Shown in pieces: positions 1 to 64,000 of a DNA stretch of 64,000 nucleotides. Below the pieces are notes generated by a model. That model was not told the DNA's origin. It worked only from the letters and a program-made list of their open reading frames with translations, and searched no databases. Position 1 is the stretch's first letter. Each line of letters starts with the position of its first letter. The stretch comes from Candidatus Sulfopaludibacter sp. SbA3 (GTDB lineage Bacteria; Acidobacteriota; Terriglobia; Bryobacterales; Bryobacteraceae). The translations under genes and the position numbers were made by a program. The DNA is taken from assembly GCA_945890485.1 (NCBI GenBank), contig CAMDCN010000002.1, positions 310,001 through 374,000 of the forward strand, read 5' to 3'.

Positions 1-1
1 C

Positions 2-223
2 ATCCCGGTGATTCCGCACGGTGGCGGCCTGAACGGCTCTTCGCATTTCATCCTGTCGCAGGTGAACTCTCCGTGGGCCGAACTGTTTCTGCCGCCTCCC
101 GGTGGTCCGAAAGAGGTGTACCAGTTGTTTGAGGAGAACTACAACATCAGCCGCGGTCCGGAAGGGATTTACATGCGGCCGCCCGAGCGTCCCGGCTTCG
201 GCTGGGACTACGTGGTCAGCTAA
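2..223 (+). CDS. enolase-superfamily dehydratase/racemase, C-terminal fragment
   Basis: Only the last 73 residues lie in the window; the 5' part is cut off at the window edge. The reading frame is open from base 2 and begins with IPVIPHGGG, which matches the C-terminal barrel strand of the mandelate racemase/L-rhamnonate dehydratase branch, where a PHG motif near the C-terminus is usual. The tail ends in a PERPGFGWD segment, also usual for this superfamily. The likely role is dehydration of a sugar acid, but the metal ligands and acid/base residues are outside the window, so the substrate cannot be assigned. The gene ends convergently with the CPBP-like gene, overlapping it by 4 bp. Two other enolase-superfamily genes occur in this window. 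Confidence 0.7.
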   Translation: MPVIPHGGGLNGSSHFILSQVNSPWAELFLPPPGGPKEVYQLFEENYNISRGPEGIYMRPPERPGFGWDYVVS

Positions 224-804
224 GCCAGCGCCAGTCCCAGTCCGAACAGGACGTGCATCGCAATAGGCCCCGCCAAGCTCCCGGTCTCTTCCCGGAGCTT
301 GGCGGCGGCTAATCCCAACGCGGTCGACCCGACTACGAGCGCGAGCACCGTCGGCCCCGGCGCCCGCTGCTTCATCAACGTCAAGTACATCGAACCCGCG
401 AAGAGGCCGCTCGCCAGCACCGGCAGGCTCCAGTCGCCGAGCTTCTGCTTCACCGGCGCCAAGGCCGCCTGCAACCATCCGCGCACGAACACCTCATCGG
501 CGAAGCCGATGAACGCCCAGAGCCACCAAGGGCCCGGCACCGCGCCGGTCACCCCGACACTAGCTCCGAGGACCACGCTGACAGGCACCATCCAGATCCA
601 GGGCAGCTTCTTACCCGGTGCGCGTAGGCCGTAGTCGCCGGAACCGGCGAAATACATTCCCGTAGCGAACAGAACGAGAATCGCTCGCGACAGCGCCAAC
701 TGTTGGTCCACCGGAACCAGGGCCCACCGAGCAGCCTCCGTCGCCATCAAGAGCGCCATCCACGCCGCCGCCACCCCAATACCAACACTATGGAACTGCA
801 TCAT
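220..804 (-). CDS. CPBP/CAAX-protease-like membrane protein, degenerate active site
   Basis: This 194-residue protein has several hydrophobic segments and looks like a small CPBP (CAAX prenyl protease/bacteriocin-processing, ABI) family member. Known members carry EExxxR, FxxxH and HxxxN/D motifs that bind metal in the membrane. Here the first motif reads DEVFVRG, so the first Glu is Asp. The second-motif region reads LFAGSMYL, where the His is replaced by Tyr. The third reads HVLFG, which keeps His but lacks the Asn/Asp. The fold assignment is reasonable, but protease activity is doubtful. The gene starts at an ATG and diverges from the EamA transporter gene. Confidence 0.6.
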   Translation of the reverse strand: MMQFHSVGIGVAAAWMALLMATEAARWALVPVDQQLALSRAILVLFATGMYFAGSGDYGLRAPGKKLPWIWMVPVSVVLGASVGVTGAVPGPWWLWAFIGFADEVFVRGWLQAALAPVKQKLGDWSLPVLASGLFAGSMYLTLMKQRAPGPTVLALVVGSTALGLAAAKLREETGSLAGPIAMHVLFGLGLALA

Positions 805-911
805 TCGATAATAGAGTCATCTCGAACTCGCGAGCCTACTGGCAACTCACATTAACCGCCCTTCTCTGGGGCACCTCCTGGATTTGCGGACGGCTTGTCT
901 CGGGCGAAGGG

Positions 912-1688
912 GTGCCGGCGGTCTATGGTTCGCTGGGCCGGTTCGGGTTCGGCTCGCTTGGTCTGCTCGTCGTCCTACTCTTTTACCGGCCGTGGCCGGC
1001 ACTGACGGCGCCGCTCTTCTGGCGGCTGAGCGCGATGGGCCTGTTTGGCGTGTTCTTCTACAACATCTGCTTCTTTAATGGGCTGCAGACGGTGCCGGCG
1101 GGCCGCGCGTCGATGGTCGCCTCCATGCAACCGATGTTTGTGTTTCTCTTCTCGGCGCTCGTTTGGGGAGAGAAGGTGACTCCGCTGAAGGTCGGTGGCC
1201 TGCTGGTCAGCTTGGCTGGGGCGGTGCTGGTGCTTTCGCAGGGCGAACCCGGCCGCCTGTTTGCCAAGGGGCTGAACTCGGGCGACCTGTGGATTCTGGG
1301 CTGTGCCGTATCGTGGGTGGTCTATACGCTGCTCGGCCGTACGGTGATGGGAAAGATATCGGCGGTGGCCGCGACGGCGTACTCGACGTGGATCGGCACG
1401 GCGGGGCTGGTGGCTTACGCCGCGCTGCAACCTGTTCCGGAGGCGCCCTGGAGCACGACCGTCTGGCTGGCCTCCGCGTTCCTCGGTCTGGGCGGCACTA
1501 CGTTGGCGTTTCTGCTTTACCTCAAGGGCATTGGACAGATCGGGCCGAGCCGAGCCTCCATCTTCATCAATCTGGTGCCGGTCTTCGGCGTCAGTCTCAG
1601 TTCGCTCTTCCTGGGCGAATCGATCAGCGGGGTGACGCTGCTGGGCGGCGCGATTGTTATCGCTGGGGTCCGGATGTTGAACCGATGA
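912..1688 (+). CDS. EamA/DMT-family transporter
   Basis: This is a ten-helix drug/metabolite transporter superfamily protein with two EamA repeats, probably exporting a small metabolite across the inner membrane. The second repeat begins around residue 120 with LWILGCAVSWVVYTLLGR. The GTG at 912 is the first conventional start in frame, but it removes helix 1: the same frame upstream (about 834-911) encodes YWQLTLTALLWGTSWICGR, a typical EamA first helix. No in-frame ATG, GTG or TTG precedes that stretch. An ATG at 790 lies in another frame that runs into TAA near 853. The true N-terminus therefore needs a non-standard start or reflects a 1-bp frameshift. The 3' end overlaps tag convergently by 32 bp. 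Confidence 0.8.
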   Translation: MPAVYGSLGRFGFGSLGLLVVLLFYRPWPALTAPLFWRLSAMGLFGVFFYNICFFNGLQTVPAGRASMVASMQPMFVFLFSALVWGEKVTPLKVGGLLVSLAGAVLVLSQGEPGRLFAKGLNSGDLWILGCAVSWVVYTLLGRTVMGKISAVAATAYSTWIGTAGLVAYAALQPVPEAPWSTTVWLASAFLGLGGTTLAFLLYLKGIGQIGPSRASIFINLVPVFGVSLSSLFLGESISGVTLLGGAIVIAGVRMLNR

Positions 1689-2187
1689 TCTGGTGGTACA
1701 CCGGGCAGTCCGGATCGTGCGCGCCGGGCAGGTAGCCGGTGCTGACCAGGAACTCATTCACGATCTCTCCACCCGTGAAGACGAAGGTCTTTTTGAAGAG
1801 CTTCGTCCAGGCGTGACGGTCGAGCGGATGGTGGGCGTCGAGGAAATTACGAAACGAACCCATGGCCTGAATCCGGCGGGCGTTTTCGATGGCGGCGTTT
1901 ACCTTCAGCCGGTTGCGGATAATCCCCGCGTCGGCGAGCAGGCGGGCGCGATCTTGTTCGCCATACGCGGCTACCTTAGCAATGTCGAAATTGTCATAGG
2001 CCCGGCGAAAGGCATCGCGCTTCTTGAGGATGGTGAGCCACGAGAGCCCGGCCTGATTGATTTCGAGAATCAGCCGTTCGAAGAGTTCGTCCTCCGTCGC
2101 CAGCGGGAAGCCGTATTCGGTGTTGTGATAGTGCGTGTTCCATTGGTCCATTCCCTGGCGGACGGCGGCGCAGTACGATAAGCCCAT
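1657..2187 (-). CDS. tag: DNA-3-methyladenine glycosylase I
   Basis: This is a base-excision repair enzyme removing 3-methyladenine from alkylated DNA in the cytoplasm. The start chosen is the ATG at 2187, giving MGLSYC and about 176 residues; an AAGGAG lies just upstream. Family motifs are present: YHNTEYGFP near the N-terminus, then QAGLSWLTILKKRDAFR with the helix-hairpin-helix glycosylase region, and a C-terminal HDPDCPVYH. Cys6, a His in the YHN motif and the C-terminal His and Cys are plausible ligands of the Tag structural zinc. A longer in-frame extension (to 2250) is possible but not homologous-looking. The start codon abuts that of the divergent downstream gene. Confidence 0.9.
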   Translation of the reverse strand: MGLSYCAAVRQGMDQWNTHYHNTEYGFPLATEDELFERLILEINQAGLSWLTILKKRDAFRRAYDNFDIAKVAAYGEQDRARLLADAGIIRNRLKVNAAIENARRIQAMGSFRNFLDAHHPLDRHAWTKLFKKTFVFTGGEIVNEFLVSTGYLPGAHDPDCPVYHQIIGSTSGPQR

Positions 2188-2628
2188 ATGCTCCTTATTG
2201 TCGCGGCTCTGGTGATCCAATTGCCGCCGTTGCCGGCGGCTGACCCCCACGCCTCCGCGACCATGCCCGGCTGGGCGAAGGCCGCGCGCGCCGTTTTACG
2301 AAACGAACCCAATGTCGAGTATACGTGGACCGGCGCCACGGTCGCCCACCTTGAACTCATCCGCCGCCTTCCCGACGAAGCTCCCGGCAAGCAGCAGTAC
2401 GTCGAGTTTCTGAAGGAGGCCTATGGATACAACATCGACCGGCTGAACGCCGCCTACGGCCTGCAGGCCAGTTCGTTTACCGACCTCTATTCCTTCGACT
2501 ACCGGGCGCTCGACCGCGGGCGGGAAGCCGTCCGCCGCGACGACTTGGCCTTTCTTCGCGCCTTAAACGAGACGCTTTTCGCCGAAGCCGGTAAATTGAT
2601 TGGCCATCGCGTCCGATTTCCCGATTGA
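2188..2628 (+). CDS. exported hypothetical protein, GH42-like C-terminal segment
   Basis: This 146-residue protein starts [18 protein letters not shown], a probable Sec signal peptide. The C-terminal half (about residues 70-140), with [19 protein letters not shown] followed by a [16 protein letters not shown] helix, resembles the segment of GH42/GH-A beta-galactosidase-like enzymes where a helix and 'LN-aa-yg' motif follow the first barrel strands. No catalytic acid pair or complete barrel is present, so it is not an intact glycosidase; it may be a remnant or a small domain reused. The ATG lies directly next to the tag ATG on the other strand (CATATG), and no Shine-Dalgarno is visible upstream. 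Function unknown. Confidence 0.5.
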
Positions 2629-2678
2629 TCCGTAACTCCTGTGTGGCCCCTCGCGAATCTTACACAGGAGAGCCCATT

Positions 2679-3200
2679 ATGAATCGACGCTATTTTCTCG
2701 CCGCCGCCATCACCGCTTCCGCCCTGGGCGCTGCGGGCCGCAGCGTTCGCATCACCAGCTTTGGCCGCAACGGGCAGCGGCAGACTACGGAGGTTGTTCC
2801 CATGATTACCAAGACCGATGCCGAGTGGAAGAAGCAGCTCACCCCGCTGCAATACGACGTCACGCGCCGCAAAGGCACGGAACGGGCGTTCACCGGCGAA
2901 TACAATGCCCACAAGGGCGACGGCATCTATCGCTGCATCTGCTGCGAGACGGCGCTGTTTGACTCCCGGCATAAGTTCGATTCGGGCACCGGCTGGCCCA
3001 GCTTCTATCAGCCGATCGCCAAGGAGAACGTCGGCGAGCACGTCGACAAGTCGCTCTTCATGTCGCGAACCGAGGTCGTTTGCGCGCGGTGCGATGCGCA
3101 TCTGGGTCACGTCTTCGACGATGGGCCGCGTCCCACCGGCCTGCGCTACTGTATGAATTCAGCCTCGCTGCGCTTTGAAGCGCGGACGAGCGAGAAGTAG
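2679..3200 (+). CDS. msrB: peptide-methionine (R)-S-oxide reductase MsrB, exported
   Basis: MsrB reduces the R epimer of methionine sulfoxide in oxidised proteins. The ATG at 2679 follows ACAGGAGAG at good spacing. The N-terminus [11 protein letters not shown] looks like a Tat-type or Sec signal, implying a periplasmic enzyme. Core motifs are present: a zinc site made by the CxxC-like pairs around RCICC and CARC, the GTGWPSFY substrate loop, and [11 protein letters not shown] with the catalytic Cys near the C-terminus. The msrA ribosome-binding site overlaps its stop codon, so the two are probably translationally coupled. The pair likely repairs oxidised envelope proteins. Confidence 0.92.
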
Positions 3201-3210
3201 GAGGAGCGCC

Positions 3211-3858
3211 ATGTTACGGCAAATCGCCATTGTTTCGATGCTCGCGACCGTTGGCTGCGTAGCGGCTCCGCGGATGCCTCTGCCGGACCCCGCGCAGGAT
3301 TTCGACGCGGCCAAGTTAAAAGGCAAGCAGAAAGCGATTTTGGCTGGGGGCTGCTTCTGGTGCACGGAAGCGGTGTTTGAGGCCGTCGCCGGTGTGGAGA
3401 AGGTCGTCTCCGGCTACTCCGGGGGCGATCTTGCTTCGGCGACCTACGAGATGGTTGGTTCTGGACGGACGAAACATGCCGAGGCGATCGAAGTGACGTA
3501 TGACCCCGCCAAGATCTCCTACGGCCAGATCCTGAAGATCTTCTTCGCCGTCGCCCATGATCCGACTCAGTTGAACCGTCAGGGTCCGGACTACGGCCCG
3601 CAGTATCGTTCCGCGATTTTCTTCGCCAACGAAGAGGAGAAGCGGGTGGCCACTGCGTACGTGGCTCAATTGGAACAGGCGAAAGCCTTCAACGGCAAGA
3701 TCGTCACGGAGCTTGCGCAATTGAAGGCTTTCTACCCGGCAGAAGATTATCACCAAGACTTTGTGAAGCGGAATCCGAACCATCCGTATGTGGTGGTGAA
3801 CTCCACTCCCAAGGTCACAAAGCTGAAGAAGGAATTTCCTTCGTTCCTCAAGAAGTAG
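3211..3858 (+). CDS. msrA: peptide-methionine (S)-S-oxide reductase MsrA, lipoprotein
   Basis: MsrA reduces the S epimer of methionine sulfoxide. The ATG at 3211 has an AGGAGG at 3198-3203. The N-terminus has a hydrophobic stretch ending LATVGC, a lipobox, so the mature enzyme is predicted to be membrane-anchored on the periplasmic side. The catalytic motif [12 protein letters not shown] is intact, followed by GYSGG and a YHQDF segment typical of the family. It lies 10 bp after msrB; together they repair both sulfoxide epimers outside the cytoplasm. An upstream in-frame ATG (3175) would extend into msrB and lose the lipobox, so it is not used here. Confidence 0.92.
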
Positions 3859-3860
3859 CG

Positions 3861-4547
3861 TTAGCGGTCCTGGACGACGAGGAAGTCGAATGGGGTGCCG
3901 CCGCCGGTGGCGTCGATGGCGATCACGGTTGCCGCGGCGCCCATCGGCAGGGAGAGACGGCCGCTCTGAATTGCGATCGTCCGGGTGCCGGCGGGGGTGA
4001 CGCGGGCCATCAGGCCGGTGTTGGCGGGAACGGCGAGGTAGTTCGAATTCACGCCAAAGGGAACATTGGACAGAGCGGCTGTGCGGTTGCGCAAAGTCTG
4101 GAACGGAGCGCCGACGTAGACGTCAACGGCGGGAGCGCTGGGGGCGCCGTGCACAACGCGAACGTAGGCCGAAGCCATGTCGATCGGCAGGATGTCTTGC
4201 AGAAGGAGCAGGCGGAGGCCGGGCGATTTGTCAGGAGTCGCGAAACCGGTGGCAATGACGCTGAAGCTGGCGCCACCGGCAAGACTGACGTTGACTTCGG
4301 CAACTTTAGTCTGGGTCCCGGCGACGAAGACTTGGAATATCCGCTGACCGGCGGGCACGGGGACATAGTCTGACGCGCTCTTGAAGGGGATGCCATCAAG
4401 GGCGACGGCGCCATCAACGTAGATGTCAACGGCGGGGGCGTCGGGGCTGGCGTGGATGACGCGGACACGGGCGCTCGGCGCCTGTCCGAAGGAGAGACCG
4501 GCTACAAGGAGCGCGGCGGCTGCAAGCTTGGCAATCGCAAATTTCAT
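3861..4547 (-). CDS. secreted protein with two DUF4397 domains
   Basis: This exported protein of about 228 residues starts MKFAIAKLAAAALLVAGLSFGQA, a clear signal peptide. The ATG at 4547 is preceded by TTGGAG about nine bases upstream; an upstream TTG adds five residues and is less likely. Two DUF4397 repeats follow: the first begins VRVIHASPDAPAVDIYVDG, and the second VRVVHGAPSAPAVDVYVG. DUF4397 is a beta-rich surface domain found in secreted bacterial proteins with no known catalytic role. The gene ends 2 bp from the convergent msrA stop codon. Confidence 0.85.
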   Translation of the reverse strand: MKFAIAKLAAAALLVAGLSFGQAPSARVRVIHASPDAPAVDIYVDGAVALDGIPFKSASDYVPVPAGQRIFQVFVAGTQTKVAEVNVSLAGGASFSVIATGFATPDKSPGLRLLLLQDILPIDMASAYVRVVHGAPSAPAVDVYVGAPFQTLRNRTAALSNVPFGVNSNYLAVPANTGLMARVTPAGTRTIAIQSGRLSLPMGAAATVIAIDATGGGTPFDFLVVQDR

Positions 4548-4664
4548 CTTTCGTTTCTCCAATTCATTTGGGGTTACGAAAGCGTCGCCACGAACGAGAG
4601 AGGGGTGCGGCGCACGCCTTCTCTTTGTCCGATGCCACTATTTTGAAGCCTGAATCAAAATAAA

Positions 4665-5060
4665 TTAACGTGCACTGCAGGTTTGGCAACTGCCGTACAA
4701 GAGCACTTCGTGGCCGGTGACCTCGAAGCCGGGAGGGGCCATCGCCTTGAAGCCGCTCAGGCAGCCGGTCAGTTCGTAGACCTTTCCACAGCCCTTGCAA
4801 TGAAAATGGTGATGGTGGTCCTTGCCCGCGAGTTCATACCGGGCGGATTCGCCAGGCAGTTCCACCGTGGTCAGCCAGCCTTCTTCGACGAGTGCCTTGA
4901 TGTTGCGGTACACCGTGGCAATGCCAATGCCTTCATGCCCGGTGGTGGCCATTTCGAGAACCTCATTCGGGTTCAGGGGCCGGTCGGCCGTGACGAAGGC
5001 ATCGCGAATGGCTCGCCGCTGGCGCGTATTGCGATTGGGTGCGGAGTCGGGGGAGGGCAT
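4665..5060 (-). CDS. Fur-family metal-responsive repressor (Zur/Fur/PerR type)
   Basis: This is a 131-residue Fur-family transcription factor. The start is the ATG at 5060 (MPSPDSAPNRNTRQ), since upstream codons encode only arginine-rich, non-homologous sequence. A winged helix with GIATVYRNIKALVEEGW matches the Fur DNA-recognition helix. The dimer domain has HHHHFHCKGCGK and a C-terminal CQTC, two CxxC pairs that would bind structural zinc. It is the third gene of a tight operon behind an SmtB-like regulator and a His-rich protein (12-bp gap). That context favours zinc over iron sensing, but this is inference. Confidence 0.88.
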   Translation of the reverse strand: MPSPDSAPNRNTRQRRAIRDAFVTADRPLNPNEVLEMATTGHEGIGIATVYRNIKALVEEGWLTTVELPGESARYELAGKDHHHHFHCKGCGKVYELTGCLSGFKAMAPPGFEVTGHEVLLYGSCQTCSAR

Positions 5061-5071
5061 TCGAGAAAACC

Positions 5072-5419
5072 TTACAGCGTCGCTAAGGGACCGTGGTCGT
5101 CGCAGTGGCCGCTGTGCGGATGGTGGAGATGGCCCGCGACCAGGTAGTCGACGTGGTCGCCGTGCGGAACTGCTTCGTGGCCGCAGCCAGCACCGTGGAC
5201 ATGACCGCTGTCGTGGGCGCCGCAATCGTGCTGCGGGGTGCAGACGGCGGGATTGGCCGGGGACAGACCGATGGTGTGCTCATCAACATGACCATCGTGC
5301 AGATGGTGCAGATGACCGTCGTGCAGATAGTCGACGTGATCGTCGTGTTGGACGGCGGTATGACCGCAGCCCGCTTCATGATGATGCGTATGTTCCGGGT
5401 GGGTATTGCAGGATGACAT
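5072..5419 (-). CDS. histidine-rich metal-binding protein
   Basis: This 115-residue protein is extremely rich in His, with Cys and Asp. Two internal copies of one unit are visible: GCGHTAVQHDDHVDY...HLHHLHDGH (about residues 18-45) and GCGHEAVPHGDHVDY...HLHHPHSGH (about 77-104). No signal peptide or membrane segment is evident, so it is probably a cytoplasmic metal store or chaperone. The ATG at 5419 follows AGGAG within the end of the upstream arsR-type gene, indicating coupling. Between a zinc-type ArsR repressor and a Fur-family regulator, zinc (or a similar divalent metal) buffering is the simplest role. Related His-rich proteins of unproven function exist in other bacteria. Confidence 0.75.
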   Translation of the reverse strand: MSSCNTHPEHTHHHEAGCGHTAVQHDDHVDYLHDGHLHHLHDGHVDEHTIGLSPANPAVCTPQHDCGAHDSGHVHGAGCGHEAVPHGDHVDYLVAGHLHHPHSGHCDDHGPLATL

Positions 5420-5425
5420 TGTTAC

Positions 5426-5821
5426 TTACTCCTTATTGTTGACTAGAGAAGGAAACCGGGATAAGTCAGCCCGGCCCTCACTTGCGTGAGCGAGCGCGTT
5501 AAATACAAGGTCGGCGACGTGTTGATCGGCCAGACCATACAGGATGTGCTTGCCGTTGCGGCGGCGCGAAACGAGACCTTCGTTGCGCAGAACCCGCAAC
5601 CGCTGCGAAATGGTCGACAGGTCCTCGCCCTCCGCCGTGGCGATCTCTGTCACACACGCTTCGCCTTGGCCGAGCAGCGTCAACAGGCGCAGGCGTGGCC
5701 CGTCGCCCATCGCGCGAAAAATGCCGGCGGCCCGTTCAATGGCCCCCGGTTGCACCAGCGCCACGCGTTGGCGGGCGAAGTGGTCGTGGGGGGCGCAGGC
5801 GGGGTCGATTACTTTCGGCAT
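5426..5821 (-). CDS. ArsR/SmtB-family zinc-type sensor repressor
   Basis: This is a winged-helix metal-sensing repressor of about 131 residues. The C-terminal helix reads [17 protein letters not shown], reproducing the SmtB alpha-5 zinc site Asp-x-His-x10-His-x2-Glu. An alpha-3N-like set is also present: N-terminal CAPHDH plus Cys and Glu in GEACVTEIA. The arsenic-type CVC motif is absent. DNA-binding segment [17 protein letters not shown] is typical. The ATG at 5821 is preferred over an upstream TTG (5836) because a perfect operator repeat sits directly upstream of it. First gene of an operon with the His-rich and Fur-family genes; probably autoregulated and derepressed by zinc. Confidence 0.88.
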
Positions 5822-5824
5822 GGA

Positions 5825-5848
5825 ACACTTGAGCAACTGTTCAAGTGT
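5825..5848. promoter_or_regulatory. inverted-repeat operator of the ArsR-type regulator
   Basis: Perfect 8-bp arms ACACTTGA (5825-5832) and TCAAGTGT (5841-5848) flank an 8-bp centre immediately upstream of the ArsR-type start codon. The inner sequence resembles the TGAnCA/TGTTCA half-sites bound by SmtB/ArsR proteins. It is the expected place for autoregulation of the three-gene metal operon. Confidence 0.7.
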
Positions 5849-5932
5849 GATGGTACGGTGAATCGCCCCACCATGTCAAGCAGCACGAAGCCTGTGTTAC
5901 TCTTAGAAAGTTTTTCCCATTTTTCTTCCACT

Positions 5933-6955
5933 ATGAAACGCGCTCTCATCACCGGTGTAACTGGACAGGACGGTTCTTACCTCGCGGAGTTTCTGCTCCG
6001 CAAGGGCTACGAGGTACACGGCATCAAGCGCCGCTCGAGCAGCTTCAATACCGGGCGGGTCGACAGCATCTACACCGATCTGCATGAGCACGGTAATCGC
6101 TTTTTTCTTCACTTTGGCGACCTCTCGGATACGAGTAGCCTGTGGAAGCTACTGCATGACGTGAAGCCCGATGAGGTGTACAACCTCGCGGCGCAGAGCC
6201 ACGTCCGGGTGAGCTTTGACATTCCGGAGAGCACCGGCGACATTACGGGCATGGGCGCCGCGCGCCTGCTCGAAGGCATCAAGCAGGTTGGCTTAGGCAG
6301 CACCTGCCGGTTCTACCAGGCTTCGTCGAGCGAAATGTTCGGCGCGGCGGATCCGCCGCAGCACGAAGGCACCGTTTTCCATCCCCGTAGCCCGTACGCC
6401 TGCGCCAAGCTGTTCGCGCACTGGCTCACGATCAACTACCGGGAAAGCTACAACATGTTCGCGGTGAGCGGCATTCTGTTCAATCACGAATCCCCCCGCC
6501 GCGGCGAGACGTTCGTGACGCGGAAGATCGCCCGCGCGGTCGCCCACATCAAGAACGGTCTCCAGGACAAGGTATACCTCGGTAACCTCGATTCGAAGCG
6601 CGACTGGGGCTTTGCCAAGGAATACGTCGAAGCCATGTGGCTGATGCTGCAGCAGGAGACCCCGGACGACTACGTAATCGGCACCGGCGAGACCCATACC
6701 GTTCGCGAGTTTGTCGAAGAAGCTTTCGGCCATGTGAATCTGGAATGGGAGAAGTACGTCGAGTTCGACCCGCGCTACCTACGCCCCGCCGAAGTGGACG
6801 CCTTGTTGGCCGACCCCTCGAAGGCTCGCCAAAAGATGGGTTGGGAGCACCAGACCGGCTTTAAAGAACTCGTAAAACTGATGGTGGATGCCGAAATGGA
6901 CGCGATTGCCGCGCGGCAGGCCGGGGTGACCCCGACCAACAGCCTGCACGGTTAA
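5933..6955 (+). CDS. gmd: GDP-mannose 4,6-dehydratase
   Basis: This enzyme converts GDP-mannose to GDP-4-keto-6-deoxymannose, the first step to GDP-L-fucose or GDP-rhamnose. It is a 340-residue extended short-chain dehydrogenase starting at the ATG at 5933. The frame stays open upstream to 5486, but that part is antisense to arsR and non-homologous. Visible signatures are the NADP site [12 protein letters not shown], the active-site SSSEMFG with Ser and Glu, YACAK supplying Tyr and Lys, and [15 protein letters not shown]. It is followed 18 bp later by fcl, so the product is GDP-L-fucose. It starts the five-gene glycan cluster. A second, more divergent paralogue lies at 25989. Confidence 0.95.
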
Positions 6956-7927
<972 letters not shown>

Positions 7928-7929
7928 AA

Positions 7930-7947
7930 GAGAACAACGTTGTTCTC
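7930..7947. promoter_or_regulatory. perfect 18-bp palindrome
   Basis: GAGAACAACGTTGTTCTC fills most of the 27-bp gap between fcl and the 1220-aa fusion gene. It is a perfect palindrome with no loop. It could be a dimeric-regulator operator or an RNA hairpin over the ribosome-binding region of the next gene (start at 7955). No run of T follows, so it is not a standard terminator. Confidence 0.5.
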
Positions 7948-7954
7948 CTGATAA

Positions 7955-10900
7955 ATGAAGCGGATTCGCTTATTCCAGATCAGTAACGGGGTGGGCTCGG
8001 GCAATATCGGCGATGAGCTGATGGCGCAGGAGTTCTGGAAGTTGTTGCCCGGTAACGTGATTCTGGATGTGCCCACTCTACCGGAGGCTGTTCGCTTCCG
8101 TGGCAAGTACCCGAACCCGCATCGTTATTTTCCGGCCGGGTCCCGCTTGACGGATCTTCCCCAAACGCCAGGTATTCTCGTAGGCGATACCCCGGTGGCG
8201 GAGTTTGAGGGCCTTGGATACCCGCTGCAAACGGTGGGTCCGGCGATTAGTGCGATTTCGCGGCGCGGCCTTCCTGTTGACGCGATATCGGTCGGCGTCG
8301 ATCGCCTGCATACGCCGGAAGCCCGCCAACTCTTTGCCCAGCACTATGCCGCGATTCGATCGTGGACCGTTCGTTCGGAGGCCTGTCGCGAGGCCCTGCT
8401 CGACCTGGGCGTTGCACCGGAACGAATCCGTGTGGCGGCTGATCTGGCCTGGCTATTTACGCCCGGGACGGAGACAGACGCTTGGGCGGCGGAGGTGTGG
8501 CGCGGTTTGGGAATCCAACCGGAGCGGCCGCTGCTGATCGTGAACGCCGTACACCATGTCGACCCCTCGGATACGGCTCCGAAGCGGGTGCTGGCCGAAG
8601 CGTTGGACCGCTTGGCGCGGGAATCCAGCTATCAGATAGCGTTTCTTCACAACGAAAGCAGGCCGGGGCCGGATTTCGACGCCGCCGCCGCGTCCGACGT
8701 TCGGGCCTTCATGCGGGAAACCTCCGTTGTGGTGCCCCTTGCCTACTACACGCCACAGGAGATGGTGAGTCTTCTGCGGCCCGCGGCTACAGTGCTCTCG
8801 CAGCGGTACCACATGGCCATTCAGGCCATACTGGCGGGGACGATCCCTGTCTGCCTGATGCGGGGCCAGAAGCTGAGTGGTCTGGCGCGCGAATTTGGGC
8901 TGCTGACCGCGCCGATTGAGGCCGATGCGATTGTGGAACGCGTGATGGAGTCAGCCGCGCGCCGTTCAGACAGGATTGCGGCACTGGCAGAGAAGCGGGA
9001 GGAGCACCGCGTCCGGGCGGGAGAGGCGCTGAGCTTCTTCCGGGAGTACATGGCGCAGGGAGCCCCGGTCCCGCGCCTCCCAGCCGCCGTCCTGCAGGTA
9101 GTGGTGATCCACCTCGGCGGGCTGGGCGATCTGGTCCTGGCCTCGTCTCTGCTTTCGGCGCTTCGCCGGAAGTATGGCGAGGCGTCGATCCGGCTGCTCT
9201 GCCGGGCTCCGTTCGCACAATTGCCTAGCCTGTTTCCCAGCCCGCCGGACCAAGTTACACCGGTCCGCCTGAATCCGAATGTCCACTCGCGGCCGAGCCT
9301 GATGGTCGCCGAAGCGCTCCGGGAATTGGAAGAACAGTTGGGCAAGCTTCGACCGGATCTGGTGCTGAGCGCTGAACTCGAACCCACTTGGCTTTCCTGG
9401 TACCTGACCAGCCGCTGGCAGGCACCCGTGAACGTGGCGTGCACTCGCCTGGAAGCTCCTCAGGGATTACTCCCCGTTCTGCTGCAAGAAGCCGGGCTGC
9501 AGTTGGTGGACTTCGACGGTCCAACCTGGCACGCGGATATGATCGAGGGCGACCGTTACGCCCAACTGGCCAAGGCGGTGGGGATCGACGACTGCCCGGC
9601 GCCCCGGTGGACGATCAACGCGGAGCAGGATCGGCAGACCTCTGCTTTCCTGGAGGCGAGCGGCATCAGCGGCGCATTTGCCGTCTGCTTTCCACTCGGC
9701 GCGGCGTCCACGCTCGTCAAACGCTGGCCGGTCGAGTCTTTCGCCTCAGCGCTGGAACAGGCGACCGAAGGCTTCGCCACTCCGGTGATCTTGACCGGGG
9801 AGGCGCATGAGCTGGCGGCGCTGGAATCCCATGCGGCTTACCTGCGCGGCCGGGGAGCCACGATCGCGGTATTCGCTGGCACGGCAGACGAGATTCTGTT
9901 GCTGGCGGGACTGTTGGCGCGGGCGAAGTTCTTCCTTGGGAACGACACGGGTCCGGCCCACATCGCCCAGGCCTACGGAACGCCGGGCGCCGTGGTTTTC
10001 GGCGGCGGGACTTGGCCACATTACCGTCCCTGGGGACCTGGCGCCGTGGGTGTCGTGCATCCGTTGCCCTGTTTTGGTTGCCGCTGGGACTGCATTTTCG
10101 GGCAGCCCGTCTGCATCGAAGGGGTGACCGTCGAATCCGTCGTTCGGGCAATCCAACAGGCAACGACGAATCCGACTGGTCCCGCGGAGGTGATCGCCCT
10201 CGCTTCGACCATAGCCGAGTCGGTCGTCAAGCTGGCAACCGTGTGGCGAACGGCCGCGGAAGAGCGACTGGTGAAGCTGGAGGAGCTCTCACGGACGCAT
10301 GAAGTAGTCGCTACGGCGGCGGCCAACCGAGCCCAAGCGCTGGACGAGCTGGACCGTCTGTTCCAGGGAGTGGAGACGAGCCGGGAAAGCGTACAGGCGG
10401 CAGCCAATCATCGACTGGAGTTGATCGAAGTCATCTCGAAAGAGCTATCCGACTTGAGGAGCGAGAACTCCGCCCGCTTGGAGACGATTGAAAGCGCCGA
10501 TAACCTGCTGCATCGGCAAGAAGACGAAATCAGAGAGCTCCGCGAAGGCTATGCTGCGCGCTTGGTCGCCATCGAAGAGGCCAACGCGCTGCTCCAGAAG
10601 CAGCAACTGGAGATCGCCGAGCTGCGCGAGGGACACGCCGCTCGCCTCGTCGCCATCGAGGAGGCCAACGATTTCCTCCGGAAGCAGCAGCGGGAGATCG
10701 AGGAGCTGCGCGAGGGCTACGCCGCTCGCCTCGCGGCGATCGAAGAGGCCAACGAGCTGCTTCGGAGACAGCAGCGGGAGATTGCTGAGCTGCGCGAGGG
10801 CTACGCCGCACGCCTCGTGGCCATCGAAGAGGCCAATGAGCTACTCCAGAAGCAGCAGCGGGAGATTGCTGAGCTGCGCGATGGCCACGCCGCACGCCTC

Positions 10901-11617
10901 GTGGCCATCGAAGAGGCCAATGCGCTGCTACAGAAGCAGCAGCGGGAGATTGCTGAGCTGCGCGAGGGCCATGCCGCGCGCCTCGTGGCCATCGAGGAGG
11001 CCAATGTCCTGCTCCGAAGCCAACAGGAAGATCTCACGCGCCTCCGGGCGGAAACCGCCTCCCTCAAGGCCGAAGATGCCCGGCAGAATGCGCGAATTCA
11101 GGAGTTGGACGTCGCCGCCACGGAACGGCTAGCTGCGCTCGAACACGCCAATCTGCTCCTCGCCGCCGCGAACGCGGCCAACGGGGAGCAGGGCAACCGG
11201 CTGCGCATGTTTGAACAAGCTGCGACCGAACGATTGGCTGCTCTGGAGGCCACGACCGTCACCCTACGGGCAGAGACGGCCCGTCGCACCCAGTTGGCGG
11301 CCGACCTGGAAACCGTCGCCGCAGCGCAAGCGGAGGCCCGACGCAGGCAGGCCGACGAGCGGGAAAGCTGGCAGAAGGTACTGGCGGAGCTACGCGCTGA
11401 ACTCAGTCGGGAGCGCACAGCCCGACTCGCCGGTCACGAAGAACTGATCCTCTTGCGGGCCGATCTCGAGCGAGTCGCGGCAGAACGGGACCGTTATCGC
11501 CGTTCCACCGAGGAGTTGGCGCTTAGTGAGCAGGACTTAAGAGGGCAAATCCTTGCGGCTGAGTCGGGGACTTTGCTACAGTCAGTTTTCCGAAGTAAAA
11601 CAGGAAAGAGCCATTGA
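7955..11617 (+). CDS. polysaccharide pyruvyltransferase / GT9 glycosyltransferase / long coiled-coil fusion
   Basis: This is a 1220-residue three-part protein. Residues 1-345 look like a polysaccharide pyruvyltransferase (PF04230): NIGDELMAQEF near the start, and SQRYHMAIQAILAGTIPV at the C-terminal end of the domain. Residues about 380-737 are a GT9 (ADP-heptose:LPS heptosyltransferase type) domain: VIHLGGLGDLVLASSLL, then FLGNDTGPAHIAQAYGTP. Residues about 750-1205 form a long coiled coil containing six exact-length 28-residue repeats (858-1025) of the type EIAELREGHAARLVAIEEAN. No signal peptide or membrane segment is seen, so it is probably cytoplasmic or peripheral. The role is inferred: adding pyruvyl and sugar groups to a surface glycan, with the coiled coil as scaffold or length ruler. 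Confidence 0.85.
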   Translation: MKRIRLFQISNGVGSGNIGDELMAQEFWKLLPGNVILDVPTLPEAVRFRGKYPNPHRYFPAGSRLTDLPQTPGILVGDTPVAEFEGLGYPLQTVGPAISAISRRGLPVDAISVGVDRLHTPEARQLFAQHYAAIRSWTVRSEACREALLDLGVAPERIRVAADLAWLFTPGTETDAWAAEVWRGLGIQPERPLLIVNAVHHVDPSDTAPKRVLAEALDRLARESSYQIAFLHNESRPGPDFDAAAASDVRAFMRETSVVVPLAYYTPQEMVSLLRPAATVLSQRYHMAIQAILAGTIPVCLMRGQKLSGLAREFGLLTAPIEADAIVERVMESAARRSDRIAALAEKREEHRVRAGEALSFFREYMAQGAPVPRLPAAVLQVVVIHLGGLGDLVLASSLLSALRRKYGEASIRLLCRAPFAQLPSLFPSPPDQVTPVRLNPNVHSRPSLMVAEALRELEEQLGKLRPDLVLSAELEPTWLSWYLTSRWQAPVNVACTRLEAPQGLLPVLLQEAGLQLVDFDGPTWHADMIEGDRYAQLAKAVGIDDCPAPRWTINAEQDRQTSAFLEASGISGAFAVCFPLGAASTLVKRWPVESFASALEQATEGFATPVILTGEAHELAALESHAAYLRGRGATIAVFAGTADEILLLAGLLARAKFFLGNDTGPAHIAQAYGTPGAVVFGGGTWPHYRPWGPGAVGVVHPLPCFGCRWDCIFGQPVCIEGVTVESVVRAIQQATTNPTGPAEVIALASTIAESVVKLATVWRTAAEERLVKLEELSRTHEVVATAAANRAQALDELDRLFQGVETSRESVQAAANHRLELIEVISKELSDLRSENSARLETIESADNLLHRQEDEIRELREGYAARLVAIEEANALLQKQQLEIAELREGHAARLVAIEEANDFLRKQQREIEELREGYAARLAAIEEANELLRRQQREIAELREGYAARLVAIEEANELLQKQQREIAELRDGHAARLVAIEEANALLQKQQREIAELREGHAARLVAIEEANVLLRSQQEDLTRLRAETASLKAEDARQNARIQELDVAATERLAALEHANLLLAAANAANGEQGNRLRMFEQAATERLAALEATTVTLRAETARRTQLAADLETVAAAQAEARRRQADERESWQKVLAELRAELSRERTARLAGHEELILLRADLERVAAERDRYRRSTEELALSEQDLRGQILAAESGTLLQSVFRSKTGKSH
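10526..11029 (+). repeat. six 84-bp in-frame tandem repeats encoding coiled coil
   Basis: Six consecutive 84-bp units (504 bp) encode 28-residue repeats, four heptads each, inside the 1220-aa fusion gene. Units share EI-ELR-G-AARL-AIEEAN-LL--QQ-. The middle units are more alike at the DNA level than the outer ones, which suggests expansion by unequal recombination. Copy number may vary between strains. Confidence 0.9.
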
Positions 11618-11636
11618 AGTCTTGTCCGAACCACCT

Positions 11637-13961
11637 ATGAAAATAGACGTCAATCTGCGCCAGTATTACAAGGGCAAGATTGGCGGTATGGAAAACTACC
11701 TGCGCAATGTAATTCGCGGGTTGTCCCATCACCAGTTAAAAATTTGGGTCCACAAAGAAGAGGTGGAACACGTTCGCGAATTCGCGCCCACTGCTGAAAT
11801 CATTGGGATTACCCACGAAGGCGGCCTGCGAACGATTGAAGACGCGGTGCGCGCCGGCGGTTTCGACCTCTATTTCTGCCCGTTATTAGTGCTGGAGCCG
11901 CTCGTCGTTTCCCAGCCGAGCGCCGTGATGATGCCGGACGTGCAGCACGAGTTTTTTCCGGAATTTTTTGATGCTGGCGTGCTGCAATGGCGGCGGCAGA
12001 CGTATGGCCCAACCGCTCTGAATTGCGACGTCCTGTTTACGCTCAGCGAGCACGCCAAGTCAACAATTGTTGAAAAGTTCCGCGTGAATCCCGATAAAAT
12101 TCGGGTTATCCACCTCGACGCGGACGCGGAATTCAAGCGTGCGTTGCCCGCAGTTCCCACGCCCGGGTTCAAGGCGCTCCGCCTGCCGGAACGCTACCTT
12201 TACTTCCCGGCCAATTTTTGGCCGCACAAGAACCACTCGAATGTTCTGCAGGCGCTGCGAAAAGTGGTCGATTCGGGCGCTCGCGACATTCAACTGGTTC
12301 TGAGCGGATCGCCGGCGGAGTTTGGGCGCGTGGAGAAAGAGATCGCCAGCCTCGGCCTGCGCGATTCCGTACGGATGCTGGGTTACGTCGACAAGGCGCT
12401 GATTCCAGAGATCTACCAGCATGCGTTGGCGCTGCTGTTCGCCACCAAGTTTGAAGGGTTCGGGATACCGCTCCTCGAAGCGTTTTACTGCGGGTGCCCT
12501 GCGATTACCGCCAACTCCGGCAGTTGTGTCGAGGTGGCCGGCGATGCCGCTGTGCTCGTCGACCCGCTCAACCCGGCCAGCATTGCCGAAGGGGTGCTCC
12601 GTCTGGCGGGCGACGCAACGTTGCGCCAAGAGTTGGTGGAGAAGGGCAAAGAGCGCGTCAAGCAGTTCTCCTGGGAGCAGGCGGTAGCCCGGACAGAGCA
12701 GGCGTTTGGCGACATTACGAGTCCGTCCTACCGCAAACCGTCGTCGATTCAAGTGGAGTCCTGGCCGGTCATCGGTGTTGTCACGCCGACGTACAACATG
12801 GCGCACTTCCTCGAGGAGACGATTGAAAGTGTGCTCTCGCAGGACTATCCGCACGTCGACTATGTCGTGATGGATGCGGGGTCGAAAGATGGCTCGGTGG
12901 AGATTCTTCAGAAGTACGGCGACCGCTTTCGTTGGGTTTCGGAGAAAGACCGGGGCCAAGCGGATGCCGTCAACAAGGGGTATCACGCCACGAAGGGTGA
13001 GATCTTCACGTTCCTCAACTCGGACGATACCTATCTGCCTGGTGCTCTCAGCACGATCGCCAAGCATTTCAAGGCGAACCCGGGCGTGGGGATGATCTAC
13101 GGCGAGGCGTATCACGTAAAGCTCGACGGCGAGATTATCGCGCCGTATCCGACGCAGCCGTTCGACCTGCGCACGCTGAACAACCAGTGCTACATCTGCC
13201 AGCCGGCGGCGTTTATGCTGCGCGAGGCGTTCTATAACGCAGGTATGATGAACGTCGATATGCACTTCGCGCTCGATTATGAGCTGTGGATCCGCATCGC
13301 CAAACAGTACGGGGTTCGCAAAGTCGACGAGTTCCTGGCGACGAGCCGGATGCATATGGACAACAAAACCTTGTCCAAGCGCCGACTGGTGTATCAGGAG
13401 ATCCTGAGCACGGTGAAGACGCAGTTTCGATATGCGCCGTATGAGTGGATCAACGGCTACGCCTGCTATCTGCTCGACCGGAAGGATCAATACTTCGACC
13501 GGTCGAAACCGACGATGACGTCCTACGCGCTGAGTTTGGCGCTGGGGATGTATCACAATCCCGGGCAGCGAAAGCGCTTCCTGGCCGAATGGCAGGAGAT
13601 GACCGGATTCGGCCGGAAGTTTACTGGCCGCTGGGAAGATGGCTGGATTTCGGGAGTTTGGCAGTCCGAACAGTCGATTCCACAAGATGCATCCCGCCTG
13701 GCGATGGCCGGGAAGCACTGGGCGCCCGGCGGTCCGTTGGTTCTGACTGTGAAGCTCAATGGCAAGGCAATCCATCGGCAGCAGTTAGCGGCGGGGGAGT
13801 ATTCTCTGACTGCCCCCGTGCCCAATGAGTACCGGGGTACGACCTGCAAAATGGAAGTGGAAACCAACCGGACCTGGCGGCCGAAGGAAAACGGCGACTA
13901 TCGGCAATTGGGCTGTGTTGTGGATACGGTTCAGTTTGAATCTACGAGAACCTCGAAGTGA
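11637..13961 (+). CDS. GT4-GT2 bifunctional glycosyltransferase
   Basis: This 774-residue protein starts at the ATG at 11637 (MKIDVNLRQYYKG), 19 bp after the fusion gene. Residues 1-370 are a GT4/GT-B domain with YLYFPANFWPHKNH and the C-terminal EGFGIPLLEAFYCGCPAI motif with the conserved Glu pair. Residues about 378-600 are a GT2/GT-A domain with VVTPTYNMAHFLEETIESVL, the metal-binding region FLNSDDTYLPGA and CQPAAF. A last domain (about 665-770, WISGVWQSEQ through NGKAIHRQ) is a small beta-rich module also seen at the end of the next gene. It probably adds two successive sugars to a surface glycan; the substrates are unknown. Confidence 0.88.
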   Translation: MKIDVNLRQYYKGKIGGMENYLRNVIRGLSHHQLKIWVHKEEVEHVREFAPTAEIIGITHEGGLRTIEDAVRAGGFDLYFCPLLVLEPLVVSQPSAVMMPDVQHEFFPEFFDAGVLQWRRQTYGPTALNCDVLFTLSEHAKSTIVEKFRVNPDKIRVIHLDADAEFKRALPAVPTPGFKALRLPERYLYFPANFWPHKNHSNVLQALRKVVDSGARDIQLVLSGSPAEFGRVEKEIASLGLRDSVRMLGYVDKALIPEIYQHALALLFATKFEGFGIPLLEAFYCGCPAITANSGSCVEVAGDAAVLVDPLNPASIAEGVLRLAGDATLRQELVEKGKERVKQFSWEQAVARTEQAFGDITSPSYRKPSSIQVESWPVIGVVTPTYNMAHFLEETIESVLSQDYPHVDYVVMDAGSKDGSVEILQKYGDRFRWVSEKDRGQADAVNKGYHATKGEIFTFLNSDDTYLPGALSTIAKHFKANPGVGMIYGEAYHVKLDGEIIAPYPTQPFDLRTLNNQCYICQPAAFMLREAFYNAGMMNVDMHFALDYELWIRIAKQYGVRKVDEFLATSRMHMDNKTLSKRRLVYQEILSTVKTQFRYAPYEWINGYACYLLDRKDQYFDRSKPTMTSYALSLALGMYHNPGQRKRFLAEWQEMTGFGRKFTGRWEDGWISGVWQSEQSIPQDASRLAMAGKHWAPGGPLVLTVKLNGKAIHRQQLAAGEYSLTAPVPNEYRGTTCKMEVETNRTWRPKENGDYRQLGCVVDTVQFESTRTSK

Positions 13962-15127
13962 GCGAACCCCTCGTAACCATCGTTACCCCGTCCTACAACC
14001 AAGGACATTTTATTCGGGCGACGATTGAAAGCGTCCTGAGCCAGAGCTATCCGAACGTCGAGTACATCATTATGGACGGCGGCTCCACCGATAGTACGGC
14101 GGCCGTCGCAGCCGAGTACAGCAGCCGTTTGACCTTTATTTCGGAGAAGGACCGTGGGCAGACCCACGCCATCAACAAAGGGTTTCAGCGGGCCAGGGGG
14201 AGTATTGTCGCCTGGCTGAATTCCGACGACGTCTACCTGCCTGGCGCAATTGGGCACGGGGTGGCTGGATGCGAGGCGAATCCCGAGGTCGGCGCGATTT
14301 ACGGAGAGGGTTTCCAGATTGACTATGACGGGAATGTACGGCAGCAGTTTCCTTTCACCGAACCGTTCAATCTCTGGAAACTGACGTTTGTTCTCGACTA
14401 CATCCTGCAGCAGTCGGTGTTCTTCCGGCGCGATTGCGTGGAGGCCGTCGGGTGGGCGGATGAGTCGCTGCACTTTGGCATGGATTGGGATCTGTTGATC
14501 CGCTTGGGCAAACGATTCGGGTTGGCGTATGTGCCGGAGAAGTTTGGCTGCATCCGGGAATACGAAGCGGCCAAGTCCTTCGCCGGGGGGCAGAAGCGGT
14601 TCCGCGAACTGGCCGCGATGTTGCAGAAGCACAGCGGGCAGAAACGTCCGCCGGGCTGGTGGTTTTACGGGCTGGATACGTACGACAAGGTCTGGTCGGA
14701 GCGGATTCGGAAGGTCGTTCCGGGGGCTTTGGGCGACTATGTCGCGAAGCGTTTTGTCCACGTCTGCCGGGCACAGATCGACGCCGTCTATTTCCGGGCG
14801 CAAGGGTTATACGCCGACCAGTGGGCGGCAACCCGACTGCACTGGATGCTGCCCGAGTATGCCCGCACCGCCGTGATCCATGGGACAATTCCTGGGTGGG
14901 CGCGTCCGCTCGATGATCAGGAGTTCCGCATTCGCGTGAATGGCCAGATGGTCGCCCGCGAGAACCCGACGTTTGGCGACTTCGCCATTCCGGTGCCGCT
15001 TACGCCGGGGCGCGCTTCGGTGCTGCGGATCGATGCCGAGAAGTACGTTGTACCCGAGGAGCAGGGCCTGGGGCCGGACCGTCGGCGTCTCGCTTGGCAA
15101 TTGCGGCGCATCGAAGCGGTGCGATAG
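13958..15127 (+). CDS. GT2 family glycosyltransferase with C-terminal beta module
   Basis: This 389-residue protein starts at a GTG that overlaps the previous stop codon by 4 bp (GTGA), so it is translationally coupled. The GT-A fold signature is clear: VTIVTPSYNQGHFIRATIES, the DGGST loop and WLNSDDVYLPGA with the metal-binding Asp pair. Residues about 290-389 form an accessory module (WAATRLHWMLP, IRVNGQMVA, DRRRLAWQLRRIE) resembling the end of the preceding GT4-GT2 protein. It is the last gene of the five-gene glycan cluster. Donor and acceptor cannot be read from sequence. Confidence 0.88.
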   Translation: MSEPLVTIVTPSYNQGHFIRATIESVLSQSYPNVEYIIMDGGSTDSTAAVAAEYSSRLTFISEKDRGQTHAINKGFQRARGSIVAWLNSDDVYLPGAIGHGVAGCEANPEVGAIYGEGFQIDYDGNVRQQFPFTEPFNLWKLTFVLDYILQQSVFFRRDCVEAVGWADESLHFGMDWDLLIRLGKRFGLAYVPEKFGCIREYEAAKSFAGGQKRFRELAAMLQKHSGQKRPPGWWFYGLDTYDKVWSERIRKVVPGALGDYVAKRFVHVCRAQIDAVYFRAQGLYADQWAATRLHWMLPEYARTAVIHGTIPGWARPLDDQEFRIRVNGQMVARENPTFGDFAIPVPLTPGRASVLRIDAEKYVVPEEQGLGPDRRRLAWQLRRIEAVR

Positions 15128-15130
15128 GAC

Positions 15131-16813
15131 TCACTTCACGTTGAGTGTGGGTCCGGGCGGACTGGTCACCCCGCGAATGCGAATCGCTACGGGCACGGCC
15201 TTTCCCGGGGTTACCGTGGGAGGAATGCGGATGTTCAACTGGATGATGCCAACGATCAGGCCGGGACTCGCGCCAGCGTAGTGAACCTCCGCTGGGAGCC
15301 CGCCGACGGTGACCGTCACAGGACTGTGGGGACTGCTCGCTTTGCTGGCGATCTCGCCATCGAGACGCCCCGCATCGGCTGGCGGCGCAGGCATCCCCTC
15401 GCCGGTGGCATAGAGAATGGCGAACCCACCTCGCAAAGCAGGAGCCGCCTCGGTGACCAAATAGTACTCCTTCTTCTCTTCGTCGTAAGCGTAGGAGGCC
15501 ACGGGACCGGCCCCTGCGCCACTTGCTGTGAACAAGCCGGGCGCGGCCGGGGTGACCAGGATCGGCCAAAGGTTGGACCGTTGGCCCAAATGATTCACCT
15601 GGATCATGTACGGGCGGTTTACCTCCAAGCCATAGGGAATCGCAATGCAGATCTGGTCCTTCCAGGCGTAGAGGATGGGCGCGCCCTCCCCTTGCAGCTC
15701 GACGGAAACATTGGCCAGGCTTGCCGGGACGCGGGGCAGCGCCGGGTCGAAAGCGACTAGAGTCTCCGGTCCAAGATTCTGGCCAAAGATGACCAGTAGG
15801 GAGCCAGGGGCGGCCGTGGCGGTGAGGTTTGCGGCGTGGCCGATTCCGCGAATTGCGGGCCCTGGTAGCGTCGTGACGAAACTCCCGGTCGCCTCGCCGC
15901 CTCCCGCGCCGGGATTCGTCACGGTGATCGGCAGGGACTTCGAATCCATCATCATGCTGGCGGGCACCGTGACTTGGAGTGCGTTGTCCCCGAGCACGAC
16001 GGTCAAGACCTGCTGATTGTTCACTCGAGCGATGGTCCCGGGAAAGAACCGGGCGCCGCGGACGGTCAAGATACTCGTTGGCGACTGCGCGGGCAGACTG
16101 GCCGGCCAAACGGTGCTGATTTCCGGGATCCCCGGCTGAACGGTGAGGCGGGCGGTGACGGTGGTCGTCTTCGTCACGGCGGTAGGCGTGTTGATTGTGA
16201 GCGTGCCGGAGTAGACTCCCGGACTCAATCCGGCCGGGTTCGCCGCGACCTGGATGGGGACCCGAAAGCCCGGAAATATGCTCCCGGTGGAGGGCGTAGC
16301 GGAGAGCCAAGCGGTTCCCTTCGTCGCGACGCTGAACGGAAGCAGGCCACCGGTGGAGCTCAGCAGTACCGGCAACGGGGGCACGGCGAGGTTGTCTCCG
16401 AGCCGCGAGACGAAATCGAGCGTCGTGGGCGAGACCATGATGTTGCTGGGCGGCGATTGCACCGTCAGCGTAACCGGAATCGATACAGGCTCCCGGTTGG
16501 CGCCCTCGGTCGGCACGATCGTCAGTTGGTCGGTGTAGGTACCAAGGATCATCGACGTGACATTCACTGTCACCCGGACCGCTAGCGTCGTCCGGCCGCT
16601 TTCGGGCGTGACCGTCAGCCAAGGACTTGAAGACGGATTGACGGCGAAGCCGAGCACTTGACCGTTCGCTACCGCCGCGACGGACAGCGTCTGCGAGGCG
16701 GTAGGAGTACCAACTCCCTGCACAAAGCTGAACGAAAGGGCGGTCGGCGACACCTTGACCGCGGGTGCGCCCCAGAGCATCGAAGCGAGCCAGAAGATAG
16801 AAAACCAACGCAC
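15131..16813 (-). CDS. secreted BACON/IPT protein with TIGR03437-type C-terminal domain
   Basis: This exported protein of about 560 residues starts at the GTG at 16813, after GGAGAGACA, and has a hydrophobic signal (RWFSIFWLASMLWG). Two BACON-like beta-sandwich repeats follow (VSPTALSFSF...WLTVTP and VSPTTLDFVS...WLSATP), then an IPT/TIG-like region (about 225-310). The C-terminal 240 residues (AANLTATAAPGSLLVIFGQNLG through PPTVTPGKAVPVAIRI) match the TIGR03437 domain known mainly from Solibacter-type Acidobacteria. No catalytic residues are apparent, and the role is probably surface or extracellular binding. It converges on the GT2 gene with a 3-bp gap. Confidence 0.85.
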   Translation of the reverse strand: MRWFSIFWLASMLWGAPAVKVSPTALSFSFVQGVGTPTASQTLSVAAVANGQVLGFAVNPSSSPWLTVTPESGRTTLAVRVTVNVTSMILGTYTDQLTIVPTEGANREPVSIPVTLTVQSPPSNIMVSPTTLDFVSRLGDNLAVPPLPVLLSSTGGLLPFSVATKGTAWLSATPSTGSIFPGFRVPIQVAANPAGLSPGVYSGTLTINTPTAVTKTTTVTARLTVQPGIPEISTVWPASLPAQSPTSILTVRGARFFPGTIARVNNQQVLTVVLGDNALQVTVPASMMMDSKSLPITVTNPGAGGGEATGSFVTTLPGPAIRGIGHAANLTATAAPGSLLVIFGQNLGPETLVAFDPALPRVPASLANVSVELQGEGAPILYAWKDQICIAIPYGLEVNRPYMIQVNHLGQRSNLWPILVTPAAPGLFTASGAGAGPVASYAYDEEKKEYYLVTEAAPALRGGFAILYATGEGMPAPPADAGRLDGEIASKASSPHSPVTVTVGGLPAEVHYAGASPGLIVGIIQLNIRIPPTVTPGKAVPVAIRIRGVTSPPGPTLNVK

Positions 16814-16854
16814 TGTCTCTCCATCGACGGCCTGCGCCGCCAACGGGAGATCAG

Positions 16855-17667
16855 TTAATTCTTAAGCTCTTCGGGGAAAACCGCATAGCCTTCCGGCGGC
16901 GGGAACTGCGCGCGGAAGTATTCGAGGCGCTTCCGCAGATGGCGGCTGGCGATCTGCCGCGGACCCGGCTCGACATCGATATCGCAGCAGAGACCGTGGA
17001 GATACAACGTCAGCGTGTCGAAGAAGGATTCGCGGGCATATTCGCGGAACAGCTTCGTCTCGCCCCGGAAAGAAGCCTGCTTGTTGAGCAGATTCTGTTT
17101 CGCGGCCCAGCTCAATTGGTCGACTTCGCCATGGACGCGCGCTTTCAGTTCCACACGGAGCATGTCCATGTAGCCACTGAACGCCGCCTCGGGCAACCGA
17201 TCGAATGCCGCCCGGGAGAACGCATTGAACAAATGGAAATGATACTCGCTCATGTCGATGTCTTTGACACCGAAAGCGAGGATGCCTGGCTGGCCTTCCG
17301 TGGCCGATGGAACGTAGGCGAGCGTCAAACGGACTTTTTCCTCAGGCGGGTCGATGACGACCAAGGAGTCCTGCGGCAGAAACGTCTGCCGTGCAGCCGC
17401 CTTGTGTTTGCCAAGGGCGGCGGGCCGTTCGAGATAGGGTACGAGCAGTACGAGGAGCTTCGGCAGTGCGGCGCGCACTAAAGCGGGGAGAGCTTCGACG
17501 GGCTCTTCCAGATATTCCCGCATGTCCTCTTCACCCACAGGCACGGCGGCGACGAAATACGAGAAAGTATCGCCCAGCGGAACGCTCTCCGAGCGGAATC
17601 GTTCGGCGAATTCACCCAAGTGAAGTTTGGCCGCAGACTCTAGGGCCAGGTCGGAGGAAGACGGCAT
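16855..17667 (-). CDS. conserved protein of unknown function
   Basis: I do not recognise this 270-residue protein. It has no signal peptide and no clear membrane helix, although residues 60-85 (LPALVRAALPKLLVLLVPYL) are hydrophobic. It is mixed charged/hydrophobic, with an SEYHFHLFNAFSRAAF segment and paired Cys (LCCDID) near the end. Codon use and a plausible ATG at 17667 support a real gene. It diverges from lpxB, with 45 bp between the starts. It could be cytoplasmic and envelope-related by position only. Confidence 0.65.
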   Translation of the reverse strand: MPSSSDLALESAAKLHLGEFAERFRSESVPLGDTFSYFVAAVPVGEEDMREYLEEPVEALPALVRAALPKLLVLLVPYLERPAALGKHKAAARQTFLPQDSLVVIDPPEEKVRLTLAYVPSATEGQPGILAFGVKDIDMSEYHFHLFNAFSRAAFDRLPEAAFSGYMDMLRVELKARVHGEVDQLSWAAKQNLLNKQASFRGETKLFREYARESFFDTLTLYLHGLCCDIDVEPGPRQIASRHLRKRLEYFRAQFPPPEGYAVFPEELKN

Positions 17668-17712
17668 CGACAGAACCTTCAGTGTAACAGAGCCTCGCGC
17701 TAGACTGGGGTT

Positions 17713-18870
17713 TTGCCACCTGTGGACATTTTGATATCAGCGGGCGAGGCGTCAGGGGACATGTACGCCTCCCGGCTGGTGGAAGAGTTGCGGAAACTGG
17801 CGCCTGGGCTCCAGTTCTATGGATGCGCCGGGCCGAAGATGCGCGCCGCGGGCGTGGAGCCGGTCGTCGACGCTGAGGCGTTGGCTGTCGTTGGTCTCGT
17901 CGAGGTGGTCGCGCATATTCCCCGGATCTATGCCGAATTTCGAAAGCTCGTCGCCGCGGCGCGGAAGCGGCGGCCGGCGTTGGCGATTCTTACCGACAGC
18001 CCGGACTTCAACCTGCGCGTCGCCAAGAAGCTGAAGCGGCTGGGGATTCCAGTGGTTTATCTGGTCGCGCCGCAGGTTTGGGCGTGGCGGTCCGGCCGGG
18101 TGAAGCAGATGCGACGGGACCTGGCGAGTATTTTGTCGATTTTTCCATTCGAGAAGGCCTGGTTCGCCGAGCGCGGCGTCTCCGTCGACTTCATCGGCCA
18201 CCCGCTCGCCTGGAGCGCGGCGCCTAGTATGTCGCGTTCGGAATTCTGCGCCCGGCACCAAATTGACGAAACGAAGCCATTCCTGGTGCTGCTGCCCGGC
18301 AGCCGGGTGGGCGAGAGCCGGCGCCACCTGCCGGCGGTGCTGGATGCGGTGGAAATTCTGCGTTCTCATGGCTATACGCAGTTCGTCTGGGCGACGCCGA
18401 CCGGATTTTTAACCCGCGGCGGCAGTTCGTTTACAACTTTTCGGGAACGCATTTCCGCGCTGTCCATCCAAATTGTTGAGGGAGACACCTGGGACGCTAT
18501 TGCCCATGCCGACCTCGCCTTGGCCGCCAGCGGTACGGTGACCATGGAAGCAGCCTTGCTGGGGACGGCAATGGTCACCTTCTATCGGGTCACCGAAGTC
18601 AGTTGGCTTCTGGGTAAATTGTTAGTGTCCGTTCCGTTCTACACCATGGTGAATTTGGTGGCAGAGCGTCAGGTGGTACCCGAACTCATGCAGAGTGAGT
18701 TGACGGGTTCTAACTTGGCCCGCGCCGCGCTGGATTTACTCGAAACCCCCGGAGCGCTCTCCAAGATGCGCGCCGAGTTAGCCACCATTCGCGAATCCCT
18801 TCGCCGGGAGAGCGACCCCCTTGCCGAAGCAGCCAAGATCCTGGCCGCCCGTTACTTGAAGGAAACCTGA
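17713..18870 (+). CDS. lpxB: lipid-A-disaccharide synthase
   Basis: LpxB joins UDP-2,3-diacylglucosamine and lipid X to make the lipid A disaccharide, so the organism makes LPS. This is a GT19 protein of 385 residues. Motifs visible are ISAGEASGDMYASRLVEEL at the N-terminus, FYGCAGPKM, LTDSPDFNLRVAKKLK, YLVAPQVWAWR, LLPGSRVGE and ASGTVTMEAALLGTAMVTFYR. The start is either the TTG at 17713 or the GTG at 17722; both leave the first motif intact. The pseudo-M1 gene begins 2 bp after its stop codon, so they are probably cotranscribed. Confidence 0.94.
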   Translation: MPPVDILISAGEASGDMYASRLVEELRKLAPGLQFYGCAGPKMRAAGVEPVVDAEALAVVGLVEVVAHIPRIYAEFRKLVAAARKRRPALAILTDSPDFNLRVAKKLKRLGIPVVYLVAPQVWAWRSGRVKQMRRDLASILSIFPFEKAWFAERGVSVDFIGHPLAWSAAPSMSRSEFCARHQIDETKPFLVLLPGSRVGESRRHLPAVLDAVEILRSHGYTQFVWATPTGFLTRGGSSFTTFRERISALSIQIVEGDTWDAIAHADLALAASGTVTMEAALLGTAMVTFYRVTEVSWLLGKLLVSVPFYTMVNLVAERQVVPELMQSELTGSNLARAALDLLETPGALSKMRAELATIRESLRRESDPLAEAAKILAARYLKET

Positions 18871-18872
18871 TC

Positions 18873-20840
18873 ATGAAGATAGTTGGGACCATTCTCACCG
18901 CCAGCCTATTCGCCTCTCTCCTCTCCGGCCAGGAGGCGCGGGGGCGGTCCCGCATCGATGTGGTCAACTATCAGATCAAAGCCGACGTCAACCCGGCCAC
19001 CCAAACGCTCACCGCTACTGCCCGGATCAAGTTCCTGCCGGTGGACGACCGGATTACGACCATTGCGCTCGACCTGCATAACAGCCTGAACGTCACCTCT
19101 GTGGTCGACGGTCAGGGCAAACCGCTGACGCCTACCCGGAATCTGCAGGAGTATCAGCTTCGCATCGCGTTCCCGGACATCCTCGCCAAGGGCTCCGAGC
19201 AGGAAGTGGTCGTGAACTATGAAGGCCGGCTGAGTGGCCAGGAGGAGTCGCCCGTTTACGGGGTGAAGTTCGCCGCGATCAAGCCGGAATATGCCTTCCT
19301 GCTCTATCCCGCGCGCTGGTTCCCGGTGAATGAGTACACCGCGGATCGCTACACGGCGGAGTTTTCCATTACCGTCCCTGAAGGCTTCAACGTAGTTGCC
19401 GGCGGGATTGAAACCTCCGGCCCCGCCCCGGCCGGCAAGAAGACGGTGGTCTGCAATTTCGCTAAGCCCAGCTTGGCCGGCTCCATCGCGATCATGAAGG
19501 GCGAACCGAAAACGGTTGCGGCGCAGGGCGTCACGGCGTTGACCTACTTCCGCAGCGATGCGGCGGTGGCCGCGGCCCAGAATTGGGGCGAGGAGACCGG
19601 CAAGGTGCTGTCGTTCTTGACGGGCGTTTTCGGTCTGGCTCCGTATTCGGCCATCAGCCTGATCGAAACCGAAGACGGTGCACCGAACGGCTACTCCGCA
19701 CCGGGGATGCTGTTTCTCAATCCCCGGGCGATCAGCACCCAAGCGAATTCGCGATTGCTGGTAAATCAGTTGGCCCGCCAATGGTGGGGCTTGCAGACAT
19801 CGCCGCTGAGCCGCAATCATCTCTGGATTACGAACGGCATGGCCCGCTACGCGGAACTCCTTTGGGTAGAGCAGTCGCAGGGCCCGGGCGCGCTCGAAGG
19901 CGAAGTGCGCGATACCTACGTCGAAGCGATGACGGTGGATAATCCGCCGCTGATCCAGGCTGCCCGGTTTGAGGACTACTCGCCCGAGTATTGGGCCACC
20001 ACGGCCGGCAAAGGCGCTGCCGTCTATCACATGCTCCGCAGCGTGATGGGCGATGAGAAGTTCAATGAGTTCCTGAAAGCGGTGCCGGATAAGTTCGCCG
20101 GGCGCGGCGTTTCCACCGAGAACCTCAAGGAAGTGGCGAGCCAGCTTGCAGGCCAGGATCTGGGCTACTTCTTCATCCAGTGGATCGAGTCGAGCGGCGC
20201 GCCGGAGTTCAAGCTCGAATACACGGTCTATCGCACCCAGAAGGGTTTCCGGATCATGGGCAAGATCTCGCAGGATCTGGATACGTTCCGGATGCCGGTG
20301 ACGCTGAAGATCGAAACCGAAGGCAACCCGGAGGAGAAGGTGGTGGACGTATCCGGCACCTCTTCCGAGTTCCTGATCGAGACCTTCGGCAAGCCGAAGC
20401 GCGTCGAGATCGACGTGAACAACAAGCTTCTACGCATGAGCCGGACGATGCGCGTCTCCGTCTCCATCCGCAAGGGCGAGATGTTCGCCGAAATTGGCGA
20501 ATACGGCGAGGCGCTCAAAGAGTACACGAAGGCGCTCGAAGTGGCGCGCAACAGTTCGCTCGCCCACTATCGCGTGGGCGAGGTCTTCTTCCTGCAGAAC
20601 AACTATCAGTCGGCGGCGAACGAGTTCCGCGAGTCGCTGAACGGCGATCTGGAGCCCAAGTGGACCGAGGTTTGGGGCCACATCAACCTGGGCAAGATCT
20701 TCGACATCACTGGCCAGCGCGAACGCGCCGTGAACGAATACAACCTCGCGATCCGGACCAAGGACAATACGCAAAACGCGCAAGAAGAGGCTGCCAAGTA
20801 TCTCAAGGAGCCCTTCAAGCGCGCTAAGCCGGCCTACTAG
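18873..20840 (+). CDS. M1-aminopeptidase-like protein lacking zinc ligands, with TPR tail
   Basis: This exported 655-residue protein (signal MKIVGTILTASLFASLLSGQ) has the layout of an M1 metallopeptidase: an N-terminal beta domain (about 25-210), a thermolysin-like domain (about 225-410) and a C-terminal TPR region (about 510-640). In active M1 enzymes the motif is HExxH followed 18 residues later by Glu. Here the aligned residues are Asn298, Gln299, Arg302 and Asn321, although the surrounding NQLARQWWG and LWITNGMARY keep the family sequence. All four essential positions are lost, so it is predicted to be a non-catalytic binding protein. It starts 2 bp after lpxB, suggesting an envelope role. 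Confidence 0.85.
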   Translation: MKIVGTILTASLFASLLSGQEARGRSRIDVVNYQIKADVNPATQTLTATARIKFLPVDDRITTIALDLHNSLNVTSVVDGQGKPLTPTRNLQEYQLRIAFPDILAKGSEQEVVVNYEGRLSGQEESPVYGVKFAAIKPEYAFLLYPARWFPVNEYTADRYTAEFSITVPEGFNVVAGGIETSGPAPAGKKTVVCNFAKPSLAGSIAIMKGEPKTVAAQGVTALTYFRSDAAVAAAQNWGEETGKVLSFLTGVFGLAPYSAISLIETEDGAPNGYSAPGMLFLNPRAISTQANSRLLVNQLARQWWGLQTSPLSRNHLWITNGMARYAELLWVEQSQGPGALEGEVRDTYVEAMTVDNPPLIQAARFEDYSPEYWATTAGKGAAVYHMLRSVMGDEKFNEFLKAVPDKFAGRGVSTENLKEVASQLAGQDLGYFFIQWIESSGAPEFKLEYTVYRTQKGFRIMGKISQDLDTFRMPVTLKIETEGNPEEKVVDVSGTSSEFLIETFGKPKRVEIDVNNKLLRMSRTMRVSVSIRKGEMFAEIGEYGEALKEYTKALEVARNSSLAHYRVGEVFFLQNNYQSAANEFRESLNGDLEPKWTEVWGHINLGKIFDITGQRERAVNEYNLAIRTKDNTQNAQEEAAKYLKEPFKRAKPAY

Positions 20841-20841
20841 A

Positions 20842-21765
20842 CTAGTGGCCTTCGGCCTCTAAGAACCGTTCCGCTTCAATCGCCGCCATGCAGCCGGCGC
20901 CAGCGGCGGTGATGGCCTGGCGATAGACCCGGTCCTGCACATCGCCGGCATGGAAGACGCCGGCGATGTTCGTCCGCGCTCCGCCGTGCGAAAGGATGTA
21001 GCCCTCTTCGTCGGTATCGATTTGGCCGCGGAGGAACTTCGTGTTCGGAATGTGGCCGATCGCAACAAAGAAGCCGTCGACGGGACGGTCCCACGTTTCG
21101 CCGGTCACGATGTTGCGAAGCTTGGCTCCGGTGACGAAGCCCTTCTCGACGTCGTAGACATCGTCGACAACGGTGTTCGTCAGGATCTCGATTTTCGGAT
21201 TGGCCTTCGTCCGGTCCACCATGATCTTCGACGCGCGGAACTCTTCGCGCCGATGAACGAGGGTCACACGCTTGCCGAACCGGGTGAGGAAGTTGGCTTC
21301 CTCCATCGCGGTATCGCCTCCGCCAATCACCATGATCTCCTTCTCGCGGTAGAAGAAGCCGTCGCAGGTGGCGCAGGAGCTGACGCCGTGGCCGATCAAT
21401 TTGTATTCGTTCGGCAGGCCGAGCCAGCGGGCAGACGCGCCGGAAGCGATAATCAGCGTCCGGGTTTCGATCCATTCACTGTCGATCTTCAGCTTGAACG
21501 GACGCTGGGACAGGTCGGCGTCCTCGACAGTGCCGTGGACATACTCGGCGCCGAAGCGAATCGCCTGCTGCTTCATGTTCTCGACAAGCTGCGGACCCAT
21601 CACGCCGTCGGGGAAGCCGGGAAAGTTCTCCACCTCCGAAGTGATGGAAAGCTGGCCGCCGGGCTCATGGCCGGAGACCACCAGCGGCGAGAGCGAAGCG
21701 CGGCCGGTATAGACGGCGGCTGTATTTCCGGCACAGCCCGAGCCGATGATGACGACGTTACGCAT
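20842..21765 (-). CDS. trxB: thioredoxin reductase
   Basis: This is a 307-residue flavoprotein that passes electrons from NADPH to thioredoxin. It has the FAD-binding N-terminal motif GSGCAGNTAAVY (usually GSGPAG; the Cys is unusual), the redox-active CATC in SSCATCDGFFYR, the NADPH motif GGGDTAMEEANF and the C-terminal AGDVQDRVYRQAITAAGAGC segment. Length and domain order are standard for the low-molecular-weight class. It converges on the pseudo-M1 gene with a 1-bp gap. Upstream is a PEP-CTERM gene with a terminator-like hairpin between them, so trxB probably has its own promoter. Confidence 0.93.
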   Translation of the reverse strand: MRNVVIIGSGCAGNTAAVYTGRASLSPLVVSGHEPGGQLSITSEVENFPGFPDGVMGPQLVENMKQQAIRFGAEYVHGTVEDADLSQRPFKLKIDSEWIETRTLIIASGASARWLGLPNEYKLIGHGVSSCATCDGFFYREKEIMVIGGGDTAMEEANFLTRFGKRVTLVHRREEFRASKIMVDRTKANPKIEILTNTVVDDVYDVEKGFVTGAKLRNIVTGETWDRPVDGFFVAIGHIPNTKFLRGQIDTDEEGYILSHGGARTNIAGVFHAGDVQDRVYRQAITAAGAGCMAAIEAERFLEAEGH

Positions 21766-21779
21766 AAATAAATGGAAAA

Positions 21780-21812
21780 GAGGGTCTGGAGCCGTGGAAG
21801 CTCCAAACCCTC
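21780..21812 (-). terminator. rho-independent terminator candidate after the PEP-CTERM gene
   Basis: Arms GAGGGT-C-TGGAGC (21780-21792) and GCTCCA-A-ACCCTC (21800-21812) pair with one mismatch around a 7-base loop. Read on the minus strand, the stem is followed by CTTTTCC. It lies between the stop of the PEP-CTERM gene and the trxB start, so it would terminate the former. Confidence 0.55.
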
Positions 21813-21841
21813 AGGGTATCACTGAAACGTGAATTTCGACC

Positions 21842-22561
21842 TTACGCCGCCCGGCGGCGCATCAATCCGAGGCCGACCAACCCGGCGCCGAGCAGAGCCC
21901 AGGTGCCCGGTTCGGGGACCTCGCTGCCTGGAATGGAGCCAGTGATGAGATCGTTGCCACAGGTGGCCGATGCGAACGAGAAGCTTGACCCTTCGAAGCC
22001 GTTAATGAAGGCGTCGTTCGCGGCGAAGTCGAGGGTGACTTTTAGATTCGTCGGGCCGCCGGTGCTTGTCGTGGTGACGGTTCCCGCGCCGAGCTGCGTC
22101 GCGCTCTGGCTGCTGCCCCACACGGCAGCGTTCGGCCGATAATTGCCGTCCTGGTCCGCGCCCAAGCCAAGAGACTGCTTCGCGGTTTGGGTACCGGTTA
22201 CCTGATAGAGATCGCCGGCGTCGAGGCCGTCCCGGGAAACCAGCGGCACTGCATAGATGTTGCTGCCGCTGAAGAGGAGCAGGTCGCCCACATTGAGATT
22301 AGTAAACGCGCCGCCGATGGAGAACGCGCTCAAGCTGGTGCCGCCACCGTAGTTGAGGAAGATCTCTACCGTGAACCGCTTCGTGCCGGAGTTGAACGAC
22401 GCAAAGGCGAGCGAAGAGATGTCAAAGAGATTCGGGTCGCCAACGACGTCGGCGGGATCGGCTGAGGCCAGCGGGTCCGTGTATACCAACGGGAACGTTG
22501 GTAGAGCAAAAGCAGGGAGCGTCAAAGAAGCGGCCAGGAAGAGAAGAGAAGAGATCCGCAT
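21842..22561 (-). CDS. PEP-CTERM sorting-domain protein
   Basis: This exported protein of about 239 residues begins MRISSLLFLAASLTLPAFALP (signal peptide; ATG at 22561) and ends VPEPGTWALLGAGLVGLGLMRRR. That end is a complete PEP-CTERM signal: the Pro-Glu-Pro motif, a transmembrane helix and an arginine cluster. Such proteins are processed by an exosortase and often associate with exopolysaccharide. The middle is Gly/Ser/Thr-rich, beta-predicted and of unknown function. No exosortase gene lies in the window, so the sorting enzyme must be encoded elsewhere. Confidence 0.85.
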   Translation of the reverse strand: MRISSLLFLAASLTLPAFALPTFPLVYTDPLASADPADVVGDPNLFDISSLAFASFNSGTKRFTVEIFLNYGGGTSLSAFSIGGAFTNLNVGDLLLFSGSNIYAVPLVSRDGLDAGDLYQVTGTQTAKQSLGLGADQDGNYRPNAAVWGSSQSATQLGAGTVTTTSTGGPTNLKVTLDFAANDAFINGFEGSSFSFASATCGNDLITGSIPGSEVPEPGTWALLGAGLVGLGLMRRRAA

Positions 22562-22739
22562 AGTGTTTCCGAAGACAACACTGACAGGCAGATACTCCCC
22601 CATCGAATAGAACTCCGGACCGATGGGGCCCAGAACCTGGCATAGTACAGCGCTAAGGCGCGGGACAGTACGGTGTGTCCATCAAGGAGAACAACGATAG
22701 ACGAATCAATCCGTTAACAGGGACGCTTGCCTTAGTACT
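22562..22739. other. intergenic region upstream of the PEP-CTERM gene
   Basis: This 178-bp stretch lies between the feoB stop and the PEP-CTERM start. It should hold the PEP-CTERM promoter and any feoB terminator. No convincing hairpin with a T-run, operator repeat or small gene was seen. Confidence 0.4.
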
Positions 22740-24638
22740 CTAGCGAAAGTGCAGCCAAAGTTGATTCGTAGCCAGCGCACCAAAGTACGCCAACAACCCC
22801 ATATACGCGAACTGCGCGGCCGGCCAAGCCCAGCTGCCCAGCTCGCGCCGTACGATGGCCACCGTCGAGAAGCACTGCATGGCGAACGCGAAAAAGATCA
22901 TCAGGGCGAACGCGCCGCCGGGGGTTAAATCCTTGCGCAGCGACTCGATCAACGGCGGTGAGTCCTGCTCCGCATTCTCAATTCCGTAGATCGTTCCAAG
23001 CGTCCCGACGATCACTTCCCGGGCCGCCAGCGACGTGATCAGCCCAATGCCGATCTTCCAGTTGAAGCCCAGCGGCAGAATGGCCGGTTCCACGGCTCTC
23101 CCGATCTGGCCGGCGATGCTGTCTTCGATGGGGGGCGCTTTGCCATCTTTATAGGGGAGGTGCGCCAGAACCCAGAGCAGAACGGTGACCAACAGAATGA
23201 CGGTACCGGCCCGCTTCAGGAAGATCACCGCCCGATCGATGAGGCGGAGCAGAAGCGAGCGGACGGAAGGGCGGCGGTAGGCCGGCAGCTCCATCACGAA
23301 GGTCGTTTTGGCGTGCCGGAGAACCGTCGAACGCAGTAGCAGCGCGGTCCCCACGGCAGCCGCGAATCCTAAAAGATACAGACCCAGAAGAACCGCGGCC
23401 TGCAGACCCAGCAGTTGGCCCACCAGCGGGGTGTTGGGCACGAACGCAGCGATCAGCAGGGTATACACCGGCAGCCGTGCCGAACAGGTCATGAAGGGAG
23501 CAATCAGTACGGTCGCCAAACGGTCGCGCTTGTTCTCGATCGTGCGCGTCGCCATGATTGCAGGCACCGCGCAGGCGTACGCCGAAAGCAGTGGGATAAA
23601 GGCCTTCCCCTGCAGCCCCACGCGAGACATCGTCCGGTCCGCAATCACAGCCGCGCGGGCCAGGTAGCCGGAGTCTTCGAGGATCCCGATAAAGAGGAAC
23701 AACAACAGGATCTGCGGGAGAAAGACCACCACGCTCCCGACGCCGCCCCAAACGCCTTCGACCAGCAGGCTTCGGAGAATTCCCTCCGGGAGAAGATTGC
23801 CAATCCGTTCGCCGGACCAGCCAATCAGTCCCTCCACGCCATCCATCATCGGCTGGGCGCCGGTGAAGATACCTTGAAAGACCGCCAGCACGACCACAAG
23901 AAAGATGAGCGGACCAAACACGGGATGCAGGAAGACACGATCCAGGCGGCGGGTCCATTCCGGTGGGGCCGGCGGCGTATAACCCGCCTGCAGGCCCACC
24001 CGCCCCGCCCACCGGCGGCGCGCGGGCAGGTTCGGCAATACCGGCAGTTCCACGCGGGGCTGGGGCACAACCGGCCGGGCCCCGGTGCCCTGCAAAAACT
24101 GCACAACGCGCTCGACTCCCTCGCCGCTCGCGGCCGAAATCAAGGCGACCGGGGCGCCAATCTCTCGGGCCAAGGCCGAGGGGTCGACTTTGCCGCCGCG
24201 CGCTTCGAGGTCGTCCGCCATGTTCAGCACGACGAGCGTCGGCAAACCTAGCGCTAGTACGGGCGCGGCCAACACCAGATGGCGCTGCAGATTCGTCGAA
24301 TCGAGAATCAGGATGATGCCGTCGGGCAGACCCAGCGATTCCTTGGCGCCGGTGAGGACGTCGTAGGTCACCTGCTCGTCTTCCGAGCGCGGCGTCATAC
24401 TGTAGATGCCGGGCAGGTCCACGACGAAAAGGTCCCGGCCGGTAGAATCTTTCACGCGGCCCACGTGGTGCTCCACGGTGACGCCGGGGAAATTGGCAAC
24501 CTTCTGACGCAAACCCGTCAAGCGGTTGAACAAGGTGGACTTGCCGGCGTTCGGAGGCCCGACGAGAGCGACATAGTGCCCTGCTTTCCGGTTCACGGTT
24601 TGCGGTGCAGCCCCGTGGCAGCTCCCGCTATCGCTCAT
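22740..24638 (-). CDS. feoB: ferrous iron transport GTPase FeoB
   Basis: FeoB is the inner-membrane Fe(II) uptake protein. The start at 24638 overlaps the feoA stop codon by 4 bp (ATGA), giving 632 residues. The N-terminal G domain has GPPNAGKST (G1), VDLPGIYSM (G3, DxxG) and NMADD in the G4 position. That reads NMAD where small GTPases have NKxD, a common FeoB form. After about residue 230, two Gate domains with many membrane helices follow, including CAVPAIMATRTI and FMTCSARLPVY, whose Cys residues are the conserved ones. It is shorter than E. coli FeoB, and no FeoC is present. Confidence 0.94.
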   Translation of the reverse strand: MSDSGSCHGAAPQTVNRKAGHYVALVGPPNAGKSTLFNRLTGLRQKVANFPGVTVEHHVGRVKDSTGRDLFVVDLPGIYSMTPRSEDEQVTYDVLTGAKESLGLPDGIILILDSTNLQRHLVLAAPVLALGLPTLVVLNMADDLEARGGKVDPSALAREIGAPVALISAASGEGVERVVQFLQGTGARPVVPQPRVELPVLPNLPARRRWAGRVGLQAGYTPPAPPEWTRRLDRVFLHPVFGPLIFLVVVLAVFQGIFTGAQPMMDGVEGLIGWSGERIGNLLPEGILRSLLVEGVWGGVGSVVVFLPQILLLFLFIGILEDSGYLARAAVIADRTMSRVGLQGKAFIPLLSAYACAVPAIMATRTIENKRDRLATVLIAPFMTCSARLPVYTLLIAAFVPNTPLVGQLLGLQAAVLLGLYLLGFAAAVGTALLLRSTVLRHAKTTFVMELPAYRRPSVRSLLLRLIDRAVIFLKRAGTVILLVTVLLWVLAHLPYKDGKAPPIEDSIAGQIGRAVEPAILPLGFNWKIGIGLITSLAAREVIVGTLGTIYGIENAEQDSPPLIESLRKDLTPGGAFALMIFFAFAMQCFSTVAIVRRELGSWAWPAAQFAYMGLLAYFGALATNQLWLHFR

Positions 24639-24913
24639 AACTGATCCAGATCCGGGATCGGCTCGGCGGAGATGTACAACCGGCACGCCGTATCGCGCCG
24701 CAAAGCAATTTCAGAACCGTCAACGCGAAAGATCCGCGGATCGCCACCGGGTGCGCTACCCGCGGCCACGACGGAAGTCCCTGGCAGAAAGCCTAACTCC
24801 ATCAAACGCTGCGACATCTCTTCCGGAAGATCCAGCCGTTCCAGGTACGCTTGGGAACCGGTCGGAAGCTGAGCCAGAGTCTGAGCGGCGCCGTTCTTGA
24901 AACTGAGTTGCAT
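24635..24913 (-). CDS. feoA: FeoA ferrous iron transport accessory protein
   Basis: This 92-residue cytoplasmic protein has the FeoA SH3-like domain: ERLDLPEEMSQRLMELGFLPGTSV followed by PRIFRVDGSEIALRRDTA. It is encoded directly before feoB with a 4-bp overlap, the usual feoAB arrangement. It probably modulates FeoB. No clear Fur box was identified in the 98 bp upstream, although a Fur-family regulator is encoded elsewhere in the window. Confidence 0.9.
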   Translation of the reverse strand: MQLSFKNGAAQTLAQLPTGSQAYLERLDLPEEMSQRLMELGFLPGTSVVAAGSAPGGDPRIFRVDGSEIALRRDTACRLYISAEPIPDLDQL

Positions 24914-24963
24914 CGCCTCTTAAGGATAGGACCGTGGCGGTCCGGTGTCAACCGACCCTTTTC

Positions 24964-24994
24964 GCCCTCCATTTACGAGGTTGAAACGGAGGGC
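24964..24994. promoter_or_regulatory. inverted repeat in the feoA/GT2 divergent region
   Basis: Arms GCCCTCC (24964-24970) and GGAGGGC (24988-24994) flank a 17-base loop between the divergent feoA and GT2 starts. It could form a hairpin in the GT2 leader or be a regulator site. No regulator is assigned. Confidence 0.3.
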
Positions 24995-25011
24995 TTCGAT
25001 GCTACACTCAA

Positions 25012-25989
25012 ATGGGCGAATCTTCCGGGTCCGCAGTTAGCCAATCGACTATGACTCCCGAATTTCCCGCTGTCACAATTGTTACTCCGTGTCTCAACGC
25101 GGAACGATTTCTCGAACGGACGCTCGAGAGTGTGTTACAGCAGGATTACTCTAACTTTGAGTACCTGGTCCTCGACGGTGGGTCTACCGATGGGACCGTG
25201 GCGCTGCTGGAGCGCTACGCGGCGGCGTATCCGGGCAAAATGCGGTTTATTTCGGAACCGGACAAGGGCGCATCGGACGCGATTGCCCGTGGCTTCTCCC
25301 TCGGTCAGGGAGAAATCTTCGCATATCTTAATGCGGACGACACTTACTTCCCCGGAGCCATTCGCACGGCGGTTTCCTACCTGCGCGAGGAGCCGGAGCT
25401 AGCCGGGGTTTACGGGAACGCTTACTGGATTGACGGGGACGGCGCCGTACTTGGTACTTACCCTACCAAGCCATTTGATCCGGAGGATCTGGGCCGCGAG
25501 TGCTTCATCTGCCAGCCGGCCAGCTTCGTCCGCGCCGTGGCCATCCGGGAGGCAGGCGGTTTCGATGTAAAGCTGCACACCGCCTTTGACTACGATCTTT
25601 GGCTGCGGTTGGCGCGGCGCCACAAGATGCGGCGGATTGACGTGCTGCTGGCGAACTCCCGGATGCATCTCGACAATAAAACCTTCAGCCGCCGGGGCAC
25701 CGTCTTCCGCGAAGCCATCACCTGCGTGCAACGCCACCAGGGTTATGTGCCGTTCCAGTGGATCCATGGGTACTGCTCCTACCTGATCGATGGGCGGGAC
25801 CAATTCTTTGAACCGCTGCAGCCCTCGTTTACTAAGTTCGCCTTTAGCTTGGGCCTTGGCATGGTTGTGAATTGGCGTCACCCCGTGCGCTACGCTCGCG
25901 AGTGGTGCAGTATCATGAGCCCTGATGCCTTCGTTCGCCGGTGGAACGCCACCTGGATTGCGCGGCGGACCGGCATCCACATTCGCTAA
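25012..25989 (+). CDS. GT2 family glycosyltransferase
   Basis: This GT-A glycosyltransferase has about 325 residues, with VTIVTPCLNAERFLERTLESVL, LDGGSTDGT and YLNADDTYFPGA (metal-binding Asp pair). The start may be the ATG at 25012 or the one at 25051 (MTPEFP). The latter begins closer to the domain. It is closely similar in layout to the GT2 half of the 11637-13961 protein (FICQPASF, ANSRMHLDNKTFSRR) but lacks the terminal beta module, so the two look like paralogues. Its stop overlaps the second gmd-like gene by 1 bp (TAATG). Confidence 0.88.
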   Translation: MGESSGSAVSQSTMTPEFPAVTIVTPCLNAERFLERTLESVLQQDYSNFEYLVLDGGSTDGTVALLERYAAAYPGKMRFISEPDKGASDAIARGFSLGQGEIFAYLNADDTYFPGAIRTAVSYLREEPELAGVYGNAYWIDGDGAVLGTYPTKPFDPEDLGRECFICQPASFVRAVAIREAGGFDVKLHTAFDYDLWLRLARRHKMRRIDVLLANSRMHLDNKTFSRRGTVFREAITCVQRHQGYVPFQWIHGYCSYLIDGRDQFFEPLQPSFTKFAFSLGLGMVVNWRHPVRYAREWCSIMSPDAFVRRWNATWIARRTGIHIR

Positions 25990-26996
25990 TGGCACAAAAG
26001 AAAGCCCTCATCACGGGCGTAAACGGTCAGGACGGCTCCTATCTCGCCGAGTTGCTGCTCCACAAGGGCTATGAGGTTCACGGTTTGGTGCGGCGGGTGG
26101 GCCTCGAAGCGCCCGAACGCCGGCTGGAGCGCGTGGTCGGTCTCCGTGATCAAATCAAACTCCACCCGGCATCGCTCGAGAACTATGCCGCCCTGTACCA
26201 GGCGATCTCCAAGATCCGCCCGGATGAGTGCTACCACCTGGCCGCCGCCAGCTTCGTCAGCTACGAGTTCGACGATGAGTTCTCCACTCTAACGACCAAT
26301 ATCAACGGCACGCACTACCTGCTCGCGTCGCTGAAGGACCTGGCGCCGAAATGCCGCTTCTATTTCGCCGGAACGTCCGAGATGTTTGGCGCCGCGGAGA
26401 TTTCGCCGCAGGATGAGTCCACGCGGTTCCGGCCGCGCTCCATCTACGGCATCAGCAAGGTGGCCGGCTTTGAGCTTACGCGCAACTATCGCGAACGCTA
26501 TGGCATGCATACGTCGAGCGGAATTCTGTTCAACCACGAATCCCCGCGGCGTGGATTCGAGTTCGTCACCCGCAAGATCACCAGCACCGTAGCGCGGATC
26601 CTGGCCGGACAGTCTTCCGAGCTACGCCTCGGCAACCTGGAGCCGCTCCGCGATTGGGGCGACGCCCGGCAGTACGTTGACGCGATGTGGCGGATGTTGC
26701 AGCAAGAGCACGCCGACGACTACGTGATCGCAACCGGCCGCCTGCACTCCGTGAAGCAGTTTGTCGAGATCGCATTCTCGAGCGTCGGCCTCGACTGGCG
26801 GAAGTATGTCGTCGTCGATCAGAACTACTATCGGCCCGCCGAAAAGATCCCGCTCTGCGGCAATCCAGCCAAGGCCAGCCGCGTGCTGGGCTGGGAGGCG
26901 ACCACGGACTTTGCTATGCTCGTCCGCGAGATGGTCGCCGAAGACTGCCGTTTGCTCGGTTTGGAACTTCCGGTCATCGAAACTACCGTTAGCTGA
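25989..26996 (+). CDS. GDP-mannose 4,6-dehydratase-like enzyme (second paralogue)
   Basis: This 335-residue extended SDR enzyme is related to Gmd. It has [14 protein letters not shown] (NADP site), GTSEMFG, YGISK (Tyr-Lys) and [15 protein letters not shown]. It differs from the first gmd in the segment after the first strand, which is RRVGLEAPERRLERV instead of the usual [10 protein letters not shown]. It may act on GDP-mannose or another nucleotide hexose to make a 6-deoxy or 4-keto sugar; GDP-6-deoxy-talose or rhamnose pathways are possible. Coupled to the GT2 gene upstream. Confidence 0.8.
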   Translation: MAQKKALITGVNGQDGSYLAELLLHKGYEVHGLVRRVGLEAPERRLERVVGLRDQIKLHPASLENYAALYQAISKIRPDECYHLAAASFVSYEFDDEFSTLTTNINGTHYLLASLKDLAPKCRFYFAGTSEMFGAAEISPQDESTRFRPRSIYGISKVAGFELTRNYRERYGMHTSSGILFNHESPRRGFEFVTRKITSTVARILAGQSSELRLGNLEPLRDWGDARQYVDAMWRMLQQEHADDYVIATGRLHSVKQFVEIAFSSVGLDWRKYVVVDQNYYRPAEKIPLCGNPAKASRVLGWEATTDFAMLVREMVAEDCRLLGLELPVIETTVS

Positions 26997-27005
26997 GGTT
27001 CGCCC

Positions 27006-28226
27006 ATGATCACCCGCCGCACTCTGCTGGCCTCGCCGGCCGTCAGCACTCTGTTCGCTGCGAAGCCCGGGCTCGGCGAGAAGCTGGCCGACGCGATGGC
27101 CGCCCCGGTTCTGAGGACGGCGCTGGTGCGCGAACCGGTGAAGATCGCCTCCATCGAACTGCTCAAGAACGGCGCGAGCTACATCGTCCGCGCCCGCTCC
27201 ACGTCCGGCGCCACGGGCTACGCCGACGCCCACAGCAACGTGATGAGTGCGGCCTACCCGATTCTGATCAAAAAGGTCGCGCCGTTCTTCGTCAACAAGG
27301 ACGCCCGCGAACTCGACGCTCTCCTCACCGGCGTCTATCTCGCCAGTTCCAACTACAAGTGGCAGGGTCTGCCGTTCTGGGTCAGCGTCGCGGTCGTTGA
27401 GATCGCCATTCTCGACCTGCTCGGCAAAGTGGCCAACCAGCCTCTCGGCGCGCTCATCGGCAAACCGCAGCGGGCCAAGATCCCGGTCTATCGCGCCAGC
27501 GGCAATCGCGGCAACTCGCCCGAAGAGGAGATTGCCTATCTGCAGAAGATCGTCGGCCAGACCGGCGCCGGGGCCATCAAGTTTCGCCTCGGCGCGCGCA
27601 TGACCTACAACGACGCCTCCACCCGCCGGGACCGCGCCCTCATCCCCCTCACCCGCAAAACCTTCGGCGACAAGTTCGCCATCTACGCCGACGCCAACGG
27701 CTCCTACGACGTGCCCCAAGCCATCCGGATTGGAAAGCTGATGGAAGAGCACAAGCTCGCCTTCTACGAAGAGCCCGTGCCCTTCGACTACTACGACGAG
27801 ACCAAGCAGATCGCTGACGCCCTGAAAATTCCCATCGCGCTCGGCGAGGAGGAGCCCAGCCTCCGCGGCATGCGCCGCATCATCGAGCACGGCATCGCTC
27901 GCGTGATCCAACCGGACCTGCTCTACTTCGGCGGTCTCATCCGGTCGATGAAAGTGGCCCGCATGGCCGAAGCCGCCGGGCTCGATTGCACAGCACACAT
28001 GTCCGGCGGCGGCTTGGGGTTCCTCTACGTCGCCCACTTCGCTTCGTCGATTCCCAACCCCGGCGCGCACCAGGAGTACAAGGGCGAAGACGACATTCTG
28101 CCGGTACATTCGGCTACCAGTTCGCTCAAGAGCGAGGCCGGCATGTTGACCGTGCCGACCGGCCCCGGCCTGGGAGTGGAGATTGACCCTGCCTTCCTCG
28201 CCAAAGCGACCGTGATTACCGCTTAG
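27006..28226 (+). CDS. exported enolase-superfamily (mandelate racemase/muconate lactonizing) enzyme
   Basis: This 406-residue protein starts MITRRTLLASPAVS, a twin-arginine signal, so it is probably periplasmic. Superfamily residues are visible: the KFR position (Lys on strand 2), Asp in YADANGSYD, Glu in FYEEPVP, Glu in LGEEEPS, and a His in CTAHMSGGGLG. Asp-Glu-Glu bind Mg2+, and Lys/His act as general base or acid. The likely reaction is dehydration or epimerisation of a sugar acid, but the exact substrate is not readable. It lies 9 bp after the gmd paralogue and overlaps the cytochrome gene convergently by 11 bp. Confidence 0.82.
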   Translation: MITRRTLLASPAVSTLFAAKPGLGEKLADAMAAPVLRTALVREPVKIASIELLKNGASYIVRARSTSGATGYADAHSNVMSAAYPILIKKVAPFFVNKDARELDALLTGVYLASSNYKWQGLPFWVSVAVVEIAILDLLGKVANQPLGALIGKPQRAKIPVYRASGNRGNSPEEEIAYLQKIVGQTGAGAIKFRLGARMTYNDASTRRDRALIPLTRKTFGDKFAIYADANGSYDVPQAIRIGKLMEEHKLAFYEEPVPFDYYDETKQIADALKIPIALGEEEPSLRGMRRIIEHGIARVIQPDLLYFGGLIRSMKVARMAEAAGLDCTAHMSGGGLGFLYVAHFASSIPNPGAHQEYKGEDDILPVHSATSSLKSEAGMLTVPTGPGLGVEIDPAFLAKATVITA

Positions 28227-28626
28227 GCTTCTGCCAGGCCCCGATGTATTCGACCAATCGGCGGGCGCGGACTAAGCCCATCTCCTGATCGTTCTCGACC
28301 TGCCGGAACAACGGCCCCCACACCGGCATCTCCCGGTTACCGTGCGCCGTCTTCTGGTCGCTTTCACCCAGGATCATCTTCTCCAACTCCGCCGCCGGAT
28401 ATTTGCCGCCGCGGCGAAAGGAGAGAGTCGTCAGATCAGGAACCTTGTCCTTCAACGCCGCCGCCACGGGGCCTTTTCCCTTCCCGTCCATGCCGTGGCA
28501 GGAGGCGCAGTAAGCCCCAAACAAACTCTTGCCGTCCATCTCCGCAATGAGTTTCCGCGGTGACCGATCCTGGCCGGCCACGGGCAGCACGGTCGCTAGC
28601 GCCAACAGGATAAATGCGATTCGCAT
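28216..28626 (-). CDS. small secreted c-type cytochrome
   Basis: This 136-residue protein has a signal peptide (MRIAFILLALATVLPVAGQ) and a single heme site CASCH. A Met in EMPVWGP, near the C-terminus, is the likely sixth iron ligand. The layout is that of a class I monoheme cytochrome c of the cytochrome_CBB3/C-551 type. It would carry electrons in the periplasm. No partner oxidase or dehydrogenase is adjacent, so the redox partner is unknown. Confidence 0.88.
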   Translation of the reverse strand: MRIAFILLALATVLPVAGQDRSPRKLIAEMDGKSLFGAYCASCHGMDGKGKGPVAAALKDKVPDLTTLSFRRGGKYPAAELEKMILGESDQKTAHGNREMPVWGPLFRQVENDQEMGLVRARRLVEYIGAWQKPKR

Positions 28627-28663
28627 GGAATTGTCCTCTGGCGCTAGTATATGGCGAATGCTG

Positions 28664-29986
28664 TTAGCCGTTGCGGACGATGCCCCTCAGGTCGTACGGC
28701 TCACTGCTGCCGCGCTGCACGAATGTGCCGTTTTCGAGGTAGAGCCGGTTCTGCGGATTCCTGTCGCTCCCCTGCGCGGAGTCTGTGTACTTCGGGTCGT
28801 TGAAGCTGATGAACTTGCGGCCCTGATCGTCGACGCCCATGCCCGTGGCCACGACGTAATGGTCGATGCCGAACAGGTTGCTCGCCGGATTCGTGCCGTG
28901 AGGACGGTTGACGCCCAGCATCACCGGCTTGCCGGCGCTCAACTGGCCTTCGAGGTACTGTAGCGCGGCGCTGTCCGACTTCATTACGGCAGCGTTCGTT
29001 TGGCCCGGCACGACGCGATGACTGCGGTCGCTCGTGTTCCGCATCATGTATTCGCAAGCGTTGTCGCACCGCGCGGCCGGGCGCTGGCCCGCGTAGTCGC
29101 CAGGGACTCGGGAATCAAACTGCGACACAAAATCGACTTTGATGTGAAGCGACGGTCCTGCCGTTGGGGGTTGGTCGCCCACGACCTTCACCAGCTCGGT
29201 CATCCGGCGCTTCTGATCGGCCTTCAGGTCCTTCAGGGTCATGTTGGTTTCGAACTTGCCGCTTGCCGGGTCATAGAACGATTGATAGCGGGCCTCCGCG
29301 AGACTCTGGGCGGTGACGCCTTTTTTTGCGAGCGCTGGCAGTTGGTCCAGCAGGCCGCCTTTGCCGGTGGCTGCTTCAGGAGCCTGGTTATACAGGTCGA
29401 ACGCGGCGGCGGCCAACATTTTGTTGCTAGGGTCGAGGCCCGCCTTGCGGCAGGCGGCTTCGTATTGCGGGCGAAACTGACGGAGATTCTCCAACTGTTT
29501 GGAGTCGGCGTTGCGCGGCGAATAGGCTTCGCCCTGGTAGGAGAAGGTGCCCTTGTTCGGCTTCTGGTTCGCCGGGTCGGTGTGCCCTTCGTACGCCGCT
29601 GTCATGCTGCCGTCCGGCTTCCGGGTTCCTTCCGCCACGCCGATGGCGATGGAGAGTTCGGAGTCGCCGCTGGAGAGTTCTTTGGTCAGGTCGAAGGTTG
29701 GACTGGGCCGGGAGGGCGGCGGCGCCGGGGTGCCGGCCGCTTTGGCCAGAACGGCCTGCGTCTTCGGTCCCACGATGCCGTCCACCTTCAGTCCGTGGGT
29801 TTGCTGAAACTTCCGCACGGCGGCTTCGGTCTTGGGTCCCCAGTCACCGTCTGCCTCCAGCGGAAAGCCGGCCTTGCTGAGCTGTTGCTGCAGTTGGGCG
29901 ACGGCAGGGCCCTTGTCGCCCAGCATCATTTCGAGCGGGGCCGAGACGGGCGCGGGGGAGGAAGAGACGGGCGTGATAGGGGGCAT
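28664..29986 (-). CDS. peptidoglycan-binding protein with lysozyme-like and papain-like domains
   Basis: This 440-residue protein has no signal peptide. Residues 22-82 are a PG_binding_1 domain (GDKGPAVAQLQQQL, then DGIVGPKTQAVL). Residues about 105-265 (SIAIGVAEGTRKPDG with Glu119, GTFSYQGEAYSPRNADSKQL) resemble a lysozyme-like secreted domain. Residues about 280-440 contain Cys307 and Cys311 (ARCDNAC), His376 in GIDHYVVATG and Asn396/Asp397, a papain/C39-like Cys-His-Asn/Asp set. It probably cuts cell wall twice, glycan and peptide. Lacking a leader, it may be exported by a contractile or type VI system, or released by lysis. No such apparatus is in the window. Confidence 0.65.
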   Translation of the reverse strand: MPPITPVSSSPAPVSAPLEMMLGDKGPAVAQLQQQLSKAGFPLEADGDWGPKTEAAVRKFQQTHGLKVDGIVGPKTQAVLAKAAGTPAPPPSRPSPTFDLTKELSSGDSELSIAIGVAEGTRKPDGSMTAAYEGHTDPANQKPNKGTFSYQGEAYSPRNADSKQLENLRQFRPQYEAACRKAGLDPSNKMLAAAAFDLYNQAPEAATGKGGLLDQLPALAKKGVTAQSLAEARYQSFYDPASGKFETNMTLKDLKADQKRRMTELVKVVGDQPPTAGPSLHIKVDFVSQFDSRVPGDYAGQRPAARCDNACEYMMRNTSDRSHRVVPGQTNAAVMKSDSAALQYLEGQLSAGKPVMLGVNRPHGTNPASNLFGIDHYVVATGMGVDDQGRKFISFNDPKYTDSAQGSDRNPQNRLYLENGTFVQRGSSEPYDLRGIVRNG

Positions 29987-30015
29987 CGGAAAGGTTCTCC
30001 TGGCTGACGTCCGTG

Positions 30016-30897
30016 TTATCGGGCCTCCTGCAAAGAGGTTGCTTTGAGAAATCGCAGAATGCGGCGGCCGAGAAACTGCCGGAACTCCGGCGTCAACGGG
30101 GGACAGTGTTTGCTGCCCCGCAACAGCTCCGTTTCCGCGTGCGGTAGCCAGGCTTCAATTTGCCGCAGTAGCGGCTCGCCTGGGGCGTGGATGTCGTGTT
30201 CGGCGCCGAAGACAAGCACTGGACAGCGCAGATTCTGCCAACCGTCATTGGCCTTAAACCGCGGAACGTTGAAGTCCAGGCGATAGGCCAGCAGCGCGTC
30301 GCCCAAGTATTGCGCCCAGGCTGCGTCGCGGGTCGTAAACTGCGTCGTCAGGATTCTCTCCAGCCGCGCGGGCGTCGGCTTCCAGCGATACATCATCAGT
30401 GGCCAGGCCGCGTCCACGATCCCCGCCCAGACGGAGCCCGAGACGACCCCGACCGGCACTACCAGCACCAGTTGCCGCAGCCGCTCCGGCATACCGAGCG
30501 CCGCCCGCAGCGCCGTCATGCCGCCCCAACTCACGCCGAGGAGCGCAAACTGAGCGAGGCGCAATTCGTCCGCAACCTCCCGGAGCCAAGCCGCCGGGTC
30601 CTGCATCCGCCGGTCCTCGCTCCAGGGTGATTGGCCCAGCACGTCGACGGAGTAGACGCGGCAGTGGTCCACCACCGGGCCGAGTTCCGGCAGCACATGC
30701 GCCGCCGAGGCCATCGCCCCGTGCAGCGCCACGAGTGGCGGTCCATCGACGGGCCCGGTGACCAGCACGCGCGTCCGGCCCTGCGCCGTGTTGGCGAATC
30801 GTTCCTCCACTTTCCCGGGGAACCGGGAGAGAAATTCCGCGCTCGCGCGCTGCATTTGCAGCTTTGCTTCCTCGCTCTGAAACACGATGGACGCCAT
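30016..30897 (-). CDS. alpha/beta hydrolase
   Basis: This is a 293-residue alpha/beta hydrolase fold enzyme. The start is the ATG at 30897 (MASIVFQSEEAKLQ). The open frame continues upstream inside the tetR gene in another frame, which is not used. The nucleophile elbow is GVSWGGM (Ser), the acid is Asp in GAEHDIHAPG, and the catalytic His is in GSKHCPPLTPE. The oxyanion region is LHGAMASA. It directly follows the tetR gene with a 2-bp gap, so TetR probably controls it. Substrate unknown. Confidence 0.85.
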   Translation of the reverse strand: MASIVFQSEEAKLQMQRASAEFLSRFPGKVEERFANTAQGRTRVLVTGPVDGPPLVALHGAMASAAHVLPELGPVVDHCRVYSVDVLGQSPWSEDRRMQDPAAWLREVADELRLAQFALLGVSWGGMTALRAALGMPERLRQLVLVVPVGVVSGSVWAGIVDAAWPLMMYRWKPTPARLERILTTQFTTRDAAWAQYLGDALLAYRLDFNVPRFKANDGWQNLRCPVLVFGAEHDIHAPGEPLLRQIEAWLPHAETELLRGSKHCPPLTPEFRQFLGRRILRFLKATSLQEAR

Positions 30898-30899
30898 GA

Positions 30900-31481
30900 C
30901 TACTTCTCCTGTTTGAGATGTTGGCTGAGTAGCTTTTTGAATAGACCCAGCGGATCCGGATGTCCGCCCTGCAGCCAAGCCAACAGGGCAAAGTAGTAGA
31001 ACGAAAAGAACGCGGCGCCGAACAGCGCCGCGGCTTCGGGCTTTGAGTGGAGCGCCGCCCGGTGCAGCGCTGCAACATGCTGGTGGACCTCGGCCACCTG
31101 CGCGGCGAACCGCTCGCTCCATGGCGGCTCCGCGAAGAGCGACTCGCGCAGCAGCGCCCGAGAGAGCACGGGACGCTTGGCATAGTAGTCGAAAAATGTT
31201 CCGGCGATGTGGGCCAACTCCTGCTCCAGGCTCCGCTTCCGTTTCGTGACCCGCGCCGCCGCCCAAGTCCGTTCCAGGTCCTCGAACAGGGCGGTGTGGA
31301 GAAGATCCTGTTTATCGCGAAAGTGGCTGAGGACTGCGCCCGTCGAGACCCCCGCCGTTAGCGCCACGGCGCGGAGGTTCATCTCCTCATAGCCCGCCGT
31401 CGCCAGCGCCTCGCGGGCGGCTTCGAGGATCCGGGCCCGGGTGGCCGCCTTCTGCACGGCGCGGTTGTTTTCCGGTAACAT
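30900..31481 (-). CDS. TetR/AcrR-family transcriptional regulator
   Basis: This 193-residue regulator starts MLPENNRAVQKAATRARILEAA at the ATG at 31481. The N-terminal helix-turn-helix is typical: VALTAGVSTGAVLSHFRDKQDLL. The C-terminal ligand domain is helical and hydrophobic, ending LFKKLLSQHLKQEK. It is followed 2 bp later by the alpha/beta hydrolase and diverges from the membrane protein gene. A perfect 23-bp palindrome covers its own start codon, so it is very likely autoregulated and controls both directions. Confidence 0.9.
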   Translation of the reverse strand: MLPENNRAVQKAATRARILEAAREALATAGYEEMNLRAVALTAGVSTGAVLSHFRDKQDLLHTALFEDLERTWAAARVTKRKRSLEQELAHIAGTFFDYYAKRPVLSRALLRESLFAEPPWSERFAAQVAEVHQHVAALHRAALHSKPEAAALFGAAFFSFYYFALLAWLQGGHPDPLGLFKKLLSQHLKQEK

Positions 31482-31498
31482 GTTCAATGAACATGTTA
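31476..31498. promoter_or_regulatory. TetR operator overlapping both divergent start codons
   Basis: Arms TAACATGTTC (31476-31485) and GAACATGTTA (31489-31498) flank a 3-bp centre AAT. The tetR start codon (31481) and the membrane-protein ATGs (31487, 31493) both lie within it. The length and symmetry match TetR-family operators. The overlap implies leaderless or very short-leader transcripts, or wrong start calls. Confidence 0.75.
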
Positions 31499-33226
31499 TC
31501 CCACTTTCGGCGATACCAGCACTGGCTACACCTCGCCGGGATCCTGTGGCTGAACGTTTACTTGGTGCGGCAGATTTTCTCGATCGAGTTTTCGGCGCAG
31601 CCGCAATCGATGCACGGCTTCTGGATGGCGATCGCGCGGTTGGCCGATGGGCATTGGTGGACACCGCACTGGTGGCCCTACTGGTACGGCGGCATGCCGT
31701 TTGAGTTGACCTATGCGCCGCTGCTGCCTTGGTTGACGAAGCACCTTGGACTCCATACTGTCTTCGGCCTCTCGCTGTGTCTCGGCCCGCTGGCTCTCTA
31801 TTGGTTCGCGTGGCGCCCGACTGGCAAAGCAGGTTGGAGCTTTGTCGCCGCGATCGTCTATTCGTTGACCGCACCGACCGAACTGCTTTTCCCCGACGCC
31901 AGTTTTGACTGGCGGCACCTCGGCGACGCCCGGCGGATGTATCTCCAGATCGTTTGGGACGAGACGCCGCACTATCTCGCGCTGGGGTTCCTGTTTCTTG
32001 GTTGGCGATGGTGGGCCGTTGCTTTGGCTGCGTTGGCGAATGCTTTCGGGGTCATGGGGGCGATACTGCTCGGCTTGTGCTGGTGCGTGGTCTCCGGGGA
32101 ATGGCGGAAAGTGGCTCTTGCAGGCGTACTCGGCTACCTCGTCGTATGTCCCTTTTATCCGCCCTCCATGCTCCCATTGCTCCGCGCGAACGCCGCGCTG
32201 TTTCCAGGGACGGCGTGGAGCGCGGCCTCGGCGTGGGGTTTGGCAGGAACGGTTGTAGGGATGGCCCTCCTGTGGGCGCTCAGCCGGAGGCTGCCGTCCT
32301 ACGGTCGCTTCTTCCTGCTATTGACCTTTCTCTTTGCGGTAATCCCTTGGCTCGAAGTTCGCTGGGGCAGCCACTTCGTGCTGCAGCCAATGCGCTACAA
32401 GATCGAGTTGGAGTTCGCGCTGGTTCTCAGCGCCGTGTTCACCGTTGCGGCACTGGTGGATCGCACGCCCATCTGGTGCCGCGCGCTCCTCGGCCTGGCC
32501 TTGCTCTGGCCGGCATCGGAACAGGTGATCCGCATCCGCCGCTTCAGCAAGGAGCTCGTCCGTTCCTCTGACGCTGATGGCATGGTGGAGTACCGCGCTG
32601 CTCGCTGGATCGAACAGAACATCCCGCGAAAGCTCGTTTTCGCGCCGGGGTCGATAGCGCAATGGATGAATGCCTTCTCAAACGTCAAACAGTACACAGG
32701 CGGCTCCTATCCCACGGCACCCACGACGATGCAGCAAACTCTAATGTGGGCGGTATTCTCAGAGACCGAGGCCGATCGCGCCATCGCCTTATTGCAGCAA
32801 GCCGGGGTGGAGGCCTTTGTCGTGTCCGGCCGGAACAGTTCCGAATTCTGGAAGCCGTACGCCAAGCCCGAGATCTTCGTGGACCGCCTGGAGCTGCTTT
32901 GGGAAGAGCAGGGCACGCGGATCTACGCCGTCCCGCGCCAAGGCACCATCGCGGTCGAATGGCACGATGACAACCACTTCTTCGCTGCTGGGCCTGGCAC
33001 GACCCCGGTCAACTGGCACGTCGGCTGGCGCGCGTTCCGCGCCGACGGTTCGTCTTCGCCGATCACGGCCAATGCCCAAGGACAGATCGTCGTCAACGAA
33101 CCCGTACTGCTCGCCTACGACGGCGGCCTGGAGGCCAAGCTTTGCCGCGCGGTCAGCGTGTTGACGCTGCTCGGTTGCATTGCTTGGCCCCTCTGGCGGC
33201 GACGGAAACTACCAGTCAATCACTGA
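31487..33226 (+). CDS. multispanning membrane protein, GT-C glycosyltransferase-like
   Basis: This protein of about 579 residues has around ten predicted membrane helices in the first 400 residues and a soluble extracytoplasmic C-terminal part (about 350-545), ending with another helix and a basic tail. The layout, with a Trp/Tyr-rich first loop (HWWTPHWWPYWYGGMPFE), resembles GT-C-type membrane glycosyltransferases and PTPS-related membrane proteins of unknown function. No definite catalytic Asp can be assigned. The start is the ATG at 31487 or 31493, within the TetR operator. It is probably derepressed together with the hydrolase. Confidence 0.65.
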   Translation: MNMLSHFRRYQHWLHLAGILWLNVYLVRQIFSIEFSAQPQSMHGFWMAIARLADGHWWTPHWWPYWYGGMPFELTYAPLLPWLTKHLGLHTVFGLSLCLGPLALYWFAWRPTGKAGWSFVAAIVYSLTAPTELLFPDASFDWRHLGDARRMYLQIVWDETPHYLALGFLFLGWRWWAVALAALANAFGVMGAILLGLCWCVVSGEWRKVALAGVLGYLVVCPFYPPSMLPLLRANAALFPGTAWSAASAWGLAGTVVGMALLWALSRRLPSYGRFFLLLTFLFAVIPWLEVRWGSHFVLQPMRYKIELEFALVLSAVFTVAALVDRTPIWCRALLGLALLWPASEQVIRIRRFSKELVRSSDADGMVEYRAARWIEQNIPRKLVFAPGSIAQWMNAFSNVKQYTGGSYPTAPTTMQQTLMWAVFSETEADRAIALLQQAGVEAFVVSGRNSSEFWKPYAKPEIFVDRLELLWEEQGTRIYAVPRQGTIAVEWHDDNHFFAAGPGTTPVNWHVGWRAFRADGSSSPITANAQGQIVVNEPVLLAYDGGLEAKLCRAVSVLTLLGCIAWPLWRRRKLPVNH

Positions 33227-34405
33227 GCCATCATCCGGATCGAACTGCGTCCGGTACGGCCGCGGCTCGCCCACTTGCGCCTTCAGCTTGTCTTCATCGA
33301 TTTCGATGCCCAAGCCAGGTCCGGTCGGCAGAGGCCGGTAGCCGCCCACGACAGGCGGCAGCGGCGTCTTCAACAGGTCCGCGTACTCGTTGTCGCCGCG
33401 CTCCTGAATCAGGAAGTTCGGCACCGAGCCGGCAATCTGCAAGCTGGCCGCGAGCGAACACGGGCCCTGCGGATTGTGCGGCGCGATCGGCAGATAGTAA
33501 GCCTCGGCCATGCCCGCAATGATCTTCAGTTCCGTGATGCCGCCGGCGTAGCAGATGTCCGGCTGCAGAATCATCGCGGCCTTCTTTTCGAGAATCTCGC
33601 GGAAGCCCCACTTCGTGAAGATGCGCTCGCCGGTCGCCAGCGGCACGCTGGTCTTCTTGGCGAGTTCGGCCATCACGTCCACGTTCAGCGCCTGCACCAC
33701 TTCTTCGTAGAACCAGGGGTTGTAGGGTTCGAGCGCCTTCATCATCACCATCGCCGTCGGCGGTTGCACCGCGCCGTGGAACTCGACGCCGATATCGACA
33801 GCCTTGCCCACCTTCTGCCGCAGCGCTTTGAAGCGTTCCACCACTTCATCGACGAACATCTGGCCTTCGTTGTATTTGAACGCCGCCCGCTTGTTCCCGC
33901 GCAGGCCTACCTTCATCGCGTTCACGCCGGTCTTTTCGCTCAGCACGCCATACACGCGAACCTTGTCGCGCGTCGGTCCACCCAGCAGCTTGTAGACGGG
34001 CACGCCATACACCTTGCCCTTGATGTCCCACAGCGCCTGGTCGATGCCGCTTGAGATTGCGGTCTTGATGGGGCCGCCGCGGTAGAACGCACCGCGATGG
34101 ATCGCCTGCCAGTGGTGCGTCACGCGGCACGGGTCCTGCCCGATCAGGTAGTGGCCCACTTCGAGCGCGCCCGCCGCGCAGGCCTTGGCGTCGTCCTTCA
34201 ACATCTCGCCCCAGCCGGTGACGCCGGCGTCGGTGGAGATCTTTACGAAGACCCAGGAATTTTTCAGGACGAAGGATTCAATCTTCGTCACCTTGATTGT
34301 GTCGTTCGGTCCCACGGCGGCCGCGTTGGTGCGCGGCGCCGTGAACATTGCGTCCAGGCCCAGCACGCCCGCGCCTCGCAGCATGGTTCGGCGGTCTATT
34401 GCCAT
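33209..34405 (-). CDS. galactonate-dehydratase-like enolase-superfamily enzyme, Tat-exported
   Basis: This 398-residue protein starts MAIDRRTMLRGAGVLGLD, a twin-arginine signal. It has superfamily metal ligands in VEFHGAV (with the His used by galactonate-type dehydratases), FYEEVVQ and ATGERIF, and a catalytic His in APHNPQGP. These are characteristic of the D-galactonate/gluconate dehydratase subgroup. It would convert a sugar acid to a 2-keto-3-deoxy acid in the periplasm; the exact sugar is not certain. It is the last gene in the minus-strand series, 14 bp after DUF1501. It overlaps the membrane-protein gene convergently by 18 bp. Confidence 0.84.
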   Translation of the reverse strand: MAIDRRTMLRGAGVLGLDAMFTAPRTNAAAVGPNDTIKVTKIESFVLKNSWVFVKISTDAGVTGWGEMLKDDAKACAAGALEVGHYLIGQDPCRVTHHWQAIHRGAFYRGGPIKTAISSGIDQALWDIKGKVYGVPVYKLLGGPTRDKVRVYGVLSEKTGVNAMKVGLRGNKRAAFKYNEGQMFVDEVVERFKALRQKVGKAVDIGVEFHGAVQPPTAMVMMKALEPYNPWFYEEVVQALNVDVMAELAKKTSVPLATGERIFTKWGFREILEKKAAMILQPDICYAGGITELKIIAGMAEAYYLPIAPHNPQGPCSLAASLQIAGSVPNFLIQERGDNEYADLLKTPLPPVVGGYRPLPTGPGLGIEIDEDKLKAQVGEPRPYRTQFDPDDGSVIDW

Positions 34406-34419
34406 CGTCTTTCTCTCCT

Positions 34420-35802
34420 TTAAGCCAACAGGTCTTTCACTACGCGCCCATGTACATCGGTCAGCCGGAAGTCCCGGCCTGCATAGCGATAGGTGAACTT
34501 TTCATGGTCGAAGCCCAGCAGGTGCAGCATGGTCGCGTGGAGGTCGTGCACGTGCACCTTCTTCTCCGCGGCTGCGAAGCCGAACTCATCGGTCGCCCCA
34601 TAGGCGAGGCCTTTCTTCACGCCGCCCCCGGCCAGCCACATGGAGAAGCCGTAGGGGTTGTGGTCGCGGCCATTCACCATGCCGGAGTTCGCGCCGAGGT
34701 CCGGCAGCTCGACAGTCGGTGTGCGGCCAAACTCGCCGCCCCACAACACGAGCGTATCTTCCAACATGCCGCGCTGCTTCAGGTCCTTCAGCAACGCCGC
34801 GATCGGCTGATCGCATTCGCGCGCCAGCCGGCCATGATTCGTCTTGATGTCGTCGTGGCTATCCCACGGCTGTCCGGCCCCGTGCCACACCTGCACGAAT
34901 CGAACGCCGCGTTCGAGCAGCCGCCGCGCGATCATCATTTGCCGCGCCTGCAACCCTTCGCCGTATAGCTTGTGAATGTGCTCCGGCTCTTTGGTCAAGT
35001 CGAAGGCGTCGTCGGCCTCCATCTGCATCCGGTAGGCGAGTTCGAACGATTGCACGCGCGCTTCGAGCAGAGCGTCGTTCTGCCGCCGCTCTTCAAAGCC
35101 CCGGTTCAATTCCTTCAAGAGATCGAGTTGCCGCCGCTGCTCCTTGGTGGAGGTCGCCGTATTGCGGATATTTTCGATCAGCTTTTCGATCTGCACTTCG
35201 CGCGTGTCGATGTGCGTCGCCTGAAACGCCCCCGGTAGAAACGCGCTGCGCCAGTTTTGATTGCCCTGTGTCGGCAGGCCATCCGGGCACAGAACGATGA
35301 ACCCAGGCAGATTCTCGTTCTCCGTGCCGAGGCCATACGTTACCCATGAGCCGAAGCTGGGCCGTACCTGCCGCACATCGCCGCAGTTGAGCATCATCAG
35401 CGAGGGCTCATGATTCGGGATGTCCGTATGCATCGAGCGGATGACGCAGAGGTCGTCGACGCAGCCGCCGACGTTCGAGAAGATCTCGCTGACTTCGATG
35501 CCGCTCTGCCCGTACGGCTTGAACGAGAACGGCGAACCGAACGCTGAGCCCGTCCGCCGCTCGGTCTTCAGCGTGATGGGGATCGGCTTGCCGCTGAACT
35601 TCGTCAGCGCGGGCTTCGGGTCAAAGGTGTCGACGTGCGAACAGCCGCCGTTCATGAAGAGGTGGAGAACGCGTTTCGCCTTGAAGGGCAGGGGAGGCCG
35701 CTTGGCGCCCTGCAGCTCCGACGTGAGCGCGAGCGCGCCCATGCCCATCCCGCATCGGGCAAGCATTTCGCGGCGAGTGAGGAAAAGGTCTTTGGACTTC
35801 AT
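34420..35802 (-). CDS. DUF1501 protein, Tat-exported
   Basis: This 460-residue DUF1501 (sulfatase-like fold) protein starts at the ATG at 35802 (MKSKDLFLTRREMLARCGMG), a twin-arginine signal. The family sequence is clear: LFMNGGCSHVDTFDPKP, VWHGAGQPWDSHDD, LWGGEFGRTPT and GRDHNPYGFSMWLAGGGVKKG. These His and Asp residues would fit a metal-dependent hydrolase site as in alkaline-phosphatase-like enzymes. It is always found with a PSD1 partner; here the two overlap by 4 bp. The pair is common in Planctomycetes, Verrucomicrobia and Acidobacteria, where it is often near glycan-degradation genes, but its reaction is not established. Confidence 0.9.
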   Translation of the reverse strand: MKSKDLFLTRREMLARCGMGMGALALTSELQGAKRPPLPFKAKRVLHLFMNGGCSHVDTFDPKPALTKFSGKPIPITLKTERRTGSAFGSPFSFKPYGQSGIEVSEIFSNVGGCVDDLCVIRSMHTDIPNHEPSLMMLNCGDVRQVRPSFGSWVTYGLGTENENLPGFIVLCPDGLPTQGNQNWRSAFLPGAFQATHIDTREVQIEKLIENIRNTATSTKEQRRQLDLLKELNRGFEERRQNDALLEARVQSFELAYRMQMEADDAFDLTKEPEHIHKLYGEGLQARQMMIARRLLERGVRFVQVWHGAGQPWDSHDDIKTNHGRLARECDQPIAALLKDLKQRGMLEDTLVLWGGEFGRTPTVELPDLGANSGMVNGRDHNPYGFSMWLAGGGVKKGLAYGATDEFGFAAAEKKVHVHDLHATMLHLLGFDHEKFTYRYAGRDFRLTDVHGRVVKDLLA

Positions 35803-38669
35803 TCGACAAAAGCAAATTCGTTGGTCTGAAAGAGCACGTGCGCCAAGCGGGCCAGGACGTTCGGCCGCGCCGCGGACGGACCCGCAAAATCGTCTTTCGC
35901 GTTCCACGTCTGCGGGCCAGCCTTCACGATCGGGGTCCAATTGAAGTTGTCGTTCTCGGGATCTTGTCGCGGATCAACGGCGAAATCAAGGGTCTCGCCG
36001 ACCTCCACTTTGATGCCGTTCAGCTTGGTCTCCGCCGAGGAGCCGTTCGCCACCCAACTAGCGAGTTCGCCTTGCCGGGAGGAGATGATGCGGCCGCGGA
36101 CGCCATCGCCATAGGGCACGGCGCCTTGGCCATGCCGCAATGTTCCTTCGATATTGATGGTGCCACCGAGCGGGCTGACCCAGCGGCGAACGACCGCGAT
36201 TTCATCGCCGGGTTCGCCGCCCGTCGGCCGCAGCGTCGCCTTGCTGAAGGCGCCAGAGGGTACGGCATAGCCGCCTTGCCAGCGGTCGCCATTGAAGACC
36301 GGGAAGGGAAGGAAGCGGCCGCCTTGCAGCACGCCGTACTGCCACGGGTTCGTCGAGGGCGTTGGCTTCGTTTCGTCGTCCGCGCCTAGGAACCGGACCG
36401 CGGCAGCCAACTCAGCGGTCGACGGCTCCCGGCTCAGCACCCGGCGATAGAGTTCACGGGCTTGTTCCTCCGGAGTCTTCGCGGTCACTGCGCCAGCGGT
36501 CGCGGTCGCCTGCTCCAGAACGAACGGACTGTTCAGAAAGAAGAGCGCCTGCTGGGGCACCGTGGTGACAAAGCGCATCGGGGCATGCTGGTCCGGCGAG
36601 GCAAAATCGAACGCGTTCAACATTCCTGGCACCTTGCCGCGTTCGACGAAGCCATAGACCGTCCGGCGAGGCGAGGCGGGTTGGGCCGTTAGTGAAACAG
36701 GCAGGCCTCCGACAGTGCGGTCCAGCTTCCCGGCGGCCAGCAGCATGTTGTCGCGCAGGCTTTCGATTTCGATGCGGCGGCGGTTGGCTTTCCAGAGCAG
36801 CCGGTTCTCCGGGTCGATGCCGCGCGCGGCGGCATTGTCCGCGCTGCCTTGTTTGTAGGCGGCGGAGGTGAGAATGCGCCGGTGCAGTTTCTTCAGCGAC
36901 CAGCCGGAGGCGACGAAATCAACGGCCAAGGAATCGAGGAGTTCGGGATGCGATGGCAGATCGCCGCGAAAACCGAAGTCGCTTGGTGTGGCCACGAGGC
37001 CCGTGCCGAAGTGGTGCATCCAGACTCGATTCACGATCACTCGCGCGGTGAGCGGATTGTTGGGGTCGACGATCGACTTCGCAAACTCCAAGCGGCCTGC
37101 GCCTTCGCGGAACGGCTGCTGGTCGCTGCCGCCAAGGCAGCTCAGCGCGTGAGGAGGAGTCAGCGCACCGGGGTTGTTCATGTTGCCGCGGATGAATACA
37201 TGCACCGGCGTAGGCTCCGGCACATCTTCGACGGCCATGGCCCGCGGCGGCGCGCCATCATAAGCTGCCTGCGCGAGCATCGTGTTGTAGCGGACCCGCA
37301 AGGCGCGCGTGTTGTTGCTATCGCCTTCGGTATAGATCTTCTCGAACTCTGCAAGCGGTACGGCTGCCGGATCGGGCAGCCCTTGGCGCCAGCGGCGGAG
37401 CACGTGCAAGTTGAGCTGCCGTTCGCGGACCAGCTCTTCGAGCTCCGGGTTCGACATGGTCTTCGAGTCGGCGGTGGCCTTGCGATACTCGGCCTCCTGC
37501 GAACGGAAGAAGGCGACCATCTCGGCGTGGCGGCGCTGGCGATACTCTGCCTGCGCCTGACGAATCCGCGCGAGGCGCTGTTCATACACCGGCTGCCCCG
37601 CGCCTTTGCCGAGCAGAGGCAACTGCTCCGGCTCACGCAGGTTCGAGAAGACCGAGTAGAGCGAGTAGTAGTCCTTTGTCGGAATCGGATCGAACTTGTG
37701 ATCGTGGCAACGCGCACAGGCAACGGTCATGCCGAGCAGGCCGCGGGTGGCGGCGTCGATGCGGTCGTCGATCGTCTCGGCGATGCTATTGGGAAACTCG
37801 CGGCCGAGGCGGATGAAGCCGAGCGCAGCGAGATGCTTCTTCTCAAGGTTGGGGATGCGATCGGCGGCCAATTGATAGAGCACGAACTGGTCGTAAGGCA
37901 GGTCTGCGTTGAGCGCGGAGATTACCCAATCGCGATAGGTGTACGACCAGGCGTAGCGCTGGCCGGCGTTCACCGAGTCATTGACGGAGTCGGCGTAGCG
38001 GGCGACGTCGAGCCAATGGCGTCCCCAGCGCTCGCCGTAGTGAGGTGCGGCGAGCAGGCGGTCGACGAGCTTCTCGTAGGCGTCCGGCGAGCGGTCCGCC
38101 TCAAACGCCGCGATCTCGGCGGCTGTCGGCGCGAGGCCGGTAAGGTCCAGGCTGACGCGGCGAATGAGCGTGCGCCGGTCGGCCTCCGGCGAGAACGCGA
38201 GACCCTTTTCAGCGAGGCGCTTGATCAGGAAACTGTCGATTGACCCGGCGGTGCGCACGGGCTTCTGCAGCGACCAAAGCTGTTTGGTCGAGACCTGCGC
38301 CGCGGATTCTTTCGGAACCGGAGCGCCGTCCTTTACCCAGCGTTCAAAATCGGCGACCACCTCTTTGGGCAGCGCCGGGCCGGGCGGCATCTGCAGATTC
38401 TTATCGGTGCGGCGGATGGAATGGATCAGCAGACTGGCTTCCGGGTCACCCGCGACGAGCACGGGGCCGGAGTTGCCGCCGCTCGCGATGGCAGCCGCTG
38501 AATCCAGCTTCAACCCGCCCTGCGGAGCCGCCGCGGCCGCACTATGGCAACCGTAGCAACGGGCCGCGAGAACGGGACGGATCTTGGTTTCGAAATGGTC
38601 GAGGGCCGGCGTCTGAGCCAGCGCTGCGCCCAGACACAACGAGGCCAGAAGACTGCTGCGCGCCAACAT
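35799..38669 (-). CDS. PSD1/DUF1549-DUF1553 cytochrome-type protein
   Basis: This exported 956-residue protein has a signal peptide (MLARSSLLASLCLGAALAQ) and a PSCyt1 domain with one heme site CYGCH (about residue 38). DUF1549 follows (about 145-350, with RWGRHWLDVARYADS), then DUF1553 (about 530-770, with NRVWMHHFGTGLVATPSDFG). A beta-rich carbohydrate-binding-like segment (about 785-930) is inserted before the C-terminal end. It is the obligate partner of the downstream DUF1501 gene and probably feeds or takes electrons in a shared periplasmic complex; this is inference. It lies 8 bp after the sialidase fusion. Confidence 0.9.
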   Translation of the reverse strand: MLARSSLLASLCLGAALAQTPALDHFETKIRPVLAARCYGCHSAAAAAPQGGLKLDSAAAIASGGNSGPVLVAGDPEASLLIHSIRRTDKNLQMPPGPALPKEVVADFERWVKDGAPVPKESAAQVSTKQLWSLQKPVRTAGSIDSFLIKRLAEKGLAFSPEADRRTLIRRVSLDLTGLAPTAAEIAAFEADRSPDAYEKLVDRLLAAPHYGERWGRHWLDVARYADSVNDSVNAGQRYAWSYTYRDWVISALNADLPYDQFVLYQLAADRIPNLEKKHLAALGFIRLGREFPNSIAETIDDRIDAATRGLLGMTVACARCHDHKFDPIPTKDYYSLYSVFSNLREPEQLPLLGKGAGQPVYEQRLARIRQAQAEYRQRRHAEMVAFFRSQEAEYRKATADSKTMSNPELEELVRERQLNLHVLRRWRQGLPDPAAVPLAEFEKIYTEGDSNNTRALRVRYNTMLAQAAYDGAPPRAMAVEDVPEPTPVHVFIRGNMNNPGALTPPHALSCLGGSDQQPFREGAGRLEFAKSIVDPNNPLTARVIVNRVWMHHFGTGLVATPSDFGFRGDLPSHPELLDSLAVDFVASGWSLKKLHRRILTSAAYKQGSADNAAARGIDPENRLLWKANRRRIEIESLRDNMLLAAGKLDRTVGGLPVSLTAQPASPRRTVYGFVERGKVPGMLNAFDFASPDQHAPMRFVTTVPQQALFFLNSPFVLEQATATAGAVTAKTPEEQARELYRRVLSREPSTAELAAAVRFLGADDETKPTPSTNPWQYGVLQGGRFLPFPVFNGDRWQGGYAVPSGAFSKATLRPTGGEPGDEIAVVRRWVSPLGGTINIEGTLRHGQGAVPYGDGVRGRIISSRQGELASWVANGSSAETKLNGIKVEVGETLDFAVDPRQDPENDNFNWTPIVKAGPQTWNAKDDFAGPSAARPNVLARLAHVLFQTNEFAFVE

Positions 38670-38677
38670 GGTTTAGA

Positions 38678-41167
38678 TCATTTCATATTCTGGCGCGGGC
38701 GTGCTACTCGCTTAGGTTTGGCGGTTTCGCCGTTCATCTGCTCCGGCAATTCCCAAACGTCCGAGCCTTTGCGATTGGTGAAGTAGAGGCGCGACGCCGA
38801 TGGCTTCAGCGTGTCGCCGTCGGCCCAGAAAGCGGCGAAGTCGGGATGGGCGTTGACGGGGCGCTTGGCGTAGGTGTGATTGCGATCGGTGCCCGCGGTT
38901 AAGCGGCGGACCCGCTTCCACGTAGCTCCTTGGTCGCGGCTGGTCCACAGCACCATGTCGCCGCCGGTGGTGTAGGGCCGGGCGCCGGGGTCGGTCGGCG
39001 CGATCATTCGCCAGACGCCATCGGCGCTGATGGCGAGTTCGCCGAAGTCATAGTTGTGGTCGCTGGTGGTGACGGGACGGATCTGCCATTCGGTGCCGGT
39101 CCACCGCGCGGTGTGCCATTGGCGCAGACCATGCTTGGGGCCGGACTCGTAGCCGGCGGCGGTGAGGTAGAGAATGACGGGCCGCTGCGCTTCGTCGAAC
39201 ACCACGCTCTTGAGATAGACAACTCTCTTCTCGGCTTGATAGTCGTGGACCAGCGCCGGGTTGGCGGGCTTCGTCAGCGGCAGCGTGAGCGGCTGGCCGG
39301 TGATCGTCTGCCAGGTCTTGCCGTGGTCCGGGGTCTCCATGTAGTAGAGATTGGTGCGGAAGTTGAGGCCGGTGGGGTCGGGATGAAAATTGAAGACGGC
39401 GGCGGTGCGGCGGCCGGCGTGGGCCGTGATCTGGTAGTGGCCCAGTTCGATGCGCGAAAGCAGCGCGGGCTTGGTCCACTCCTTGCCGTCGGCGCTGGAC
39501 ATGGAATACGAACTGCGGCCGCCGCGCTCATAGAGGGTATGCAGGAACAGGAAGCCATCCTTCGGCTGATGCCAGATGTGGCCGTAGGAGAAGTTGCCGG
39601 TGTACATCAGTTCGAAGTCGCGAATGTCGTAGGGCTTGCGGCTGCGATGGACATAGGACGGGCGGTTGACGCCGTGCGAGTTCGAGAAGACCCAGATGTG
39701 GCCGGCCTCGTCGATGGAGAGAACCGGGTTATCGTGGGCGTCGTCCGTATGCTTGTTGAGCAGAACGGTGGGCCGCGGCACCGTGCCGGTGCGATGGTCG
39801 AAATACGAAACCATGTGCAGCAGTTCCGGCTTCGCGGCATTGGTCGCGCCGCCGTAGACGAAGAAGGTCTTGTTCACCGCGGGTGCGTAGATGGCGATGG
39901 GTGATTGCTGCTGCGGATAGGTGGCGAAGCCTCCGCTGTACTTGTAGACGTACTCGTCGTTCGAAGGTTGATTGAAATACCAGATGCCGCGGTAGCCGTC
40001 GCCAACTTGATTGAGCGTGACGAGCGAGTCCTTGCCTTCGCTGAGCCACTCGAGATTGAAGCGGGCGAGAGCAATGGTGCCGGTGCGTTCGTAGAGCAGC
40101 AAGATGTCGCCCGAGGGGAGAACGGCGAGGTCGCTATAGCCGGAGGGCCCGGCTTCGATGGTGCGTTTCACGGGCCAAGTCTTGCTTTCGTCGTAGCTGA
40201 GTTGGACGGTGACGTTGCGGCGGTCGCGGGTTTCGCTATCGGGATTGGCGAAGAGCAGGCGGTCGCGGCCATGGGTTCGTTTCGTAGAAAGCCGCGCCAT
40301 GGTGCCTTGGCAGATGGGTTCGTGGAGCTGCGGATGGAAGGCGGGGCGGGTCCAATTGGTAGAGCCGTCGGGGCTGGTGGTGAGCAGGCGGCGGCGGGCG
40401 GTGGACTCCGACCGAGCGTTGAGGAGGACGCGGCCATCGGAGAGTTCGACGGCGGCGGTTTCATTCGGGATGTTCCATTCGCCTTCGTTGGGCAAAGCGA
40501 TCTCGCCGGCTTTCCAGGTTGCGCCGTCGTCGTCCGAGTAGATGGTGGCGGCGACCGAGGGGCGATGGGCATGGCCTCCGGTGCCGGTGGAGATCCAGAC
40601 CGGAATCAACAGGCGTCCGGTGCTGAGGCGGATGCCATGGCCGGGGCCGGTGGCAAGGACTTTCCAGTCATAGCGGGGGCGGAAGCCTTCGAACGTGTTC
40701 GTGATTTCGCGGGGGGGCGACCATGTGACGCCATCATCGTTCGACTGGATATGGAAAGCCCGCATGTATTCAAGGCAGAAGACCATGTGGACAGTACCGC
40801 GGGCCTTGCCGGGCATGGCGACTGGGTTGTTGTAGGTGACCTCGCCGGGGGTTGCGAGGTTCTGCGCGAGGGCGACGGGGTTCTTCGTTTTGGGCCCGGG
40901 CACTGCCGCGATGCTGCGCTGCGGAGACCAGGTCTTGCCGCCGTCGGTCGAACGGCGCACGACGATATCGATGGTGCCCCAATCGCCGCGCTTTCCCTTG
41001 CGCGCTTCGCTGTAGGCGAGCACAGAACCTTGATTCGTAACGATCAGGCCGGGGATGCGGTACAGCGCGTAGTCAGCGAAACCCGCGGTGAAGACGTCCG
41101 CCTTTTCGAGCAGAGGGGCCGCGGGCAGAAGGCTCGCCGCGAGAAGACCAAGCAAACAACGGAACAT
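38678..41167 (-). CDS. sialidase (GH33-like) / BNR_4 fusion protein
   Basis: This exported 829-residue protein has a signal peptide (MFRCLLGLLAASLLPAAP). Residues about 20-375 resemble a GH33 exo-sialidase propeller: YRIPGLI (the FRIP-type motif with the first Arg), and Asp boxes STDGGKTW, SNDDGVTW and SDDDGATW. Residues about 385-800 form a second propeller of the BNR_4 family (GDGYRGIWYFNQPSNDEYVYKYSGG, then FVYGG), known from polysaccharide lyases and related enzymes. Fusing two propellers is unusual. The substrate could be a sialic-acid-like or uronic glycan. It is fifth from the 3' end of a seven-gene series, 5 bp after the GT2-GT4 gene. Confidence 0.82.
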   Translation of the reverse strand: MFRCLLGLLAASLLPAAPLLEKADVFTAGFADYALYRIPGLIVTNQGSVLAYSEARKGKRGDWGTIDIVVRRSTDGGKTWSPQRSIAAVPGPKTKNPVALAQNLATPGEVTYNNPVAMPGKARGTVHMVFCLEYMRAFHIQSNDDGVTWSPPREITNTFEGFRPRYDWKVLATGPGHGIRLSTGRLLIPVWISTGTGGHAHRPSVAATIYSDDDGATWKAGEIALPNEGEWNIPNETAAVELSDGRVLLNARSESTARRRLLTTSPDGSTNWTRPAFHPQLHEPICQGTMARLSTKRTHGRDRLLFANPDSETRDRRNVTVQLSYDESKTWPVKRTIEAGPSGYSDLAVLPSGDILLLYERTGTIALARFNLEWLSEGKDSLVTLNQVGDGYRGIWYFNQPSNDEYVYKYSGGFATYPQQQSPIAIYAPAVNKTFFVYGGATNAAKPELLHMVSYFDHRTGTVPRPTVLLNKHTDDAHDNPVLSIDEAGHIWVFSNSHGVNRPSYVHRSRKPYDIRDFELMYTGNFSYGHIWHQPKDGFLFLHTLYERGGRSSYSMSSADGKEWTKPALLSRIELGHYQITAHAGRRTAAVFNFHPDPTGLNFRTNLYYMETPDHGKTWQTITGQPLTLPLTKPANPALVHDYQAEKRVVYLKSVVFDEAQRPVILYLTAAGYESGPKHGLRQWHTARWTGTEWQIRPVTTSDHNYDFGELAISADGVWRMIAPTDPGARPYTTGGDMVLWTSRDQGATWKRVRRLTAGTDRNHTYAKRPVNAHPDFAAFWADGDTLKPSASRLYFTNRKGSDVWELPEQMNGETAKPKRVARPRQNMK

Positions 41168-41172
41168 GCGAA

Positions 41173-43500
41173 CTACAGGATACTGCGCTTTTCCCGGATT
41201 GCCTCGCGATAACTGTCGGCGAGCTTGCGCGTGATGGTGGCCATGTCCCAGTGCTCGACCACCTCCGTGCGGGCGCGCTCCGCGAGGGCGGCGGCATGCG
41301 CGGGATCTGCCAGCAGCGCCAACGTTTTTTCGGCGAAGCCGGCGGGTGAGTCGGCCAGGGCGCAGGTATCGCCGTCGCGTTCGGCCAAGCCTTCGGCGCC
41401 GACCGTAGTCGAAACCACCGGGATGCCGGCGGCATAGGCTTCGAGCAGCTTCACGCGGACGCCGGAGCCGGTGAGAATTGGACAGATGAAGACCGCATAG
41501 CGGGCCAGCGCATCGCGGACGTCGTCAACGAAGCCGATGAGTTCAATGTCGCCGACGTTGGGCAGCGAATGCCGCGGTGGCGGGTCGCTGCCGATGATCA
41601 CGAGTTTTACGCCGGGGCGACCGCCCACGACCAGGGGCCACACGTGCTGCAGAAACCAGGTGAGCGCCTCCCGATTGGGGATATGACGAAACGAACCCAA
41701 GAAGAGCAGGGTGTCCGGCTCGCGATCGGCGACTTGATATCGATACCGGGTCGTATCGATGCCCGCGCGGAGGCCGGACTGCATCTTGAGGCGCAATTCA
41801 GGCGCGAATTCGGCGAGGTAGGATTCGTTGGCGCGGCTGCACATCTGGATGCGGTCCATGTGCGGCAGCATGGTCAGTTCATAACGGAGCGCGCGCAGAT
41901 ACTCGTATGCGGGCGAAATTTTTCCAAGCGGATTGCCGGGCTTGGCCAAGCTGCGGCCAATGGACTGGAAGTAGACGTCGTGCTCGAACAGAATATTGAC
42001 GATCTGCCGGAATTCCTCAGCATATTGGCCCATATTCGTATATTCGATCTGCAGGACATCGACGCGATGCAGCAGGATGGTGCGATGGATGGCCCAGCGG
42101 AGATCGTCGTTGGCGAACTCGCGGACGGCGTAGGGCGTGAGCGAGCCGAAGCCTTTGGGTCGGCCTTCCATGCGGACGAAGTACTCTGTACTCGCGCAGG
42201 ATTCGGCGAACGGCGCATGCGCTTCTCGCTGCCACTCCTCATCGAGCAGGACGATGAGATGCACCGGCACGTGCTTGACGAGTTCGGCCAGCGTCTGCGA
42301 CATGAACACGGCTCCGCCATGAATGGGCGGGAGGATCGGATAGGGCGAGAGGAATAGGGTGCGAGGCTGGGCGGGGTCCTTCTGCAGCTTTTCGAAGCGG
42401 TCGAGGAAGTAGCCGGGCATGGGCCGGCGGAAGGCTTCCGTGTCGGAAACGGCGGCGAGATGAAAGGCGCGGGCGCGAGCGCGGATCGCCTCCGGCAACT
42501 GCAGAAACGCGCGCCAAAGTGCCAGCGGGTTTGGCCGTTCGAAGGACTCGCCAAAGAGGACGCTGAGGATCGCGCCGGCCCACGAATAGGCCAAGTGGCC
42601 GGCCAGGCGGCGGCTTTCGTGGATGTTCTTCCAACAGAAGAGCAGAAAGTTTTTCTTGAGGATGGACTGGATGTACTCGTTCGAGAACTTCTTTCCGATG
42701 GTGCCGCGGTGTTCGTGGAAGACGCGGCTCGCCGGCTGATAGAGCACTTTCCAGCCACGCTTCCAGGCCATCATGCCGAGGTCCGTGTCCTCCAGGTAGA
42801 ACGGCTTCAGCAGCTCATCGAATCCGCCCAATTGCAGAAACTTGTTGCGGTCGAAAGCGCAGGAGCCGCCGCCGCCGTAGAAGCAGGGGAAGAGGCGGTC
42901 GACCCGCTCGTCGATGCGATGGCGAACGCGAAGGCCCCCGTTCTCCCACCAGGCCTGCGTCAGGCCGGTCTCTTCGCGAACTTTATCCGGGTCGCTGAAG
43001 AAGATCTGGCAGGATACAGCGAAGACCTTCTCGTCGGTGAAGCCAGCAAGCAGCGGGGCGAGAAAATCGGGCTCCACGCGCATGTCGCTATTGAGCAGCA
43101 CGACGATGTCGTTCTTCGCGGCGCGGAACCCGGCGTTGGAGCCGCCGCCGAAGCCGAGATTGGTTTTGTTCCGAATGACTCGAACGGAAGGGAAGCGCTC
43201 GGCGAGAAATTCGGCTGAGCCGTCCGTGCTGGCATCGTCAACCACGATGACTTCGTTGTTGGCGCCGGCTGCCAGCAGCACGCTGGGCAGATACTTTTCG
43301 AGCAGATCGCGCCCATTCCAGTTCGGGATGACGATGCTGGCGGAGGCTGTGTCGGGCTTAGCGTCCGGCGCTAGCGGTTTGCGGCCGCGAACTCGCAGCC
43401 AGATGTCCGTACAAGCCAAGGCAACCGCGGGGATGCCGACGAGGGCCGGGGAGACGGCCAGCAGAGGAAGATTGCGCCCGAAGCGCTGCCAGAAACCCAT
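41173..43500 (-). CDS. GT2-GT4 bifunctional glycosyltransferase
   Basis: This 775-residue protein begins with a hydrophobic segment (LLAVSPALVGIPAVALACTDIWL, residues about 12-34) that may anchor it in the membrane. Residues about 52-300 are a GT2 domain of the rhamnosyltransferase type: SIVIPNWNGRDLLEKYLPSV, VVDDASTDGS, LLNSDMRVEPDF and FYLEDTDLGMMAWKRG. Residues about 385-770 are GT-B/GT4, with SPYPILPPIHGG, FLGSFRHIPNREA, and GVRVKLLEAYAAGIPVVSTTVGAEG at the donor site. It probably adds two sugars to an O-chain. It starts 3 bp after the methyltransferase gene, so the genes are one unit. Confidence 0.87.
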   Translation of the reverse strand: MGFWQRFGRNLPLLAVSPALVGIPAVALACTDIWLRVRGRKPLAPDAKPDTASASIVIPNWNGRDLLEKYLPSVLLAAGANNEVIVVDDASTDGSAEFLAERFPSVRVIRNKTNLGFGGGSNAGFRAAKNDIVVLLNSDMRVEPDFLAPLLAGFTDEKVFAVSCQIFFSDPDKVREETGLTQAWWENGGLRVRHRIDERVDRLFPCFYGGGGSCAFDRNKFLQLGGFDELLKPFYLEDTDLGMMAWKRGWKVLYQPASRVFHEHRGTIGKKFSNEYIQSILKKNFLLFCWKNIHESRRLAGHLAYSWAGAILSVLFGESFERPNPLALWRAFLQLPEAIRARARAFHLAAVSDTEAFRRPMPGYFLDRFEKLQKDPAQPRTLFLSPYPILPPIHGGAVFMSQTLAELVKHVPVHLIVLLDEEWQREAHAPFAESCASTEYFVRMEGRPKGFGSLTPYAVREFANDDLRWAIHRTILLHRVDVLQIEYTNMGQYAEEFRQIVNILFEHDVYFQSIGRSLAKPGNPLGKISPAYEYLRALRYELTMLPHMDRIQMCSRANESYLAEFAPELRLKMQSGLRAGIDTTRYRYQVADREPDTLLFLGSFRHIPNREALTWFLQHVWPLVVGGRPGVKLVIIGSDPPPRHSLPNVGDIELIGFVDDVRDALARYAVFICPILTGSGVRVKLLEAYAAGIPVVSTTVGAEGLAERDGDTCALADSPAGFAEKTLALLADPAHAAALAERARTEVVEHWDMATITRKLADSYREAIREKRSIL

Positions 43501-43503
43501 CGC

Positions 43504-44748
43504 TTAGACGGTCGGCCCGACCCCCAGCCGCCGGCCCAGCCGGATCCACTTTGAAGCCCCGACAGCGGCGATTTGCTCGCGAAGCGCAGCGATTTCGCAG
43601 TCCAGGCCTTGAGCCCAAATCGTGCGTTCTTCGACTAGCGCTTCCGATTCGTGCAGCTTTTCGAGGCACCGCTGCAACTCGGCATGCGCGGATTCGACGG
43701 CCGCGCTCCATTCCTGATCTTTGCTCTCGGCCCAAGCGATGGCTTGGGCCTTCTCCGCTTCGAGCCGCTTCAACTCCGCCTCGTACGCGGCAACGACTTC
43801 CGCGGCGGCCGCTTGTTCCTTCTTGACCTCGTCCTGCAATTCGGCCACGCGCTGTTGCGAGGCCTGCAGGCTTTCGTTGGTCGTTTGGGCCCAGGTGTTC
43901 GAGGCCTTTAGTTCCCCAACGGTCTGGTCATGGACTTGGAGCAACGCCTGATGGGCCGACTGCTCCTTCTTCAGCCATTCGTCCTTCGTCACCAATTCCG
44001 CGGCGAGGCGTTGAATATGGCGTTCGCGCTCGCGGAGGACGTTGGCGGACGACGGCACGTACAGATACGCCGGCGCGCCGGTTTGGATCTCATTGGCGCA
44101 GACGGCGAGGAAAAAGTGCGATTCGGCGGCGACGCCTGTGCGGCCTTCGAGGCGGACTTCCGCGCCGCTGGCCCCGGATTCCGGCTGAAACACGATGCTT
44201 TCCGCATGGTTTTCGAGGAACATCGAGACGTGCGGGAAGACTTCGGCCAGGGCGGCCCGGAACTCTTCGATTTCAAACTCGTGCGTGTGGAAAGGGTTCG
44301 GGCCGGACTGCTCGCGGGATTCGGCGTAATAGAGCTTGTTCGGCGTCGAGACGACCAGTTGGCCGCCGGGGGCCAGGACTCGGCGGGCCTCCGTTAGGAG
44401 TTTCGACCATTCTTCCAGATGCTCGATGACCTCAAAGGCAACGACCAGGTCGAAGCTCGCATCGGGGAAGGGCAGTTCGGTGGCGGAGCCGGGTTCGTAG
44501 CGGAGATTATCCCGCACGTAATGCTCCCGCGCATAGGCGATCGCGTCCGCGCTGACATCGACGCCGGTGGCCTCGCGGGCGGTGAGCGCGAGTTCGTTGG
44601 TGCCGTAGCCGGCGCCGCAGCCGACGTCCAGCACGCGCTTCCGGCGCGCCAGCCGGGCGGCGAACGTATAGCGCGAGAAGTGCTCGTTCCACAGATCGAC
44701 GTCGACCAGCCCAGGGATGACCCGTTCGCCGGTGAACTCAGCGCTCAT
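43504..44748 (-). CDS. class I methyltransferase with C-terminal coiled coil (WbdD-like layout)
   Basis: This 414-residue protein has an N-terminal SAM methyltransferase domain (about 30-200): VLDVGCGAGYGTNEL (motif I), GVDVSADAIAYAREH, and FDLVVAFEVIEHLEEW. From about 230 to 400 the sequence is a continuous Glu/Lys/Ala-rich coiled coil with heptads (RERERHIQRLAAELVTKDEW onward). It ends in a short basic tail. In E. coli O8/O9 the methyltransferase WbdD caps the O-chain and its coiled coil sets chain length. The same order beside a Wzt-like ATPase suggests a similar role here. No kinase domain is visible. Its start overlaps the wzt stop region by 11 bp. Confidence 0.85.
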   Translation of the reverse strand: MSAEFTGERVIPGLVDVDLWNEHFSRYTFAARLARRKRVLDVGCGAGYGTNELALTAREATGVDVSADAIAYAREHYVRDNLRYEPGSATELPFPDASFDLVVAFEVIEHLEEWSKLLTEARRVLAPGGQLVVSTPNKLYYAESREQSGPNPFHTHEFEIEEFRAALAEVFPHVSMFLENHAESIVFQPESGASGAEVRLEGRTGVAAESHFFLAVCANEIQTGAPAYLYVPSSANVLRERERHIQRLAAELVTKDEWLKKEQSAHQALLQVHDQTVGELKASNTWAQTTNESLQASQQRVAELQDEVKKEQAAAAEVVAAYEAELKRLEAEKAQAIAWAESKDQEWSAAVESAHAELQRCLEKLHESEALVEERTIWAQGLDCEIAALREQIAAVGASKWIRLGRRLGVGPTV

Positions 44749-46042
44749 TGGGGACGGCCTCCTTGGCGCCGAGTCGCGAATTCACCTCGACTTTGCAGGG
44801 CATATGCAGGTAACCGTAGATTTCGCCCTCGCCGTGGCCCATCTGCAGGGTGAGGGCGTTGTCGATCCAATCACACATCTTGTAATGGGACAGATTGCCG
44901 TCCGCGATGGCGGGCGAGAAGGAGAACGACGCGGGATAGAGCTCCGGCAAGGTGAGATGGAAATCGACCGTCACCGTGTCGCCGGGCCAGAGTTCAGCCA
45001 ACTGATGGCCTTCGCGGAGAGTGTTGGTGCCGGCGAAATCGACTCCTAGGTGGTTGCGCATCATAAAGCCGATGTTGGGGTTCATCACCGCTTCCTTGGC
45101 CCGGGCACTGATCCGGATGACGACCGGCTTGCCGGGCTCCATCAGGTGGAGCTTGTTGCCGAGATCGTTGAGCACGGCGATGCCAACGATTTCGGCGCGG
45201 CCGTCACCGTAGCGATGGTCGATATTTGGAATAGATTCAATGACTTGCGGGGCGATGTTAGCGGCGGTGGGCTGTTCCTGCGCCCGGGGGCCGAGCTCGA
45301 GGAAGCGCGAATCCTTCTCCACCATGTAGGCCAGATATTGCGAAACCACGTTTTCGGTTTCGCCGATGGCCCGGATGGTTCCGTTGTCGAGCCACATGGT
45401 GCGGTCGCCGATGGCTTTCACGTCGCCGATGGCGTGCGACACGAACAGGATCGTGACACCCTTCTGCCGCAGCTCATGGACTTTGCGCATACAGCGCTGG
45501 CGGAAGTAGATGTCCCCGACGGCGAGGGCCTCGTCGACCAGGAGAATGTCGGGATCGACGTGGATGGCGACCGAAAACGCGAGGCGGACGGCCATGCCGC
45601 TCGAATACGTCTTCACGGGTTGGTTGATGAAGTCGCCGATTTCGGCAAAGGCCTCAATTTCCGCGTAGCGGGCGTCGATCTGGGCCGTGGTCAGCCCGAG
45701 AATTGCGGCGTTGAGGTAGACGTTCTCTTTCCCGGAAAATTCCGGGTTGAAGCCGGAGCCGAGCTCGAGAAGAGCCGAAACGCGCCCCTGCACCGCCGCG
45801 CTCCCGGAACAGGGCTGGAGAATTCCAGCGATGATCTGGAGCAAAGTCGATTTGCCCGAGCCGTTTTCGCCGATCACACAGAAGGTTTCGCCGCGCTTAA
45901 CGGTAAACGAGACATCCCGCAAGGCCCAGAAATCACGATGGAAGGAGACGCGATTAAACGTCGCCAACTCTTTCAATCGTTGGCCGGGCGATTCATAGAT
46001 GGGGTAGCTCTTCGAAACCCCTTGAAAATCAATCACGTTCAT
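44738..46042 (-). CDS. ABC transporter ATPase for O-polysaccharide export (Wzt-like)
   Basis: This 434-residue ATPase has an N-terminal nucleotide-binding domain: Walker A GENGSGKST, signature TYSSGMAVRLAFS, and Walker B ILLVDEALAVGD followed by a switch His (VSHAIGD). After about residue 270 comes a Wzt_C-type beta domain (about 280-425) with the family's PELYPASFSF-like and final basic segments. This domain recognises the modified chain end in known O-antigen exporters. The permease partner (Wzm) is not adjacent and was not found in the window. It is the first gene of the seven-gene minus-strand series. Confidence 0.9.
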   Translation of the reverse strand: MNVIDFQGVSKSYPIYESPGQRLKELATFNRVSFHRDFWALRDVSFTVKRGETFCVIGENGSGKSTLLQIIAGILQPCSGSAAVQGRVSALLELGSGFNPEFSGKENVYLNAAILGLTTAQIDARYAEIEAFAEIGDFINQPVKTYSSGMAVRLAFSVAIHVDPDILLVDEALAVGDIYFRQRCMRKVHELRQKGVTILFVSHAIGDVKAIGDRTMWLDNGTIRAIGETENVVSQYLAYMVEKDSRFLELGPRAQEQPTAANIAPQVIESIPNIDHRYGDGRAEIVGIAVLNDLGNKLHLMEPGKPVVIRISARAKEAVMNPNIGFMMRNHLGVDFAGTNTLREGHQLAELWPGDTVTVDFHLTLPELYPASFSFSPAIADGNLSHYKMCDWIDNALTLQMGHGEGEIYGYLHMPCKVEVNSRLGAKEAVPNER

Positions 46043-46115
46043 GAGTTGCTATATAGCACTTTAGCCGGGCGGTCTATTGACATTATGCTGTTGGTTTCCT
46101 ACCCTAGAAAGGAAT

Positions 46116-46192
46116 GCCGCTGTAGCTCAGGTGGTTAGAGCGACGGTCTCATAATCCGTAGGTCGTAGGTTCGAGTCCTACCGGCGGCACCA
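46116..46192 (+). tRNA. tRNA-Met (CAT), elongator type
   Basis: The 77-nt cloverleaf is complete and includes encoded CCA. The acceptor stem GCCGCTG/CGGCGGC pairs with one G-T pair. The anticodon loop is CTCATAA and the T stem is GTAGG/CCTAC. A normal 1-72 G-C pair and the lack of three G-C pairs in the anticodon stem argue against the initiator tRNA. A tRNA-Ile2 (lysidine) cannot be fully excluded. Confidence 0.93.
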
Positions 46193-46208
46193 TTCCCCCC
46201 TTTTTGCC

Positions 46209-47123
46209 TCAGTCGAGGCTTTCTCCCGTGATCACGGCGTAAATCCGGTCCAGGTCATCCTGCGAGTGGTAGTCGATCTCGATTTTTCCTTTTCCCGGCG
46301 CCTTTTCCATAATCCGGACGCGTGTCCCCAATGAGGCCTCGAGCTCCGAGATGGCCGCCTTCACGTTGGGATCGATGGGCGGTGGTTCCTCGACCTTTTT
46401 GGCCTCCGGGGCCTTGGTCATCGTTTGAACCAACTGCTCCACTTGCCGTACCGAGAGCCCTTGCGCCGCGGCCTTCTCGGCGACTTCGCGTTGCAGCTCT
46501 TCGGTCGGCAAGCCGAGGATTGCCCGGGCGTGGCCCATCGACAGCCGCTTCTCCGCGAGAAGCAGTTGCACATCGCCCGGCAGCCGGAGCAGCCGGAGCA
46601 TATTCGTAATCGTGGTGCGATCCTTGCCCGTGCGTTTGCCGATCTCTTCGTGGCTTAGGCCCAGGTCGTTCGAAAGCTTCTCGAACGCGACAGCAACTTC
46701 AATGGGGTTGAGGTCCTCGCGCTGGATGTTTTCGATGAGGGCGACTTCCAGCAGCCGGTCGTCGTGAATGTCCGCAATGACGATGGGGACTTCTTTGAGC
46801 CCGGCCAAGCGGGAGGCGCGCCAGCGGCGTTCTCCGGCGATGAGGTGATACTTGTCGCCGACCTTGCGGACAATTAGCGGCTGGATGATGCCGTTGGCCT
46901 GGATCGACGCGGCCAGTTCCTGCAAACGCGCCGGATCGAACACCGTGCGCGGCTGATTGGGATTTGGCTCGATCTGATCGATTGGCAGCTTGTTGACGAC
47001 TGGCGGCTCCACCGGGGCCACGGGCGCCGGCGCCGTCACTTGGGCGGCGGCGCGGCTGGGCAGTAGAGACGAGAGTCCCTTACCCAGCGCTTTGCGTGAG
47101 CTGTTGTCTGGCGCGTTGGTCAT
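46209..47123 (-). CDS. parB: chromosome-partitioning protein ParB
   Basis: This is a 304-residue ParB/Spo0J. The N-terminal [11 protein letters not shown] motif contacts ParA. The CTPase/ParB core (about 45-135) includes NQPR and GERRWRAS, the conserved nucleotide-binding motif. A helix-turn-helix (about 155-200, [19 protein letters not shown]) binds parS. The C-terminal 40 residues form the dimer domain. It overlaps the end of parA by 44 bp. Two parS sites lie just upstream of parA, so ParB loads next to its own operon. It probably compacts and segregates the origin region together with ParA. Confidence 0.95.
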
Positions 47124-47877
47124 TGGCCAGGATCTCCTTCGCGAGTTGAATGTAGCATTCGGCGCCCTTGGAGCGAATGTCGTAGAGCAGGATGGGTTTG
47201 CCGTGGCTGGGGGCTTCGGCCAGACGGACGCTACGCGGAATTACGGTTTTAAAGACTTCGTCCTGGAAGAATTCCTTCAGATCTTGAGCTACCTGCCGGG
47301 TGAGGTTAGTCCGGTCGTCGTACATCGTGAGCAGGATGCCTTCCGTCCGAAGATTGTGGGCGAACGACTCCTTGATGCCTTCCACCGTATCCATTAGCTG
47401 CGAGATGCCCTCCAGCGCAAAGAATTCGCACTGAATGGGGACGAGAACGGAGTTGGCCGCCACCAGAGCGTTCAGCGTGAGCAAGTCGAGCGCCGGTGGA
47501 CAGTCGATCAAGATGTAGTCGAAGCGGTCTTGGATCGTTTCGAGAGCACTGCGCAGGCAAAGTTCCCGGTTTGGCTTGTTCACCAGTTCCAGATTGATAC
47601 CAACCAGGTTACGGTCAGCCGGCAGCAACTCCAGGCCTTCGCATTCGGTCGGCACGATGGCGTCGGCAGCCTGCTTATCACCAACGAGCACATGGTACAG
47701 CGTCACAAAATTCTCTGGGTCCTTCGCTATGCCAAGGCCGGTCGTCGAATTGCCCTGCGGATCAGCGTCCACCAGCAATACCCTGAGTTCATTTGCGGCC
47801 AAAGACGCCGCAAGATTGATGGCGGTGGTTGTTTTCCCTACTCCGCCCTTCTGATTGGCTATCGCAATCGTTTTTGC
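47080..47877 (-). CDS. parA: chromosome-partitioning ATPase ParA (Soj)
   Basis: This is a deviant Walker ATPase of about 265 residues. The start is set at the TTG at 47877 ([12 protein letters not shown]), preceded by CAGGAG. Upstream in-frame starts up to 47919 would add 14 residues not seen in ParA. Motifs: [15 protein letters not shown] (deviant Walker A with the signature Lys), [12 protein letters not shown] and [10 protein letters not shown]. It works with ParB and parS to move chromosome origins. The parS sites immediately precede it. Confidence 0.95.
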
Positions 47878-47919
47878 CAATGATTCTGGCTCCTGCAGAC
47901 ATCCTAGCATGCGTGGCAA

Positions 47920-47935
47920 TGTTCCACGTGAAACA
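47920..47935. other. parS: parS site 1
   Basis: TGTTCCACGTGAAACA is an exact match to the bacterial parS consensus TGTTnCACGTGAAACA. It lies between parA and mnmG, the position expected near the replication origin. ParB should bind here. Confidence 0.93.
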
Positions 47936-47946
47936 GCGGTCGCTGA

Positions 47947-47962
47947 TGTTCCACGTGGAACA
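47947..47962. other. parS: parS site 2 (palindromic variant)
   Basis: TGTTCCACGTGGAACA is a perfect palindrome differing from the parS consensus at one position (G for A). It starts 27 bp after site 1 and ends 4 bp from the mnmG stop codon. Two close sites strengthen the assignment. Confidence 0.85.
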
Positions 47963-47965
47963 GCG

Positions 47966-49828
47966 TCAGGACAGGAAGATGTCCAAAACGGAGACCGCCG
48001 CAGGGGTGACGCCGGGAATGCGACCCGCTTGGCCCAACGTAACCGGTCGAACCCGCTCGAATTTGTCCACCATCTCCCGCGAAAGACCGGGAATCTGGCG
48101 ATAGTCCAACGATTGCGGTATCGAGCGGGCTTCGGAAGCCTGCATCCGTGCCACCTGCCGCTCTTCCTGCCGAAGATAGCCGGAATACTTCAGATGCGTC
48201 TCAATGGCGCCCAACAGGCCATGTTCCGGCTCGCCAACCTGCTCCTCCACCCAGGAGCGGATCAATTGAATCGTCGCTTCGGGACGCTTCAGCCACGTCG
48301 CCAGCACCGGATTCTCCGTTCCGGCCACCGCAATGTGCGGAAACAGCCGCGAAGTGACGCGAACTTGCTCCAATAACGGTATCAATGCCGAAAACTGGGC
48401 CTGCTTACGTTCAAAACGTCTCCAACGCACATCATCCACCAACCCCACGCCTCGCCCAGCGGGCGTGAGCCGGGAATCCGCATTGTCGATCCGCAAATGC
48501 AGCCGGAACTCCGCCCGGGAAGTGAACATCCGGTACGGCTCATCCGCCCCCTTGCTGATCAGATCGTCGATCAGGATACCGATGTACCCGTCCGTACGCC
48601 CAATCACGAACGGATCCAGACCGCCACAGCTCCTGGCGGCGTTGATCCCGGCGATCACGCCCTGCGCCGCCGCCTCTTCGTAGCCGGAAGTGCCATTGAT
48701 CTGTCCCGCCAGGAAAAGCCCCTGAATCTGCTTGCATTCCAGGCCGTGGGTTAGCTCCCGGGCGTCAATCGCATCATATTCAATGGCGTACCCCGGGCGG
48801 ATCATCTCCGCATCTTCCAGACCGGGCACTGAGGCCAACATCGCCACCTGGACGTCCACGGGCATCGAGGTCGACATCCCGTTGACGTAAACCTCATTGG
48901 TATCCAGCCCTTCCGGCTCCAAAAACAGTTGGTGACGGTCCCGATCCGGGAATTTCACCACTTTGTCCTCGATCGAAGGGCAATACCGGGGGCCAATCCC
49001 CTCGATTACCCCGGAATACAGCGGCGACCGGTCGATGTTCTCGCGCAGCACAGCATGGGTCGCGGGAGAGGTATAGGCGATGTAGCAACGGATCTGATCC
49101 CGCTCGATCTTCCCCGATAGGAACGAAAATGGGGTCGGCTCAGCGTCCCCCTCCTGCGGTTCAAACCGGGACCAATCGAGGCTCCGGCCATCCAACCGCG
49201 GCGGCGTGCCGGTTTTCAGCCGGGTCCAGCCCAATCCCAGGGTTCGTAACTGGTGCCCCAATAGATTCGACGGAGCCTCTCCGTTACGTCCGCAGTCAGT
49301 CTTCGACTCCCCCACGTGCGCCAACCCATTTAAGAAGGTCCCGGTAGTCACCACGACGGATTCGCTCAACGCCATCCGCCCATCTCGCAGCCGAACTCCC
49401 CGTACCCGACGGGACGCCCCATCCGCCTCAATCACCAGTTCAGCCACCTCCGCCTGAACCAGCCGCAGATTCGGCTCCTGCTCCAGAAGCTCCCGCATCT
49501 TAATCCGGTACTGCTTCTTATCGCACTGCGCTCGCGGAGACCACACCGCTGGCCCCCGGCTCGTATTCAACAGGCGAAATTGAATCCCCACAGCATCCGC
49601 CACTTGGCCCATGATGCCGCCCAGCGCGTCAATTTCTCGGACCAGGTGCCCTTTGGCAATGCCGCCCACCGCCGGATTGCAGGAAAGCTGCGCAATCAGG
49701 TCGATGTTCATCGCGATCATCGCCGTACGCAGGCCCAATCGAGCGCTCGCCCGAGCCGCCTCGCAACCCGCATGGCCGGCGCCAATCACAATCACGTCAT
49801 AATGCAACGGTTTTAAAGCAACAGCCAT
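47966..49828 (-). CDS. mnmG: tRNA uridine-5-carboxymethylaminomethyl modification enzyme MnmG
   Basis: MnmG (GidA) with MnmE modifies the wobble uridine of several tRNAs. It is a 620-residue flavoprotein: N-terminal FAD motif [16 protein letters not shown], the CNPAVGG and GRNGEAPSN-type family motifs, and conserved Cys in CGRNG and RYCPSIEDK. The C-terminal helical region ends [34 protein letters not shown], the family tail. It lies next to parS and parA, typical of an origin-proximal location. The usual rsmG (gidB) between mnmG and parA is absent here. Confidence 0.96.
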
Positions 49829-49876
49829 AGGGGGGGAGGTCTCGCCTGTTCTATTCTAACGTGAGGAGTATTTGCC

Positions 49877-51148
49877 TTGAAGATCCTCGTCATTGGCGGC
49901 GGTGGCCGCGAACACGCCCTCGCCTGGAAGCTCGCGCAAAGCCCATTCGTCACCCGCGTCATCGCGACGCCGGGAAACCCGGGCATCGCCGAAGTCGCCC
50001 TTTGTGTACCTACCGCCGGAAACACTCCGGCTGACTACCTCGCTGTCGCCGAACAGCAGAGTGTTGATCTCACCGTTGTTGGTCCCGAAGGGCCCCTCAC
50101 CGCCGGCGTCGTCGACGCCTTCCAAGCCGCTGGCCGCAAGATCTTCGGGCCGACGGCCGCTGCTGCACAATTGGAAGGCTCCAAGGTCTTCGCCAAAGAC
50201 TTCTTCGCCCGCCACGGAATTCCCACCGCTCGCTACGCCACGGCCACCACCCTCGCGGAAGCCACCCAAGCCATCGGATCATTCGACGCCCCGTTCGTCC
50301 TGAAAGCCGACGGCCTGGCCGCCGGCAAAGGGGTGCTCATCGTCCCTACGAAAGAGGAAGCGGCCGCGGCCGCCGCTCAACTGCTTGACGGCTCCCTCGT
50401 CGGCGATGCCGGCGCCCGCCTCGTCATCGAAGAGTTCCTGGTAGGCGAGGAGGTGTCCTACATTGCGATCACCGACGGCACAACCATCCTTCCCCTGAAA
50501 CCCGCTCAGGACCACAAGGCCATCTTCGACGGCGACCAAGGGCCTAACACCGGTGGCATGGGCGCGTACGTAGACGACCGCATTCTCACCCCGGCCCAGC
50601 ATGAACAGATCATGGCCGAGATCCTCCGCCCCACCGTCGACGGCATGAATGCCGAAGGCACCCCCTTCGTTGGCTTTCTCTATGCCGGTTTAATGATGAC
50701 CGCCAGCGGACCGAAGATCCTCGAGTACAACGTTCGCATGGGCGACCCCGAAACCCAACCGCTCATGATGGCCCTCCGTTCAGATCTCGCCGAGGTGCTC
50801 GATCGCGCCGCCGACGGCAAGCTAGCAGGCACCACTCTGAAGTGGAGCCAAAATACCACCCTTTGCGTTATCCTCGCTGCCGCGGGCTACCCGGGTCCCG
50901 CACGCTCCGGCGACCCCATTACGGGCATCCGGGAAGCGGAGGCCAGCGGCGCGAAAGTGTTTCAAGCCGGAACCAAACAAGCGGCCGGCCACTTAATCAC
51001 TGCCGGCGGGCGAGTCCTCGCCGTCACGGCCTCTGGACCTACCCTTCCCGCCGCTATCGAAAACGCCTACGCAGCCGCCGCGCACATCCATTTCGACGGC
51101 GCGCAACACCGCAAAGATATTGGGCAAAAAGGACTAAAGCGCTGGTAG
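49877..51148 (+). CDS. purD: phosphoribosylamine-glycine ligase
   Basis: PurD makes glycinamide ribonucleotide, the second step of purine synthesis. It is 423 residues, starting at the TTG at 49877 after GAGGAG (spacing about 8). ATP-grasp signatures are clear: [13 protein letters not shown] at the N-terminus, [33 protein letters not shown] and [12 protein letters not shown] (metal ligands). It diverges from mnmG with 48 bp between the starts, and tRNA-Arg follows 15 bp after its stop. No other purine gene is adjacent. Confidence 0.95.
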
Positions 51149-51163
51149 AATCGAAGGCAAGGC

Positions 51164-51240
51164 GGGGACGTAGCTCAGTTGGATAGAGCGGCCGCCTCCT
51201 AAGCGGCAGGCCGGCAGTTCGAATCTGCCCGTTCCCACCA
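51164..51240 (+). tRNA. tRNA-Arg (CCT)
   Basis: The 77-nt cloverleaf includes encoded CCA. Acceptor stem GGGGACG/CGTTCCC has one G-T pair. The anticodon stem GCCGC/GCGGC encloses the loop CTCCTAA, giving anticodon CCT, which reads AGG. The T stem GGCAG/CTGCC is intact. It is 15 bp after purD. Confidence 0.95.
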
Positions 51241-51289
51241 CTTCTTGTTGTAGTTGTCACGATCTAGACACTCCCGGACACATACCGCA

Positions 51290-51877
51290 GTGGCCACACC
51301 CAACAATAACGAAGTAACTCAGCTCCTCGCCAACCTTCGCAGTGGCGAAAACCAAGCCCACGATCAACTCTTTCCGATTGTTTACAACGAGTTACGGAAG
51401 ATTGCGGCCAACTACATGCGCCGAGAGCGCACCGACCACACCCTGCAGGCCACAGCCCTGGTCCACGAAGCGTACATGCAGTTGGTGGATCAAACCCGGG
51501 TCACCTGGCAGAGCCGCGCTCACTTCTTCGGCGTCGCGGCCCAACTCATGCGCCGTATCCTCGTCGACCATGCCCGCACGCAAAATGCTCTCAAGCGCGG
51601 CGGTGATGCCCAGAAGATTTCGCTCGACGATTCCATTGGTCTAGCCGCCGGACCGCCCGTCGCTTTCGATGAACTCGACGAGGCGCTCAATCGCCTCCAA
51701 GAACTCGATCCGAACCAAGCGAAAATCATCGAACTCCGCTTCTTCGGCGGCCTGACCGTCGAAGAGGTCTCCGAAGTCATCGGCTCTTCCACCGCGACCA
51801 TCGAACGGGAGTGGCGGATGGCAAAGGCCTGGCTCCACAACCAACTCACCGCCGCCCGGCCCACTGCAAAAACTTGA
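51290..51877 (+). CDS. ECF-type sigma factor (acidobacterial ECF/TIGR02999-like)
   Basis: This RNA polymerase sigma factor of about 195 residues starts at the GTG at 51290, or less likely at the TTG at 51254. Region 2 is QLFPIVYNELRKIAANYMRRER...LVHEAYMQLVDQ, and region 4 is ELDPNQAKIIELRFFGGLTVEEVSEVIGSSTATIEREWRMAKAWL, with its helix-turn-helix. This subgroup (Sig-70_ECF, TIGR02999) is common in Acidobacteria and Planctomycetes beside Ser/Thr kinases rather than classical anti-sigma factors. The next gene is such a kinase, so it is probably activated through phosphorylation; that mechanism is inferred. Confidence 0.88.
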   Translation: MATPNNNEVTQLLANLRSGENQAHDQLFPIVYNELRKIAANYMRRERTDHTLQATALVHEAYMQLVDQTRVTWQSRAHFFGVAAQLMRRILVDHARTQNALKRGGDAQKISLDDSIGLAAGPPVAFDELDEALNRLQELDPNQAKIIELRFFGGLTVEEVSEVIGSSTATIEREWRMAKAWLHNQLTAARPTAKT

Positions 51878-52010
51878 TGGATTGGCGCTCCCTTTTACGC
51901 CCTATCCAGTAGGGCCTACCAGACCCTAACATCGTCGGAGGACGGACAGCCGGGTGCCGATACCCATCGCACCCGGTTTCGCTATTTCCTGTTACCATTT
52001 TTCCAACCGC

Positions 52011-54782
52011 GTGACCCCCGAACGCTACACCCAAGTTAAGAGCCTCTTCCAACTGGTCCTCGACCAACCAGCGGACCAGCGCCAGGTCTTCCTCGAAAAG
52101 GCCTGCGGCGCCGACCGTGCGCTCTACCTCGAAGTCCGCAACCTCATCACCGCCGATTCCTCTTCCGCCGACTTCCTCTCCCACCCGGCCATGACGCCGG
52201 TCTCGCAAATTCTCGAACAGGCTGCCCGCGACCAGGAAGAGGCCATCCCCTCGCAGATCGGCCCCTACGCCATTCAACGACAGATCGGCGTCGGCGGTAT
52301 GGGCGCCGTCTACCTCGCCTCGCGCGCGGATCAGCACTACTCGAAGCTAGTCGCCATTAAAGTCATCCGCCGCGGAATGGAGCAGGATCGCATCATCCAA
52401 CGCTTCCGCCGGGAACGCCAAATCGTCGCTTCTCTCGACCATCCCAATATCGCCCGCCTCCTCGATGGCGGCGCCGCGGAGGACGGTCGTCCGTACTTCG
52501 TCATGGAGTACGTCGAAGGTCACTCGATCGATACCTATTGCGATGAAAAGAAACTCTCTACCGAAGACCGTCTCCGTATCTTCTGCGACGTATGTGCCGC
52601 CGTACACTACGCCCACCAGAACTTAGTCGTCCACCGCGACCTGAAACCCGGCAACATTCTGGTCAAACTCGATGGGGCGCCAAAGCTGCTCGACTTTGGC
52701 ATCGCCAAGATCCTCACGCCGGATTCGACGGCAGCCAGCGAAAAAACGGCCACTTCCATGCGGTTGATGACACCGCAGTACGCCAGCCCTGAACAAGTCC
52801 GCGGCGAGGCGGTTACTACCGTATCCGACGTCTACTTACTCGGGATTATCCTCTATGAGCTACTCACGGGCCACCGCCCATACCCCCTCAAAGATGGCGT
52901 AACTCTCGAACTCCTCCGCGCCATGTCCCAATCCGAGCCGGAGCCGCCCTCTTCGGCTATCTCCCGGATCGTCGACACCCTCACCCGCGACGGCGGCCGC
53001 CAGATCACCAAGAACCCCTTCATCGTCAGCGCCACCCGCGAAGCCTCCCCCGCCGCCCTCCGCAAAAAGCTCGCCGGCGACCTCGACGCCATCGTCCTCA
53101 ACTCCCTTCGCCGCGATTCGAAAGAGCGTTATCAATCCGCCGCGCAACTCGCCGACGACATCCGCCGCTACCTCGCGCGCGAACCAGTGTCGGCGGTCCC
53201 CGAAAATGCCTTCTACCGTCTCCGCCTGTTCATCACGCGGAACCGGGCTCTCGCCGCAACCATCTCCGCCGCCCTCGCTCTCATTCTCCTCTCCGCCGTC
53301 GTAGCCGGATGGCAGGCACGCTCCGCCCGCATCCAGCGAGACCTCGCCGCGCGGCGTTTCGAAGAGGTGCGCAAAGTCGCCAACTCCTTCCTATTCGAGG
53401 TCCACGACGCCATCGCCCCCCTCCCGGGCACGACGCCCGCCCGCCGGCTTCTCGTCGCCAAAGCAATTGAGTACCTGAACAATCTCGCCAAAGAGGCCGG
53501 CAACGACGCCACCATTAAACGCGAACTGGCGTCCGCCTGGCTGCGCGTCGGCCACCTGCAGGGCAACCCCAACTATGCCAATCTCGGCGACGCCGATAGC
53601 GCCCGCCAGAGTTACCAAACCGCCCTCCAGATCCTCCGCAGCCTGCCCAACCCGCCTTCGCTCGACCTCGGCGCCGCCCTTGAGGGTACTGCCGACTTGG
53701 AGGCCAACGCCGGCGACTCACCGAACGCCCAGCAGCACTACGAGGAAGCTCGCCAGATCTTTGAACGTGCTGCCGCGCCCCCGTCCATCCTCGTCGCCAA
53801 CTACCAGAATCTCGCGTCCGTCCTCGCCGCCACCGGCCAAACCACCGCCGCACTCGACCTCGCTCGCAAGTCGCACAGCCTAGCCGAATCCGCCGGTGAC
53901 GCCCGCCTGCTCGCAATATCGAAGGCCCGCCTCGGCGCGATCGAAAACCAAGCCGGTCTCTACGCGGAGGCAAAAAAGAACCTCGAGGCCGCCCTGCAAC
54001 TCACCGAGAAACTCAACGAAGGCCAACCCAACGCCCTGCACCAACGCGACCTCTCCTTTGTCCTCGAAGACCTCGCCAGAAACGGCCGCCGCAACAACGA
54101 CCCGCAGGCGCCCATCTATCACCAGCGTTCGCTCGCCCTACGCCGCGCCCTCGCCCTCGCCGACCCCCAGAATTCGCAAGCCCAGCGTGACCTCGCCTAC
54201 GCCTATCTCCGCCACGGAGACCCCGACGCTCTCCGCCTCGCCCAGGAGATTTTCAACAACCAACTCTCGCGCGACTCCCAAAACCCGATGGCCCGGCGCG
54301 ACGCCGCCCTCGGCCATCAAAAGCTTGGCGACGCACTCCTCGCCAACAATCAGGTCCTCCAGGCCGTGGAGCAGTATCGCCGGTTCCTCCAGCTCGCCCA
54401 GCAATGGCAAGCCACCGATGCCAGCAGCCTCTACGCCCTCCAAATGCTCGCCGCCGCCCACCTCAAGCTAGCCGAGGGGCTGCCGAAACTCGCCGACCCC
54501 CAGGGCGCCCTGCAGAACGCACGCCGCGCGGTCAGCCTACTCGACGACCTCGTGCAGAAAGATAAAGCGTCCACCCTGTTCCGCCGCGACCGTGCCCTGG
54601 CGTACTTCATCCTCGGCCGCACCCTGCTCGAAACGAAATCCCCTTCCGCGCAGACCCACCTCAACCAATCCAAAAGCCAGTTCGATGCCCTCGTTGCCGA
54701 AAAGAAACTGCCCATCGAAGACCGCGCTATCGTGGATGCCCTCAGCCGCTCACTGGAACTAGCCCGCTCAACACCGTTCTAA
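52011..54782 (+). CDS. membrane Ser/Thr protein kinase with TPR sensor domain
   Basis: This protein of about 923 residues starts at the GTG at 52011 (TPERYTQVKSLF), matching the short N-terminal helix seen in this kinase group. The kinase domain (about 85-360) has the Gly loop IGVGGMGAVY, Lys in LVAIKVI, HRDLKPGNILV (catalytic Asp) and LDFGIAK (DFG). One membrane helix follows (about 411-433, ALAATISAALALILLSAVVAG). The extracytoplasmic C-terminal half is built of TPR-like helices. It lies 133 bp after the ECF sigma gene, a known acidobacterial pairing. It likely senses an envelope signal and controls the sigma factor. Confidence 0.9.
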   Translation: MTPERYTQVKSLFQLVLDQPADQRQVFLEKACGADRALYLEVRNLITADSSSADFLSHPAMTPVSQILEQAARDQEEAIPSQIGPYAIQRQIGVGGMGAVYLASRADQHYSKLVAIKVIRRGMEQDRIIQRFRRERQIVASLDHPNIARLLDGGAAEDGRPYFVMEYVEGHSIDTYCDEKKLSTEDRLRIFCDVCAAVHYAHQNLVVHRDLKPGNILVKLDGAPKLLDFGIAKILTPDSTAASEKTATSMRLMTPQYASPEQVRGEAVTTVSDVYLLGIILYELLTGHRPYPLKDGVTLELLRAMSQSEPEPPSSAISRIVDTLTRDGGRQITKNPFIVSATREASPAALRKKLAGDLDAIVLNSLRRDSKERYQSAAQLADDIRRYLAREPVSAVPENAFYRLRLFITRNRALAATISAALALILLSAVVAGWQARSARIQRDLAARRFEEVRKVANSFLFEVHDAIAPLPGTTPARRLLVAKAIEYLNNLAKEAGNDATIKRELASAWLRVGHLQGNPNYANLGDADSARQSYQTALQILRSLPNPPSLDLGAALEGTADLEANAGDSPNAQQHYEEARQIFERAAAPPSILVANYQNLASVLAATGQTTAALDLARKSHSLAESAGDARLLAISKARLGAIENQAGLYAEAKKNLEAALQLTEKLNEGQPNALHQRDLSFVLEDLARNGRRNNDPQAPIYHQRSLALRRALALADPQNSQAQRDLAYAYLRHGDPDALRLAQEIFNNQLSRDSQNPMARRDAALGHQKLGDALLANNQVLQAVEQYRRFLQLAQQWQATDASSLYALQMLAAAHLKLAEGLPKLADPQGALQNARRAVSLLDDLVQKDKASTLFRRDRALAYFILGRTLLETKSPSAQTHLNQSKSQFDALVAEKKLPIEDRAIVDALSRSLELARSTPF

Positions 54783-55795
54783 CCGCCACCCGCCCGCTGC
54801 GCCCGGCCTGCTGCTCCGGCCGCCCGGCCCACAGGTTTCCGCTGCGGCAGACCCATCACGGCGCGAATCGCCGAGTTCAGCCGCACGCACAAGTCGATAT
54901 CTGCCCGCAGCTCCGCCACGGTACACGGCTCTTCCCCAAACCACACGGCCGAACCCATTTGCGTCAAAACCCCATGCCGCAAACCCATCTCCACCATCTC
55001 CATCTCCGCCGACCAGCCTTCGCCCTCCACAAACGACAACTCCGCCTGCCCCGCCGCCGCCAACTGGTTCTTCACCACCTTCATCGCCACCCGGCGAACC
55101 TCCCGGCGCTGGCTCACTTCCCGCATATCGGCCCGCACCGCCGCATGCAGCTTCAGCCCCCATCCGCCCGTCGACGTTTCCGTGTAGCCGAAGCCGTGAT
55201 ACGCCCGCAGTTGGTTCAACAACAACAAACACGCCGGCGACTGGCTCATCACCCGGGCAATTCGCCGCAGTCCATTGGCGATCATCTCGCTATGGGCGAA
55301 CGATGGCCCCTCGATCATCGACCCCGCCAACTCCTCGGCAGGGGCCAGCGCCGCCACGGAATCCACCACGACGAGGTCCACCCCCTGGCTCGCCACCAAC
55401 CGCTCCACCATCCGCAACGCCTGCTCGCCATTGTCCGCCCGCAGCAACACCAGGCGGTCCACATCCACACCCAACCGAACTGCATACCCGGCGTCGAACG
55501 TACACTCCGCGTCCACCAACGCGGCGGTCTGCCCCTCGCCTTGCGCCGCCGCGATCACCTGCAGCGCCAACGTCGATTTGCCCACGCCCGCAGGCCCAAA
55601 CAGCTCCACCATCCGCCCACGCGGCAATCCACCGATGCCCAATGCGGCATCCACCGCGATTGACCCGCTCGGGATCACCCCGGCGACCGCGCGACCGCGC
55701 ACGCCGAATGCAGCCGCTTGCCGCAGTTCCGTTTGTAGACGGTTATCCCACAGGCCAATTTGGCCTGCCGGTTCCCGCGCCGAATTGTGTTTCAT
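54779..55795 (-). CDS. divergent RecA paralogue
   Basis: This 338-residue RecA-fold protein has Walker A GPAGVGKST (residues 67-75; usual RecA reads GPESSGKTT), VDAECTFD with the catalytic Glu, LVVVDSVAAL (Walker B), LLNQLRAYHGFGYTETSTGG (L2 region) and a C-terminal region without the acidic tail of housekeeping RecA. The N-terminal helix that polymerises RecA subunits is not recognisable. It overlaps the kinase stop by 4 bp convergently. It may be a second RecA specialised in mutagenesis or a diverged main copy; which cannot be decided from this window. No lexA or imuA-type neighbour is seen. Confidence 0.82.
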   Translation of the reverse strand: MKHNSAREPAGQIGLWDNRLQTELRQAAAFGVRGRAVAGVIPSGSIAVDAALGIGGLPRGRMVELFGPAGVGKSTLALQVIAAAQGEGQTAALVDAECTFDAGYAVRLGVDVDRLVLLRADNGEQALRMVERLVASQGVDLVVVDSVAALAPAEELAGSMIEGPSFAHSEMIANGLRRIARVMSQSPACLLLLNQLRAYHGFGYTETSTGGWGLKLHAAVRADMREVSQRREVRRVAMKVVKNQLAAAGQAELSFVEGEGWSAEMEMVEMGLRHGVLTQMGSAVWFGEEPCTVAELRADIDLCVRLNSAIRAVMGLPQRKPVGRAAGAAGRAQRAGGG

Positions 55796-55886
55796 AGCAG
55801 AGCCCTTCTAGTGTCCGCTAAACACCGGAGTTCCAGACCACAGAAAAGCCCCACCCCATTCTCAGACTTGCCTGCGCCGAGTCCCC

Positions 55887-57155
55887 CTATCTGGGGGCGG
55901 TCGTACCCGCCTGAACGGGTCGAAACTGCCCCATCAGCAAGTGCAAACACAGCACGCCCGTCAGATGAAAGAGGCCGAACGTCAGGAAAATCGGTTTGTA
56001 GCCCACGACCGGGATCAATATCCCCGGCAGCCAGGTAGCAAACATTACTCCCCCCAGGCTCCCCGCGAATCCGCCAATGCCCGTCACACTAGCCACCGCC
56101 GGCCGCGGAAACACATCGCTCACCACCGTATACAAGTTCGCCGAAAACCCTTGATGCGCCGCTGTCGCCAAGCTCATCAACGCGATCGCCAGAATCGGGC
56201 TATCCGCCAAAACACTACACACCGCCAACGGCATACAGGCCGCGCAGATCAACATCGCCGTCTTCCGCGCCTTCCCCACCGCCATTCCTCGCCGCATGAA
56301 ATACCCTGAGAGCCATCCGCCCCCCACGCTCCCAATATCGGCCATCAGATAGATCACCGGCAGCACCCAGCCGACCTTCTTCATATCGAACCCCCGTACA
56401 TCGTACAGATAAATCGGGAGCCAATAGCTGTAAAACCGCCAAACCGGATCACTCAGGAACTTTCCGAGCGCGAACCCCCACGTTTCCTTCTGCCGCAACG
56501 CCTCCATCCAGCCGATCACTGGCTCATCCGCCGCATTCGTCACGTCGGAAACGATATACGCCCGCTCCGCCTCGTTCACCCGCGCATGCTCCGTCGGCAA
56601 CCGGTAGCTGAACCACCACAGCACAAGCCAGGCAAATCCTAAAGAGCCCGTAACCAGGAAGCAGCCCTGCCACCCAAAGCCCGCCACCATGTAGGCAAAC
56701 ACCGGAGGCCCCACCATCGACGCCACGTTGGTGCCCGCATTGAAAATCCCCGTTGCAAACGCCCGGTCCTTCTTCGGGAACCATTCCGCCACGCTCCGAA
56801 TCGCCGCCGGAAAGTTCCCCGCCTCACCCAGACCCAACATCCCCCGCCAAAACCCAAGCTCCAGCGGCGTCTTCGCCAGCCCGTGCAACACCGCTGCCAC
56901 CGACCACCACAGCACCGCCACCGCATACCCGATCCGTGTGCCGTAGCGTTCCACAAACTTCCCCATGATCAGGAAGCCGATCATGTACGTCATTTCAAAT
57001 GCCAGCGTCAACCGTCCGTAAGTCGGGTCGTCGATCAGCATGTCCTTCCGGATCTCGGGCACCAAGATCCCGAAAGCAATCCGATCCAGGTAGTTAATCG
57101 TCGTCGCGAGAAACAACAGACTGAGGATCCACCAGCGGACCCGGGTTGGAGGCAT
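55887..57155 (-). CDS. MFS transporter, hexuronate/anion:cation symporter type
   Basis: This is a 12-helix major facilitator protein of about 422 residues, resembling the ExuT/ACS subfamily. N-terminal TINYLDRIAFGILVPEIRKD fits the family's first helix and following loop. An RYGTRIGY-type loop follows helix 2, as does GEAGNFPAAIRSVAEWFPKKDRAFATGIF, a strong ACS-family motif. The start is the ATG at 57155; an upstream TTG is possible. Substrate is probably a hexuronate or sugar acid, fitting the enolase-superfamily dehydratases elsewhere in the window. It is 13 bp after sua5 on the same strand. Confidence 0.88.
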   Translation of the reverse strand: MPPTRVRWWILSLLFLATTINYLDRIAFGILVPEIRKDMLIDDPTYGRLTLAFEMTYMIGFLIMGKFVERYGTRIGYAVAVLWWSVAAVLHGLAKTPLELGFWRGMLGLGEAGNFPAAIRSVAEWFPKKDRAFATGIFNAGTNVASMVGPPVFAYMVAGFGWQGCFLVTGSLGFAWLVLWWFSYRLPTEHARVNEAERAYIVSDVTNAADEPVIGWMEALRQKETWGFALGKFLSDPVWRFYSYWLPIYLYDVRGFDMKKVGWVLPVIYLMADIGSVGGGWLSGYFMRRGMAVGKARKTAMLICAACMPLAVCSVLADSPILAIALMSLATAAHQGFSANLYTVVSDVFPRPAVASVTGIGGFAGSLGGVMFATWLPGILIPVVGYKPIFLTFGLFHLTGVLCLHLLMGQFRPVQAGTTAPR

Positions 57156-57183
57156 CAGGCAATCATACAATCATCCGCGCCCG

Positions 57184-58104
57184 CTAGTTCTCGCCCGCCC
57201 GAGCCAACCGGTCCCGTATCCCGTCCCATGCGCCACCCGCCGGCACAGGCTCCACCACAATCTCCTCGAGCCCCGCCGAATCGAGCAAATGCAGCGCCTC
57301 ATACAACCCGGCGGCGTACCCCTCCGCCTCCGCTGGCAGCCTGACGGCCATTTCAGCCTCTCGCTCCGTCGAATGCCACAAGTAGCCCGACTCCGGCCCA
57401 GGCTCTCCCACCCGCAACGGCGTCCGCGGCGCGTAGTGCCGTGCGTGCATCCCTGGCGCCGCATGTGCCGTCCCTACAGCCGCCTCACCCGCCAATTCCA
57501 CCGGCCCAATCACCTCTTCAATCATCGCCCGCGACACCATACCCGGCCGGAGTAACACCGCCCGGCCACCCACCAGCGACAGCACCGTCGACTCAATCCC
57601 TACCGTGCAACTCCCGCCATCCACCACGAAATCCACTGCGTCGCCCAACCCGGACCGCACATGGTCCGCCGTCGTCGGCGACAAGCCCATAAACGGATTC
57701 GCGCTCGGCGCCGCCACCGGAACTCCCGCCAGCCGGATCAGTTCGAGCGCCACCGGATGCGCCGGCTGCCTCACCCCCACCGTCCCCAATCCCGCCGTTA
57801 CCCCGTCCGGCACCACGTCCCGCTTGGCCAGCACCAGCGTCAACGGTCCCGGCCAAAACCGTTCCGCCAACTTCTGCGCCGCCTCCGGCCATTCCGCCAC
57901 CACCGTCCGCGCCATTTCGACATCAGCCACGTGCACAATCAATGGCGAGGTCGATGGACGTCCCTTGGCCTCGTATATTCGCGCCACCGCCGCCGGGTCC
58001 AGCGCATTCGCCCCTAACCCGTAGACCGTCTCCGTCGGGAAGGCCACCAGCCCCCCCGACCGCAACAGGGCCGCAGCCCGCTCCAACTCAAACGTCGGCG
58101 TCAT
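57184..58104 (-). CDS. L-threonylcarbamoyladenylate synthase (Sua5/YwlC type)
   Basis: This enzyme makes threonylcarbamoyl-AMP for t6A tRNA modification. The N-terminal YrdC domain (about 1-200) has GGLVAFPTETVYGLGANAL, KGRPSTSPLIVH and APSANPFMGLSPTTADHV. A linker and a C-terminal Sua5 domain (about 215-306) follow, so it is the two-domain Sua5 form rather than short TsaC. Its start overlaps the prfB stop by 17 bp, indicating coupled expression, as is common for translation genes. Confidence 0.92.
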   Translation of the reverse strand: MTPTFELERAAALLRSGGLVAFPTETVYGLGANALDPAAVARIYEAKGRPSTSPLIVHVADVEMARTVVAEWPEAAQKLAERFWPGPLTLVLAKRDVVPDGVTAGLGTVGVRQPAHPVALELIRLAGVPVAAPSANPFMGLSPTTADHVRSGLGDAVDFVVDGGSCTVGIESTVLSLVGGRAVLLRPGMVSRAMIEEVIGPVELAGEAAVGTAHAAPGMHARHYAPRTPLRVGEPGPESGYLWHSTEREAEMAVRLPAEAEGYAAGLYEALHLLDSAGLEEIVVEPVPAGGAWDGIRDRLARAGEN

Positions 58105-59219
58105 CGTCCGACCCAGCCGTCTTGCCGGTTCGTTTCCATACTAGGAACGCGTGAATCAGTTCCCCAATGTCGCCATCTAAAACGCGATCCACGTCCCCAA
58201 TCGACTTCTTCGTCCGATGATCCTTGATCATCCGGTACGGCGCCATCACGTAGCTGCGAATCTGGCTGCCGAAGTTGATCTCCATCTTCGTGTCTTCCAG
58301 CTTCCGCTCTTCCACGCGCCGCTTCGCCAGCTCGTGCTCGTACAGCCGCGCCTTCATCTGCTTCAGTGCGCTGGCCCGGTTCTTATGCTGGCTCCGCTCG
58401 TTTTGGCACTGCACCACGATGCCGGTCGGCAAATGCGTCATGCGAACCGCTGATTCCGTCCGGTTCACGTGCTGCCCGCCCGCACCGCTCGCGCGAAACA
58501 CGTCGATCTTCAAATCGTCCGGCTTCACTTCGATGTTGATGTCGTCATCCACCAGCGGAATCACGAATACGCTGGCGAACGACGTATGCCGCCGCGCCGC
58601 CGAATCGAACGGCGAAATCCGCACCAACCGGTGGACGCCAATCTCGCTCTGCAGCAAGCCATAGACGTTCTCGCCTTCAATCTCCACGGTCGCCGACTTG
58701 ATCCCGGCCCCTTCGCCTTCGAGTCGATCCGTCACTTCGCACTTGAAGCTATTCCGTTCCGCCCAGCGCAGAAACATGCGCAGCAGCATCTCGGCCCAGT
58801 CCTGGCTCTCGGTGCCGCCGGCGCCCGGATGCACGGTCAAGATCGCGCTACGGCCGTCGTTCTCGCCGTTCAACAGCATGCCCGTCTCGAGGATTTCGAG
58901 GCGCGCCGTCAGCTTCTTCAACCCCTGTTCGATTTCGCCGGCCACCGATTCGCCCTCGCGGCCCAGCTCGAACAAAGTCTCAATCTCATCGGTCATGCCC
59001 AGGACTTCGACGTCCTCGGCTACAGCCTTCTCCAGCCGCTTCCGGTCCTGCATGACTCGCTGACTCGTCTCCTGGCTGTTCCAGAAACCGGGATCAGAAA
59101 TCTGCTCTTCCGTCGATTCCAGCTGCTTTCGCTTGGCAGGAGCGTCAAAGATAGCTCCGCACAGCGAGGGCTTGCTGGCGGAGCGGGTTATACTCCCGTT
59201 CTAACTCTTCTAAAGTCAT
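58088..59219 (-). CDS. prfB: peptide chain release factor 2, programmed +1 frameshift
   Basis: RF2 terminates translation at UAA and UGA. The gene starts at the ATG at 59219 (MTLEELEREYNPLRQQ) and reaches an in-frame TGA as codon 25 (59147-59145). Shifting +1 at CTT-TGA-C joins directly to LDAPAKRKQLES and the rest of RF2. Full length is then about 376 residues. Family motifs fall where expected: the stop-recognition SPF at about 202-204 (RISPFDSAARRHTSF) and GGQ at about 247-249 (GAGGQHVNRTES). The domain lengths agree with E. coli RF2. UGA-dependent frameshifting lets RF2 regulate its own level. It overlaps the sua5 start by 17 bp. Confidence 0.96.
59136..59160 (-). promoter_or_regulatory. 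RF2 programmed frameshift site
   Basis: On the minus strand the element reads GCGGAGC-TAT-CTT-TGA-C. The CTT TGA C slip site is the classic RF2 sequence, and GGAG a few bases upstream acts as the internal Shine-Dalgarno that stimulates the shift. It places UGA (59147-59145) after codon 24. Confidence 0.95.
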
Positions 59220-59225
59220 CAAGAA

Positions 59226-59681
59226 CTATTTTAGCCGTTCCCGGAGCCCCGACTCCAGACCAGGATTCTTCATCCCCGCCTTCTTGGCCTCTTCGATCGC
59301 TTTCTCCACCGGCGCTCCCTTCTTTTGCGCCTGGTAGAGCCCCCAAACATATCCCACGCGGTTTGACGACGCGCAATGCAGCACCACGCGTTCGGTCGCC
59401 TTCGCGCCTGCCAGCAGTTTCATCAACCCGGCCAACTCCTCATCCTTCGGCGGCGTCGCACCAAACGGGACGTTCACATACCGCATCCCCGCCTTCTCGA
59501 CGATCGCCTTCTCGTCGAGCCCCAACTTCTGCATCTCCTCCGGAGTCCGCAGATTCACTACCACCTTCACGCCCTCTTTCGAGTACCCCGCCAACTGCTC
59601 CGCCGTCGGTTGGCCGGAAAAGATCACGTCCTGGGCACAACCAATCCCCATCGCGACAAAAAAGAGAGCAAGAGTCCGCAT
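59226..59681 (-). CDS. exported DUF442/beta-lactamase-hydrolase-like phosphatase domain protein
   Basis: This 151-residue protein has a signal peptide (MRTLALFFVAMGIGCAQ) and a domain resembling the DUF442 dual-specificity-phosphatase-like fold: IFSGQPTAEQLAGYSKEGVKVVVNLRTPEE, then HCASSNRVG. The Cys and Arg of a CX4R loop are in place, as in DUF442, although the usual GTR is replaced by SNR. Phosphatase activity in the periplasm is possible but not certain. It lies 6 bp downstream-side of the prfB start on the same strand. Confidence 0.75.
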   Translation of the reverse strand: MRTLALFFVAMGIGCAQDVIFSGQPTAEQLAGYSKEGVKVVVNLRTPEEMQKLGLDEKAIVEKAGMRYVNVPFGATPPKDEELAGLMKLLAGAKATERVVLHCASSNRVGYVWGLYQAQKKGAPVEKAIEEAKKAGMKNPGLESGLRERLK

Positions 59682-59726
59682 AGGCCGATTCTGTCACAAG
59701 CCGCACGCCGCCGCTACAATTAGGAC

Positions 59727-60998
59727 ATGGTCCGTCCGCTCCTCACCATCGCCCTACTCTCTGCCTCCGCCTTCGCCGCCAAGCCCGCGGCCGTCACCTT
59801 CCATAAAGACGTCCTCCCCATCCTCCAAACCAAGTGTCAAGGTTGCCACCGCCCCGGCGAGGCCGCCCCCATGCCCTTCCTCACTTACCAGCAAACCCGG
59901 CCCTTCGCCAAAGCCATTCGCGAAGCCGTCGCTACCAAGCGGATGCCTCCCTGGTTCGCGGACCCCCACGTCGGCAAGTTCACCAACGATTGGTCGCTCT
60001 CGCCCGCCGAAATCCAAACTCTCTCCACCTGGGCCGAATCCGGCGCCCCCGCGGGCAACGCCAAAGACGCCAAGCCCAATCCCACCTTCGCCACCGGCTG
60101 GCGCATCCCCCAACCCGACCTCGTCGTCCAACTTCCCGAACCGTACGAGATCCCCGCCTCCGGCACCATCGACTACGTCTATACCATCGTCCCCTCCGGC
60201 CTCACGGAAGACCGTTGGATCCAGTTCGCCGAACCCCGCCCCGGCAATCGCGCGCTCGTCCATCACGTCATCGCCTTCATCCGCGAACCCGGCTCCCCCT
60301 GGTTCGCCGAATACCCCGTCAACAAATCGTTCATTCCGAAGAAAACCACCAAAGGCGGACCCTCCGGCTACATCACCGGCTACGCTCCCGGCAGCATGCC
60401 GTATACCCTCCGCCCCGGCCAGGCCGCCCTGCTGAAAGCTGGTTCCGACATCGTCTTCCAAATGCACTATACGGCCAACGGCACCCCCGGCACCGACCAG
60501 TCGAAAATCGGCCTCGTCTTCGCCAAAGAACCGCCCAAGCAAGCCGTCCATACCCTCTGGCTGCAGAACTCGAAGTTCGTCATCCCGCCCGGAGTCGACA
60601 ACTATCCCGTCGCTACCTCCGTCACGCTAGGAACGGATGTCGAGCTCCTTGATTCCACCCCCCACATGCACGTCCGCGGCAAGGCCGCCACGCTCAAGGC
60701 CGTCTACCCAACGGGCGAGGAAGAAAAACTCCTCTCCGCCCGCTACGATTTCAACTGGCAGTTGAGCTACCAGTACGCCCCCGGTAAGATCGTCCCGAAA
60801 GGCACGCGCCTCGAAGCGGTCAGCTTCTACGACAACTCGCCCAACAACAAACACAACCCCGACCCCAAGGCCGAAGTCCGCTGGGGCGACCAGAGTTGGG
60901 AAGAGATGATGCTCAATTTCGTTCGCGTCGCCGTCGACGTCAACGTGAAGCCCGGCAGCCTGCTGCAGCGCCCGGCCCCCAAGCCAGCGGCCGAATAA
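59727..60998 (+). CDS. cytochrome c / type II copper monooxygenase-like secreted protein
   Basis: This exported 423-residue protein has a signal peptide ([17 protein letters not shown]) and a heme site CQGCH (about 37-41) in a PSCyt-type N-terminal domain. Residues about 145-410 resemble the copper type II, ascorbate-dependent (PHM-like) domains: HHVIAF, QMHYT and HMHVRG supply candidate copper His ligands. Such heme-plus-Cu2-monooxygenase-like proteins are widespread in Acidobacteria and Planctomycetes, with no proven substrate. It diverges from the DUF442 gene with 45 bp between the starts. glnS follows 14 bp later and may be cotranscribed. Confidence 0.78.
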
Positions 60999-61012
60999 CC
61001 GATAATCAAAGG

Positions 61013-62707
61013 ATGTCTTCCGAGGGTTCCCCCGAGGCCGCCCGGCCATCCAACTTCATTCGCGACATCATCATTCAGGACATTAAAGACGGCAAGCACG
61101 GCGGCCGCGTCCATACCCGTTTCCCCCCGGAACCGAACGGCTACCTCCACATCGGCCACGCCAAATCCATCTGCCTCAACTTCGGCCTCGCCCGCGAGTT
61201 CAACGGCAAGTGCAACCTGCGCTTTGACGACACCAACCCCGCCAAGGAAGAGACCGAGTACGTCGATTCCATCATGGAAGACGTCCGCTGGATGGGCTTC
61301 GAATGGGACGCCCTCTTCTACGCCTCCGACTACTTCGACCAGCTATACGATTGGGCCGTCCAGCTCATCAAAGACGGCAAAGCCTACGTCTGCGACCTGA
61401 CCTCGGAGCAGGTCCGCGCTACCCGCGGCACCACCACCGAACCCGGCACCCCGAGCCCTTACCGCGACCGCTCCGTCGAAGAGAACCTCGACCTATTCCA
61501 GCGCATGCGCGCCGGCGAGTTCCCCGACGGCTCCCGCACCCTCCGCACCAAAATCGACATGGCCTCGCCGAACTTCAACATGCGCGACCCGGTCATGTAC
61601 CGCATTCTCCACGCCGAGCACCACCGGACCGGCGACAAGTGGTGCCTCTACCCGATGTACGACTACACGCACGGGGAAAGCGATTCCATCGAAGGCATCA
61701 CCCACTCCATCTGCACGCTGGAATTTGAGGACCACCGCCCGCTCTACGATTGGTACGTCGAAAACCTCGGTATCCATCATCCGCAGCAGATCGAGTTCGA
61801 CCGTCTGAACTTAACCAACACGCTGCTCAGCAAGCGCAAGCTATTGCTCCTGGTTCAGAAGGGCTACGTCACCGGCTGGGACGACCCCCGCATGCCCACC
61901 CTTTCCGGCATGCGCCGCCGCGGCTACACGCCGGAGGCCATCCGCACCTTCTGCGCCAACATCGGCGTTTCGAAAACCAACGGCGTCATCGAATTCGGCC
62001 TGCTCGAACACTTCCTGCGGGAAGATCTCAATCAGCGAGCCCTCCGCGCCATGGCCGTCCTCGATCCGCTCAAGGTCGTCATCACGAACTACCCCGACGA
62101 TCTGGTCGAAGAGCTCGAAGCCGTCAACAACCCCGCGGACGAATCGGCCGGCGTTCGCAACGTCGCGTTTTCGAAGGTGATCTACATCGAGCAGGACGAC
62201 TTCCGCGAGGTGCCGCCGAAGAAGTACTACCGCCTGTCGCCGGGCACGGAAGTCCGTCTCCGCTACGCCTACTTCATCAAGTGTACGGACGTGATTAAGA
62301 ACGAAGCGGGCGACGTGGTCGAGGTGCATTGCACGTACGATCCCGCCTCCCGCGGCGGCAATTCGCCGGACGGCCGCAAGGTGAAATCGACCATTCATTG
62401 GGTTTCGGCAGCGCACGCCGTTGACTGCGAAGCGCGCTTGTACGATCAGTTGATGCTGGAAACCACGGGCGAGGAGTCCGCCGATTCGGACTTCACCTCG
62501 CAGCTCAACCCGGAGTCGCTGGTCATCCCGCCCCATGCCAAGGTGGAGCCGAGCGTTGCGACGGCGGCCCCCGGCACGAAGTATCAATTTGAACGCGTTG
62601 GCTACTTCTGCGTCGATAAGGATTCGACGCCGGAGCGTCCTGTCTTCAACCGGACCGTGAAACTCCGCGACTCCTGGGCCAAGATCGATAAGGCCCAGAA
62701 CGGATAG
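61013..62707 (+). CDS. glnS: glutaminyl-tRNA synthetase
   Basis: This class I synthetase charges tRNA-Gln directly. It is 564 residues, starting at the ATG at 61013 ([20 protein letters not shown]) close after the preceding gene. The HIGH-type motif is [12 protein letters not shown] (ATP binding), and the KMSKS-type motif is LLSKRKL. The anticodon-binding beta-barrel region follows residue about 340. Direct charging implies it does not depend only on the GatCAB route. The next 300 bp hold no clear gene. Confidence 0.95.
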
Positions 62708-63028
62708 CTCTCGGTTAGCATGGCCCGGGAGGAGTCGTCATGCCGTTTGAGACTCAACAGCTCCGATATAGCGGCGAATGAGCCAAGAGCGCAGTTGGTC
62801 TGGCCGCACCTTTACGAGCGTCCAGACCCCCGCCGGTCTTTTCGACGCGATCGTCTGCAATAATCTCCATAAACACGGACAGACATTCAGGACCATCCTC
62901 GTATTCACTCTCGAAGCGAATCGGTACTTCGAGGAAAACCGCGCGAATTCAGTGTCCAGAGAGGGCAACTTGCTCAAGCTTCCTCGCGGAATCTATGAAG
63001 GGGACGGCCGTAGCGTCAGCTACTTCGG
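62708..63028. other. low-information intergenic region with a doubtful small ORF
   Basis: About 320 bp between glnS and the Uma2 gene. One plus-strand ORF (62778-63032, 84 codons) overlaps most of it, and one opposite-strand frame competes with it. No repeats, tRNA or clear terminator were seen. Confidence 0.4.
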
Positions 63029-63032
63029 CTAG
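62778..63032 (+). CDS. possible small hypothetical protein
   Basis: An 84-codon ORF (MSQERSWSGRTFTSVQ start) lacks a visible Shine-Dalgarno and any recognisable motif. It fills an otherwise empty gap and ends 4 bp into the convergent Uma2 gene. An opposite-strand frame (62738-62977) is equally open, so either may be chance. I list it only as possible. Confidence 0.2.
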   Translation: MSQERSWSGRTFTSVQTPAGLFDAIVCNNLHKHGQTFRTILVFTLEANRYFEENRANSVSREGNLLKLPRGIYEGDGRSVSYFG

Positions 63033-63400
63033 AGAATCTTCCGATAAAGCTCGTCGAGCAAGACAGAAATGCCCAGTCCGCTAAGGCGACACTCCGCCCC
63101 CGACCCCTCGGCCACCGCGTAGCGCCAATCCCCGTCCGGCAACTTCGTGAACCACTCGACGCGCATCTCATCCTGCGAGATCAGCAGGTACTCCCGGAGC
63201 GAGTCGACCATCTGATACCGCGCAAACTTCCCGCCCCGGTCCCAACTCTCCGTCGATGGCGATAGAACCTCGGCCACCAGAACAGGATTCTTCACAATAT
63301 CCGTGGCGCCCTCGTCATAGTCCGGATCGCCACAGATCACCATGAAATCCGGATAAACATACGCGTTCCGCTTGCCGATCCGCAGCCGCAAGCCGCTTAC
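63029..63400 (-). repeat. tandem duplication unit A (Uma2)
   Basis: The 3' part of the Uma2 gene, matched by unit B at 63620-64000. About 118 aligned residues share a nearly identical core (VKNPVLVAEVLSPSTESWDR) and end. Copy spacing is about 590 bp, consistent with a tandem gene duplication. Confidence 0.7.
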
Positions 63401-63595
63401 GCTCGTGCCGCAATTACCATGCTCCAGCAGTCTCTCAAAAACGGCGCCGGCTCTCGCAATCAAGCGGGCGTGCGAGTGGGAACCACCCGACATCGCATAC
63501 ACCACTCCATCGACGTACTCGCTCCGGAACTCTGCCTTCCGATCCGCCTCTAAATAGGCCTCGTGTGAAACAAACGGTACCCCAACACCTGACAT
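63029..63595 (-). CDS. Uma2-family (DUF820) PD-(D/E)XK nuclease-like protein
   Basis: This 188-residue protein is a Uma2/DUF820 family member, a restriction-endonuclease-like fold. It has EYVDGVVYAMSGGSHSHARL at the N-terminus, YVYPDFMVI (Asp), VAEVLSPSTES (Glu) and DRGGKFARYQ (Lys), together a PD-(D/E)XK-type site. The family is abundant in Cyanobacteria and some Acidobacteria, and its biological role is uncertain. It starts at the ATG at 63595, 24 bp after the stop codon of a close second copy. Confidence 0.85.
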   Translation of the reverse strand: MSGVGVPFVSHEAYLEADRKAEFRSEYVDGVVYAMSGGSHSHARLIARAGAVFERLLEHGNCGTSVSGLRLRIGKRNAYVYPDFMVICGDPDYDEGATDIVKNPVLVAEVLSPSTESWDRGGKFARYQMVDSLREYLLISQDEMRVEWFTKLPDGDWRYAVAEGSGAECRLSGLGISVLLDELYRKIL

Positions 63596-63619
63596 ATCTC
63601 GATTCTATTAGGCCGCCAT

Positions 63620-64000
63620 CTACAGGATCTTCCTATAAAGTTCGTGAAGCGAAACCGAAATGCCCAGCGCGCTAAGCCGACACTCTGCTCCCGGCCCCTC
63701 GGCCACCGCGTAGCGCCAGTCGCCATCGGGCAATTTCGTGAACCACTCGACCCGCATCTCTACCTGCGAGACCAAAAGGTACTCCCGCAGCGACCCGACC
63801 GCCTGATATCGGGCAAACTTCCCGCCCCGGTCCCAGCTCTCCGTCGACGGCGAAAGGACCTCGGCCACCAGGACAGGGTTCTTCACGACGTCTGTCGTGC
63901 CCAGTTCGAGTTCATACTCCTCGCAGAAGACCATTATGTCCGGATAGACATACGAATTCCGATTGCCGGTCCGCAGCCGCAAATCGCTGGCACTCGTCCG
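63620..64000 (-). CDS. Uma2-family (DUF820) nuclease-like protein, second copy, 5' end outside window
   Basis: The reading frame is open to the window end, so the N-terminus is missing. About 127 residues are visible and align throughout with the neighbour: YVYPDIMVF, VAEVLSPSTES, DRGGKFARYQ and the same LYRKIL end. The catalytic set is present. The main difference is the segment EEYELELGTTDVV in place of GDPDYDEGATDIV. The pair forms a tandem duplication. Confidence 0.85.
   Translation of the reverse strand, partial: RTSASDLRLRTGNRNSYVYPDIMVFCEEYELELGTTDVVKNPVLVAEVLSPSTESWDRGGKFARYQAVGSLREYLLVSQVEMRVEWFTKLPDGDWRYAVAEGPGAECRLSALGISVSLHELYRKIL

Follow-up and report, generated by a model that had tools for sequence, protein, structure and literature searches.

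The stretch of DNA analysed here (the window) comprises 64,000 nt from Candidatus Sulfopaludibacter sp. SbA3 (Bryobacteraceae; GCA_945890485.1, CAMDCN010000002.1, 310,001-374,000). It contains five closely packed genes, which encode a GDP-mannose 4,6-dehydratase (GMD), a GDP-L-fucose-synthase-like reductase (GFS), a protein with a pyruvyltransferase-like (PYR) head, a GT9 head and a coiled-coil stalk, a dual-module GT4-GT2 glycosyltransferase and a further GT2 glycosyltransferase (Table 1). Comparison of the loci of relatives, at which genes were assigned by homology, showed that this order is kept across the genus, with the dual glycosyltransferase adjoining the PYR-GT9-coil gene. Pfam searches detected no transporter or flippase within the five-gene operon.

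Table 1. Features of the PYR-GT9-coil gene and its operon partners (positions in the window).
Feature	Position	Strand	Evidence
GMD, GDP-mannose 4,6-dehydratase, operon partner	5933..6955	+	Pfam; NCBIfam gmd equivalog above cut-off
GFS, GDP-L-fucose-synthase-like reductase, operon partner	6974..7927	+	305.9 bits, below equivalog cut-off 500
PYR-GT9-coil protein, whole gene	7955..11617	+	ORF, ATG start, 1220 aa
PS_pyruv_trans head, polysaccharide pyruvyltransferase-like, aa 1-372	7955..9070	+	PF04230, residue conservation, model of aa 1-790
GT9 head, heptosyltransferase-like, aa 373-770	9071..10264	+	PF01075, phmmer, Foldseek
Coiled-coil stalk, aa 771-1220	10265..11614	+	Heptad hydrophobic pattern and RhxxhE motifs
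Six tandem 84-bp / 28-aa units, aa 861-1028	10535..11038	+	TRF, register check
Individual units	10535-10618, 10619-10702, 10703-10786, 10787-10870, 10871-10954, 10955-11038	+	
C-terminal tail, LLQSVFR and basic residues	11555..11614	+	Comparison with tails of orthologs and stalk-only genes
GT4-GT2 dual-module glycosyltransferase, candidate polymerase, 774 aa, operon partner	11637..13961	+	Pfam
GT2 glycosyltransferase, operon partner	13958..15127	+	Pfam

The first head matches PS_pyruv_trans (PF04230) over aa 17-300 with 38.3 bits (Pfam cut-off 25.3), and the second matches Glyco_transf_9 (PF01075) over aa 534-707 with 49 bits (cut-off 22). The GT9 head also resembles the solved structure 3tov (phmmer, E 6.6e-6), and Foldseek aligned it with 3tov, 1psw and WaaC, so that both the family profile and the GT-B fold place it in GT9. 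It shares fold and family with the heptosyltransferases WaaC and WaaF but misses the NCBIfam equivalog cut-offs for heptosyltransferases I, II and III (scores of 35-45 against cut-offs of at least 135). Similarly, the PYR head has the family profile in common with CsaB but reaches 48.9 bits against an equivalog cut-off of 213.1. A profile search found no solved relative of this head at E <= 0.01 (the best hit, at 0.084, is an unrelated protein), and the Foldseek top 50 contained no pyruvyltransferase. Identity to 12 other sequences ranges from 39 to 79%, and N17, G19, D20, R284 and H286 are invariant among them, a conservation in keeping with a putative PEP-dependent pyruvyl transfer; the PYR heads of two relatives (G085 and G117) score 20.9 bits, below the PF04230 cut-off. 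Relative to the closest ortholog (G013), dN/dS is 0.12 for the PYR head and 0.17 for the GT9 head, and purifying selection, as read from these coding sequences, is acting on both heads of the fusion. Going by their profiles, the two heads are glycan-modifying domains, which may act on the end of a glycan chain.

LPS heptosyltransferases are structural relatives of the GT9 head, and LpxB lies nearby in the window and in G001, G008, G009, G010, G011, G012 and G018, the loci whose examined stretch reaches far enough. The two heads might then build or decorate the LPS core, with LpxB reflecting a role in lipid A-core synthesis. This is very improbable, given that LpxB is also found near broken copies of the gene in G009 and G011, that two opposite-strand genes set it apart in the window and that core assembly offers no evident role for a stalk of 450-650 aa.

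The heads are followed, in the same ORF, by a tail with a clear heptad pattern. Over aa 771-1220 the fraction of L, I, V, M and F per position modulo 7 ranges from 0.00 to 0.59, a spread matched by none of 1000 shuffles. Eleven RhxxhE motifs, all in one mod-7 frame, occur from aa 771 to 1093; ten of them lie within the 449-aa stretch that was shuffled, where 0.52 were expected. The reversed motif EhxxhR also occurs eight times in the tail (seven in another frame, one in the RhxxhE frame). The RhxxhE motifs are consistent with a trimeric parallel assembly. An extended coiled coil, as seen in WbdD-type terminators, is indicated by the heptad pattern and by an AlphaFold model of the tail (from a two-sequence alignment), which is mostly helical with a largely non-helical, low-confidence gap at model residues 205-267. 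In a spectral test, 13 of the 14 tails peaked at ~3.5 residues and that of G013 at the scan edge (4.0); three of the 14 (G013, G001 and G008) were below the shuffle 95% level.

Within this stalk, as the earlier note had claimed, lie six repeats of exactly 84 bp (TRF: period 84, 5.8 copies, 86% match, 0% indels, score 643). At lag 28 the local self-match peaks at 0.93, whereas 95% of shuffles stay at or below 0.45; together with the TRF result, this rules out a chance or artefactual repeat. A DNA search placed the array sequence at a single site in its own genome. The heptad signal belongs to the whole tail and not to single 28-aa units: by hydropathy, a heptad core is not significant in any of the window's six units (P 0.25-0.65), and the same test on six units from six lineages, some of them representative composites, gave P < 0.05 in two.

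Repeat number differs between species, compared here with one genome each. The closest ortholog carries 11 units to the window's six, and the tails (590 and 450 aa) differ by exactly 140 aa, or 5 x 28, with colinear flanks. In other lineages the corresponding tail is built from units of 49, 35 or 21 aa, and one such lineage has 52 units; counts are uncertain in fragmented assemblies, the contigs of G001 and G008 stopping inside the array and the C-terminal part of G012 lying in another frame. All of these unit lengths, like the 28 aa of the window, are whole heptads, which bears out the proposal that the coil is extended in whole-heptad steps. At third codon positions, identity is 0.67 for units within the window or G013 and 0.50 for units compared between the two; one of 2000 label shuffles gave as large a contrast. 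As units are closer within than between species, the arrays turn over while both heads stay conserved. The stalk would evolve by gain and loss of repeats in whole-heptad blocks.

The domain order itself, with both Pfam domains above cut-off ahead of the heptad-patterned tail, had been suspected to be unusual, and an architecture search agrees. Among 237 family genomes, PYR and GT9 stand in this order and in one frame in at least nine; the count is a minimum, since the best candidates alone were scored and loci were inspected in the 21 matching genomes. Across 396 genomes sampled from the phylum, both halves occurred in one frame nowhere except in the window's row. Rather than a common architecture with a fixed repeat number, this is an uncommon one in which unit number varies between species. 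GT9-coil genes without a fused PYR head occur in G104, G130, G148, G149, G150 and G215, and in both kinds of protein the enzymatic heads are N-terminal, far from the tail. A paralog of ~770 aa in G004, G008, G010 and G012 has both domains in common with the window protein and a related GT2 after it, but carries them in the opposite order (GT9-PYR) and has no long stalk. Joint loss of GFS and the head was considered as a possible hint at the donor sugar. In G009 and G011, GFS is lost or damaged along with the head, but in G008 it is truncated while the head is intact, and no conclusion was drawn.

At the same site, six of 19 congeners carry stalk-only genes (103-282 aa) that encode no enzymes and end in a related tail, which suggests that the stalk is constant and the enzymes optional; in two further congeners the gap at that site holds no stalk ORF. 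Together with the broken copies, this indicates that the head is dispensable. When scored with a longer tail profile, five of the six stalk-only tails ranked above all 2000 decoys (the exception was G016), as did three of six with a 50-aa profile; an earlier profile test was dropped, as its decoys came partly from training tails and some outscored the stalk-only genes. A tail pattern written as a regular expression, and tuned once the family was known, matched 7 of 1895 ORFs; all seven belong to the family, and the window's own tail is not among them. With regard to a docking site (a C-terminal helix at the membrane or polymerase), the tails are related and often basic, and their amphipathic moment gave P >= 0.05 in 12 of 12 (P = 0.59 in the window).

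The main task of stalk and tail may instead be to bring in or arrange the GT4-GT2 and GT2 enzymes, with no measuring involved, the heads riding along in some lineages and repeat number drifting almost freely while the heptad frame is kept. The stalk-only genes would fit this, as would their dN/dS of 0.20-0.56 (four pairs), which implies weaker constraint, and the GT9-coil genes without PYR. However, the heads of the fusion are strongly conserved, and their N-terminal position away from the tail is the geometry of published rulers. We consider this alternative less likely than not.

Coiled-coil ruler control of chain length has been described for a few enterobacterial O antigens (PMC11231755, PMC10629545), and these published terminators make a ruler a reasonable idea here. 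WbdD, the kinase-methyltransferase chain terminator of E. coli O9a, is reported to have a coiled-coil ruler of ~20 nm (PMC3482155, PMC5082667, PMC11231755), and in the systems covered by one of these accounts such terminators operate with multi-module polymerases (PMC11231755). As WbdD is portrayed there, the window protein resembles it in having glycan-modifying domains at the N-terminus (PYR and GT9, by profile), a long coiled coil and a short C-terminal region that may dock; WbdD's partner is a multi-module glycosyltransferase, and the window protein has its GT4-GT2 neighbour. Unlike WbdD, its heads are not a kinase and methyltransferase, its stalk carries tandem arrays and is much longer, the operon has no linked ABC transporter and the head is missing or broken in many relatives. 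In K. pneumoniae, O4 ORF7 and O12 WbbB likewise carry a glycosyltransferase, not a modifier alone, on a coiled coil, but as described they add Kdo and are not GT9, and that account mentions no PYR head (PMC11231755). Terminal pyruvate on the O antigen has been reported for WbbZ of K. pneumoniae O1, and pyruvate-based chain terminators have been named as unproven candidates in other bacteria (PMC10629545). The predicted PYR head could share with WbbZ the addition of pyruvate to the glycan end before export; however, WbbZ is presented as adding an epitope without setting chain length, and the same source describes no coiled coil for it (PMC10629545).

A true terminator-ruler of the WbdD type would add a pyruvate and/or GT9-sugar cap that stops polymerisation and is needed for Wzt ABC export, with unit number fixing the modal length. 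The architecture and the dual glycosyltransferase match the published systems as far as these are described, and length varies by whole units. Wzt_C genes are available (three in the source genome), although their presence in 19 of 19 congeners, with or without the fusion, makes co-occurrence with Wzt uninformative. None of the five genes encodes an ABC exporter with a CBM-type Wzt; the window's CBM-type Wzt gene (44741-46042) is 33 kb distant, is paired with a methyltransferase-coil gene of its own and has no adjoining PF01061 membrane component. Eight congeners have the GT4-GT2 gene without a head, mostly alongside GMD and GFS. Moreover, at an assumed rise per residue, the tails would span ~67-97 nm, several times the length given for WbdD. 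We consider such a system unlikely. Of the analogy with WbdD drawn in the earlier note, the heads and the coil hold up. The six headless congeners, the two broken copies and the lack of an exporter gene in the operon speak against a terminator that is obligatory.

The reading that we favour, with about an even chance of being correct, is a cytoplasmic, stalk-mounted enzyme that caps or decorates a glycan in the manner of WbdD-type terminators. In the cytoplasm, the PYR-like and GT9 heads would sit on a long coiled coil that stays in register and is probably a parallel bundle, and the related C-terminal tail would dock at or near the operon's GT4-GT2 and GT2 enzymes at the membrane. At a distance fixed by the stalk, the heads would work on a surface glycan that probably contains a 6-deoxyhexose, capping or decorating its growing end. 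That repeat number also sets glycan chain length, by analogy with the published rulers, is plausible but less likely than not, and is the most speculative part of this reading. Less probable still is a modular, evolvable ruler, in which a stalk-and-dock gene takes swappable caps (none, GT9 or PYR-GT9), each 28-aa unit adds ~4 nm and a tuned length allows fast divergence of glycan length between sister species.

The natural length series, with 6, 11 and other unit numbers as well as headless stalks, allows the ruler idea and the roles of head and stalk to be told apart. Should glycan size indeed depend on repeat number, this would provide a simple route for the divergence of surface glycans among close relatives. 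Predicted glycan enzymes on a stalk that varies by whole repeats between species may offer a natural test of whether such stalks measure surface sugar chains.

The earlier note described the fusion as a megaprotein with a pyruvyltransferase (PYR) head, a GT9 head and a coiled-coil stalk, and that description holds; the ORF encodes 1220 aa. Both heads score over the curated Pfam cut-offs. The GT9 half matches 3tov by sequence search, and an AlphaFold model of residues 1-790 (14 aligned sequences; mean pLDDT 82.7, pTM 0.53) matches 3tov, 1psw (heptosyltransferase II) and WaaC, with no pyruvyltransferase named among the 50 structure matches listed. Between the window and the related genome G013, dN/dS is 0.12 for the PYR head, 0.17 for the GT9 head and 0.18 for the C-terminal stalk flank (dS 1.1-1.3), and 0.08 for the N-terminal flank (dS 3.05, saturated), values which are rough because of these dS levels.

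Features of the window and of related loci
Feature	Location	Strand	Remarks
Fusion gene	7955-11617	+	
PS_pyruv_trans	aa 17-300 of fusion	+	Pfam
Glyco_transf_9	aa 534-707 of fusion	+	Pfam
Repeat array	10535-11038		six units
GT4-GT2 and GT2 genes	11637-15127		
BACON-domain and 270-aa proteins	15131-17667	-	
Wzt set	41173-46042	-	
Methyltransferase of Wzt set	43507-44748		
Wzt	44741-46042	-	
ParB, ParA and GidA genes	46209-49828		
Histidine-rich ORF	5072-5419	-	
PYR-methyltransferase gene	L082 (G130), 3913-6222		
Stalk-only genes	L115, L116, L117, L118, L121, L126		103-282 aa; 35-aa repeats in three

Judged by its sequence, the tail is a single long heptad structure. The LIVMF fraction per heptad position across residues 771-1220 ranges from 0.00 to 0.59, an unevenness equalled in 0 of 1000 shuffles. 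The motif RhxxhE occurs 11 times (residues 771 to 1093), 10 of these falling within the 449-aa segment used for shuffling against 0.52 expected, and its spacings are all multiples of seven, both within the array and beyond it; in the G013 stalk, 3 of 15 are not. For comparison, the window tail has 8 copies of the control motif EhxxhR, 7 of them in another frame. Taken singly, the six 28-aa units have no significant heptad core by hydropathy alone. A model of the tail (AlphaFold, alignment of two sequences only) has long helices, interrupted over model residues 205-267, where confidence is low.

The array of six 28-aa units was confirmed, with zero indels, and occupies a single site in its own genome. 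That of G013 has 11 units, array counts from fragmented MAGs being uncertain (the contigs of G001 and G008 end inside the array), and the flanks of its tail are colinear with those of the window tail, the length difference between the two tails being exactly 140 aa, or five units. The dominant unit is 28 aa in the window, G013, G001 and G008, 49 aa in G010, G012, G085, G150, G104 and G130, and 21 aa in G117 and G215; G116 is the family's exception (52 aa, 21 second), and repeats in G149 and G148 are not above shuffles. A 35-aa unit is found in stalk-only genes of G014, G016 and G017, barely over shuffle level in the last (0.49 vs 0.45), and more distant GT9-coil paralogs have units of 81, 45 and 70. 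At third codon positions, units are more alike within than between species (window/G013, 0.67 vs 0.50, 1/2000 shuffles; window/G001, 0.69 vs 0.59, 9/2000; G013/G001, 0.70 vs 0.54, 0/2000), and the arrays were therefore rebuilt after the species split.

Matches at E <= 1e-30 were found in 21 of 237 family genomes, and their fetched loci hold PYR then GT9 in one frame in nine (the window, G001, G008, G010, G012, G013, G085, G116 and G117). Across the phylum sample, 4 of 396 genomes match at E <= 1e-25, and apart from the window's, zero rows span both halves. PYR and GT9 are separate adjacent genes in G150, with the stalk on the GT9 gene, and G104, G130, G148, G149 and G215 likewise have GT9-plus-tail genes to which no PYR is fused. 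Upstream of the one in G130, after GFS, lies a gene for a PS_pyruv_trans and methyltransferase protein. A shorter paralog of reversed order, GT9-PYR, is found in G004, G008, G010 and G012 (~770 aa, then GT2, at loci L042-L045); three genomes hold both this and the long-stalk fusion. Loci L052 and L053 hold further GT9 genes with long coil tails (repeats 81/53, 45 and 70 aa), whose proteins end in LLPRRL(V/I/M)(N/K)LL.

In congeners the order GMD, GFS (GDP-L-fucose-synthase-like), fusion, GT4-GT2, GT2, BACON protein, 270-aa protein and LpxB recurs to the limits of the fetched stretches. GFS is truncated in G008, and the G085 contig ends after GMD, GFS and fusion. In G116 and G117 GT2 follows the fusion, and GMD, GFS and GT4-GT2 are absent from the fetched stretch. 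The window's BACON and 270-aa proteins, the latter with zero Pfam matches, are conserved in the congeners next to the operon and LpxB. By eye, GT4-GT2 and GT2 apparently share a related ~100-aa C-terminal extension.

The fusion site was surveyed in 19 congeners, with a class assigned in all but G002 and G006. Head and stalk are present in six (the window, G001, G008, G010, G012 and G013), and another six (G004, G007, G014, G015, G016 and G017) have a stalk-only ORF upstream of GT4-GT2, the G016 contig ending upstream of it. The 167-bp and 49-bp gaps of G003 and G005 lack a stalk ORF, and the fusion is broken in G009 and G011. In G018 it is fragmented, with the PYR part and the stalk end divided between two contigs and a single stop within the stalk; GT9 was not seen there. 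Stalk-only genes have dN/dS of 0.20-0.56 (four pairs, five genes), and their C-terminal tails are related to those of fusions (NEGLLxSIIRR vs ETLLQSVFR in G013). With a profile built from five fusion tails, 5 of 6 stalk-only proteins rank above 2000 heptad-shuffled decoys, and the last-50-aa profile alone places 3 of 6 above every decoy. Site status and related tails thus make the stalk the more constant part and the enzymes the optional part.

Published coiled-coil terminators are described as keeping capping activity at a distance from the membrane-proximal polymerase, and coil length is reported to set chain length in E. coli O9a (PMC5082667, PMC3482155, PMC11231755). A terminator can be a glycosyltransferase, as in K. 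pneumoniae O4. For WbbZ of K. pneumoniae O1, terminal pyruvate is reported as shown, with no role in length, and pyruvate terminators elsewhere as proposed and unproven (PMC10629545). The fusion fits such an arrangement, with N-terminal heads, a stalk, a tail common to relatives and an adjoining dual-module GT. By this analogy it may be a stalk-mounted capping or modifying enzyme, a reading that we consider evenly balanced; a ruler function of the stalk, raised in the earlier note, is separable from capping and less certain, and seems to us rather doubtful. An obligatory terminator is disfavoured: the site is headless in eight congeners and the operon's five genes include zero exporter genes. 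CBM-type Wzt genes do exist in the genome, one of them in the window, where it adjoins a methyltransferase with its own coil and a dual GT2-GT4 protein. Wzt_C was found in 19/19 congeners and is therefore uninformative for the fusion specifically.

The window's Wzt set resembles another WbdD/O8-like set, of a more classical kind: Wzt has a carbohydrate-binding C-terminus and the methyltransferase a ~160-aa coiled-coil-like tail with a basic stretch at its end, and no PF01061 membrane component was found adjacent. The ParB, ParA and GidA genes, with a GC-skew sign flip near 48 kb, probably mark the replication origin region. A short, very histidine-rich ORF between a Fur-family gene and a regulator-like ORF is either a metal-binding protein or an overlapping ORF.

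The PYR-GT9-coil architecture was unreported in the titles and abstract openings searched (pyruvyltransferase with coiled coil or GT9/heptosyltransferase), as was any fusion-like architecture in those on tandem repeats in coiled-coil rulers, a search that covered a minority of subscription papers. The fusion is not placed in the WbdD type, since a check for a linked ABC exporter was negative and length control is a proposal; it is filed as a novel form among enzyme-on-coiled-coil glycan assembly proteins.
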